Assembly: GCA_021442155.1 (NCBI GenBank)
Contig: CM038220.1
Span: 74,821,817 to 74,885,816 of the forward strand
Reading direction: 5' to 3'
DNA: 64,000 nt
DNA from: Cymbidium sinense
Taxonomy: Eukaryota > Streptophyta > Magnoliopsida > Asparagales > Orchidaceae
Position numbers and translations under genes: made by a program. Under the pieces are notes generated by a model that had not been told where the DNA came from, searched no databases, and worked only from the letters and a program-made list of their open reading frames with translations. Shown here in pieces: positions 1-64,000 of this stretch (position 1 is the first letter of the stretch; the number at the start of each line of letters is the position of its first letter).

Positions 1-1966
1 GGGTCAAACCAAGGGTTGGGTCAAGTTTATATGACCATTTGAAATGTTTTGGTGGCTTTGGTTTGATTCAATTTGGTTTACATTTGGTTTTGGTTCAATT
101 GAGTTCATTTAGGTCAAATGGGTCAAGTTGACCTATTTGAACCATTTGACCTATTTGAGCTAGGTCATGGGTTTTAGGTTTGGTTAGTCATATGGAGTGG
201 ATTGTATCTTTGTTTCTAGTTAATTTTGGTTAAGTTTGAATTTGGCTGAACATGACCCCTTTAGGTCAAGTTGGGTTCAAGGTCAATTGGGCTAGGTTAG
301 GTCTAGTTGGCCAATTGAGGCTTTGGTCAAATTCAACAAGTGATTTGGAATGAACTTGATCCATTGGTTTGGATCAATTTGGCTTAGATCAAGTTTTGAC
401 ACATTTTGACATTTTTAGGTCAAGTTGGGTCAACTTGGGTCAAGTGGCCAATTGGGCTAGGTTAGGCTTAAATGTTGACTTGGTCAAGTTCAAACATAGG
501 TCATGAATGAACTTAGATCAATGGTTTCAATCAACTTGGCCTATGGTGAATTTTGGTATGTTAGGTCTCATTTTGGCTAAGTGTTGACTTGGTCAACCCT
601 TAGGTTTGAGTTGGTTTGACCCAATTTGGGTGATTGATCATCTCATGATGATTGTTTGTCATGATAAGAGGCATAGGTTAGTTTGATTTAATCCAATTTT
701 GTTAGGATTAAAATTTGGCTCATGAGGGTACATTAGGTCACTTTGGGTCAAGTGAGCCTAAGTGGGTCAAATGACTTGGCCAAAGCTTGATTTGAGTTTG
801 ATTGAATGTGTATATGGACTTATGATTGAAATATAAATCCATTTGCAAGTGGTTTGAAGTCAAATGGGTTTTGATTCATTTGTCAATTTCATATTCAAAG
901 GAAGAATATGAATAGATTTGGGGTTTGATTTTTGAATTAGATTTTGACTTTGTGATTGAAGTTTGTATTTATAAATGGATTCATGATGTTGATTGAATCA
1001 TGAAGGAAAATCAAGAGTTTGGCTTGATTTGAAGTTGATTTGGCTAAGTTCAAGATTTTGACTTGAAAGGCTTAGGTTGGATTTTGAGTGGGTTTGAGTT
1101 TGACTTTTGGAATTATTTTTGATTGTTTGAATTTATATTTCATTTATATGTGATTATAAATGAGGATATAAATAGGCCATGAGAAAATTTCAAGGATTTG
1201 AAGTGATTTGATCATGATTTAGGCTAAGCCCATTAAAAGGAATTTAAAGGACTTATGCAATTTTTGGAGTTTGAAGTTTGAATTTTTGAATTTGGTTTGA
1301 TTGATTTATATTTACATTTCATTTATATATGTGAATATAAATGAAAATATAAATGAGTTATGAGAAAATGCCATGAATTTGAATTGATTTGATTATGATT
1401 TTGGCTAAGTCGATGAAGAAAAACTTAAAGGACTTAGGAAAATGTATGAATTGATTTTGAATTTTGAGTTTAGTTTGATTGGCTTAAATTTATATTTCAT
1501 TTATGTATGTGAATATAGATGAGAATATAAATGAATTATGAGAAAATCTCAAGGGTTTGATTTGGTTTGATCATGATTTAGGCTAAGTGTTTAAGGAAAA
1601 CTTAAAGGTCTTAGGAAAAATTTAGACTTTGGAATTTCATTCATGGGTTTCAATCATGGATTCCAATTATGTATTTCAATCAAATGGAGTTGATTTGAGT
1701 TTGGAGAAAATCATATAAGATTGATTTGGAGTTTGACTTGAAGGAAGGAAGGTGAGAAATGGTTCAAGCTAAGGGTGGGTAAATTTTACTAAAACCCCTA
1801 AGGCATGACCTATTCCTATGGCTAACTCTTTTAAGCCTCCAGGGCTATGTTGAGTATCCACCTAATCACTAGATGTGTCTTAAGACTAAGGAACTCTTAA
1901 AGTCTAAGAGGAGTTTTATGCCTAAGATGGAGGGGTTGAGAACTCATTCTAAAAATGAGGTCAACA
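1..1966 (-). mobile_element. Giant LTR, reverse orientation, 5' part (modules L3-L1)
   Basis: Read on the minus strand, this is the first 2 kb of the same LTR found in forward orientation downstream. The GTCAA-rich block L3 lies at 1-800. The T-rich complement of L2 lies at 800-1760, with three ~178-bp units centred near 1140, 1318 and 1497. The conserved terminus L1 lies at 1760-1966 and ends in GGTCAACA, the complement of TGTTGACC. The rest lies left of the window. The terminus is of subtype A (complement of CATTTTTAGGATGAG), like the copies at 16645, 54589 and 58986. It abuts forward LTR sequence at 1967, so it is best read as an insertion into an older LTR. Confidence 0.85.
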
Positions 1967-2282
1967 CCGTTTAAAATATACCCTACTTTACTTTTCATGT
2001 AAAGTAGGGGAAGAATCTTTAGTACACATGCAGACCCATTGTCCAGGAGTCCTTGTTGAGGTGATTACATCCATTGCAGGGTGGTGATCTCTATCTTTGA
2101 GATAGTACACCTCTCCTCAATATCATAATGATCACCCTCAATAAAGAACATCTGTGGATCTATGTGGTGTCAAAAATGCATAAAAAGGAGACGTATATTT
2201 CTTTCTTCATTTTATCCCACATAGAGTGAAGATGGAAGTATATTTATCCTTTAGAAATTCTTCTCATAAAAATTTTACCACA
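1967..2282 (+). mobile_element. Giant LTR, 3'-terminal fragment (subtype A)
   Basis: This segment aligns by eye with the 3' end of the solo LTR at 23963-24281. Shared landmarks are the inverted repeat CTTTACTTTTCATGTAAAG near 1987, the GAGATAG box, ATCTATGTGGTGTC, and a terminal extension of about 100 bp ending in ACCACA at 2277-2282. Its upstream 7 kb are not adjacent, because the reverse LTR ending at 1966 separates them. No primer binding site follows, so this is the end of a solo LTR or of a 3' LTR. Confidence 0.8.
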
Positions 2283-2468
2283 CACACCGATTGGAAATCT
2301 TAGGTTGGGTTTGATTTATTATGCAACCAATCATTTACCCCAATGGTTTCTCCCCACTTTGGAAGATGTAAGTCTACACGCTTTCTTCCTAGCACAGCCG
2401 TTGCACACTGAAAGGCACCTCTTAGGTGGGTTAGCTCTATCCCGTGGCTGATAGACTATCCCTTTGGA

Positions 2469-2719
2469 TTTGTAAATCTAAGATAGGCCAAGGCTTATAT
2501 AGCCCCTTCTAAGTAGATCCATCGCACACCAGTGTCCATTAAATTAAAATGATATTTGATAATTTTTGAGCTGAGGTAAGTCCCAAGCAGCACTCTCTCA
2601 ATAGTTGCCCTTAGGTTGAATAGTCTACTTGATGGTTGGTAAACTTTCCCTTTAGATCTATAAATTTGAGATAGGCCAAAACTAATATAGCCCCTTCTAA
2701 GTAGATCCATCGCACACCG
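2469..2719. repeat. Pair of ~50-bp direct repeats about 189 bp apart
   Basis: Copy one (about 2478-2530) and copy two (about 2667-2719) share GATAGGCCAA, then TATATAGCCCCTTC, then AAGTAGATCCATCGCACACC. The intervening sequence also begins similarly (AGACTATCCCTTTGGAT versus AACTTTCCCTTTAGAT), so this may be two units of a ~189-bp tandem repeat. Confidence 0.75.
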
Positions 2720-2917
2720 ACAAGGTCTTTATATTAAATCCACTTTTATCCCTAGTGAAAACTTCCTTAAGCAAATCAAAGAAATCCATAAATCAAATCC
2801 ACCTCAATCCTCAAGTTCGAGCCCATATCTCCAGTAGATATGCCCTCAAACCAAATCATATCATCCCTAGTGGAGCCCTAAACCATAATAATCAAGCAAA
2901 TTAAATCAGATTCTTGT

Positions 2918-3095
2918 CCTTAGCGAATAATCTGAACCTGCTTCCCTAGTGGATGATCATACACCCATCCTCAGTAGATTATAAATCCTAATCCCCATCA
3001 GATCTTCTCTCCCTGAATCTTATTTGTAAACTCAAACCCTTATCCTCTATGAATAACCTGAACCTGCTTTCCTAGTGGAAGGTTCATATACTCAA
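2918..3095. repeat. Pair of ~45-bp diverged direct repeats
   Basis: 2920-2965 and 3051-3095 share AATAA(T/C)CTGAACCTGCTT, then CCTAGTGGA, then TTCATA or ATCATA. The spacing is about 130 bp. They lie in the unclassified spacer. Confidence 0.65.
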
Positions 3096-3881
3096 TCCCT
3101 TAGCGAATTCCTCTTCCCTCTCTTATGTCCTTGGCATAAGTTAAGTTACATTGCACTAAGATCATGATTCTATCTATTTCTCAGGTTTAGGGATTGATCA
3201 TTTTCATTAGCGCTTGCAATCGTTTGGATGTTGTTGATCATCTCGTCGCAAATGTGCGGTGTGCCTTGTCAGTTACACCACACCTATTGGGGGTCCTTTT
3301 ATTGACCTCACTTTTGGAGTGAGTTCTTAACTTCCTCATCATAGATTTATGACTCTTGTAGACACTAAGAGCTCTTAGTCCAAAGACACTTCTAGTGATT
3401 AGGTGAACACTTAACATAAGCCTAGAGACTTAGAAGGGTTAGCCATAGGGATAGGTAATGCCTTAGGGAGTTAGGGAGACTTAGCTACCCTATAGTCTAA
3501 ACCCAACTTATGCTTTCCTTCTCAAACCAAACCTCAAATTCATGCCAAATCCAAACCAAATTTCCAAACTTATAATCAATCCCATGATCAAATCCAAGCT
3601 CAAAATTCTTCATAAATTTTATGATTAAATTCCATGCCCTTAACCTTAACCAAGTCAAATTCAATTCCAATTCAATTAATTTTCTCAAATATCAATTTAA
3701 TAACTCAATCATTTATGAAATCCAAATCCAAACTCAGTTCCAAGTGATTACAACCCAATAATCAAATCTAAGTTCCAAAATTCCTTTCTTAGCCCTATGG
3801 ACTTACCTCCATAAGCTTAACCAAATATTAACCCAAACCAACCCAAAATAAATTGGTTTCTTTATAAATCAATTACTGCTT

Positions 3882-4073
3882 CATTTATATCCATAAATAT
3901 AAATGAAACCCACCTTTCAATGACCAAAAATAAATCAAACTAAATTAATTTTGCTCTTAGCCCTTTTGATCTACATCCATGAGCTTGGTCAAATTTGCTT
4001 TCAAATCACTCCAAAATCAAGTGATTTTCTCATGAATCATTTATATCTTCATTTATATTCATAAATATAAATG
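3882..4073 (+). repeat. L2 hairpins (two) in the LTR at 3300
   Basis: Inverted repeats with arms CATTTATAT and ATATAAATG occur at 3882-3905 and 4050-4073. They are about 168 bp apart, as part of two L2 tandem units. Confidence 0.7.
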
Positions 4074-6493
4074 AAATATAAATTCAAATGACCAAAACCA
4101 AGTTGAAGATCAAACCAAAATCCAATTAATGCCTTTTAAGCCAATTTCTTGGACTTAACCAAAATCCACCTAAACCAAGTCAAAACCAATGAATTTTCTC
4201 TTGAATCAATCATTCCCTCAATCATCTATCCAAATATAAATGAAACCTACAATCATTAAACCAAACTCAAGTCAACGAGTCAGCCCAAGTTAGCCATTTT
4301 AACTTGAAAACTTCAAATGAGCCAAAGTCCATTGAACTCCAAATTAATTACAGTTGAATTTATATTTCAATCCTAGGCTCATATATAAGTTCAACTAAAC
4401 TTGAATCAAGCCAAAACCAAGCCAATCGACCCAGTTAGGTCTACTTGACCCAAAGTGGCCTAAAGGACCTTTTTGAGCCAAGTTTTAATCCAACTAAATT
4501 ATATTAAACCAAGCCCATCCAAGCCTCATATCATGATCAACAATCACCCCAGGATGATCCACCTTAAATTGGGTCAAACCAAGGAAACTTGGTCATTAGA
4601 CTAAGTGAACCTTTAGCCTAAATGAAACCCAAACTAGCCAAAACTAATCCCTAAATTGTTTAAAACCATTGATTCATACCAACCCATGATCAATGATTGA
4701 ACATAACTTGACTCTCAATTGAGCCAAATCAAGTCTAATTAGCCATTTGACCTAAGTTGACCTAAAATTCAAAATGGTTCAAATTATAATCTAACCCAAA
4801 TTGATTGCAACCAATGGCTCAAGTTTATTCCAAATTGATTATTGAACTTGGCCAATGCCATAATTGATCCCAATTTAACCAATTGGTCAACTTGACCCAA
4901 TATAGCCTAAACTGACCTAATGGGTCAAGTTGGCCAAATTCAATTAAATCCAAGTTAATTCAAACCTAATCCAATAATCATTTTCAATTGACCAATTGAA
5001 CATGAACAAACTCTTAACCCAACCAAATTGGTCAATTTGGTCAAATTGATCAACTTAACTCATTGACCCATTTGATTCCAAATGAGCCAAAATCAAACCA
5101 AGGCCAAATTAATTGAAACCACTTGAATCAAAACTCTTCAAATCATCATTTGAACCTAACCGATGCCTTGGTTTGACCAAATTTGACCAATTGGTTAACC
5201 CAACCCAACATGACCCAATATTAACTAAAACCCATGAAACCAACCCATGACCCATTGGTGGCTGGCCAAACCTGACCCAAACCCATCTTAGGTCAACCAA
5301 ATTAGCCCAAATCCACTTGGAGCCAAGTCCAATGCAACTCCTCCATGGATCCTTCCCCATATTAGATTCTTTCCTCTAATGACAAATTCCACTCTCCTCT
5401 CATCCTTAGCAGTCATCAAACTTCCAAATAGGGGATCACCTAAGCCACCTAGCCCACCCTAAGTGGGCTAAGCCTGCCATGGACTGGGGAGGTGAGCTAA
5501 CTCATCTCCCTCCCAAACTGAAACCAAAGGATCATGGGAGAAACCACCAATCCATATCAAGCTTGAGCCACCTCTCACTCCTTCCACCAACAAAACTGAG
5601 CCACATGGACTCAATGACTACTCTGACGCTCAAGCAGCAACTGCCAATCAAAAAATGGGAAGCAATCTCGTCTATCCACCTCAATAAATCAAGGGTCCCC
5701 TCAATTCACATGGAAAATCATACCATTCGATTCATGAAAGCTCCCAAGAGTGAAACAAAATGCCCTAGCACCTCCTAGATAATTTCCAAGCCTTCCCCAC
5801 TTTAGATTTTCCTCCCCCATGCACAGCTAAAATAGGGGAGCTCGACCTCTATCCAAGCTTGCTCATTTCTCAACCAAACTTTAATTCCTCTTATAAACAC
5901 CTTCCATACACCTCATCGAAGCTACCCAAGCCATTTCCCAAGCTCCAAGCCCCAGGAGAGGACTTTGGTTAAGACCAAAGTTCCAAAGCTCGATCCTTGG
6001 CTTTTGAACTATCCGAGTGGAACAAATCCCATTGCTATTCAACAAGACCTCATCTCTACTAAGCAAAGCTTCCTCAAGCATGCGAGCCGCCAGTCTTAGC
6101 TCTGGTTAGGTAATTCCATGAAAACTGATCTCTAGCTTAAGTGGTATTGGCCTTTTATGAAGAAAATTTGCATGTGAGCCCATCTTAGCTGTTGGATCCA
6201 TGTAGATCCCTCACACAAAGGTGTGGGTTGATTATGGAGTGAATTCGAGCTCGGGTGAGCTCGAATTGAGCAATCCATAGTGGAAGACTTCCGTTATTTG
6301 TCGCTCATGGTAAGGATGTTCCCGGGCCGTCCATTCCATATGATTGAAATAGACGGATCTGATCAGATCATGCTAGATCCATCTATTTTCTCCCTCTACA
6401 CTGCGAGATTGATCTACATAGTCCGATATGAGATTGGACGGTGGAGATCAATACCGCATCCCCTGCTAGCTGACTTAGCGCTCGGATATGACT

Positions 6494-6554
6494 ACTTAAA
6501 TAGCCAATCCTATGGTGCCACATGGAAAGTGTGTCGTGTCAATGCGCCACATGG
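6494..6554 (+). promoter_or_regulatory. Conserved L4/L5 boundary box, candidate core promoter
   Basis: ACTTAAATAGCC at 6494-6505 is followed 12 bp later by CCACATGGAAAG and again by CCACATGG (6547-6554). The same order recurs at 14854, 19740, 47400, 53195 and, more diverged, 62146. In each copy it stands exactly where the GC-richer L4 changes to T-rich L5. TTAAATA is TATA-like and CACATG is an E-box core. A role in LTR transcription start is inferred, not shown. Confidence 0.35.
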
Positions 6555-8157
6555 CGCTAACATGATTATGTCTTTAATTAGGTTAATTAAGGTATTTTTA
6601 AGGTTGGAACTTCCATAATTCATAATAAATTATAGAAAATTTTAAGAAATATAAATAATGGCTCATTTTAAAGGTATTTCAGAGGGGAGTCCATTAAAAT
6701 TATCTTAAATTAATTTTGAATAGTAATTTTAGCTTAATTAGGATTTAATTAAAAGTTTAATTAGCCTAATTACTCCCTAATTAATTAACCAATCAATTTT
6801 AAACTTTTTGAGAATGTTTAAGGGGATGACCTCTGCCTCCCATATTTTCTTGGAATTTATTGGTTGATTACATGGGAAAATTGATTGCTTAAGCCCTAAT
6901 TTTCTTCATAACTTAATTAAGTGATAATTAAGCATGTGGATAGTAATTAATCAAAAAATTAGACCCCTTAATCACTATTGAATAGTGAGGAGACTTAAAG
7001 AGTTGGATTGGAACCTGCCTCCTAATCTTTCCCCTAAGTTTCCTTCTCTTTTTCAACCAAAATGCTAATTAAAGATTAAATACCTAATTAATGACTTAAT
7101 TAGTTAAATTGAAACTAAAATCATACCAAATCATGTTTGATTAAGTTAGTGGCTTCTGGAGTTAGGTTGAGACCTACTTCCCAACCTTTTCCTCTTAAGC
7201 CTATCTCATTTCAAAAGATAATCAATTAAATAAGATTAAGTAAAGAGAAATGGATTAATATATTAATGACTTTTTAACCTAATTAAAAGGGTAATTTCAT
7301 CTGATTTTCTTTAGTTGATCCATGGGTAGACCTTTAGGTGTTTAATAACCTAAAGAGGTTTAATGAAATTATGGTTAGCTCACATGTGTGAGAAAACTAT
7401 AAAACTAATTAAGTAAGTTTCTTAATCTTAATTAATTAATGATTGTGAGCTAATTGCATATCATATTGGCTCATAATCATTTAATAGAAGCATTTCATAG
7501 GAGCATTACTATTTACTTTTAATTCATTTGCATATTATATTGGCTCATAATCATTTAATTAATTATCTTAAGGTAACATAGGTAAGGTTTAATTAATTGA
7601 TTTAATTCATACCTTAACCTAATTAATTTATAAAATCAACCTAATCAATTTTTATTAAATCAAATTAAATCACAGATATGAGAATGGGATTAAGATTAGC
7701 AAACCTCTTCTCACATTTCTTAAATCAAATCAAACATAAAATTAAAAATGACATTAAGAAATTTTGATTTATTTTAAATGAGTTTATTTAATATGATTGT
7801 CCTTAAGAGTTAATTGGATTGAATGAAATCATGTGCTTATGTCCCTTTATATCTTTCCAATCATATTAAATGTTGTACATCACTTGATTCATACATTCAT
7901 CTCTTGCAAAATCAATTAAATTAAATGATTTCATTTAGGTTAAGCTCGCACGTGTTGATTTAAATTAATATATGTGTGGCTATTATCATTATTAAATCCA
8001 AATCTAATTTTCCAAAACTTATAAATGAATGATTATATATGTTATAAATGCTAGTTATAAATACATAGGAGATGTATGTAATTATAGCTTAGGTGTATGA
8101 AGTGAAGTTTCTTTTCTTTCATTCATGCATTGATTTATGTAAGTAAGAATGTTAATG

Positions 8158-8740
8158 GGTATATAGCTTGGACATCCTGAAAATACTAGGCTTTAGTTAT
8201 CCCCAAGGAGGTCATTTGATTACCTTACTTTCTTGATTTAACAATGGCATGTACTCCATTTGATTTCATTCTTACATACTTCAATTCTATAATTTAGATA
8301 AGACATTATTCAATATGTATAAATATTTCAAAATATAACCTTAGCATGATCCTTCCATTCTTGTAGGTGTTTGTACATTTACTTGTATCTAAGAACAATG
8401 AGTACATCTAGTCTGGACATTCTGGAGATGCACGGCTTTAAGTAGCCTTAAGGAGGTTTTTACCTCACACCCTTAGTTAACAAAGATAAAGTACTTGGTT
8501 ATAACTTATATACACTTGTGTGTGCATTTGGCTAATAAATAAAAGCCTTCCCTTTTGAACTTTATTCTATATGCATAAATATTTCAAAAAAAGCAACTTT
8601 AACATAATTTTCCACTCTTGTAGTCATTTGTACATCCATATGTATTTATGAATAGTGGGTATATCTAGTCTAGACATTCCAGGGATGCATGACGTTAAGT
8701 AGCCCCAAGGAGGTTTTTACCTCACTCCTCTAGCTCATAA
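8158..8740 (+). repeat. L5 tandem repeat, three ~245-bp units
   Basis: Each unit carries GGACAT(C/T)C, then GGCTTTA or a variant, then CCAAGGAGGT, then a short loop and TACCTCAC or a variant. Units begin near 8158, 8401 and 8654. The GAGGT and ACCTC arms form a small hairpin in most units. Confidence 0.75.
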
Positions 8741-11342
8741 TGCCAAAGTACTTGCTTAAAACTTTTATACATTTGAACGTATACTTAGCTAATGAGTGAA
8801 AATCCAATTTTCCATTAAATTCATTTATGCATCTTTCTTTTAAGTGTGACAAAATATATTACATGTATATGTATGCTTAGGATTTAATTATGTGCATGCT
8901 ACATATGATCGAAGGAAATGAATGCACATGTGTCATGTGATAGTAATTAATTCCAATTAATCTTAAGATGCCTTTCTTATTGAATGAAGTCATTTAAAAT
9001 GAACCTAAACCTAGGATTAATTAAAACATATAATAAGCCATTCATCAAAGAGAACTTACTAATTAATATGCTTTAGAAGTAACTTAAGGTAGGGATAAAA
9101 GAGTGTAAACCAAATGAAACAAAAGAAAACACTAAGTAAAATTCTCAAATCAATGAAATCACTTAAAATGAATTCAACTTCTTATAATTAAACCATTACA
9201 TACTTAGAAAATCATAACAAAACTTAGTTAAGGCATACCACACAAGCCCTAATACACACACTTTAGAATTAAGTCACTATTTCTAGCCTTATGTGGGCGG
9301 TGCATGGAGTGATGTATGTTTGGTTTTATGATGTATTATTTTACACTAGAAGTTAGGGTGTATACTTTGTATATTATATGGTAAGCCGTGATTAGCCTAA
9401 TCATATTTTCTATAAAAGATTGTGCTTAAGGGGTGCTTAAAATAAATATAAATTCTCTCTTTTGTAGGTTCTTAACCTCTAAGCATAATCTAAATTAGGA
9501 CAGGTGGGCTTTGTTACCCATGTGCAGGATGCTAAGTCCAAATTATTCATATAACTGCTTGGGTTATATGGTGTGTTTAGTTCACACTTTTATTGTAAGT
9601 GTAGTTAGATTTGTTTTTCCTATTTTAATATAATTTTTCATTAGGAATTAGGATTAGTGTAAGGGGGATTAGGATGAGCAGTGGCTAGAAAGCTTTGTCC
9701 TGAGAGGCCCTGTGATGCCTTTGAAGCAAACACATCCAAATGAAGAAATAAAGGAGGTATGAAGAATGAAGATAAGAAAACCCCCATAGCATTTATTCTT
9801 TTGTAAATTATAATTATTCTTTCTTATTCTAGATGTATAAGGGTAGAGCTTGGCAACCGATTTTCTCTTTTTGGGTTGTACGATGGTACCTGACCAGACC
9901 AACCTTTTATTCTTTTACGTTAGATTTATAAAATGCTTGATGTTATGTTTAAACTATATAATAGAAATGGCATGCTACTTTCATAGTTTTTTTATGAATT
10001 ATGATTTAATGTGTGGTCTGGATCCGATTAGGCTTTTTGAAAAAAAATTTAATTTCTCTACCCCAAATACAACTCATAACTAAACTTTTAAATAACTCAT
10101 AACCTCATAAAAAGCCTAGGCATTAAATCAAGATAATAAAAAGATTTAGCAATCTCTTAGCTGAATGTTGTATGTTAAATATCATGCATTCATATTGATT
10201 CACTCCTATAAAGAGAGGGTTTCCATCCTTGCATGATAGGGGCAGACTTGAGTTTTGAGGGTCTCCTACATGATGAAAAATACATCTTTCTCTCTGATTT
10301 AGCTCATAACTCATTTCAACATGCATTTAGACATATAAAAATCCTATAGCTTTTGTCAAAATGAAGTGTCTAAAATCAAATAAAATTTAAAAAAATTTAT
10401 ATTAAACTAGGCCATTGCTCATACCACTCATACTCTAGTCTCTTAAGGAGTGGTTTAAGGACTTTAGATGCTTTTTAAATAATAACAACCCAACTATCTT
10501 GCAAAATCATATGACTTCCCTTCATGGATTTAAAGCATATGATAAGTTAGTTGGCTGCCATCTAGGCAGTTATAAGTCTAACAGTTGGGTGGTTTACTCT
10601 TTTTTGTGGAGGTAAACCATATACCCATCTTCGCTTAGATTTAGGTCATGCTTTAGCCCTTGCTAAAGCTTCCTAGATTCAAGATCCGAGGTGGTTGTTT
10701 CCTTCTTGAGGCTATAAGCATAAATCTTCACCTCTTAGGCATTTCCATAATCTTGTATTGTGGGATTATAAGTCCTAGGTTTCTAATAAAATGTCAACCT
10801 CAACTAAATTGATCCTCTCAATTTCAAACTTATAAAGTCCAACCATAGGATATATTTAAATGCTCACTAGGTTTCCTAATATCATGAGCATTTCCTATTT
10901 ATCTCCTTTGACTTCGATAATAAGTCTTCTCCTTTAGTTTTCTCTCTTAAATTTCCAAATACAACCAATCATTTGATAGTCTAACCTTGAAATCTTTGGT
11001 AACTTTAATTTCTACTTTAATCAAGAGTATTCCTAAGAAACTCACCTTCCTTGGGACATAATTAACTATGGTGGCTTACCTCCATAGGGAACTTAATAAA
11101 CCTAACTTAAAATAAACCTAGCTTTACTTTTCCATGTAAAGTAGGGGAAAAATCTCAGGTATATTCGAAGACCCATCATGCCTTAAGAGTCCTTATTAGG
11201 TGATTAGGTCCATTATAGGCTAATGATTTCTATCTTTTGAGATAGTGCATCATTTCTCAATGTTATACCCGATCACTTCAATAAGGGCACACTCAAATCT
11301 ACGTGGTGTCCCACATATACATATCCAAAAATAAACACCATA

Positions 11343-11463
11343 TTTAGGTTAAGTGTTCACCTAATCACTAGAGGTATCTTAAGACTAAGGAACTCTTTGT
11401 GTCTATAAGAGTCCTAGATCTATGACGAGGAGATTGAGAACTCACTCCAAAGTGAGGTTAATA
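11343..11463 (-). mobile_element. Reverse LTR 5'-terminal fragment (L1 only)
   Basis: This is the complement of L1. TTCACCTAATCACTAGAGG is followed by AAGACTAAGGAACTC and the end GGTTAATA, which is TATTAACC on the minus strand. Only about 120 bp are present. It is joined directly to the end of the LTR at 11342 and lies 42 bp from a forward LTR start, forming a head-to-head pair. Confidence 0.8.
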
Positions 11464-11505
11464 ATATATCATTGTTATCCCTGCTAGTTAAAAAAGGTAC
11501 ATGGT

Positions 11506-14500
11506 TATTGACCTCACTTTTTTAGTGAGTTCTCAATCTTCCCATCATAGATCTAGGACTCTTATAGACACTAAGAGTTCCTTAGTCTTAAGACACTTGT
11601 AGTGATTAGATGAACAGTTAACCTAAGCCTACAGACTTAGAAGGGTTAGTCATAAGAATAGACTATGTCTTAGGGACTTAGAGAGATTTACCTATCCTAT
11701 GGCCTAAACTCAATCCATATTTTCCTTCTTAAAATAAACCACAAATTCAAATTCAAAATCAAATTTCCAAAATCTACAATTAATCTCCATGCTCATTTTC
11801 TCTAACCCTTGTGATTGAATTCCATAACTTAGCCCTAGCCAAATCCAATTCAATTCAAATTTAATTGATTTTCTCTAAGATCAATTCAATCCCTTAATCA
11901 TTTATCAAATTCAAATCCAAATTCAACTCCAAATGATTGAAACCCAAAATCAAATCCAAGCTCCAAATCCTTCTTAAGCCATGCGATCCATTTTCATAAG
12001 CTTAGCCAAAATCCCATTCAAATCAAGTCAAACTCAATTGATTTTTGTATAAATCAATTATTCTATCAATTATCTTCCTAAATATAAATTAAATCCACAT
12101 TCAAATAAGAAAAACTAAATCAAAAAAAATCAAATCAAGTCAAGGCCCTTCCTAAGCCATATGGACTTGCATCTAGGAGCTTAGCCAAATCTTAACTTAT
12201 ATTAAGCCAAAATCAATTGATTTTCTCATAAATAAATTATTCCTTCAATCATCTTCACAAATAGAAATGAAACCCACATTCTAATAATCAAAATTAAATC
12301 AATTTCTCTTCTAAGCCCTTTGGACCTACCTTCATGAGCTTAGCCAAATTTTCCATCAAATCACTTCAAATTCAATTGATTTTCTTATAAATCTATTATT
12401 CCTTCAATCATCTTTCCAAATATAAATGAAATATACAATCATATGACCAAAAATAAATCTAAAATTAAATCAAACCCTAATCCAAACTATTTGAGCTAAT
12501 CCTTAGACATAGCCAAATTCTATCTAAACTAAACCAAAATCAATGGATTTTCTTTTGAATCAATCATTCCTTCAGTCATCTATCCAAATATAAATGAAAT
12601 CTACAATCATCAACCCAAGTCAAGCCTAACTTAGCCCTTTTGACATGAAAATTGTAAATGAACCAAAATCTATCATAGTATAAATTGATTGCAGTTGAAT
12701 TTATATTTCAATCCTAAACTCATAGATAAATTCAACTAAACCTTAATCAAACCAAAATTAGGCCGATTAACCCATTTAGGATCACTTGACCCAAAGTGGC
12801 CTAAAGAACCCATTTGAACCAAGTTCTAATCTAACCCAAATTGAATTGAACCAATCCCATCCAAACCTCATACCATGATCATTGATCACCCTAGGATGAT
12901 CAATTGTCTTAACTTAGGTCAAACTAAGTCAACTTGGTGATTTGACCAAGTCAACCCTTAACCCATGTGAACCCAAACTAGCCAAAACCTACCCTACACT
13001 AAATCAATTGAAATCATGGATTCATATTAACCCATGATTAATAATTGAACATGACTTGACCATCAATTGAGCCAAACCACACCCAACTGGCCATTTGACC
13101 CAAGTTGCCCCAAATTGACCTAAAAGGCCAAAATAGCTCAAATGATGTTCCAACCCATATTGATTGCAACCAATGGCTCAAGTTCATTCCAAATTGATTA
13201 TCGAACTTGACCAAAGCTATAATTAAGCCTAGTTTGACCAATTGGACCCAATTGACCAACTTAGCCCAAATTGACCTAAAGGGTCAAATTGGCCTAAAAC
13301 CATATTAAATCTAAATTGATTCAAAACAAAGCCTACAATCCTCTCCAATTGATCAATTGATCATAAACCAACACCCAATCCAAGCTAATTTGGTCACTTT
13401 GGTCAAATTGGTCAACTTGACCCATTTGACCTATATGAATCCAAACAAGACAAAATCAAACCTAGGCCAAATTGATTGAAACCACTTGAACCAAAATACT
13501 TCAAATCATCATTTGAACATAACCCAAGCTTTGGTTTAACCCAATTTGACCAATTGGTCAACCTAACCTAACCTAGCCCAATTTGACCTATAAGGGTCAA
13601 ATTGAGCCAAACCCCAACCATGGCACTTTGGAACTATCACCAACCCAAACCCACTTTGGGTCAGCCCAAACCTAATTGGACTCAAACTTGAAGCAAATCC
13701 CCCTTGGATTTGCCTCCCCATATGGGATCTTACCAAATTCAGCAAAGTTCACTCTCATATCACCCTTGATAGCCATCAAACACCTAATTTGGGGTCTCAC
13801 TTAGCCACCTAGCCCACCCTAAGTGGGCTAGGCTTGATATGGAACAAGAGAGGTGAGTTAACTCACCTTCCTCACAAGCCAAGAACCTCATAGACAAAGA
13901 CCAAGCACATCTGCCTTGAGCCACCTCCCAAGCCTTCCTCCACTCAAGTCATGCAACATGGAGGTGTTGGGGACAACTCTGGCGCCCCGGTGATGGCAAA
14001 CCAGTCAAAAATTGAAAGATAATCCCATCAGTCCACCAAAAAAAATTAGGTGATATACCCCCTCAATTTGCATGGCGAACTCACTCATTCGAATCGTGAG
14101 AGTTTCCTATGAAACTTTTGAGTCCCTAGTGAGCTCTCAAGCATTCCCAAGGCTTCCCCTCGCTGGATTTCTCCTTTCTAAGTGCATCCAAAATAGGGCA
14201 AGCCTTCTCCAATCCCAACTTCCTCATCTCTCAATTAAAACTAAATTCCTCTTGAACACACCATCGCCGCACCTCGTCGAAGCCTAACGAATCTTCCCCT
14301 GAGCTCCAAGTCCACTGGAGGTGCCATTTCAATCAAGACCAAGCCTCCAAAGGATGGATCTTGGTCTTATGAGTGAACCACTTGGAATTAACTCAATTTC
14401 ACTCAACATGTCTTCATGTCAACTAAACGAAGCTTCCTCAAGCGTGCGAGCTGCCAGTCTTAGCTCCGGTGAAGTAATGCAATTAAAACTGGACTTCTTC

Positions 14501-16644
14501 CAACTTTTTTGGAGCTTTTCGAAGAGAATGTGCATGTGTGATGATCATAGCCGTTGGATCTTTTTAGATCCTTCGCACGAAGGTGTGGGATCAATTTGGA
14601 GTGGATCCGAGCTTGGGTGAGCTTAAATTGTGCGAGCAATGGAAGACAGGCTTCATCTCTCATCGCTTGCAGGAAGGTAGATCACGCATTGTCCATTCTG
14701 CATGATCAGAACGGATGACCGTGATTAGATTCATTAGATCAATTCATTTGATCCTTTATTAACTGAGGGATTAATCGTGGTCATCTGATCTTAGATCGGA
14801 CAATGCATGAGAAAGTGTTCCACTGCCAACTGGCTAAGCATTTGATGGCGACAACTTAAATATCCACTCCGGTGGTGTCACGTGAAAAGCGCACCACATC
14901 AGTGTGCCATGTGGTGTCAGCAAGATTAGGATTAATTAAGGTTAATTAATTAGGATTAATGGCTAAAACTTTATAAAATTGTAATAAATCATAGAAGAAT
15001 CCAAAAAATGCAAATATATGCACATTTTAAAGGTATTTTAAAGAGGAATCTATTATAAATATCCTTAATTTATTTTGAACAGTAATTAGAGCTTAATTAG
15101 GGTTTAATTAAAAAATTAATTACTTTAATTACTCCCTAAATAATTAACTAATTAACCTCAAACTTTTTGAGATTATTTGAGGGGATGACCTCTATCTCCC
15201 GTAATTTTCTTGAAATTTATTGGTTAATTAATCAAAAAAATTAGTTGATTAAGCCCTAATTACCTTCTTAACTTATTTAAGGGTTAATTAAGAATGTGCA
15301 CAATAATTATTTGATTAATTGGGCTCATTTATCATTGTTTGATAGTTAGGAGGCTTATGAAATTGGGTTGGGACCTCTTTCATAATCCTTTTCCCTAAAC
15401 TCCTTTCACTTTTTCATGAAAAATTAATTAATGATTAATTGGATAATTAATTACTTAATTGGATTAGTTAAATTAAAAGATAAATCACATATAATCTTTC
15501 TTAATTAATTCAACGATAGATCTTTAGGTGTTCAATAACCTAAAGACATTTAAGGAAATTATGGTTAATCCATATGTGTGGAAATCATAAGAGTACTTAA
15601 ATAAGTTCCTTAGTCTAATAAACCATTAATTGTTAGCTAATTACATTAGACCCTTTCATTTTTTAGGATCATTACAAAGTTATTTTCTATGCATATCATG
15701 TTGGCTCATAATTACTTAGTTAATTGCTTTAGTAACATAAGTAAGTGTTAATTAATGGACTTAATGCATATCATAACCTAATTAATCCATAAAATCAACT
15801 TAATCACATTCCATTAAACAAAATTAACTTACAAACATGGGGATGGGTTAGGATTAGCAAACTCCTTCTTTCATTCCTTAAGTCAAATTGAATATGAAAA
15901 TTAAAAAAGATACAAAAAGAACTTTGGTTCATTTTAAATTGTGTTATTTGATATAATTATCCTTAGGAATTAATTTGATTGAATGAAACCATATGCTTAT
16001 GTTTATTTATTCCTTTTCAGTCATATTAAATATTGCATGTCACTTGATTCATACATCCATCTCTTTTTTAAAATTAATTAAATCAAATAAAGTTTCCTTT
16101 ATGTTAAGCTTGCATGTGTTGATTTAATTTAATATATGTGTGGCTATTATCACTATTAAATCCAAATATATTTTTCAAAAGCTTATAAATGAAAAATAGC
16201 ATATGTTGTGATGCTAGTTATAAATACATAGGAGATGTATGTGATTATATCTCAAGTGTATGAATTAAAGTCTTATTCCTTTTATTCATGTGTTAGTTTA
16301 TATAAGTTTCAATGTTAATGGGTATATAGTTAGGACATCCCGAGAATATGAGGCTTTAGCTAGCTCCAAAGATTTCATTTGATTACCTCACTTCCTTGGT
16401 TAACAAAGGCACATACTCATTTGATTTCATTCTTATATATTTTAATATTATAATTTAAATAGAGCTTTAATTCATATACATAAATAATTCAATTAAACAA
16501 AATACATGTTTTGCATGATTTTCATTCTATTAGTTATTTTTACATTCAAATGTATCTAAACAAACAAGCATATAGTTTGTACATCTTGGGAATACGAGGT
16601 TTCACTAGCCCCAAGGAGGTCATTTGATTACCTCAATTCTTTGT
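11506..16644 (+). mobile_element. Giant LTR (subtype B), left part, split by nested solo LTR
   Basis: It starts TATTGACC. L1 is 11506-11720, L2 to 12760, L3 to 13690, L4 to 14930, then L5. L5 tandem units occur near 16319 and 16568; the second is cut by the insertion at 16645. The remaining L5 resumes at 24282. The spliced length up to 27223 is about 8.1 kb, in line with the other copies. Confidence 0.85.
16640..16644 (+). repeat. Left target site duplication of solo LTR (TTTGT)
   Basis: TTTGT precedes TGTTGACC. Its partner at 24282-24286 is TCTGC. The two differences are both C/T transitions, as expected for an aged 5-bp duplication decayed by cytosine deamination. Confidence 0.6.
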
Positions 16645-17079
16645 TGTTGACCTCATTTTTAGGATGAGCTATCGACCCCTCCATCTTAGACATAGGAATC
16701 CTTTTAGCCTTTAAGAGATCCTTAGTCTTAAGAAACATTTAGTGATTAGGTGGACACTCAACCTAACCCTAGAAACTTAGAAGAGTTAGACATAGGAATA
16801 GGTCATGCCTTAAGGGTGCTAGAAAAATCTGCTTACCCTATAGCTTGAACCACATTCCTTACTTCCTTCCTTCAAGTCAAACTCCAAATAAAATCAACAT
16901 CAAACCTAAATCAATTCCAGCCTAATTGATTTTCTCCAAACTCAAATCAATGCCACATGATTGAAATCCATGATTGAAATTCCAAGTTCAAAATATTTAA
17001 TAAGTCCTTAATCATCTCTTAAGGACTTAGCATAAATCATCTTCAAATCAATTCAAATTCATGAAACCTTATCATAACT

Positions 17080-17305
17080 CATTTATATTCTCATTTATAT
17101 TCACATAAATGAAATATAAATTCAAATCAATCAAACTAAATCCAAAATTCAAAATTCCTAATTCAAAATCCTTCTTAAGTTCTTAATTCCCTCTTAAGGA
17201 CTCATCCTAAATCAAATCTAAATCAATTCAAATTCATGAAATTTTCTCATAACCCATTTATATTCTCATTTATATTCACATATATAAATGAAATATAAAT
17301 TCAAA
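17080..17305 (+). repeat. L2 tandem units with hairpins in the solo LTR
   Basis: CATTTATATTCTCATTTATA begins at 17080 and again at 17255, a spacing of 175 bp. Each is preceded by a second inverted repeat of the type AAGTCCTTAA and TTAAGGACTT (near 17017 and 17176). The second unit keeps CATTTATATTCACA followed by TATATAAATG. Confidence 0.75.
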
Positions 17306-17639
17306 CAACCAAAACCAACTCCAAAATCAAACTCAAATTCAATCAAAATCCAACCTAAGCCTTTCAAGTCAAATTCTTGAACTTAGCCAAATCAACTTCA
17401 AATCAAGCCAAACTCTTGATTTTTCTTCATGATTCAATCAATTCTTCAATCATGAATCCAAATATAAATACAAACTTCAATCACTTAACCAAAACTCAAC
17501 TCAAAAAATCAAGCCAAAATCTATTTCATGTTCACCCTTTAAACTTGAAATTGGCAAATGAATCAAAACTCATTTGACTTCAAACCACTTGTAAATGGAT
17601 TTATATTTTAAGCATAAGTCCATATGTGAGTTCAATCAA

Positions 17640-18560
17640 ACTCAAATTAAGCTTTGACCAAGCCATTTGACCAACTTAGGCTCACTTGACCCAAAGTGTC
17701 CTAAAGTACCCTTATGAGACAAATTCGAATCCTAACCAAATTGGATTGAATCAAACTCACCTAAGCCTCTCATCATGATCAACAATCATCATGAGATGAT
17801 CAATCACTCAAATTGGGTCAAACCAAGTCAAACTTAAGGGTTGACCAAGTCAACACTTAGCCAAAATGAAACCCAACATAGCCAAAATCTACCATAGGTC
17901 AAATTGATTGAAACCAATAATCTAAGTTCATTCATGACCAATGTTTAAACTTGACCAAGTCAACATTTGAGCCTAACCTAGCCCAATTAGCCAGTTGACC
18001 CAACTTGATCTAAAAGGTCAAAATGTGTCAAAACTTGGTCTAAGCCAAATTAATTGAAACCAATGGGTCAAGTTTATTCCAATATGATTATTGAACTCGG
18101 CCAAAGCCCCAATTGGCTAACTAGACCCAACCTAGCCCAATTGACCATGAACCAACTTGACCTAAAGGGTCAAATTGAGCCAAATTCAAACTTAACCAAA
18201 ATTGATTGGAAACAAAGATACCAATCCCTTTCATATGACCAACCAAACCTAAACCTACCCATGACCTAGCTCAAATAGGTCAAATGGGTTAAATGGTCAA
18301 CTTGACCCATTTGACCTGAATGAAATCGTATGAACCAAATTCAAACCTAAACCAAATTGAATCAAACCAAAGCCACCAAAACATTTCAAATGGTCATATG
18401 AACTTGACCCAACCCTTGGTTTGACTCAATTTGACCATTTGATCAACTTGACCCAAGTTGACCCATTTTGACCTAAATGGGTCAACATGAGCCAAATCAC
18501 ATCAAACCAACTCCAACTCTAATGAAACTTAGCCAAACCTATTTTCTCATCATACCAAAC
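17640..18560 (+). repeat. L3 block: dense TTGAC/GTCAA array
   Basis: At 18280-18500 alone I count about eight TTGAC and three GTCAA, mostly TTGACC. The same density is seen in the L3 blocks at 1-800 (reverse), 4430-5350, 12760-13690, 28360-29060, 45290-46230, 51110-52000, 55780-56650 and 60160-60960. TTGAC(C/T) is the W-box core bound by WRKY factors; whether these sites are bound is unknown. A simple-sequence origin by repeated amplification of a short unit is the alternative. Confidence 0.75.
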
Positions 18561-21500
18561 ATACCCAAACTAAAATCAAGTTTAAATGACCATTTTACCC
18601 TTAGGCCATAAGGTAAATTTTGGCCAAATCCATTTGGAATTTGGTCAAACCATCTCCATAACCACTTGATACCCTCTTAGTAGATCTAGTTAACACTAGG
18701 GAGTGTGGTGCACCCAACCCAATGGGTTTGGGTCAGCCCAACTTATCCCAATGGCCAAACTGACCACTCTCATTGAAATGGCCACATGGAAATCCTCCTT
18801 ACACTCAATTCAAGCACATGGGAAGTTCACCATTCCACTCCTTGGCCAAAATTGAATTCAAGGACACCCTAAATGGCCTAACAAACCCATTCAATGAGCT
18901 CAATTAGATCAAAATGGCACAATCCTTCTCGGCCATCCAATTGCTCAAGGGGGAGATATACTCCCCCTAGTTCAATTCAATCTTTAGACTCCCTTAGCCG
19001 ATTGAAGCATAGGAACTAAGAGCAAGCCTTAGAGAGTCAACCTAAGCTTCATAGAGAGGATTTGAAATCTCCATTCTCAATTTTCAGAGCTTGAAAATAG
19101 GGGCGCTCTATTGAAAAGCCAACTTACTCAATACCCAACATCAACTCAATTCCCTCTTCAAGCTTCATAGAGGACCAAGTCGAGTTGATCTAAACTATTT
19201 TCAAGCTCCAAAGGCAAGAGAGGATCTAATTTGATCAAAGGGGAGTTGGTCTCTAGAAGCAACCACCCAATTTCAAGAGTTCAATCTTTCAGCAAAGCTT
19301 CATCTCAACCAGATGAAGCTTCTCCAAGGGATTCTAGTGCCGACGATTAGCTCCGGTGAGATATGCCACTTTTTTGAGCTTAAGTTCAATGTATGTTGTT
19401 ACTTTGTGAAGTGAACTTCAATCCTAGGTTGATCTACCTGTTTGATGTTCTTGTATGCATGCTTAGATGGTGTGGGTTGATTTTCATCCCAATCGAGCTT
19501 AATCGATCTTGAATCATGGCTTCAAACATGGATTATCTCCATGGCTCAGAGAGAGCAGCAAGGATGAATCTTTGGCCGTCCATCCACACATTTTGGATGG
19601 ACGATCGAGATTAAAATGCATAATATCCATAATTTCCTCTCTTAGATCCGCAGCTTTAATCTCAGCTGTACGATCCTTGATTAGACAGCTAAGGAGAAAG
19701 TGTGTAGTGCCGCCACCATGCGACGCTACAATGTGACAGGTTAAATACCCAATCTCATCGCACCATGTGTAAAGCGCATGCTGCGTCAGCAGCACACATG
19801 GCACGACGGGATTAATAATATAATTAGGGATTAAATAATTTCTAATTAATGACCAAACCTTCTAAAATTCATATCTATATGTAAAAAACCAAAAAATATG
19901 AATAAATTGCATATGAAAGATAATTGAATATAGAATATTCTAAAATTAATTTCAATGGATTTTAAATAGTATTTTTCTCTACATTTGGGTTTTATTGGGA
20001 ATGTTATTTTGCTAATTACCCTTTAATTACTCCTCTGATTAATCCCAAACTTTTTGTACTTAATGGGAGGGATAACTACTACCTCTTCTAATTTTCTTGG
20101 GATTTATTGGTGGTTTAATTAGGAGAATTGCTAGTTCATTCCTTAATCACTCCCTTAATATAATTAATCTTAATTAAGGGCATAATTAATGGTTTAACCC
20201 TTTTATTGAGCCAATTAAGTTTTTATTAATTGAATGTGAGGTTTAGGGAATAATTTTGAGATACTTTCCTAGAGATATTCCCTAAACCCCCTTTCTTTAT
20301 TAATCCATCCTTAATTAAGGGTTAATTCACTAATTACCCCACATTAATTTCATAAAATTCTCAAACCTTCTAGAACTTAATTAATCTATCTTGGATAGAT
20401 ACCTAAGTGTTTAAGAGCATAAGTACATTAAGGAAATCAAAATCAACTCACATGTGTGAGAGGGTTATGAAATTACTTAAGTTAAACCACTTAGTTTAAT
20501 TAATCACTAATCATGAGTCAAATTACATTAGGCCTTTCTTCCTAGGTGCATTGAAAATTTAAATTCCTTGTGAGATTTTATTTCGTCTCATTGGCTCATG
20601 ATTATGTCGTTAAATGTGCTAAGGTAGTATATGTAAGGGGTAATTAATACACTTAATTCATGCTTTAACCTAATCAAAATATAAAATGGATCTAATCATT
20701 TAAAAATTGAACTTAAATGTCATACATATGTGGAAATGGGTTAAGAATAGCAAACTCACCTCACATTTCTTAAATTAAATCAAACTCAAAATAAAACCAA
20801 ACCTTCTTTAAAAATAATTTGATTTGCTTTAAGCTTTCTTTTCATAAGATTATCTTTATGAATTAATTAGGGTGAATGTGTTTACATGCTTTCATCATTT
20901 TAGTTCTTTCCTAGCATGCTATATGTGTATGTCATATGAATTTCATCCATTCATTCTTTTCAAAAATCAAAATGAAAGTGAAATGTTTCTTTTATGTCAA
21001 ATTACATGTTTTGTCTAAAATAGGAATATGAGTGGCTAATATCACTATTAAATCCAAATTATTTTCAAAATATATGAATCAATTACCAAAACTAAAAGTG
21101 TGTTACTTATATTTTATTTATAAGCTTTCATGTAAGTAAAATATAAAGATGTGCTTAGTGTAGTTTTCCTTCTCCCTTCTTTTAGTATAGATTTGGATAG
21201 GATTTGGTGAAGTGTTTATTCATTTGAAAAGAACCTAACACTTTCCAAATTCTATTTCCTATTCATACCTATGCTATTAATTAAGAAGGATACTTACACT
21301 TGTACATATAAATTGCATAAACAAAAATAAATCAACCAACACAAACTTTTGCATCCTTTCTTTTCCATTCATTTCTTTTGTACGTATGCTTATATTTAAG
21401 GAAAGGGGTATATTAGTTTGGACAACCCTGGGGTTGTAAGGATTTAAGTAGCCCTAAGTAGGTCTTGTACCTTACACCCCTGGTTAACAATAGTGTCATA

Positions 21501-22261
21501 CTCACTTATACCTTTCATACATTCATGTGTGCATGTGAAAATTGGATAAGAATCCCTTTTTTCTACTTAATGAAAATCATGCATCATAAGCATTCAAATT
21601 TTCTTAAGTAAACTACTTAGCATTCATTTTAAAGTATGCTAAACATTCTCATTTGTATGTATAGATATGCTCAGGATTCATTTATATGCATGTTATACAT
21701 GTTAGAAAGAATGAAATGATGTATGCTTTGTGAATTTAGTTCACTTTTCTTATTTTTAAGATGCCTTTCTTTTTGAATAGGTTTGTTTAGAATTGATATA
21801 AACTTAGGATTAATTAAAACACATAATAAGACATTCACTAAATAAAACTAAACATGAATCCACTTTAGAAATTACTTAAGGTAGGGAAGGAAAGAGAAGT
21901 TCTCTAATCTTTTCCCTCTCTTTAAAACTTAGTAATTAATTTGTAGGATTCATTCAAACCAAATAAAAATATAAAATAAAATCAACCCAAATTAGTAAAA
22001 TCACTTAAATGAAACCATCCTCTAAGTTGAACACTTTCACATTTAAAAAAAAAAATACAAACCTAAAGCCATAGTTAACCATACCACACAAACCTTCTAA
22101 AGCACACACATTTAGACTAAGTCACCACTTCTAGCTTTAGGTTAGGGCAGTGCATGGTTTGATGTTTGCTTTTGTTTCATGATATATATTTTAGTCTGGA
22201 TGTTAGGGTGAATGTTTGTAGAATGAATGGTAAGATGATTTAGTCTAATCATTCTTTTCTA

Positions 22262-22460
22262 CAAGGGATTGTGCTTAAGGGGCATTATAATAAAAATATA
22301 ATTGCTTTTGCTGTGCAGGTGCTCATACCCCTACACATAATCCAATAAGCTAGGTGGACTTGGCTACCTATGTGAGGGGTGCTAAGTCTAATATACATGC
22401 TTGGGATTTGTGTTGTTTATTTAGCTAATCTTTGTTTTGTAGATTTTAGCTAGAGTTACT
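22262..22460 (+). other. Conserved L5 block with candidate 3' splice sites
   Basis: The run GGATTGTGCTTAAGG, then a pyrimidine-rich stretch ending GTGCAG|GT (near 22318), then TTAGCTAATCTTTG and TTTTGTAG (near 22444), is shared with 9415-9600, 25320-25510, 33330-33507 and, in reverse, 43770-43960. CTAAC/CTAAT is branch-point-like. Splicing is inferred only from the motifs. Confidence 0.35.
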
Positions 22461-24281
22461 TTTACTTTTCATGTATTTTTGCAATTAGGATTTTGGAATG
22501 TTTGTTGTGAGGATTAGGATGAGCATTGGTCATAAGATCTCATCTCATGCACCATGTGAAGCATTTGGAGAAACCACCTTCCAACCATCCAAAAGAAGAA
22601 AGAAGAAAAGAAGAAAAAAGAAGTAAAGAAGAATGAAGAAATGAAGCTTGAAGACCCCCATAACAATGAATTCCTTGCTTAATTGTACTTAATTCATTTT
22701 TAATCCAAGTTGTATAAGGGTAGAGCTCAGCTATCCAATTTGTTTTCAGGTTTGTATGGTGGTGCCCGACCACAAATAGCCTTTTATTCTTTTACGTTAG
22801 CTTTATGAATTGATTGATGACTTGTTTAGCTTTTGCATTAAAATGACATCCTTTCCCTGGTTTCTTCCTTGCTTGATGTATGGCCTGGATGTGGATTAGG
22901 CTCTTAGAAAAAATAAATTATCTACTAAATTAATCAATTCAAAACTAAAATAAATAATTCATAACCTCATCTAAAGCTTAGGTTAAAAATCAAGATAAAA
23001 GAATTAGCAACCCCTTAGTTGGATGAGTATTTCTTTTACAACATCATGCACAAATGCATATTATTTTCACTCTTGATTGGAGGGCTTCCACCTTTGCCAA
23101 AGAAACTTGGTTTGACCTTTGAGAGCCATGGTGGAAACACACCTCCTCCCTTGGCAGATTTTGGCTAGTAATCTTACTTCTCATGCAATAGGCATATGGA
23201 TCCTATAAGCCTGAGTCAAATGATTGTCCAAAAATGAAAATAATATGTAATATAATTTGCATTAGATTTAGGTCATTTGAAGCATACCCTTACATGATTT
23301 AGTCTCTTTAGGGAGTGAGTTTAAGGACCTAGTCTCTTTCTAAATAAATAACAGCTTAACTATCTTGCATAAAGCATATGACTTGCCTACATGAATTTAA
23401 AATCGTAGGAGTTAGTTGGCAGCTACCCCCGAGTGGTTGTAAGTCCAAGCAGATGTGTGGTTTGTCCTCTTTTGTGGAGGCAAACTAAATACCCATTGTC
23501 GCCTTAGATTTAGGTCGTGCTTTTGGCTCTCATCAAAGCTCCCTAGATTTAGGTTCTGAGATTGGTTCTCCCTTCTATTGGCCATAAGCATAAATCCTCA
23601 CATCTTAGGCATTTCATAATCTTATGTTGTGGAATCATAAGCCCTAAACTTCTAATAAAAAGTAAATTCAAATGAATAATTCAATTTCAAAAATGGAAAG
23701 CCCGACCATAGGATAGTTTGAGATGCTTGCTAGGATTCCTAGCATCATGAGCATCTCCTACTTATCTTCCTTTGGCTTTAATAATAACTCTCTCTTTAAT
23801 CAATCCCATTTGATCTTCCAATATAAACTAATCGATTGATAGTCCTACCTATTAAAATCTTTGGAGATAATTACCTTAATCGAGAGTATTCCTAAGGGAT
23901 CTCATTCCTTAGGATGTAATTAACTATGGGGGCTTGCCCCTATAAGGAACTTAACAAACCCAGTTTAAAATAAACCCTACTTTACTTTTTCATATAAAGT
24001 AGGGGAAGAATCTTTGGTACACATGAGACCCATTATCCTTAGGAGTCCTTATTGAGGTGATTAGGTTCCATTGTAGGGTGGTGATCTCTATCTTTTGAGA
24101 TAGCACACCTCTCTTTAATGTCGTACTTGATCACCCTCAATAAAGAACATCTATGGATCTACATGGTGTCAAAAATGCATAAAAAGAAGATGTATATTTC
24201 TATCATCATTTTACCCTGCATAGACTAAAGTTGGAAGTATATTTATCCTTTATAAATTCTTCTCATAAAAATTTCACCACA

Positions 24282-27223
24282 TCTGCATAACAATGACACA
24301 TACTTGTTCATGTCTTTATGCATGTGTATTTGTATGTGATTAATGAATGAAAATCCTCTTTTATATTAAAATAAATGCAATCATGAATGACTAAGTCATT
24401 GAATTAATTAGTCATGAAATTTGGAGCTTGCCTTCTTATATTCATGTATGCAAATTTACATATGTTTGAATGCAAATGGGTATATTGTTTAGACATCCCA
24501 GGAATACGAGGCTTTAGTTAGCCCCAAGGAGGTCATTTGATTACCTCACTTTCCTGGTTAACAATGGCACGCACCTATTTAATTTCATCCCTATGTATTT
24601 TTGTATAAGAATTTAGATAAAGCTTTAAACTAATATGATTAAATAATTCAATCACACAAAATGATATAAACTTCACATACACATATCTTCATCATATAAG
24701 CATGCTAAAGCATGTTGCATGTATAGATACATTTAGGATTAAATCATATGCATGTTACATGTGATGGAAAGGAATGATTTAGCACGTGTCGTGTGATAGT
24801 AATTCAATTAAATTAATCTTAAGACACCTTTCACATTGGATAGAATTATTTAAAGTGAATCTAAACTTAGGATTAATTTAAAATGTGTAATATGATAATC
24901 AATAAAAGAAAACCAAATCAAATTAATATGCTTTAGAAAGTGGCTTAAGGTAGGGATGAAAGAGGATAATCCTCTTTCTTCTCTTTACAACACTTAGTTG
25001 CTGAGTGTAAACAAATGAAACAAAAGAAAACACAAATTAAAATTCTCAAATTAATTAAATAACTTTAAGTGAAATCAACCCTTCTTGTTAAATTAAATCT
25101 TTCTACACTTGAAAACTACAACTCTAATGCTTAGGAAGATATACCACACAAGTCTTAACACACACATTAGAACTAGGTCACCACTTCTAGCTTTATGTTA
25201 GGATGGTGCATGGTGTGATGTATGTTTCATTTTAAGATGTATTATTTTAGATTGGATGTTAGGGTGTATGCATCATAGATTGGATGTTAGGATGCTCCTA
25301 GCCTAATCATATTTTCTATAGAGGATTGTGCTTAAGGGGGCTTAAAGTAAATATAAATGCACTCTTTTGCAAGTTGCTTAAACCCCTAAGCATGATTCAA
25401 GCTAAGACAGGTGGGCTTGGCTACCCATGTGCAGGGTGAAGTCTGAAATTATATATATAACTGCTTGGGATAGTATTTATGTTTAGCTAACCTCTATTTT
25501 ATATGTGTAGTTAGATTTACTTTTTCTATTTTTAATGTAATTTTGCATTAGGAATTAGGATTAGTATTATGGGGGGATTAGGATGAGCAGTGGTCAGAAG
25601 GTTTTATCCCGGGTGCCATGTGATGCCTTGAAGTCCACCAAATCAAAGGGAAAAGAAGAAATGAAGGAGACATGAAGACATGAAGATATAAAGACTTGAA
25701 GATCTCCCATAACACTTATTCATTTATAAATTGTAATTATTCTTACATATTTTGGGTTGTATAACGGTAGAGCTCAACTACCCATCTTTTCTTTTCGGGT
25801 TGTATGGCAGGTACCCAACCACATCAGCCTCTTATTCTTTTGTGTTAGCTTATAAAATTGTTTGATGTTATGTTTAAATTGTACATTATAAATGGCATGC
25901 TTTTCATAGTTTCTTAAATGATTGATGCTTTATTGTGTGGCCTGGATGCGATTAGGTTGTTAAGATAAAAATAAATTTTCTACCCAATTACAAATCATAA
26001 CTAAAGCTTTAAATAATTCATAACCTCACCATAAAGCTTAGGCATTTAATAAGATTAATTAAAAATTTAGCAACCCCTTAGCTAAATGTTGTATGTCTCA
26101 CATCATGCATGCATATTCCTTATTCCTTGAAATTGGGGGATCTCCATCCTTACGATAGAGGAATGCTTGACCTATGAGGGCATCCCTTGTGATGGAGAAC
26201 ACCCTCTTCTGATTTAGCCAACAACCTTACTTCATCATGCATTTAGGCATATGAAAATCCTAAAGGCTTTATCAAAATGAAGTGTCAAAATTGAAATAAA
26301 ATTTGAAAAGATTTTGCATTAAATTAAGTCATTATTCATACCACTCATGCTCTAGTCTCTTAGGGAGTGGGTTTAAAGAATTTAGTCTCTTTCTAAATAA
26401 GTAATAGCCCAACTATCTTGCAATTTTGATATGACCAAATGACATGGTTTTGAATTATAGGAGGAGTTAGCTAGCTGCCACTCCAAGCAGCTGTAAGCTC
26501 AGCAGTCGAGTGGTATATCCTCTCTTATGGAGGTAAACTTTATGCCAATCTTTGCTTAGATTTAGGTCATGCTTTACCTTATGCTTAAGCTCCCTAGATT
26601 TAGGATCCGAGGTTGTTGTTTCCTTCTGGCTACAAGCATAAATCCTCACCTCTTAGGTATTTTCATAATCTTGTGTTGTTGGATTATAAGTCCTAGTGAT
26701 CTAATAAAATTTCAACTCAAATAAGGTAATCCTCTTAAAATTTAAATATATAAAGCCCAATCATAAGATAGAATGAAATGCTCACTAAGTTTTTAGTACC
26801 ATGAGCATTCCCTACTTATTCTCTTTGGCTTCCAAAAATAAGTCTTCTCCTTGAACTTTCTAATTTAATTTTTCAAATATATCCAATCCTTTGATAATCT
26901 AGCTTTGAAATCTTTAGAGACAACAATTGCTTACTTTAATCGAGAGTATTCCTAAGAAATTTACCTTCTTAGGATGTAATTAACTATGGAGACTTGCCTC
27001 CATAGAAAACTTTAGAACCCGGATTAATATAAACCATGCTTTATTCATCCATGTAAAGCAAGGGAAAAATCTCTGATACATTCAAAGACCCATCATGCCT
27101 TGGAAGTCCTTATTAAGTGATTAGGTCCATTGAAGGGTGATCCCTCCACCTTTTGAGATAGTACACCATACCTCAATATCGTACCTGATCACTTTAATAA
27201 GTACTCCCTATAATCTATGTGGT
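24282..27223 (+). mobile_element. Giant LTR (subtype B), right part after nested insertion
   Basis: It continues L5 of the LTR begun at 11506. A tandem unit lies near 24478, GGATTGTGCTTAAGG near 25322, and the GAGCAGTGG block near 25585. The 3'-terminal box runs from about 27020 to 27223. It stops at CTATGTGGT, about 45 bp before the expected ACCACA, where the next forward LTR begins. The missing tail should lie right of the window if the LTR at 27224 was inserted here. Confidence 0.85.
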
Positions 27224-30200
27224 TGTTGACCTTACTTTTTGAGTGAGTTCTTAACCTACTTTTCATAAACATAGGAGTCTTCTAGATACTAAGACCTCCC
27301 TAGTCATAAAATACTTCTAGTGATTAGGTGAACTCTTAACCTAAGTCTAGAGACTTAGAAGGGTTAATCAAAGGATAAGGCCATGCCTTAGAGACCTAGA
27401 AAATTACCTACCCTATAGCCTAAATCCAATCTGCGTACACCTTCTTAAACTCAAATCAAATCCAAATTTCCAGCCAAACCTCAAAATCAATTTCAAATCC
27501 AAATCAAATTCCAAATCAAATGATTGATACCCTTGATTAAATCCATTCTAAGCCCTATGATCTTATCCTATGGACTTAGCCTTAGAGAAATTCAAATCAA
27601 TCCAAATTCAATTGATTTTCTCCAAGACTAATTCAACCCCTCAATCTTGTACCAAATCCAAATCCAAACCCCAAACCAAATGATTGCAACCCATAATCAA
27701 ATTTAAAATCAAAATCCTCCTTGAAGCCTTATGAATGAATTCCATGACCTTAACCAAATCTTAACCAAAATCAAGCCAAAATCAATTGATTTCATTATAA
27801 ATCAATTATTCATTCATTTATATTCATAAATATAAATGAAACCCCAATCCCAATGACCAAAACTAAATCAAACTAAATCAATTTTCTTCTTAGCCCTATT
27901 GACTTGCATCCATGAGCTTGGTCAAATTTGCTTCCAAATCACTCCAAACTCAAGTGATTTTCTCATCAATTATTTATATATTCATTTATATTCCCAAATA
28001 TAAATGAAATATAAATTCAAATATCCAAAACCAAATCAAAAATCAAACCAAAACCTAATTTATATCCTTTAATCCAATTTCTTGGACTTAACCAAATCCT
28101 ATCCAAATCAAATCAAAACCAAGGAATTTTCTCTTAAATCAATCATTCCTTCAATCATCTATCCAAATATAAAAGAAACATACAATCATTAAGCCAAATT
28201 CAAGTCAACCCAAGTCAAGCCCAACTTAGCCCTTTTAGCTTGAAGATTTCAAATGAACCAAAACCTAACATAGCCCAAATTGATTGCAGTTGGAATTATA
28301 TTTCAATCCTAAACTCATATATAAATCCAACTAAACCTTAATCAAACCAAAACTAAGCCAATTGACCCATTTAGGTCCACTTAACCCAAAGTGGCCTAAA
28401 GGACCTTTTTGAGTTGAGTTCTAATCCAACCTAAATTGGATTGAACCTAACCTATCCAAGCCTTATATCATGATCAACAATCATCTTAGGTTAATTAATT
28501 GTCATGAATTGGGTCAAACCAAGTCAGCCTAGCCTGTTGACCAAGTCAACCCTTTAACCCATATGAGCCCAAACTACCCAAATTGTAACCTAAGCCAAAT
28601 CCATTGAAATCAATGATTCAAATCAACCTAAAACCAACATTTGAACATGAATTGACCTCCAATTGAGCCAAACCAAAACCCAATTGAAAGTTGACCCAAA
28701 TTGACCTAAAAGGCCAAAATAGGTCAAATCAAATTCAATCTAAATTGATTACAACTAATGGCTCAAGTTCATTCCAAATTAATTATTGAACTTGACCAAA
28801 GCCATAATTGAGCACAATTTGATCAATTGGTCAACTTACCTCAAATTAACCTAAAGGATCAAATTGGCCTAAATCTAAATTAAACCAAACCAAAGACACC
28901 AATACACTCCAAATGATCATTTGAACTTGACCCAACCTTTGGTTCGACCCAATTTGGCCAATTAGTCAACCTAACTTGATTTGACCCAATTTGACCTAAA
29001 TGGGTCAAATTGTCAAATTGAACCCAATGAACTCCAAATGATATGAAACATGGTCCAACTAACTTTTGACTCATTTCAATTCTGCCCTAATCAAATTTAA
29101 TGCCAAATGACAACTCTACCCTTGTGCTAAGGGTGTCACATGAGATAAAATACCTAAGTAAATGGTCATTTCTCTTCTTTGGCCACTTGGCACTCATTCA
29201 CTGGTCCACTTAGGCTCCAAGGACATTGACCAACCTAACACAAGAGGTGGTTGGGTCAACCGTGACTCTTGGGGATGTAAATTTACTTCATTTGTCCTCC
29301 ATTGGAACACTTGGCAAGGACTCACTCCCCTTGCCTTGGCTACATTCTCACACCTTCCTCCATTCATGTGAAGCCACCTAGGATGATTCCCTGCCATTCC
29401 TAGCCACCCCAAGCCAAGGACATCCACTAGGGGCCAAAAATCAAAATGGAAGGGGATTTTCGTCCAAAACCAAACACAAGGAAATAGAAACCTACAAATT
29501 TCTCCTCCTACACTCATTTCAATCCCATAGAGCTCCCAAACCAACCAGCAATCATTCCCACTTCATTTTGGAGTGAAAACCATCAAAATCAAGTGGATTT
29601 CGGTGAGGAAGCGATGGCCATTGGTGGATACATCATTCCAAAGGGAGGCAAAGGTCTAAATCTATTCCAAAGCCTCTTCTTGCATTTAGGAGTATGCTCG
29701 GATCATCACTGTCATCGAAAATCATCCCCGATGAGGTAATTTTCAGGAACCATAGCTGGCCTTTGGTTCTTTTGTTTGTGATAATTTTTGCAAGATTTTA
29801 AGAATTTTTTCAGAAGACCTTTGCATATTTCATTTTACATAATCCCAATGTGAAAATAAAGGTTCTCCAGCGAGAATAGATGCGAAATTGAGCCCGTTCA
29901 GATGAAATTTCATTCAATTTTATGAAAACCCCATTTTTTATTCATTATACTATTCACTCACCCATCGTTCTCATTGCCTGGGAAACACGAGTAGTAGTAG
30001 CCATCTAATTTCATGTTCAGGGAATTGGACAGTCTAGATTAGCCCCAAATCACATGTTTCAGGCTGCCAGATTATGTGGATCAATCTGGACTATCCGATC
30101 CGTGATCAGACGGTCCGATCCAACACACGTCGAATGGACCATTTTCCTCGCTTTTGGTGCGACACGCGATCCATTATACACTCGCATTGCCTCATAGTGC

Positions 30201-30229
30201 CTCACACTATGTTAAATAGAAAATTTGAT

Positions 30230-30720
30230 CTTTTCTGATTTTAAAAAGTAATTAAATCACCTAAAACTTTAAAAATTTATAGAAAATAAAATACTTAACA
30301 AAAATTACAAATAATGGCTCGTTGGAATTGTCTTTTGGAAAGGAATCCAACAAATTCAAAATCCACAAATTTCAATGAATATTTTGAGCTTAATTTAAGT
30401 TTTAGTAAAAATTAAAATTTAATTAAATTAAACTAAAAATATAAATCAGATTATGTTGAAATTTTTAGAGATTGAAACTAAAGTTAATATACACATACCT
30501 TAAAAATTTCATGTCAAAAAGATTTCTAGATTGGGAGATATTATATTATGAAGCTCAAATAGTCTAATTTAGTTAAAATGAATTAATGGACTTTATAAAA
30601 ATCATAAAAAATCATTTAAATCTGCTAAAACTTTGAAAAACTATAACAAATCATAGAAAAATCATAAAAATACAAACAAATACTCATTTTAAAGGTATTT
30701 CACAGGAGAATTTAATAAAA
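30230..30720 (+). repeat. Diverged ~400-bp duplication at the start of L5
   Basis: The set AAACTTTaaaaa...TATAGAAAATA...AATGGCTC...GGAATCCAACAAA...GAGCTTAATTTAAG near 30260-30410 recurs as AAACTTTGAAAAAC...CATAGAAAAATC...CTCATTTTAAAGG...AGGCTTAATTTGGG near 30630-30765. All other LTR copies have this block once. Confidence 0.6.
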
Positions 30721-31974
30721 TTTTCCCATTTGATTATGAAGAGTGATTAAGGCTTAATTTGGGTTTAACTAAAACTTAATTAGCTTAATTACTCCTTAAT
30801 TACCATAAGTAATTAATCCCAAACTTTCTGAAGTTGATTAATGGGATGACCTTTGCCTCCCATAATTTTCTTCGGATTTATTGCTTGGTTATTTAGGGAA
30901 TTTTCTTATCTTAGCCATAATTATTTTATTAATTAATTAGGTGATTAATTAACATTTTAAACAATAAAGAATCCATTAATTAAGTTTTTTAATCATTGTG
31001 GAACAGTGAATGGGCATGGGGAATGAGATTGGGACCTTTTTCCCATTCTTTTCCCTAAGTTCATTCCACTTGACATAAAATTAACTAATTTGGGGCTAAT
31101 TAATGGTTTACTTCATTAATTAAATTGCTTAATTAATTAAATTGAAATTATAATCATTCTAGATCTCATCTGACTAAGTTTTTGGGGTAGATTCTTAGGT
31201 GTTCAATATCTAAGAGAATCCTAAGAAAATTATAATTATCCCATATATGTAAGAGAATTATAAGAGTACTTAATTAAGTCCCTTAGTTTAATTAACCATT
31301 AATTGTGAGCTAATTGCATTAGGCCCCTTTCATTGCTAGAGATCATTGTTGATTTAGTTTCTAATGCTTATGCATATCATGTTGGCTCACCATTATTTGG
31401 GTAAATATGTTAAGGTGATATAAGAAAGGGGTAATTAATGGGCTTAACTCATATTGCAGCTTAATTAATCTATAAAATCAACTTAATTTCTTTTCATTAA
31501 ACCAAATTAATTCACCAATGTAGAAATGGGTTAGAAGCAACAAATGATTGTCAAATCAAACATCCAAAAGTAACTTAATAAGAAGCTTTGGTTTACTTTA
31601 AATGATTGTATTTGATATGATTGTCTTAGAATTAGTTTGATCGAATGAAACATGTGTTTTATGTCTTATTATTCTTTTCCAATCATATTAAATGATGTGT
31701 GTCATGTGGTTTCATGCATTCATATTTTCAAAATGTTTAAACTTAAATGACTTTCCTTTATATCAAGCTTGTATGTGTTTATTTAATTTAATATATGTGT
31801 GGCTATTATCACTATTAAATCCAAATAAATTTTCAAAAAGCTAATAAATGAATAATAACATATGAAGTGATAGTAGTTATGATTACATATAAGTTTGCAT
31901 GTGCTTACAACTTAAGTATGTGAAATAGCTTTCTTTTCTTTAATCCATATAGTTTCACATGTATTTGAATGTTA

Positions 31975-32560
31975 ATAAGTATACAGTCTAGAAATCCTGC
32001 GAATATGAGGCTTTAGTTAGCCCTAAGGAGGTCATTTGATTACCTCACTTCCCTGATCTAACAACAACACATACTTCTTTGATTTCATTTAAATGTGTTC
32101 CTACATTAGAATTGGAATGAAATTTTATTTCACATACATAAATGTTTTAATCAAATAAAAATATAATTTTTGCATGATTTTATTTCTCTTGCTTACATTA
32201 TTCATGTGTAGAGATATGTGGGTATATAGTTTGGACATCCGGAAAATGAGGCTTTAACTAGCCCAAGGAGGTCATTTGATTACATCACTTTCTTGGTTTA
32301 ACAAATAGCTTATTTCTCTTACATGTGTATGTATGTGTATAAGGATGAAAATCCCTCTTTTCTACTAAAAAATACATTCATTTATAATAGACTAAGTGAT
32401 TAAAGTAATTAGCCATATGATTTGGGGTCTCTTTCCTTATGTTCTTACATACAAATTTACATGTGTTTGAATGCAAATGGTTATATAGTTTAGACATCCC
32501 GAGTATATGAGGCTTTAGCTAGCCCCAAGGAGGTCATTTGATTACCTCACTTCCCTAGTT
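31975..32560 (+). repeat. L5 tandem repeat, three units in the 5' LTR
   Basis: Units begin near 31979, 32219 and 32484. Each has a GACATCC or GAAATCC box, GAGGCTTTA, and an AAGGAGGTCATTTGATTAC hairpin. Confidence 0.75.
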
Positions 32561-33487
32561 TAATAGTGACACGCACCTATTTAATTTTATTCTTATGTAT
32601 TTTTGTATAAGACTTTGGATAAAGCTCTAAATTAATATGATTAAGTAATTCAATGAAATAAGAAATATAAGCTTCAAATATGCACATCTATGTTCATCAT
32701 TTGAGTGTGCTAAAATATGGTGTATGTATAGATATGATTAGGATTAAATCATATGCATGTTATATGTGATGGAAAGGTATGATTGAACATAAATCATATG
32801 ATAGTATTTCAATTAGATTAATCTTAAGAAGCCTTTCACATTGAATAAAATTATTTAAGGTGAACCTAAACTTAGGATTAATTTAAAATGTGTAATAAGC
32901 CATTCACTAAAGGAAATAAATTACATTAACATGCTTTAGAAAGTGGCTTAGGTTAGGGGTGAAAGGGGGCAATTCTCTTTTCTCTCTTTAAAACACTTAG
33001 TTGCTAAGTGTAGGTCATATGAGACAAATTAAAACACAAATTAAAACTTGCAAATAAATTAAAACACTTGAAGTAAAACCACCCTTTAAATTGAATCTTT
33101 CTACACTTAGAAAATCTTAACTCTAAAGCCTAGTTAGGATATACCACATAAGCTTTAATACACGCATATTAGAATAAGTCACCACTTCTAACTTTATGTT
33201 AGAGTGGTGCATGGTTTTATGAATATTTTATTTTGTGATGTATTATTTTAGACTAGATGTTAGGGTGTATGTTTTATAGATTGGATGTTAGACCATGATT
33301 AGCCTAATCATATTTTTTATAGGGGATTATGCGTAAGGGGCCGCTGAAAAATAAATATAAATGCTCTCTTTGCAGGTTGCTTAAGCTCTTTAGCATAATC
33401 CAAGTTAGGATAGGTGGGCTTGGTTACCCATGTGCAGGTTACTAAGCCCAAATTATAAATATAACTGCTTGAGTTGTATGTATGTTT

Positions 33488-33510
33488 AGCTAACCTCTAT
33501 TTTGCAGGTG
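33488..33510 (+). other. Candidate 3' splice site in L5
   Basis: GCTAACCTCTATTTTGCAG|GT has a CTAAC branch-like element, a pyrimidine tract and TGCAG ending at 33507. The same site is kept in the reverse copy near 43778-43795 and, weaker, near 25490 and 22430. The short branch-to-acceptor distance (about 15 nt) counts against it. Confidence 0.35.
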
Positions 33511-35244
33511 TAATTAGATTTACTTTTCCTATTTTAATGTAATTTTGTATTAGGAATTAAGATTAGTGCTATGGGGAGATAAGGATGAATAATGGCTAGA
33601 AGGCTTTTTCTTGGGTGGCCATGTGATGCCTTTGAAGTGGAGTAAATCAAATCAAAAGAAGATATAAAGATGAAGACATGAAGTGTGAAGAATGAACCCC
33701 ATAGCTTTTTTATTTGTAATTTGTAAATTATTCTTTTATGTATCAAGTTGTATAAGGGTAGAACTCGGCTAGCCATTCTCTTTTTTTGACAGAGATACCC
33801 GACCACACCAGCCTTTTATTCTTTTACATTAGCTATAAAATGTTTGATGTTATGTTTAGCTTGTACATTATAAATTACATGCCTTTTCATGTCTCTTTAT
33901 GATTGGTTTTTGTTGTATGGCCTGGATGCAATTAGGCTCTTAGAAAAACATAAACCTTTTACACAACTACAACTCATAATTAAATTTTTAAATAACTCAT
34001 AACCTCACATAAAGCCTAGGCATTAAATCAAGATAATTAAAAGATTTAGCAACCCCTTTAGTTGTATGGTTGTATGCCTAATATCATGAAGCATCTTCTA
34101 CCACTCTTGCAAAAATGAGGGCCTCCATTATTGCACGCATGGGAACCGGTTGACCTATGAGAGTAACTCTTACTGATGGAGCTTTCACCCTCTTCTCTTC
34201 TAATTTTCCCAATAATCCATTTCATCATGGATTTAGACATATGAAAATCCCAAAGCCTTTATCAAAATGAAGTGTCAAATACAAATAAAATTTGAAAAAA
34301 TTTGCGTTAGACTAAGTCATTACTCATACCACTCATGCTCTAGTCTTTTTAGGGAGTGGGTTTAAGGACTTAGTCTCTTTCAAAATAATAATAACCTAAC
34401 TATCTTACAAATCACATGGCTTGCCTACATGATATTAAAGCATAGGAGGAGTTAGCTGGTGCCCACTCCAGGCAGTTGTAAGCTCAGCAATCAGGTGGTT
34501 TATTCTCTCTTATGGAGGTAAACCTTATACTCATTTTCACTTAGATTTAGATTATGCTTTAGCTCTTATTAAAGATCCATAGATTTAGGATTTGAGGTAG
34601 TTATTTCCTTTGGGCTACTATCATAAATCCTCACATTTTTTGTATTTTCACAACCTTGTGTTGCTTGGATTATAAGTCCTAGCTTTCTAATGAAATGTCA
34701 ACTTCAATAAAATAAATCTCTTCAATTTCAAACATATAAAGCCCAACCATAGGATAGATTGGAATGCTCACTAGGCTTCTTAGTATCATGAGCATTTCCT
34801 ACTTATTCCTTTGGCTTCTAAAATAAGTCTTCTCCTTAAACAATCCCATTTGATTTTCCAAACATAATCAATTTATTGATATTCTAGCCTTGAAATCTTT
34901 GGAGACTTTAATTTCTACTTTAATCAAGAATATTCCTAAGGGATTCCCATTCATTAGGATCTAATTAACTATGGGGACTTACCTCCATGGGGAACTTAAT
35001 GGACTCAATTTAAAATAAACCTTGCTTTACTTTTCCATGTAAAGGAGGGAAAAATCTCTGGTACATTCGAAGACCAATCATGCCTTAGGAGTCCTTATTA
35101 GCTGATTAAGTCCATTATAGGGTGGTGATTTCCATCTTTCAAGATACTGCATCATTTGTTACTATTATACTCGATCCCTTCATTAACTACCGTAAGATTT
35201 GTGTGGTGTCGATATCTCAAAAATAAAATACCACAGATTTTTCT

Positions 35245-35262
35245 GGTGACTCCACTGGAGAT
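35245..35262 (+). other. Primer binding site (arginine-tRNA type)
   Basis: TGGTGACTCCACTGGAGA follows the LTR end after GATTTTTC. It begins with TGG, the complement of the tRNA CCA end. From memory, Ogre-type elements use TGGCGACTC-type sites complementary to tRNA-Arg. This site differs from the expected TGGCGACTCCACTGGGGA by a C-to-T and a G-to-A change, both typical of deamination. The exact tRNA match was not computed. Confidence 0.75.
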
Positions 35263-35764
35263 GGTTCTTCTCTCCATCTTTAGTAGACATTATTGTCTCC
35301 AAGCATTGATAGTGGACATATATTTTATGTAAGCCCAAGAATATTTTTCTTTCTGTTGGCACTTAGGTTATTTCATCCTTAAGTAAAGCTAACCAACTTC
35401 CTTAAGGTTTTAGGACCTCACTCCGTGTAGGTCTTAAAACCCCTATTGGCTCCCCCAATAGGTAAAAATAAATTAACTAAACTAAAGGAGATGACTAAAA
35501 ATTTTTCCTCTTGGTAAGGCATGGTTCATCCCATAATAAATCCTTTGCAGAAATATTATTTTCAAAAAGCACTTTTCAAATTAATTAAAAGTCACATTAC
35601 AAAAGATTTGCAGAAGAATTTTCTAAAAAACTCAAAGATAACCAAACCCCATTTAACAATGTCTACAATTGTTACATGGAGGTTCTTTTCGAAAGAAAAA
35701 TCAAATAATTTTACAATCTCTTTCTCAAAGCACCTTTTTTTTTTTGTAAAATAGCTATCTTTAT
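35263..35764 (+). other. Proximal part of the 5' untranslated leader
   Basis: AT-rich sequence between the primer site and the hairpin array. The frame 35521-35754 has no recognisable motif and ends in a T-tract-coded poly-Phe. A short palindrome CCTATTGGCTCCCCCAATAGG lies near 35442-35462. Nothing else was recognised. Confidence 0.5.
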
Positions 35765-37031
35765 TTCAACATACGTAGGTTTGTTGGATGAAGATCCTAT
35801 TTTCAAATGAAATCATGACATAAAATTGAAATTCCATTTACACATTTCATATGTGCTAAGTTGTAGTTTCCACTTTTCCAAAAGCAATATCATGCACAAA
35901 AATCCCACTTTTGAAAATCAATAAATATAATTGAACTACATTTAACATACTTAGTTTTGTTAAGTGGAACTCCCCTTTTTCAAAACAAAGTCAAAACACA
36001 TTTGAATTCCATTTGACATACCTAAATTTGTCAAATGAGAATTCTTTTTTGCAAAAATCAAAACAAATTGGACTCTACTTAACATACCCACATTTGCTAA
36101 GTAGAGTTACCTTTTCCAAAACAAAGTCAAAACACAATTGAATTCCATTTGACATATCCAAATTTGTCAAATGAGAATTCTCTTTTTCAAAAATTAAAAC
36201 AAATTAGACTTTACTTAACATACCCACATTTGCTAAGTAGAGTTCCCTTTTCAAAAACCATAAACAAATCAAATACAATTGAACTCCATTTGACATACCC
36301 AAATTTGTCAAATGAGAGTTCCATTTTTCAAAATTGAAAATAAATTGAACTCTATTTAACATATCACAGTTGTTAAATAGAAGTTCCCCTCTTTCAAAAT
36401 AAAACAAAACAAACTCATCAAACACACTTGAGCCTTACTTAACATACCTAAATTTGTTAAGTTAAGGTCTCATTTTTCAAATCAAAACAAACTCATCAAA
36501 CACTTGAGCCTTATTTAACATACCTAAATTTGTTAAGTAAAGGTCTCATTTTTCAAATCAAAATAAAGTCATCATACACACTTGAGCCTTACTTACCATA
36601 CCCAAATTTGTTAAGTAAATGTCTTATTTTTCAAATAAAATCAAAGTACATCAAACACATTTGGGCCTTACTTAGCATACTTAAATTTGCTAAGTACCCC
36701 ATTTGAAAACAAATTAAACACATGACACACATCATCAAAAACAAATAAAAATGTTTTCAAAAATATTTTTGAACATACATTTGAGCCTCATTTAGCATAT
36801 CTAAATTTGTGAAGTGAAGACTCCAAACATCAAATAAAAATTTTCAAATAAAGGATAAACAAAATAAATACATCTCCAAAGTCTCTCCAAAGTGAACTGA
36901 ACCTCATTCAACATACTCAAATTTGTTGAATGAAGGATTTAAATCAAAATCAAAATTCAATGGCAAGACACCTCAAATCTTCCAACTAATGAACCCCATC
37001 AAGCATACTTAAATTTGTTAAGCATGGGTTC
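35765..37031 (+). repeat. Array of at least 15 covarying hairpins in the element leader
   Basis: Each unit is an inverted repeat around a 10-nt loop of consensus TAC(C/T)(C/T)AAATT, the 5' arm ending ACA (rarely GCA or CCA) and the 3' arm starting TGT or TGC. Clear units start at 35765, 35939, 36010, 36072, 36140, 36212, 36281, 36347, 36437, 36511, 36589, 36669, 36789, 36902 and 36991, with a degenerate one near 35836. Inner arms include CATTTGACA/TGTCAAATG, CTATTTAACA/TGTTAAATAG, ACTTAACA/TGTTAAGT, TACTTAGCA/TGCTAAGTA and CATTCAACA/TGTTGAATG. Outer arms include GAATTC/GAATTC, GAACTC/GAGTTC, CCT/AGG and GAACCC/GGGTTC. A bulged A separates inner from outer stem in several units. The array lies just upstream of gag on the same strand. 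Structure is seen; function is unknown. Confidence 0.85.
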
Positions 37032-37157
37032 AAAATTCCAAGTTAATATCAAAAATTAATTTTTGAAGACAAATATAAAAGCAACTGGTATGACTCAGTT
37101 ATATTTCAAAAAATATAGTGATATCAACACAGTTAGTTCTTTCGAAATTTAGTTGCT

Positions 37158-37439
37158 ATGGCTCCCAACAAGTTTGCTTTATCTTCTCCTTTAATGTAGA
37201 TCTAGCCTTGGATCAGGCCAATCTCACCTAGACTGATGCCACACATCTGATTTACATTGGCCACAGTTTTGAGAGAGTCTGAAACTTGTGAGGGGATAGC
37301 CCTCACAATGGTCAGCATGGAGGTGGCGGCTGGACAGACGCCACTCATCTATTTTGACATCCCTTCTGACTCTGAGTTCCGCTCACTAAAGAGGATGGTC
37401 TGTGGTTCTCACCGATCAAGATCATCGTGCTTTAGCTGA
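37158..37439 (+). pseudogene. gag: gag N-terminal fragment
   Basis: Translation from ATG 37158 gives MAPNKFALSSPLM, then TAG, TAG and TGA within about 95 bp. It is then open from TTG 37257 to TGA 37437 (60 codons, including EVAAGQTPLIYFDIPSDSEF). The early stops sit in codons one transition away from Gln or Arg. No domain is recognised in this part. Confidence 0.5.
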
Positions 37440-37639
37440 GGTTTGTCCCTACTGTAGCCTTGGTGCGAGCTAGCACCTCCTCTTTGGTCCCCTCAAAGGG
37501 GAAAGCTATGTTGGCATCTAAGATAGTTTCCCCTACCTTCTAGGTAGGTTCTAGTTCTCACAATGCCCTACTCTCCTACACCCAATGCCACAAGAAAAAT
37601 AGGAAGATTAAGGACACCACGAGAGAGCGACAAGGGAGA

Positions 37640-37950
37640 TTGATGTTGCATCCCACATTTCCTAGGAAGGTTCTCCACAGGAGGTCTCCCATTTCTTGGG
37701 TGGTAGCAGATTCCATCCCCTCTCCAGTTCAGATGGAGAGGAAGATGTTAGGAGGATTATTGCATCACCTTCACCACCAGCTCATTATGAAGTACCAACT
37801 AGGGAGAGGAGGAAACTCTATGCTAGTCTCTAGACAGTTCTATGCCAGGTTGGCAGAGCTTATGGACCCTCAGAGTCTGGAGCACTATTTGATTTAAGGT
37901 CAATGATTTTCAGCAGTGTCAATTGTCAGATCCATAGGGTGAGGGCCATT
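37640..37950 (+). pseudogene. gag: gag N-terminal half, block with QFYARLAELMDPQSL
   Basis: The frame 37640-37897 ends in a conserved-looking helix-rich stretch, RQFYARLAELMDPQSLEHY. The preceding residues read better in the next frame (TRERRKLYASL), which indicates a one-base indel near 37830. After the stop at 37895 the adjacent frame continues with DLRSMIFSSV. Similar blocks exist in gag of large Tat-type elements as far as I recall. Confidence 0.5.
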
Positions 37951-38769
37951 GAGGCTAGAGTAGTAACCTAGGTGACCAGTAGAGAGAGATAGAGGTATGC
38001 CCAACAGTCGGCGGCCTCCACCCTTATTGATTTTCCCGATCAACGCCACTAGGGCTGATCGTACTTATAGTATAGTCCTAACAGGCACCATCAGTCACTA
38101 AAGGAGAGTTCCAGCAAAGAGGCAGTGGTTTCACCACCATCACACTGCTCCACTCCTCATCCACCATCACCCATTCAAGTTCCCCCCTTCAATAGTTCCC
38201 TCCAAGATTTAGAAATTTGCATCCAGGGAGAGGAGATCCCCATTTGGTGATCCGACTACGGCCTAAGGATCCCACACCATCTACTCCATTAGCTGAGGTT
38301 AGATTGAGCTCCCCCATTTGACCTTCCACTTCATCTATGGTGAAGAGCGACTGGCGAACCAAAAGTGTTGTGGTCATGCCACTACCGCAGTCGCTAGTAG
38401 CAGTAGAGGAAGGGTGGAATGACAGTACAGTTCCCATGGCAGTTGTCCCTCCCAGTGAGAGTACCCATTCAGTAGGCAGTTTTAGATGCATAGAGTTAGA
38501 CAAACATAGCCTTATGTAATCAAGAGAGTGAGTGTTTGAGCCAGCAAAGTGTAAGATCGATCATTAGATCATATCCTAGAATAGTATTTTTTTGAAAAGA
38601 GAGAGATTCTTGGGAGTGATCATTCTGATCAAGAGGAGAATATAGTAGACTTCGACCCCAATAAAGAGTATCTATTTGAGGACTCAATAGAAGTTCATAT
38701 GATCGACACCTGAGGATCCCTTCTCAGAGACCATCATAGTCAGGAAGGTATTATGGTTGAAGAGGATGA

Positions 38770-39205
38770 CACTGCTCATTCAACCCAACACCTCCTCCAA
38801 TAGCTCAAGCAGAAGAATGAGTAGGTCAGTTGAATGGAGAGGAAGATTGAAGACTTATTAGTTGCAGTTCTAGCACTTCAAAACCAAGCTCCAACATTAC
38901 AGCCTAGTCCTATGAATTCTGATAGGACTGAGCTCCTACATGTTTTGGATCCTCCCAAGAGTGCATCTCCCATGGATCAGGATAGTGGAAGCTTGCATAA
39001 GAAGGCCATAGATAGTACCTCTATACAAGAGAAAGACCTCAAACAAATGGTGGAACAACATGTGAGGGAAGCATTGTCGCATGCTCGGGATACTTCATCC
39101 ATTCCAATGGGTAGACCCTACCTAGAAGAATTTGACACAGTCCAGTATCCCAAAGGGTTTGTGCCACCTTCTTTCAAGATTTTGATGGGAACCCCAAAGA
39201 TATAG
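38770..39205 (+). pseudogene. gag: gag middle part: coiled coil and start of core
   Basis: This is the longest gag frame (38834-39205, 123 codons). Upstream in the same frame, HLLQ-stop-LKQKNE-stop-VS-stop-MERKIEDLL shows a heptad-like coiled-coil stretch broken by three stops. It contains EQHVREALSHARDTSS and then YPKGFVPPSFK, a typical lead-in to the gag core. The frame then breaks: SFKI should be followed by FDGNPKDIVHF, which is found in the next frame, so one T was lost near 39182. Confidence 0.7.
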
Positions 39206-39500
39206 TGCACTTTGCAGTAATGTCGAGGTGCACTTCTTTTTTGCTTGTTCGTTAGTAGTCTATCAAGGATTGCATTCAATTAGTATGTCCAGCTTCCCAA
39301 TGATTCGGTAAAGACATTTGTTGAGTTAGAGAAACTCTTCATTAAGAGGTTTGCTGGAGCTCAGCAAAGGGTAACTGTGGGCGACCTTATTATGGCATAA
39401 TAAAATCCCAGTGAGTCCCTCGTTGATTATATTCTTAGGTGGCAAAACTTGAGTATGAAATGGGAACTACCTATTTTAATAGCATGCCATAGAAATTCTT
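39180..39500 (+). pseudogene. gag: gag core (Retrotrans_gag-like), frameshifted
   Basis: FDGNPKDIVHFAVMSRC near 39181 is followed by a stop. After further shifts comes a block near 39300-39460 reading VKTFVELEKLFIKRFAGAQQ, then RVTVGDLIMA, two stops (TAA TAA), and NPSESLVDYILRWQNLSM. The RF-x-GAQQ and ESL-x-DYI-x-RW pattern is characteristic of the plant Ty3/gypsy gag core. It confirms the plus strand and the gag identity. Confidence 0.8.
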
Positions 39501-39975
39501 CTTAAGAATATTCATGACCCGGTTGCTTTCATGCTCATGGGATTTACTATCAAAACATTTGAGAAACTAATCAACAAGGTGGCAAGTCTATAAGGTAAAG
39601 TCAAATAGTTACCTTTTTATCAAGTCAAAGTCCAAGCCACAGAAAGCTTATGAGAAGAAGCCAGGGGTAGTAGTGTCAATTGATAAGGGGAAGCAAATGG
39701 CCAGAGTTTAGTTTGAGAGACCTTGAGCTTAGCAGCCATCACTTCCACCTCCTCTACCACACCTCGTCACAGCCACCATCCAAAGGCCATTGCCACCACC
39801 ACCTCCTCACAGACTTCATATCCACCACCATATAACTATTACTCACCTAGTCGTTTGAACAAACTAAATAAGCCTATTCATTTAAAAGGGAGGTAGTCAG
39901 GAAGATCTTTAAGAATCTCTTAAAGAAGCTTGATTTTTAGTTACGAGCCTAAGAGACTGGAGGAAGTGGGCAAGA

Positions 39976-40060
39976 ATGATGATCCTAACTTCTACCCCTA
40001 CCACTGCATGTTTGGCCATGTCTTGGAGGATTGCATCACCTTTGGGGACTAGCTACAAGT
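39976..40060 (+). pseudogene. gag: Zinc-knuckle remnant of gag
   Basis: The frame reading DDPNFYPYHCMFGHVLEDCITFGD resembles the CPYH-x4-GH-x4-C knuckle of Tat-type gag. The first Cys appears to be Tyr (TGC to TAC), so zinc binding would be lost. A stop (TAG) follows four codons after the last Cys. Confidence 0.6.
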
Positions 40061-40225
40061 TAGGCGCCATTATCATCCCTAAGGAATACTTATTAGAACA
40101 ACCATCTAGTTCTATTAGAGTAATTCTTGGGGATACATATGATCCTCTTAAGACCAAAGAAGGTTAGGATATCTCCTTATCTTTAACCTCTAAGAAAATT
40201 ATTTCTAAGATCAAGAAAGTTATAG

Positions 40226-40588
40226 GTGCCTAAGGTAGCTAAGGTAGCTAAAACCTCCAACATCAAGGAAGTTTTGCAAGTTGTCAAAGACAACTTGGGG
40301 ATGGTGGGAGCTCAGCAGCCCTCACTTGCCCTGGATACTCCAATAGCACAACCGTCCGAGTCAAGCATTCTATCCACCATTATAGCTACCACTTTATCTA
40401 GTGCTTCTTCTAATAGGAGTGTTGTATCAGTGGATAAGGGCACCAAATCCCTTACCCCGCTTACTTTATTTGATTTTTATCATGTACCTCTACCCAAAAA
40501 GAAATCAATGAAGAAACTTGATTCCACTTACTTCTTCTCTACTTTTGATGTTCTTGATTTTATTCATCTAAAAACTCTCCAAGTCTAG
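40226..40588 (+). pseudogene. gag-pro linker frame, 120 codons
   Basis: An open frame rich in Ser/Thr/Lys with no recognised domain. By position it lies between the knuckle and the pre-protease block, so it is probably polyprotein linker. The following 300 bp (to 40890) continue in broken frames with acidic stretches such as LESSDSEGPIGE. Confidence 0.4.
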
Positions 40589-40897
40589 AATATGATAGCT
40601 CTAATAATTTTGGTCATTCTTCACCCGACTTAGAAATGGATTATCCATTCCTAAATCTCATGGGTTCACCCCTTGAGATTGACTTGGAGTCATCTGACTC
40701 TGAAGGTCCCATAGGAGAAGCTATGTGTACCCGACGAGTAGGTAGAACCTTCCACCATATCATCTCACAAAGTCACCGAAGTTAACCTTCATAGTGACAA
40801 GGTTCTACCTTCTAGGGTAGCACCTCAAGATAAGGGTAAGCAAGTCATTTTTATCGATCAGACATCCCATCTAGCAGGGATTCTGCCTGCAAATACT

Positions 40898-41125
40898 TTG
40901 ATGGATGGACAACTTAGAGTCAATTACAATGTTCTCGCTCACCTTAGGAGGTTACCAGCTAAGCTAAGCATATATGACGCCCTTATCTTATCCAAAGAGA
41001 TGAAAGAGTCATTGATTAAAGCTTTACTTGAATTATGTTTAGCTCAGTTGACTACTAAAGGAGAGGAGGCACATTACTCTAAGGAAGTCCTATAAGTCAC
41101 ATTCATAGATGAAGACTTCTCTTAG
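40898..41125 (+). pseudogene. Pre-protease conserved block (Tat/Ogre-type)
   Basis: The frame 40898-41095 contains [20 protein letters not shown], then [18 protein letters not shown]. This helix-rich block precedes the protease in Tat/Ogre-group polyproteins. After the stop (TAA at 41093) the same frame reads VTFIDEDFS, matching the usual ITF-x-DED-x-lead into the protease, then a shift of one base near 41122 enters the protease frame. Confidence 0.7.
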
Positions 41126-41500
41126 GGATGATTGAGCATAATCATCCCCTCTACATCACGATCGACATGGGCATCTTCAGATTATCTAAAGTATTGGTTG
41201 ATCTAGGTGCATCAGTGAATATTATGAGTCTAAGAACCCTTGCCTACTTGAAGATTGACATTTCCAAACTTTCAAAAGAAAAGATAATGTTGAGAGGATT
41301 CAATGAACAAGGTGAGAGGGCCTTAGGTTCCATAGTGTTACCTTTAGAGATAGATGATTGGAAGACTACAACCAAGTTTAATATTATATACTCAGATACA
41401 TCTTTCAATGCTTTGCTAAAGAGACCTTGGATATATGAAAATAATATGGTTCCATCCTCTCTACACTAGTGCATCAAGTTCATGAGAAGTGGGATTTCAT
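41116..41500 (+). pseudogene. pro: Retropepsin-like aspartic protease
   Basis: The frame 41128-41469 shows HPLYITIDMG, the catalytic loop VLVDLGASVNIM, LRGFNEQGE, and the C-terminal NALLKRPWIYENNMVPSSLH. In plant gypsy proteases the loop is D-x-G-(A/S)-(A/S), so the catalytic Asp is kept. GRPW is changed to KRPW. A TAG after PSSLH stops the frame, but the translation beyond it (CIKF) fits the family. In a living element this enzyme cuts the Gag-Pol polyprotein. Here it has no start of its own and lies one frame away from the preceding block. Confidence 0.8.
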
Positions 41501-41619
41501 ATTATGCAAATGAGATCTCAAGCCATTCACAGTTCATGAGGTCAAAATATATGAGGATGCAATCTATTATCTCCCTCAAAATCAATAAGTATATTCTCGC
41601 AAACTTGGCCAAAGTTCAA

Positions 41620-41664
41620 AAATAAAAGAAAAAGAAGAAGAAAAAGAATGAGAAAAAAAATAAA
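41620..41664 (+). repeat. Purine-rich tract in the linker
   Basis: About 45 bp of almost pure A/G (AAAAGAAAAAGAAGAAGAAA and so on), coding for poly-Lys in one frame. It is followed directly by an LTR-derived patch. It is far from any 3' LTR start, so it is not a convincing polypurine tract. Confidence 0.5.
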
Positions 41665-41713
41665 GTGAATAGGTCCATTATAGGGTGGTGATTGTAAGTC
41701 CTCACCTCTTAGA
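41665..41713 (+). repeat. LTR-derived patch inside the coding linker
   Basis: 41665-41693 matches the 3' LTR box GTGATTAGGTCC...TAGGGTGGTGATT (as near 24046 and 35105) with one mismatch. 41694-41712 matches the L5 segment TAA(A/G)TCCTCACCTCTTAG (as near 26639). The two pieces lie about 500 bp apart in the LTR but are adjacent here. Confidence 0.7.
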
Positions 41714-42056
41714 ATCATCCTCAAGTCAAGAAGTTGATGTAGAACTTAAGGATGATTCATATAAAGATTTAATAGAATTACCTTTTGATTGATACTTGTC
41801 ATGTGTTCTAAACTTAGCAAAGAAAGGGTTAATCCCACATACTTAATCAAAGCACAAGGCGGACTATTTTCAATGAATATGGAAGAACAAATGCAAAAGC
41901 TCTCAATTAAGACTGGGACTAGAATTCAGTATAGTGGTTCCAGTTGACGATGATGATTACTGCCTAGTCATCACCAATCATTTGAAATTTGATTGGTTCT
42001 TTTCAAATCACATTAACTCATATGAGCAGGTATGTTTAGAAACTTTATATAGTCAA
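41714..42056 (+). pseudogene. Protease to reverse-transcriptase linker, cut at 42057
   Basis: It reads EVDVELKDDSYKDLIELPFD, then a stop, then NLAKKGLIPHT in shifting frames. A last open stretch (about 41940-42056) reads VPVDDDDYCLVITNHLKFDW and on to LETLYSQ. No reverse-transcriptase motif appears before the reverse LTR begins. The flank is GTCAA (42052-42056). Confidence 0.55.
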
Positions 42057-44205
42057 TGTGGTGTTTATTTTTGGATGTGTGACACCATGTAGATCTTAGG
42101 GGGTACCTATTGAAGTGATCAAGTATGACATTAAGGAATGATGCACTATCTCAAAAGATAGAAATCATCACCTTATAATAGACCTAATCACCTAATAAGG
42201 ACTCCTAAGGCATGATGGGTCTTCAAATATACTAGAGATTTTCCCTACTTTACATGAAAAAGTAAAGTAGGTTTATTTTAAGTCGGGTCCATTAAGTTCC
42301 CTATAGAGGCAAGCCCTCATAGTAAATTACATCCTAAAGAATGAAATCACATAGGAATACTCTCGATTAAAGTAGAAATTAAAGTCCTCAAAGATTTCAA
42401 AGTTAAGATAATCAATAAGTTGGTTATTTTGGAAAATCAACTTGAATAGGATCAAGGAGAGGACTTATCGAAGCCAAAGGAAATAAGTAAGGAATGCTCG
42501 TGACACTAGGAAGCCTAGTGAGCATTTTAATCTATCTTATGGTTGGGCTTTATATGTTTGAAATTGAGAGGATCAATTTTATTAAAGTTGACATTTTTGT
42601 TAGAAAGCTAGGACTTATAATCCAACAACACAAGAATGTGGAAAAGCCTAAGAGGTGAGGATTTATACTTGTAGCATGAAGGAAACAGCAATCTCAGATC
42701 CTAAATCTAGGGAGCTTTGGCATAACCCAAAGCACGACCTAATTCTAAGAAAAAATGGGTATATGGTTTACCTCCACAAGAGAGGATAAATCACCTGACT
42801 GCTGGACTTACAATCACCTAGAGTGGCTAGCCAGCTAACTCCTCCTATGCTTTAAAACCATGCAAGCAAGTCATATATTTTTGCAAGATAGTTAGGTTAT
42901 TATTATTTAGAAAGAGACTAAAGTCCTTAAACCCACTCCCTAAAGAGACTAGAGCATGAGTGGTATGAGCAATAACTTAGTCTAATGCAAATCTTTTCAA
43001 TTTTCAATTGATTTTTTTGACTCTTCATTTTGACAAAGGTCATAGGATTTCTTATGCCTAAATGCATGTTGAAATGAGATTATGGGCTAAATCAGAGAGA
43101 AAGAGGTGATTTCCAAGAGGATGCCCTCATATGTCAAGCATTCCCTTATCATGCAAGGATGGAAATTCTCTATTTTCAAGAGCGAAATAATATGATATGC
43201 ATGTTGTGAAAGATTTAACCATTCAGCTAAGGGGTTGCTAAATCTTTTAATTATCTTATTTAATGCCTAAGCTTTATGGTGAGATTATGAGTTGTTACTT
43301 GGGTAGAAAATTTATTTTTCTCTAAGAGCCTAATCGCATCCAGACCACATATTCAAACATCAAACAAGTAAGAAACTAAGAAAATGCATGCCATTTCTAA
43401 TGCACAAGCTAAACATAACATCAAACAATTTTATATCTATCACAAAAGAATAAGAGGCTGATGTGGTCGAGTGCCGTCGTATAACCCAAAAAATAAAAGA
43501 TGAGTAGTCAAGCTCTACCCTTACAAAAAAAATGAAGGAATAATTATAATTATAATGAATGAATGATATGGGGGTTTTCATATCTTCATTTCTCCTTCAT
43601 TTTTTTATGTCTCTTCCTTCTCCTTTTGATTTAATTTGCTCCACTTCAAAGGCATCACAAGGCCTCCCAGGACAATGCCTTCTAGCCACTATTCATTCTA
43701 ATCTCCCATAGCACTAATCCTAATTCCTAATGCAAAAGTACATTCAAAATAGAAAAAGTAAATATAATTACACCTGCAAAATAAGTGTTAGCTAAACATG
43801 CATACAATCCCAAGAAATTATATGATATTTGGACATAGCACCCTGCACATGGGTAACCAAGCCCACTTGTCATAACTTGGATTATGCTTAGGGTTTAGGC
43901 AACCTACAAAGAGAGCATTTATATTTATTTTTAAGTGCCCCTTAAGCATAATCCCTTATAGAAAACATGATTAGGCTAATCATGGCCTACCATCCAATCT
44001 ATGAAACATACACCCTATCATCCATTCTAAAACATCACATCACAAAATAAAATATACATCAAACCATGCACTGCCCAAACATAAGGCTAGAAGTGGTAAC
44101 TTAAGCTAATGTGTGTGTATTAAGGCTTGTGTGGTATGTCCTAACTAGGCTTTAGAGTTATAATTTTCTAAGTGTGAAAAGATTTAACTTTTATATAAGG
44201 GGTGG
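42057..44205 (-). mobile_element. Giant LTR, reverse orientation, 3' part (subtype B), nested
   Basis: It starts TGTGGTGTTTATTTTTGG, the complement of the LTR end ACCACA. It then runs backwards through the 3'-terminal box (42070-42300), the CATGCTCTAGTCTC block (near 42950), the GAGCAGTGG block (near 43690), the acceptor-like CTGCAAAATA (near 43778) and CATGCACTGCCC (near 44065). It is broken at 44205 by a forward LTR. It interrupts the coding element in the opposite orientation. Confidence 0.85.
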
Positions 44206-47200
44206 TGTTGACCTCACTTTTGGAGTGAGCTCTCAACTTCCATATCATAGATCTAGGACTCTCATAGACACTAAGAGTTCCTTAGTCTTAAGACACTTCC
44301 AGTGATTAGGTGAACACTTAACATAAACCTAGAGACTTAGAAGAGTTAGCCATAGGGATAGGTTATGCCTTAGAGTTTGGGAGAACTTGCCTACCCTATA
44401 GCCTAAACCAATCATTGCTTCCTTCTTTCAAGCCAAACCTCAAATTCAAATTCAAACTCCAAATCTCTTTCTAAGCCCTTTGATTTTATCTTATGGACTT
44501 AGCCTTAACCAAATTCAAATCAAGCCTAATTCAATTGATTTTTCTCAAACCTTAAATTCAAATTCAAATTCCAAATCCAAATTCCAAAACCAATTCCAAA
44601 TTCAATGATTAAAACCCATGATTAAATTCAAACTCCAAATCCCTCACTAAGCCCTTTGATTTTATCTTATGGACTTGGCCTTAACTAAGTTCAAATCAAT
44701 CACATTCAATTGATTTTCTCAAATATCAAATTCAATCTCAAATCAAATTTCAAATCATAAACCAATTCCAAATTCAATGTTTGAAACCCATGATTAAGTC
44801 CAAATTCCAAAATCTCTCTTCCATATGAACCAACTTCATATGCTTAGTCAAAACTCCTTCAAACCAACTCAAACTTAGTTGATTTCTTTATAAATCAATC
44901 ATTCATTCATTTATATTCACAAATATAAATAAAATCCAAATTCAAACCCTTCAAATCAAATCAAAATAAATCAAACCAAATCAAATTCCCAATTTTAGCC
45001 CTTTTAGCCAAATTCATGAACTTGGCTAAATGATGCCCAAACCAATTCAAAACTCATGGATTCCTTCATGATTCAATCATTCCTACAATCATTGACCTAA
45101 ATATAAACATAAGCCACCATTATCAAATCAAATCCAAGCTAACTCAAATCAACCCGAGTCAAACCTAAGTTAACTCTCTTGGCTTGAAATTATAATATGA
45201 ACCAAAACCCATTTGGCTCTAAACCAATTGCAATTGGATTTACATTTCAATCCTAGGCTCATGTTAGAGTTCAACTAAACTTGAATCAAGCCATGATCAA
45301 GCCAATTGACCCATATAGGCTCAGTTGACCCAAAATGACCTAAAAGACCTTTTTTGAGTCAAGTTGTAATCTAACCCAAATTAGATTGAACTAAGCCCAT
45401 CCAAATCTCACAACATAACCAACAATCACTTTAGGGTGACCAATGGCCTTAAATTGGGTCAAATCAAGTAAAACTAACCTTTGAATAAGTCAACATTTAG
45501 CCCAAATAAAACCCAAACTAGCCAAAATCCACCATATGCCAAATTGATTAAAACCATTGATTCAAACTCACTAATAATCAATGATTGAACATGGCCAAAC
45601 CTTCACTTGAGCCAAACCAAGCCTAATTGTCCATTTGACCCAAGTTTACTCAAATTGGCCTAAAAAGCCAAAGTGGTTCAAATAATGATGTAATTCAAAT
45701 TGATTACAACTAATGGTTCAAGATCATCCCAAATTGATTATTGAACTTGACCAAAGCCATAATTAAGCCCCAGTTGACCAATTGGTCAATTTGACCCAAC
45801 TTAGCCCAATTTGACCTAAATGGTCAAATTAGCTAAAAATCTAAATTAATTTCAAATTGAACCAAACCAAAGCCTACAATCATTTATAATTAGCCAATTG
45901 GACTTGACTCAACACATAACCTAACCCAATTTAGTGAAATTGGTCAAATTGGCCAACTTGACCCATTTGACCAATATGAACCCAAATGAGCCATAACCAA
46001 ATCCAAAGTAAATTAAACCAAACCAATGAACCAATACACTCCAATTGGTCATGTGAACTTAACCCAACCATTGGTTTGACCCAATTTGGCCAATTGGTCA
46101 ACTTGACCCAACCTAACCCATTTGACCTAAATAGGTAAAATGAGCCAAATCAAACCAAACTAACTCCAAACCACTTAAAATTTGGCTAACTCACTTTCGA
46201 CTCATTCCAAATCTACCCAAGTCAAACCCATAGCCAAATGACTATTTTATCCTTGGGTTTAGGGCATCCCATGAGATGAGACACGTGTTTATTGAGTCAT
46301 TTTCTCCCCATGGCCACTCAACACCCAACCATAGGCCCACATAGGCACCTTGGACCATGGCTGACCTGACCCAAAGGTGGTTGGGTTAGCCATGATCTAT
46401 GGGGAGGTGAAATCACCTCCCCATTCCCGTTGGAACACTTAGAAAGCCATAGGACACCCACTACTCCCTTGGCACCCACTCTAACACACTCCTCCACTCA
46501 AAGGAAGCCAACTAGCATGATTACCTGCTCAAATCGAGCTCCCCATGGTGACCCCTTGATCCAAAATTCCAAATCAACTATGGCATCTAATCCAAGGAAT
46601 AAGGGGTATACCCCCCTCATTCTCACTAAAACTCACACACTCACCTTCGATTCAACCCTAGCAGCCAAGGAGAGGAATCCCAAAGCCATTCCCAAGCATT
46701 CCCAAGCTTCCCCAAATCACCATTTTTGATTTTATGCAAAACTGAAATAGGGGAGCCTCAATTCGATTCCCATTTGCTCAAATCTCCACCAAAGTGCAAC
46801 TAACTTTGCACACCTTCCTTGGAACCAATCGAGCTAGAAGGAATCATTTCTCAAGCATCCCAATGGCCGAAGGGTAAAGTTCGACCAAGCCCAAGCACCT
46901 ACGCCGAGTGGATTGGTCTTCCAAGCAAACTATACCAAATTAAAGCTCGTGCAGCTCAATAGAGCTTCATTTTTGCCAAATAAAGCTTTCTCAATCATTG
47001 GAACCACCAGTCATAAGCTCGGTGAGGTATTCCATTTAAATCGATCCTTGAATGAAAATAGCTTGGTCTTTTGTGAAATAAATTTTCATGTCATGCGATT
47101 TCCACTATTGGATTTGATTATCGTGCTTCCCCGAAGGTGTAGGATCATTTTCATCTCCATCCAAGCTCGGTGAGCTCGAATCAAGTGGCTATTGATGGAC

Positions 47201-48835
47201 AGTAGCCATCCTTCATTACTCGGGAGATAGATCATGGACCATACATCCCGCATGATGGGATGAACGATTATGATCTAATCACGCTTAGAACCCCTGATTA
47301 ATCCCTCAAAACCACGGGTTTGATCGTGGCCATCCGATCTTAGATCAGATGGTCCATGGAGATACCGTGTGCATCTCCATATTCGACTCTGATGTGATAA
47401 CTTAAATAGCGAATCTCATCGCGCCACATGGAAAGCGCGCCGCATCAGCTGCCACATGGCCCGATGAGATTAAGGCTTTAAATAGGGCTAATTAATCTAT
47501 TTTTAATTCTAAAATTTCCTAAATTTATAACTAATAGTAGAAAAATTCAACAAATACAAACTTAGTCTTATTTTAAAGAAATTATAGAGTATAACTTAAG
47601 AAAATTATCATTGATTGATTTTGAATAGTGAATTTGGCTTAATTAAAGTTTAATTGGAAATATAATTAGCCTAATTACACCCTAATTAATCATCCATTTA
47701 ATCTCAAACTTTCTGTGTGTGTTTAAGGTGATGACCTCTACCTCCCCTATTTTTCTAGGATTTTATTGATTGCTTAATTAGGAAAATCAATGAATTAAGT
47801 CTTAATCACTTTCTTAATGTAATTAGTGATAATTAAGCAAATGAACAGTAAATTAATCAATCAATTAAGTTTGTTAACCTATTAATGGTGATGAAATTTA
47901 GGGAAATGGATTGGGACTCCCTCTTCCAATCTTTTCCTTAAATCTTCTATGATCCCTTAAATAATTAATTAATTAACAAGATTAATAGAAAATTCAATTC
48001 ATAACCTGAACCTTAATCAATTAGTTGAGAAGATTTAGGGATTGAGACTTATGCTCCTCTCTTTGTCTCTTTCTCTAAGCCCATCTTACTTTGATTGGCT
48101 AAGGTTAATTAAGGCTTAATTAGTTAATTAATGAACTTAATTAATCCAATTGAACCTAATTTCTATTTCTAATCTTGGGTAGCTCTTTGGGTGTTCAATA
48201 ACCCAAAGTGAGAGATGATGAAATTATGGTTAACTCACATATTTAAGAAAACCATAAGAGTAGTTAAGTGAGATCCCTTAAGCTTAATTAACTATTAATC
48301 ATGAGCCAATTGCATTAGGCCCCTTTCATTTCTTAGGAGCATTACAAATTTACTTTCCATGTGGTCACATATCATATTGTCTCATTATCAATTAGTTAAT
48401 TAACTAAAGGTGATGTAGGTGAGGGTTAATTAATTGGCTTAATATATACCCTAACCTAATTAAATTATAAAATCAACTTAATCACTTCTTCATGGAACCA
48501 AAATAACTCATACATGGGGAATGGGATTAGGACCAGCAAACCTCTTTCACATTCCTTAAAACAAATCAAACTCAAAATTAAAAATGATATTAAAGAACTT
48601 TAGTTTATTTTAAGTGGCTTTATTTAGTATTATTGTCCTTAGGAATCAATTGGAATGAATGAAATCATGTGCTTATGTTCATTTACTTCTTTCCCTATCA
48701 TGCTAAATGTTGCTTTCCATGTGTAATCATACATTCATCTCTTTCAAAATTAATAAAAAAAGAAATGATTTCTTTCATGTCAAATTGCATGTGTTGATTT
48801 AAATTAAATATGTGTGGCTATTATCACTACTATAT

Positions 48836-48873
<38 letters not shown>

Positions 48874-50101
48874 GGAGTGATGCCAATTATAAATATCTAT
48901 AAGTTTGCATGTGTTGATAATATACAATATGCAATATGAAGTTCGCTTTTCTTATCTTGCATGGATTCACATAGGATTCACAAATGTATAGTTCATTTGA
49001 GAAGAACATAACATTTGTCTAAACTTATTTCTATGCATCTCCATGTTAAGACTTAGGAAGAATTTCATATCACATATGCAAATCATGTAATCAAATCAAT
49101 ATGATTCTTTGTATGACTTCTTGTTCTTATGGTTTCTTTTTGCATATTCACTTGTATTTAAGAAAAGTGGTATATTAGTCTGGACATCCTGAGGCTGCAA
49201 GGCTTTAAGTAGCCCAAAGTAGGTCTTGTACCTTACGCCTCCGGTGTAGAAAATAATGGCATCATACTCACTTAAAACTCTTATACATATGCATGTGTGA
49301 TAAGACCAATGAATAGGAAATATAAATCAAATCAATCAAATACAAGTTTTTGCATGGGTTTTCCTACCCTTATAGTTTCTTATACAACTACATGTATCTA
49401 AGAAAGTGGTATATTAGTTTGGACATCCCAGGGTTGCGAGGTTTAAGTAACCTAAGTAAGTCTCTTATACTTATACATGTCCATGTAATGGATGACATTC
49501 GCATTCATAATTCAATCAAATAAAATATTTAAATTCTAAATACACTTCCTTGCATTTATTATTGATGTATACTAGAAATCTAAATTGCATGTATAGATAT
49601 GCTTAGGGTTTTCATATGCATGATATACATGATGGAAAGAAATGAATGAATATGTTTATATGATAGTAATTCATCCTATTAATCTTAAGATGTCTTTCTT
49701 ATTCAATAAGGTCATTTAGAGTGAACCTAAACTTAGGATTGATTAAAACATATAATAAACCATTCATTAAATAAAATTAGTTAATTAATTTAGTTTAGAA
49801 GTGGCTTAGGCTAGGGAGGAAAGAGAGATTCCCTCTCTTTCCCCTCTTTATAATATTTAATTGTTAAGTGTAAACCAAACAAAACAAGAAAACATTAATT
49901 GAAACTTGCAAATTAACTAAACAACTTGAAGTGAAACTACCCTTTAAAATTAAATCCCTCACACTTAGCAAATTACAATTCTAAAGCTTAGTTAGGACAT
50001 ACCACACAAGCTTTAATGTACACACATTTGACTAAGTCACCATTTCTAGCTCTATGTTAGGGCGGTGTATGGTTTGATGTATGCTTGTTTTGTGATGTAT
50101 T
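44206..50101 (+). mobile_element. Giant LTR (subtype B), left part, interrupted
   Basis: It starts TGTTGACC with left flank GGTGG. L1 is 44206-44420, L2 to 45290, L3 to 46230, L4 to 47480, then L5 to 50101 with tandem units near 49168 and 49410. It breaks off in L5 just after the GGCGGTGTATGG box, where another LTR starts. The frame 46430-46729 in L4 has no homologue at that place in sister copies. Confidence 0.85.
48839..48868 (+). repeat. (TA)n microsatellite
   Basis: About 15 TA dinucleotides in L5, replacing the non-repetitive sequence that follows ATTATCACTATTAAATCC in the other copies. Confidence 0.9.
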
Positions 50102-53100
50102 TGTTGACCTCATTTTTTTTTTTTTTTTGAATGAGCTCTCAACCTCTCCATCTTAGACATAGGATTTATCTTAGACACTAAGAGTTCCTTAGTCTTAAGA
50201 CACTTATAGTGATTAGGTGAACACTCAACCTAACCCTAGAGACTTAGAAGAGTTAGCCATAGGAATAGATTTTGCCTTAGGGGTGTTATGAAAGCTTGCT
50301 TATCCTATAGCTTGAACCAAATCCTCACTTCCTTCTTTCAAGTCAAACTCCAAATTCAAAGTCAAACTTCAAACTCAAACCAATTCTGAATCAAATCTCA
50401 AATCAATTCAATGGATTTTCTCAAATCATGAATCAATTCCAAATGATTGAAATCCATGATCAAATCCAAACCCAAAATATTTCCTAAGTCACTTTGATTC
50501 CATCTTATGGACTTAGCTTAAATCAAATCCAAATCAATTTAAATTCAAGAAATTTTCTCATGGCCCATTTATATTCTCATTTATATTCACAAATATAAAT
50601 GAAATATAAATTCATATGACCAAAATTAAATCCAAAACTCAATTCCAAGTTCAAAAATCTTTCCTAAGCTTTGACTTCACCTTATGGACTTAGCTCAAAT
50701 CAAATCCAAATTAATTCAAATTCAAGAAATTTTCTCATAACCCATTTATATTCTCATTTATATTCACAAATATAAATTCAAATAACCAAAACTAAGTTCA
50801 AAAATCAAACCAAATCTAACCTAAATCTAACTTATGCTTCTTCAAGTCAAATTCTTGAACTTAGCCAAATCAAACTCAAATCAATCCAAATCATTGGATT
50901 TTTTTCATGATTCAATCAATCCTTCAATCATGAATCCAAATATAAACACAAACTTCAATCATCAAACCAAAACCAAATTTATATCTCAAGTCCAAATCAA
51001 ACCCATGTTCATTCCTTTGAACTTGAAATTGTCAAGTGAATCAAAACTCATTTGACTCCAAATCACTTATAAATCGATTTATATTTCAATCATAGGTCCA
51101 TATGTGAGTTCAACCAAACTTGAATCAAGCCTTGATCAACCCAATTGACTCACTTAGGCTCACTTGATCCAAAGTGACCTAAAGTACCCTTTTGAGCCAA
51201 ATTCTAATTCTACCCAAATGGGATTGAACTAAGCCTACCTAAGCCTCACATTGTGAGCAACAATCATCATAAGATGATTAATCAGCCAAATTGGGTCAAA
51301 CCAAGTCAAACTTAAGGGTTGACCAAGTCAACACTTAACCAAAATGAAACCTAAACTTGACAAAATCCACCATAAGCCAAATTGATTGAAACCATTGATC
51401 AAAATGAATTCATGATCAATGTTTGAACTTGACCATCATTTGAGCCTAACCTAGTCCAATTGGCCACTTGACCCAAGTTGACCCAACTTGACCTAAAAAG
51501 TCAAAATGTGTCAAATCTTGATCTAAGCCAAATTGATTATAACCAATGGGTCAAATTCATTCTAAACCACTTTTGAACTTGACCAAAACCTCAATTGGCC
51601 AACTAGACCCAACCTAGGCCAATTGACCATTAACCCAACTTGACCTAAAAGTTCAAATTGAGTCAAAATCAAATTAAACTAAAATTTGGTTAGAACCAAA
51701 GTTTGCAAAACATTTCAAATGACCAACCAAACCTAAACCAACCCATGACCTAACCCAATTGGGTCAAATGGGTCAAATTACTCAACTTGACCCATTTGAC
51801 ATAAATGAAATCAAATGAACCAAATCCATATATAAACCAAACTGAACCAAACCAATGATTCGAACACATTTCAAATGTTCATATAAACTTGACCCTTGGT
51901 TTGATCCAATTTGACCAATTGGTCAACTTGACCCATTTTGACCTAAATGGGTCAACATGAGCTAAATCATATCAAATCAATTACAAATTCATTGAAACTT
52001 GGCCCAACCCATTTTTCACTCATACCAAACATATTCAAACTGAAATGAAAGCCAAATGACCATTTTACCCCTAAGTCAAAGGGTAATTCTTGGCCAAATT
52101 CACTTAGAATTTGATCAAATCCTCTTCATGGCCACTTGACACCCTCTTAGTGGACTCCATGGACACTAGTAAGAGTGGTGCACTTGACCCAATGGGTTTG
52201 TTAAACCCTAAGGCCAAAACCAACCAACCCAATGGGCATGAGCACATGGGATCACTCCCACACTCCAAATCAGCACATGGGAACCTCTCCACTACCTTCC
52301 TCTGCAAAAACCAAACCATGTGCAAGCTAAAATGACCTAACAAACCCATTGCATTTGATCAATTGATCCAAAATGAAGGAGAGGCTCTCAGTCATCCAAT
52401 TCTTATACGGGGAGATATATTCCCCCTCATTTCACTTGAATTGCATTCATTCATGCTAGATTGACTGAGAGAGACCTAAGGTAAGCTCCCCAAGCTCCTT
52501 CAAGCATTTCCATTTCTCCATTCTCGATTTCTTCAAGCTGAAAATAGGGGAGGTAGGAAGAAAATCCACTTTGCTCAATATCCAATATTAAGCCAATTGC
52601 TCTTGCAAGCACCCTCAGGGGACTCAATCGAGTTGATCCATAGCTTCATCCAAGTTCTCTAGCCATGGGAAGAGGTGTCTAGACCAAGGCCGTAAGCTTA
52701 GGATGAACACTTTGGTCAATTGAAGGAGTCACTCAATCTCAAGCCCTCAAACCTTCTACAGAGCTTCATCTCCACTAGACGAAGCTACTTCGACAGCATC
52801 AGTGATAGCCTCCGGTGAGGTATGGATCAAAATTAAGCCTATAATAAGGAGTGTGTGGTCCTTTGTGAAGAGAATTTTCATCCCATTGCAAATTGATTGT
52901 TGGATGTCTTGCTCCTTGCATGATGATGGTGTGGGTTGAGTTTGAGCTCAATCTGAGCTCAATTGATCTTGGATCTTGCTCTAAAGAGTGGAGGGATGTT
53001 CTCTCCCTCAAGCGAGCTTAGTGATGGATCATGGACCATCCATTTGTGCATTTGGATGGACGGTCATGATCAAGCCGCATAGGATCTATAATTAATCCCT

Positions 53101-54588
53101 TTAGAAATAGTAGGCTCGATCTCAACCATCTGATCTTTGATCAGGAGATCCAGAGAGAAAGAGACCACCGTACTAATTATGCACCGATGTGATAACTTAA
53201 TAGAATCATGCCACATGGAAAGCATGCAGTGGTCCACGTAGCAGATTAGTTAATAATTAGGGGTTTTAATTAATTGTTAATCACAAAATCTTCAAATATT
53301 CATAACTAAATGTAAAAAAATTAAAAAATACAAAATAGAATACATTATGAAGATAATTCAAAGGGGAATAATCTAAAATCAAATTCAATTGATTTTAAGC
53401 AGTGATATTTTTTTGAATTTGAGTTTTATTGGGAATGTAATTATGCTAATTACCCTTTAATTATTTTCTGTTTAATTTCAAACTTCTCATGTGCATTTAG
53501 TGGGATGACTTCAGCCTCCCCTAATTTTCTTGGAATTTATAAATGGTTTAATTAGGAGAATTGCATAGTTCATTTGAAATGAACATAACACTTGCTTAAA
53601 TCCATTCCTATTCATCCCTATGTTATAAATTAAGAAAGGACATTCACACTTATACATATAAATTGCATAAACAAATCAAACTAGCAAACATAAACTTTTG
53701 CATGATTCTCTTTCCATGTATTTCTTTTTGTACACACACATGTATTTAAGAAAAGTGGTATATTAGTTTGGACAACCCCAAGGTTGCGAGGCTTTAAGTA
53801 GCTCTATGTAGGTCTTGTACCTTACACCTCTGGTGCTAACAATGGTGTCGTACTCACTTATGTCTTTTATACTTGTAAATGTGCATATGAAAAATGGATA
53901 AGAAAATCACCCTTTTCTACTTAGCTAAATCATGCGTACATAAAACATTCCAAATTTCCTTAAGCAAACTCTCTTAGTATTCATCATTAAGGTGTGCTAA
54001 ATACTTACATTGCATGTATAGATATGTTTAGGTTTCATTTATATGCATGTTACACATGTTGGGAAGAAATGAAGTGTTGTGTGTTTTGTGATAGTAATTC
54101 ACTTTACTTAATCTTAAAATTCCTTTCTTTTTGAATTGGTTTGTTTAGGGAAAATCTAAACCCAGGATTAATTAAAACACATAATAAAATATTCACTAAA
54201 TAAGAATCTATAAGGAATCTACCTTAGAAATTACTTAAGGCAGGGAGGAAAGAGAAGTTCTCTTCTCTTTTCCCTCTCTTTACAACTTAGTAATTAAGTG
54301 TAGGTTCATTTAAACTAATAAAATCATCAAATAAAATTAACCCAAATCAACTAAACAACTTAAATGAAACCACCCTCTAAGTTGAACATTTCACACTTAG
54401 AAAATCTAAACCTTAAAGCCTAACTAAGCATACCACACAAACCTTAAATAGCACACGCATTAGCCTATGTCACCACCTCTAGTTCTATGTCAGGGCGGTG
54501 CATAGTTTGATGTTTGCTTTTATTTTGTGATGCAATATCTTAGTTTGGATGTTAGGGTGTATGTGCATAGAATGAATTGTAGGATGAT
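50102..54588 (+). mobile_element. Giant LTR (subtype A-like), left part, with internal deletion
   Basis: It starts TGTTGACC with left flank GTATT. A T16 tract (50113-50128) replaces the usual T5. L1 runs to 50330, L2 to 51110 with two hairpin units near 50576 and 50752, L3 to 52000, L4 to 53260. In L5 about 1.1 kb is missing at 53563-53575 relative to the solo LTR (about 20126-21222). One tandem unit remains near 53755. It is interrupted at 54589. Confidence 0.85.
53555..53580 (+). other. Deletion junction in L5
   Basis: Sequence before the junction (AGGAGAATTGC) matches the solo LTR near 20120. Sequence after it (TTTGAAATGAACATAACAC) matches about 21228 and 63590. AGTTCATT is present at both parental sites and once here. 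Confidence 0.7.
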
Positions 54589-57500
54589 TGTTGATCTCAT
54601 TTTTAGGATGAGCTCTCAACCCCTCCATCTTAAACATAGGACTTCTCTTAGACTTTAAGAGTTCCTTAGTCTTAAGACACATCTAGTGATTAGGTGGACA
54701 CTCAACCAAACCCTAAAGACTTAGAAGAGTTAGCCATAGGAATAGGTTATGCCTTAGGGGTGTTAGAAGATTTGCCTACCCTATAACTTGAACTAAATCC
54801 TCACCTCCTTCTTCCAAGTCAAAACTCGAAACTCGTATCAACTCCAACTCTAACTCAAACCTTGAACCAATTCAATGGATTTCATCAAATCATGAATCAA
54901 TTCCAAATAATTGAAACCTATGATTGAATCCCATGATTGGATTCCAAACTCCAAAATATTTCCTAAGTCCTTTGATTCCCTCTTATGGACTTAGCCTAAA
55001 TCAAATATAAATCAACTCAAATTCGAGAAATATTTTCACAACCCATTTATATTCTCATTTATATTCACATATATATAAATAAAATATAAATTCTAATCAA
55101 TTAAATCAAATTCAAAATTCAAATCCAAATCAAAAATCTTTCCTAAGTCCTTTGATGTGGACTTAGCCTAAATCAAATCTAAATCAATTCAAATTCAAGA
55201 AATTTTTGCACAACCCATTTATATTCACATATATAAATGAAATATAAATTCAAATCAATCAAACCAAATTCAAAATTCAAATTCAATTCCAAAAATCTTT
55301 CCTAAGTTACTTTGATTTTATCTTATGGACTTAGGCTAATTCAAATCTAAATCAATTTAAATTCAAGGAATTTTATCATAACCCATTTATATTCTCATTT
55401 ATATTCACAAATATAAATGAAATATAAATTCAAATACCCAAAAATAAATTCAAAATGTAAATCCAAATTCAACCAAAATTCAACCTAAACCTTTCAAGTC
55501 AAATTTTTGAAGTTAGCCAAATCAATTTCTAATCAAGCCAAACCCTTGATTTTTCTTCATGATTCAATCAATCCTTCAATCATGAATCCAAATATAAACA
55601 TAAACTCCAATCATCAAACCAAAACTAAATTCAAAAATCAAACCCAAGTCAAACTCATGTTCACCCTTTGAACTTGAAATTGTCAAGTGGATCAAAACTC
55701 ATTTGACTTCAAACCACTTGCAAATGGATTTATATTTCAATCATAACTCCATATGTGAGTTCAATCAAACTCAAATCAAGCTTTGACCAAGCCATTTGAC
55801 CCACTTAGGCTCACTTGACCCAAAATGACCTAAGTACCTTTATGAGCCAAATTCTAATCCTAACCAAATTGGATTGAACTAAGCCCACCTAAGGCTCACA
55901 TTGTGAGAAACAATCATCATAAGATGATCAATCACTCAAATTGGGTCAAATCAAGTCAAACCTAAGGGTTGACTAAGTCAACACTTAACCAAAATAAAAC
56001 CTAAACTAACCGAAACCCACCATAGGCCAAATTGATTGAAACCATTGATCAAAACCCATTCTTGATCAATGTTTGAACTTGACCAAGTCATCATTTGAGC
56101 CTAACCTAGCCCAATTGGCTACTTGACCCAAGTTGACCTAACTTGACTGAAAAAGTTAAAATGTGTCAAAACTTGATCTAAGCCAAATTGATTGAAACCA
56201 ATGGGTCAAGTTCATTCCAAATCACTTTTTGAACTTGACCAAAGCCCCAATTGGCCAACTATACCTAACCTAGCCCAATTGACCATGAACTTAACTTGAC
56301 CTAAAGGGTCAAATTGAGCCAAATCCAAATATGAACCAAACTAATTGGAAACAAAGATACCAATCTATTTCAAATGATCAACTAAACATAAACCAACCCA
56401 TGACCAACCCAAATAAGTCAAATGGGTCAAATTGGTCAACTTGACCCATTTGACCTAAATGAAATCAAATGAACCAAAACCAAATATAAATCAAATTGAA
56501 CCAAACCAAAGTTCCCAACACATTTCAAATGGTCAAATGAACTTGACCCAACCCTTGGTTTGACCTAATTTGACCAATTGGTCAAGTTGACCCAATTTGA
56601 CCTAAATGGGTCAACATGAGCCAAATCATATCAAACCAACTCCAAATTTAATGAAACTTGGCCTAACCCATTTTTCAATCATACCAAACATATTCAAACT
56701 AAAATTAAGGTCAAATGATCCTTTTACCCCTAGGCCATAGGGTAACCTAAAATCAAAATCACTTGGAATTTGGTCAATTCCATTTCATGGGCACTTGGCA
56801 TCCTCTTAGTGGACCAAATGGTCACTAATGGACATGGTGCACATGACCCATTGGGTTTGGGTCAGCCCAACCCAACCTAAGCCTAAAGCTGACCACTTCC
56901 TTCAAATTGAGCACATGAAAATCCTTCCTCCTCTTCACAACTCCCTGGAAAATGAACCATGTGAAAGCTCTGACAACCCAACAAACCCATCAAGGAGGTG
57001 TATTGGATCAAAATGGCAAGGAAGCTTGTGGCCATCCGATTCACCTAGGGGGAGATATACTCCCCCTAATTTCACTTGAATTTCATTCTCTCCTATTGGA
57101 TTGAGCTTAGGGAACTCAAAGCAAGTCATTGCAAGTCTCCCCAGGCCTCCTAAAGTGAGTGAGAATTCTCCATTTCTCGGTTTCTCTAAACCAAAAATAA
57201 GGGAGCTCAAGCCAATTTCCATTTCACTTAATACTCCAAACCAAGCCAATTCCTTCTTCGAGCACCTTCAGAGGGCCTAATCGAACTCATCCCAAGCTTC
57301 TTCCAAGTTCCAAAGGCAAGGGAGGTGGGACTTTGATCAAGACCATGAGCATTTGAAGTGAACAAATTTCATAGGAAGATCCATTCAATCTCAACACCTT
57401 AAACCTTCAACAAGGCTTCATCTCCACAAGACGGAGCTACTTCAAGGGATTCGAGCGCCGGTGATAGCCTCCGGTGAGGTATGCCATTAAACTAAGCATA

Positions 57501-58985
57501 ATATCATTTTTTCTTGGTCCTTTGTGAAGGAAAGTTTTACCCCAAGAAAAGTTAGCCGTTGGATGTGTTCCCTTTACTTTTAGATGGTGTGGGTTGAATT
57601 TGGTTTCAATTTGAGCTCAATCAAGCTCAGATCTTCCCCTAGAAGATGGACGGTGGCCATCTCCCGCAAGGAAGATCAGGGATCGATCATGGGTCGTCCA
57701 TCCATGCATTTTGGATGGACAGCCATGATCAAGATGCGTAGGATATTGACTGATGTACTTCGTTCAGTTACGTATTGCTAATCTTTTATAGAATAGATAT
57801 CCTTATAAAATAAAGATTTTCTTCTTTGCTATGATGATATGAAATAAATTACAAATCATGGAAAGAATGAGTATGAGCATAGCTTTATTTTTAATTAGGG
57901 ATTTATTTAATTATCCTTAATCACTAAATCTTCATTATTGCATAACTAATTCTAGAAAAATCCTAAAATTATAATATAAAAAGCATTGGAAAGATAATTT
58001 AGATGAGAACATTCTAAAATTAATTTCACTGGATTTTGAATAGTATATTATCCTTAATTATAGTTTTAATGAAAACTTAATAACTTTACTCCTTAATTAT
58101 CCCAATGATTAATCTCAAACTTCTCATGTGCATTTAAAAGGATGACTTCTGCCTCCCCAATTTTCTTGGGATTTACTAATAGGTTAATTAGGAGGATCAA
58201 TTATTGAATCCTTAATTACCCTCTTAATAATTGTGCCTAAGTGTGTGAAAGCGTTTAATCTTGATTGAATTAATTAAGTTTTGTTTGAGTGATCAAGAGG
58301 TTTAGGGAATAATTTTGGGATATTTTTCCTAAGCTATTCCTTAAACCTCCTTTCTCTTCCTTAATTTAAATTCAATTAAGAGCTAATCCACTAATTACTT
58401 ACTTAATTAACTTGATAAAACTTTCAAAATATTCCAGAACTTAATCAATCCATCTTGGGTAGATGCTTAGGTGTTTAATAACCTAAGTGGCTTAAGAAAA
58501 TCAAACCTAATCCACATGTGTGGGAAGGGTTATGAAAGTACTTAACTTAAACCCTTTAGGTTAATTAATCATTAATTGTGAGCCCAATGCATTAGGCCCT
58601 TTTCTTCCTAGGTGCATTACTGATTTAAATTTTTTTGTGTAGTTTTATGTCATATCATTGGCTCATAATTATTTGGTTAACTATGCTAAAGTGGTATATG
58701 TAAGGGGTAATTAATAGACTTAATGTACACCATAACCTAACTAAAACATAAAATTGACCTAATCACCTAAAAATTAAACAAAAATAACATACACATGTGG
58801 GAATAGGTTAGGACCAGCAAACTCATCTCACATTTCTCAAATTAAAATCAAACTCTATTTAAAACAAATTTGATTTGCTTTAAATAATTCTATTCCATAG
58901 GATTGTCTTTAGGAATTAATTAGGGTGAATGAATTTAAATTGCTTTCATCACTTTATTTCATTCCTAGCATGCTAAATGTCTATT
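54589..58985 (+). mobile_element. Giant LTR (subtype A), left part, interrupted
   Basis: It starts TGTTGATC with left flank ATGAT. L1 runs to 54800, L2 to 55780 with three hairpin units near 55050, 55218 and 55390, L3 to 56650, L4 to 57880, then L5. It is broken at 58985 after the CCTAGCATGCTAAATG box, a different place from the other insertions. A donor-like CCGGTGAG|GTATGCC lies at 57471-57485. Confidence 0.85.
57471..57485 (+). other. Conserved splice-donor-like box at the end of L4
   Basis: CTCCGGTGAG|GTATGCC, preceded by a GACGAAGCTTCTTCAAG-like segment, is kept with few changes near 6106, 14465, 19350, 29725, 47025, 52812 and 61797. It fits a plant 5' splice site (AG|GTATG). Paired with the L5 acceptors it would define a T-rich intron of about 3 kb. 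This is inferred from motifs only. Confidence 0.35.
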
Positions 58986-61900
58986 GGTTGACCTCATTTT
59001 TAGAATGAGCTCTCAGCCCCTCCATCTTAAACATAGGACTTCTCTTAGACTTTAAGAGTTCCTTAGTCTTAAGACACATCTAGTGATTAGGTGAACACTC
59101 AACTTAGCCCTAGAGACTTAGAAGTGTTATCCATAGGAATAGGTCATGCCTTAAGGGTGTTAGGAAAATTTGCCTAGCCTTAGCTTGAACCACTCCTCAC
59201 CTTCCTTCCTTCAAGTCAAACTCCAAATCAATCATATTTGATTTTCTCCAAACTCAAATCAATGCCACATGATTGAAACACTTGATTGAAATCCATGATT
59301 GAAACCCATGATTAAAATTGAAATTCCAAATATTTCCTAAGTCCTTAATTTCTCTCTTAAGAACTTAGCAAAAATAATCTTCAAATTAATTCAAATTCAT
59401 GAAATTTTCTCACAACTCATTTATATTCACATATATAAATGAAATAGAAATTCAAATCAATCAAATCAAAGTCCAAATTCAAACTTCTAATTCAAAATAT
59501 TTCCTAAGTCCTTAATATCTCTCTTAAGGACTTAGCCTAGATCATGACCTAAATCAATTCAAATTCATGAAATTTTCTCATAACTTAATTATATTCTCAT
59601 TTATATTCACATATATAAATGAAATATAAATTCAAACTAATCAAACCAAATTCAAAAAAAATCAAATCCAAACACCAAATATCTCACAAGTCCTTTAAAT
59701 TTTCTCTTAAGGACTTAGCCTAGATCATGATCAAATCACTACAAATCCTTGAAATTTTCTCATAATCCATTTATAATGTCATTTATATTCACATATATAA
59801 ATGAAATATAAATTCAAACAATCAAAATCTCTTCCAAAAATCAAACTCAAACTCATTCAAAATCCAACTACTTTTCAAGTCAAAATCTTGAACTTAGCCA
59901 AATCAACTTCAAATCAAGCCAAACTCTTGATTTTTCTCCATGTTTCAATCAATCCTACAATCATGAATCCAAATATAAATACAAACATCAATCACTAAAT
60001 CAAAACTCAATTCAAAAGTCAAGCCAAAATCCATTTCATGTTCACCCTTTGAACTTGAAATTGTCAAATGAATCAAAACCCATTTGACTTCAAACCACTT
60101 GCAAATGGATTTATATTTCAATCATAAATCCATATATAAGTTCAATCAAACTCAAATCAAGTTTTGACCAAGCCATTTAACCCACGTAGGCTCACTTGAC
60201 CCAAAGTGACCTAAAGTACCCTTATGAGCCAAATTCTAATCCTAACCAAATTGGATTGAATCAAACTCACCTAATCCTCTCATCATGAGATGACCAATCA
60301 CTCAAATTGAGTAATAAAGTCAAACTTAAGGGGTGACCTAGTCAACACTTAGCCAAAATGAAATCTAACATAGATAAAATCCACCTTAGGCCAAATTGAT
60401 TGAAACCATTGATCTAAGTTCATTAATGACCAATGTTTGAACTTGACCAAGTCAACATTTGAGCCTAAACTAGATGGCGCTTGACCCAAGTTGACCCAAC
60501 TTGACCTAAAAGTCAAAATGTGTCAAAACTTGATCTAAGCCAAATTGATTGAAACCAATGGGTCAAGTTCATTCCAAATCACTTGTTGAACTTGACCAAA
60601 GCCTCAATTAAACTAAGCTAACCTAGCCCAATTGACCTTGGTTGACCAAATTAACAAATTCAAACTTTGATTAGAAATAAGATACCAATCCATTTTATAT
60701 GACTAAAACCTAAACCTACCCATGACCTAGCTCAAATAGGTCACATGGGTCAAATTGGTCAACTTGACCCATTTGACCTAAATGAAGTCATATGAACCAA
60801 ATTCAAACCTAAACCAAATTGAATCAAACCAAAGCCACCAAAATATTTCAAATGGTCATATGAACTTGACCCAACCCTTGGTTTGACCCAATTTGACCAA
60901 TTGGTCAACTTGACCCAAGTTGACCCATTTTGACCTAAATGGGTCAACATGAGCCAAACCATACCAAATGAACTCCAAATCCAATGAAACTTGGCCAAAC
61001 CTATTTTCTCAACATACCCAACATATCCAAATTCAAAATCAACTAAATGAATATTTTACCCCTAGGCCATAGAGCAAATTTTGGTCAATCCACTTGGAAT
61101 TTGGTCATATCTTCTTCATACCTACTTGATACTCTCTTAAGTGAATCAGTGAATACTGGGTTTGGGTCACCCAACTTGTGGCTAAACGACCACTCCCCTT
61201 GAAATGGCCACATGGGAGTCATTCCTTCACTTGTTTTGAGCACATGGGAAGTTCATATTCCCACTCCTGGCCAAGTCAAACTCAAGAACAATCCTAACAG
61301 CTCAAACAACCCATCAATCTTGGCAATTGGATCAAAATGGCAAGCTTATGCTCGGTCATCTAATTGCCAAAGGGGGAGATATACTCCCCCTAATTCATTT
61401 GAAAATTAACAGAGCCATAGTCGATTGAAGCCTAGAGAGTCATAGGAGCCATTTGCAAGTGATCCTAAGCTTCTTAGTGGGAGATTCAATTTGCATCTTC
61501 TCAGTTTTTCTTAAGTAAAAATAGGGGAGGTCCATTGAATTGTCAACTTTCTCCATAGGCAAAATCAACTCAATTCCATCTTCAAGCTTCATCAGAGGAC
61601 CAAGTCAAGTGCACCCAAGCTCTTTTCCAAGTTCTTGAAGCAAGGGGAGATCCAATTCAATCAAAATTGAGCTCAAGATAAGGAGGAGGTGACCCATAGG
61701 AAGATCTACTCAACCTCAACCCCTCAAACTTTCACCAAAGCTTTGTCTCAACCAGATGAAGCTTCTCCAAGCGAATCAAGCATCGGTGATCACCTCTAGC
61801 GAGGTATGCCATTTTTTGACCATAAAACTCAATGTGGTGTGGAGGTTTGTGAAAGAAATGTTAATGGCATAGGATCTTGACCATTACGTGTGATCTAGGA

Positions 61901-64000
61901 TGCATGTTGATGGTGTGGGTTAAGTTTCATCCCAATCGAGCTTCGAGCTGATCAACACTTACAGACGATCTCATGGCCAGCGTTTGTAGAAGGATCTTTG
62001 GTCATCCATCATCACATTTTAGATGGACGACTGAGATTAAAACATGCTTTATATCCTATTTTATCCCCTTTGATCCCACGATTAATCTCTCCATTATCCT
62101 TGATCGAGCAGGGAGGGTACCGGCACCACCACGCTATGATGGGATGTTTAAATAAATAGCCAATGGGAAGGCATGTGTAAAGCATCTGCGTCGGTATCGT
62201 GCCATAGGGATTAAGAATTTAATTATGATTTATTTAATTCTAATTAATCACCTAAACTTCTAAAATTCATATCTCAACATAAAAAAATTATGAAAATGTG
62301 AAATAAATTGCATTAGAAAGATAATTGAACATAGAATATTCTAAAAGTAATTTTGAATAATTTTGAATAGTGCCTTTCTCTAATTTTGGGTTATATTAGG
62401 AATGTAAATTTTCTAATTACTCCTTAATTAATTCACTGATTAATCTCAAACTTCTTGGGTGTAATTAGAGGGATGACTTCTGGCTCCCCTAATTTTCTTG
62501 TGATTTATTGGTGGCTTAATTAGGAATTGTTAGTTCATTCTTTAATTACTCCCTTAATGTAATTAATGTTAATTAAGGGTTTGATTAGTGGTTTAATCCT
62601 TTATTGAAGTTGATTAAGGTATGTTTCAGTGAATAGGAGGTTTAGGGAATAATTTTAAGGAATTTTCCCTATGCTATTCCTTAAACCCTTTTCTTCCTTA
62701 AGCCTCTTTTAATTAAAGGGTTAATTCACTAATTACCCTCTTAATTAATTTATTAAAATTCTAAAACTTCCCAGAACTCAATTAATCTATCTAGGGTAGA
62801 TGCTTAGGTGTGTAAAAGTTTAAGTACAATTAAGAAAATCAAAATTCAACTCATATGTGTGAGGGGTGTTTTGAAATTACTTAAGTTAAACCCCTTAGTT
62901 CAATTAATCATTAATTGTGAGCCAAATTGCATTAGACCCCTTTCTTCCTAAGTGCATTGCAAATTTAAATTCATTGTGAGATTTTATATCATCTCATTGG
63001 CTCATAATTATTTGATTAACTATGCTAAGGTGGTGTAGGTAAGGAGTAATTAACATGCTTAATTCATACTTTAACAAAATCAAAATATAAAATGAATCTA
63101 ATCATCTAAAAATTGAACAAAAATATCAAACACATGTGGGAATGGGTTAGGAACAGCAAACTCAACTCACATTTTCTAAATTAAATTAAATTCAAAATTA
63201 AATAAAAATCACATTAAACAAACTTTGATTTTCTTTAAGCTTTCTTATTTGAAAAGATTGTCTTTAGGAATTAATTAAAGTGAATGTGTTTACAAGCTTT
63301 CATTCTTCTTTCTTCATATGGTCTGCATGCATTAAAATTAAAATGAAAATGTTTCCTTATGTCAAATTGCATGTGTTGGCTAAAGTAAGAATATGAGTGG
63401 TTATTATCACTATAAAATCCAAATTATTTTTAAATTATATGAATCAATTATCAAAATTGAAAGTATGTTACTTATATCTTACTTATAAGTTTGTATGTGA
63501 GTAAAATATAAGGATGTGCTTAGTGTAGCTTTTCCTTCTCCTCTCTTTTAATATAGTTTTGAATAGGATTTGGCAAAGTGTACAGTTCATTTGAAAAGAA
63601 CCTAACACTTACCTAATTCCATATTCTATTCACTCCCATGCTATTACTTAAGAAGGATACCTATACTTGTACATATAAATTTCATAAACAAAAATAAATC
63701 AACCAACATAAACTTTTGCTTTCTTTTCCATTCATTTCTTTTTGTACACATGCTTGTATTTAAGAAAAGTGGTATATTAGTCGGACAACCCGAGGTTGCA
63801 AGCTTTAAGTACCTAAGTCTTGTACCTTACACCCTAGTTAACAATGGTTGCTCACTTATGCCTTTCATACATTCATATGTGCATGTGAAAATTGGATAAG
63901 AAACTGCTTTGCTACTTAATGAAAATCAAGCATCATTAACATTCAAATTTTCTGAAATGAATTACTTAGCATACATCATGAAGTGTGCTAAACATTCCCA
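58986..64000 (+). mobile_element. Giant LTR (subtype A), left part, runs off the window
   Basis: It starts GGTTGACC (first T changed or one G gained). L1 runs to 59200, L2 to 60160, L3 to 60960, L4 to 62220, then L5 with one tandem unit near 63770. It is uninterrupted to the window end. It closely follows the solo LTR at 16645 in module order and wording, including the ATTTGAAAAGAACCTAACAC box near 63588. Confidence 0.85.
59338..59810 (+). repeat. L2 tandem array, three ~180-bp units with twin hairpins
   Basis: Hairpin H2 (CATTTATATTCACA then TATATAAATG) begins at 59418, 59598 and 59780. Hairpin H1 precedes each; the best is CTAAGTCCTTAA at 59504-59515 with TTAAGGACTTAG at 59524-59535, a perfect 12-bp stem with an 8-nt loop. 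The spacing is 180-182 bp. Confidence 0.8.

Follow-up and report, generated by a model that had tools for sequence, protein, structure and literature searches.

In Ty1, an LTR retrotransposon, the 5′ end of the RNA forms a domain for packaging and dimerisation (TIPIRT), whose hairpins matter for retrotransposition. Two hairpins are nested in a pseudoknot and carry complementary 7-nt tips, and a homologous array of 14 units goes unmentioned in the available text of the source (PMC5454406). The 3′ untranslated repeats of plant Tat/Ogre elements are tandem arrays in a non-coding part of an LTR element, which perhaps arose from strand transfer; the word "hairpin" is absent from the main text of that source (PMC7004042). 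In MS2 and other single-stranded RNA viruses several sites bind the capsid protein cooperatively, and the available part of the account describes these packaging sites as scattered through the genome (PMC8472981). The leader of plant pararetroviruses is long and structured, and contains small upstream ORFs, according to the accessible parts of two papers (PMC5902531, PMC12786077).

The locus described here is a tandem array of hairpins in the 5′ leader of an LTR retrotransposon of Cymbidium sinense. It resembles each of these systems in part. Its repeats lie on the 5′ side of the element, in contrast to the 3′ position of the Tat/Ogre repeats, its units are arranged in tandem within the leader, unlike the scattered sites of the MS2 type, and it consists of many small hairpins, whereas the pararetroviral leader forms one large hairpin. 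Leaders with structure and packaging sites in several copies are both known, whereas some fifteen covarying hairpins in tandem in an LTR leader are new as far as our searches go; among the top-listed titles and abstract openings in searches of the open-access literature, which had partial coverage and reached few subscription papers, none described a comparable hairpin array in an LTR element.

The window analysed, i.e., the whole stretch of 64,000 nt, has a base composition of 66% A+T and contains many old repeats; among its self-matches, the 60 longest listed are 65-86% alike. A blastn comparison of positions 32201-35245 with the window located the 5′ LTR of the element at 32322-35235 on the + strand (start approximate). 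This LTR is ∼2.9 kb long, and its 3′ end at 35235, with the sequence ACCACA, is near the point where the copies end. Further long LTR copies are present at about 8836-11284, 21654-24102, 24321-27204 and 42057-44190 (the last one reverse); by blastn these four share 71-80% identity with the 5′ LTR, and short partial matches occur besides. A PBS-like sequence that starts with TGG (TGGTGACTCCACTGG; 35244-35262, + strand) follows the LTR, and we take it to resemble the tRNA-Arg type. The PBS criteria in the available text of PMC6317226 are a perfect tRNA match within 50 bp or, failing that, a TGG 0-5 bp past the LTR, compared with 8 nt past the LTR end here.

The leader of the element is ∼1.9 kb long. 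The hairpin array (35644-37031) is placed between the end of the 5′ LTR and the coding remnants, the protease-like one of which begins at 41113. The position originally predicted, within an LTR element's leader and 5′ of the first coding remnants, is thereby supported. The leader also contains, 5′ of the array, two strong hairpins that are unrelated to the array units (35412-35462, + strand; −30.8 kcal/mol for the RNA fold of 35400-35475), the second of which has the arms CCTATTGG/CCAATAGG. Removal of the array by splicing of a leader intron was rejected as an option: the best donor, at 35462, scores 7.5, but 106 donors in the window reach a score of 7 or more, and the best listed acceptor 3′ of the array scores 2.6.

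Broken coding remnants extend on the + strand from the first ATG 3′ of the array, at 37158, to position 38833, and are followed by an open stretch of 123 aa (38834-39205, + strand). The latter gave no Pfam match and no database relative among the 11 candidates of a protein search, so the name gag-like is our assumption, taken from its position. A remnant of a retroviral-type aspartic protease lies at 41113-41466 on the + strand (RVP_2, E = 0.0026, 18.0 bits, below the cut-off of 20.3). One unnamed relative was found for it among 5 candidates (E = 5.9e-14, 57% identity over 58%), and in viral contigs 26 stretches fitted a search pattern and none was confirmed as a protease relative. No open stretch longer than 123 codons is present on the + strand of 37001-42100. 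The internal region ends near 42056, at the start of the reverse LTR copy. This next copy is reverse, and further downstream the window contains no long LTR copy in the same sense; the element seems to be truncated, with no intact 3′ end that could show a target-site duplication. The reverse copy that terminates the element is itself shortened, and a second repeat family begins almost directly after it.

The core array (35933-37031, + strand) contains 14 alignable units, u03 to u16, each with a 9-bp inner stem, a 9- or 10-nt loop and an outer stem of up to 6 bp. Their 28-nt core aligns without gaps except in u09, the one unit with a 9-nt loop, and the outer stem is more variable than the inner stem. 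An extra A is bulged on the 3′ side, beside the inner stem, in 8 of the 14 rows. The tip reads CATA......TTTG in 13 of the 14 units and CATA..GTTG in the remaining one, and the linkers of the core array are G-poor, consisting mainly of A, C and T. The original prediction had listed the shorter loop of one unit and the recurrent bulged A, both of which were found again, and on rereading the arms that it quoted were borne out at their positions. It had also counted at least 15 inverted repeats sharing the loop TAC(C/T)(C/T)AAATT: there are 14 clean units and three decayed relatives 5′ of u03 (∼14 to 17 related hairpins in total), but the exact loop is present in only 8 units.

The three decayed relatives, all on the + strand, differ in what they retain. 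Unit u00 (35644-35685) is recognised by the covariance model with E = 0.017 and folds with −14.7 kcal/mol. Unit u01 (35765-35788) is a hairpin in shifted register that belongs to a direct repeat family (D5; −17.5 kcal/mol for the 60-nt fold around it), and u02 (35828-35870; −9.7 kcal/mol) is divergent and has a different tip. Neither u01 nor u02 was reported by the covariance model built from u03-u16, even at E up to 10, compared with scores of 41-63 bits for u03-u16 themselves. Tandem duplication is seen at two scales within the core: u04-u09 form a two-hairpin repeat in three copies, 136 and 141 nt apart (family D4; 35974-36386, + strand; TRF period 136), and u10-u13 are carried by a repeat of ∼78 nt (36401-36696, + strand; TRF period 78, 3.8 copies). 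Between unit families, identity is 73-77% for inner stem plus loop, 57% for the outer stem and, in ungapped register, 45-47% for the flanks.

Pairing of the arms was then compared with several controls, all within the units of one array that is present as a single copy in a broken element. Across the 13 distinct rows, 93.2% of the 117 cells of the 9-bp inner stem are paired, and five of the nine pairs have changed on both sides; when the partners were slid by 1-3 columns, 27-41% were paired, with at most one double-changed pair. None of 500 shuffles reached the real values on four of five measures, and the fifth (further pair types) was matched by 487 of them. For the whole 15-bp stem in a MAFFT alignment, 87.7% of cells are paired and 10 of the 15 pairs have changed on both sides, against 29-48% and at most four in the slid control; here also no shuffle out of 500 reached four of the five measures, and 489 matched the fifth.

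In a tree-aware null that kept the same tree and the same substitutions and placed them in random columns (n = 1000), the whole stem, whose outer rows were hand-aligned with the structure in view, was 91.7% paired against 79.5% in the null and had 10 double-changed pairs against 2.6, values reached in none of the 1000 replicates. The inner stem, which needs no such alignment choice, had its paired percentage reached in 28 of 1000 replicates under rate-weighted placement and in 4 of 1000 under uniform placement. Swapping arms between unit families, with the same hand-aligned outer rows, gave Watson-Crick pairing at 1638 of 2481 positions compared with 180 of 207 for own arms, and 2030 of 2481 compared with 191 of 207 when G-U pairs were included. 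Among nine representatives, chosen so that close duplicates were left out, none of 20,000 arm permutations equalled the real arms. Double changes on a single branch numbered 4 (null mean 0.56, maximum 4), hence independent events are few, and the mutual information of the five scorable true pairs was mixed, with ranks 1, 2, 5, 18 and 125 of 153. We conclude that the pairing of the arms exceeds what shared ancestry gives, and that the array shows, between its own units, the paired changes beyond shared ancestry that mark a structured RNA. That the two arms of a unit change together, as had been noticed from the letters, was thus confirmed by the permutations, by the whole-stem tree null and by the slid controls.

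The strand on which this structure would act was approached through base composition and folding. The linkers of u03-u13 contain 6 G in 320 bases (1.9%), and every one of 6197 overlapping blocks of 320 bases from the rest of the window contains more, although the lowest of them, at 2.2%, is almost as poor in G. The loops of u03-u16 contain 2 G in 140 bases, and all linkers of u03-u16 taken together have 3.4% G. Because linkers and loops are so poor in G, this base is largely confined to the stems on the + strand, as expected for a sense RNA with open spacers. Folding z-scores per unit (means by hand) range from −1.3 to −6.6 on the + strand, with a mean of about −4.5 and weak values for u03, u12 and u14. 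The − strand averages about −3.4; its value is weaker in 11 of the 14 units and stronger in u04, u05 and u16, and most units fold well on that strand also. When the whole array was folded, the inner stem of 10 of the 14 units persisted, with mean pair probabilities of at least 0.69, and u03, u12, u16 and u07 had values of at most 0.33; when the whole leader was folded, the stem persisted in 11 of the 14. The G-T wobbles that had been read as a sign of RNA are present, with A-C mismatches at a similar frequency (12 G-U and 10 A-C among the stem imperfections of u03-u16), so that no wobble asymmetry favouring one strand was seen. The test is a weak one, since in a dead copy later random change adds G-U and A-C equally. 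Taken together, the sequence of the array leans towards a sense RNA, short of proof.

Our tentative preference, which could well be wrong, is that the array served as a multivalent platform for recognition of the genomic RNA, placed in the leader of a now-dead LTR retrotransposon, with Gag and packaging as the likeliest partner and process. Each unit would fold independently in the sense transcript into a hairpin, and every hairpin would present a near-identical tip, CAUA-NNNNNN-UUUG, while the stem beneath it could change freely in sequence, with G-poor single-stranded linkers spacing the units apart. The full-length RNA would then be selected for packaging by many weak sites acting jointly, with the element's own Gag as the likeliest partner. 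A near-fixed tip, a variable stem, many repeats and open linkers are as expected of a site that is read by its shape and tip and gains its strength from number, and we infer that selection acted on the RNA. The identity of the partner is a guess, with Gag as the first candidate and export factors or the translation machinery next. By analogy, the position before the coding region would fit that of the Ty1 hairpins for packaging and dimerisation, which lie at the 5′ end of the RNA (PMC5454406), and the cooperative capsid-binding sites of MS2 (PMC8472981) are a precedent for joint action of several sites.

The hairpins might instead help the full-length RNA to leave the nucleus or to be translated, by recruiting export factors or by letting ribosomes bypass upstream ATGs, which we regard as unlikely. 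The leader carries 22 ATGs (ATGGCTCCC) upstream of the ATG at 37158, a number that makes plain scanning unlikely, and in cauliflower mosaic virus a structured leader brings in TREX export factors (PMC12786077); shunting in plant pararetroviruses has been reviewed (PMC5902531). Yet the number of ATGs in the array is about that expected from composition (17 against ∼16.5, by hand from the product of base frequencies), and the frame opened by the ATG at 37158 breaks off after 13 codons, which means that this ATG may not be a real start. The shunt structure of plant pararetrovirus leaders is a single long hairpin, from which many equal small hairpins differ.

A different origin of the paired changes, quite unlikely in our judgement, is correction at the DNA level: template switching during replication or reverse transcription would copy one arm onto the other, and the paired changes would then come from mutation and not from selection on RNA. 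The compensated changes are all transitions, A-T to G-C or the reverse, and together with the near-equal numbers of G-U and A-C imperfections this agrees with such a process; in addition, abnormal strand transfer between co-packaged copies has been hypothesised for the tandem arrays of Tat/Ogre elements in the part of PMC7004042 available. But arm correction should erase flaws first, yet 8 of the 14 rows have the bulged A, and an A-C mismatch common to u05 and u07 survived their duplication. It also leaves the conserved tip and the G-poor linkers unexplained.

Dimerisation of the genome through loops kissing at AAATTT, a role proposed in the original prediction, is very improbable. The stretch AAATT is present in the loop of 10 of the 14 units, where many weak contacts could sum, and kissing loops are used by Ty1 RNA, although Ty1 employs complementary 7-nt motifs instead (PMC5454406, available text). 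The self-complementary part inside the loop amounts to just four A-U pairs (AATT), and the self-complementary loop has not been kept in all units, AAATT being missing from u03, u05, u07 and u09. Since u05 and u07 are duplicates with a common variant that lacks AAATT, the active element seems to have tolerated that variant. Equally improbable is that the array gives rise to small RNAs, or that it is a neutral tandem repeat with palindromes that came about by chance: tandem duplication is evident, but the stems, at 9-15 bp, are short for Dicer products in plants, and drift gives no excess of own-arm pairing.

No second array was found in the window with the covariance model, the best single site outside the array being 21610-21648 on the − strand (E = 0.052), and Rfam gave no matches in the window. 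In viral contigs, 42 stretches had one match each and none had a spaced pair. Among genome contigs a sole spaced pair was found, in a Treponema bin, within a tandem repeat of ∼21 nt (by eye); its two sites reach 19.7 bits (E = 0.0018 for that 8-kb stretch) and 16.7 bits (E = 0.011), far below the 41-63 bits of u03-u16, and it was judged unrelated.

That an LTR family selects, exports or packages its genomic RNA through about fifteen equivalent hairpins on G-poor linkers, with the number of units and the stem sequences turning over while the tip and the fold are kept, is a doubtful proposition. How LTR retrotransposons in large genomes select their own RNA is little understood, and a repeated hairpin with a fixed tip would be a defined ligand, accessible to synthesis and to binding assays with Gag or host factors. 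The hairpin signature can be searched for in other genomes, and the array would show tandem duplication and selection on RNA structure working jointly.

The window contains other repeats as well. At 51901-51960 and 56561-56624 there is another repeat family, which contains tandem 27-29-nt units with self-complementary stretches like TTGACCCA/TGGGTCAA that fold well. Tandem repeats of 175-182 nt occur at 1097-1619, 16977-17342, 54983-55472 and 59416-59826, within several copies of the second long repeat family, two copies of which adjoin LTR copies and begin with TGTTGACCT.
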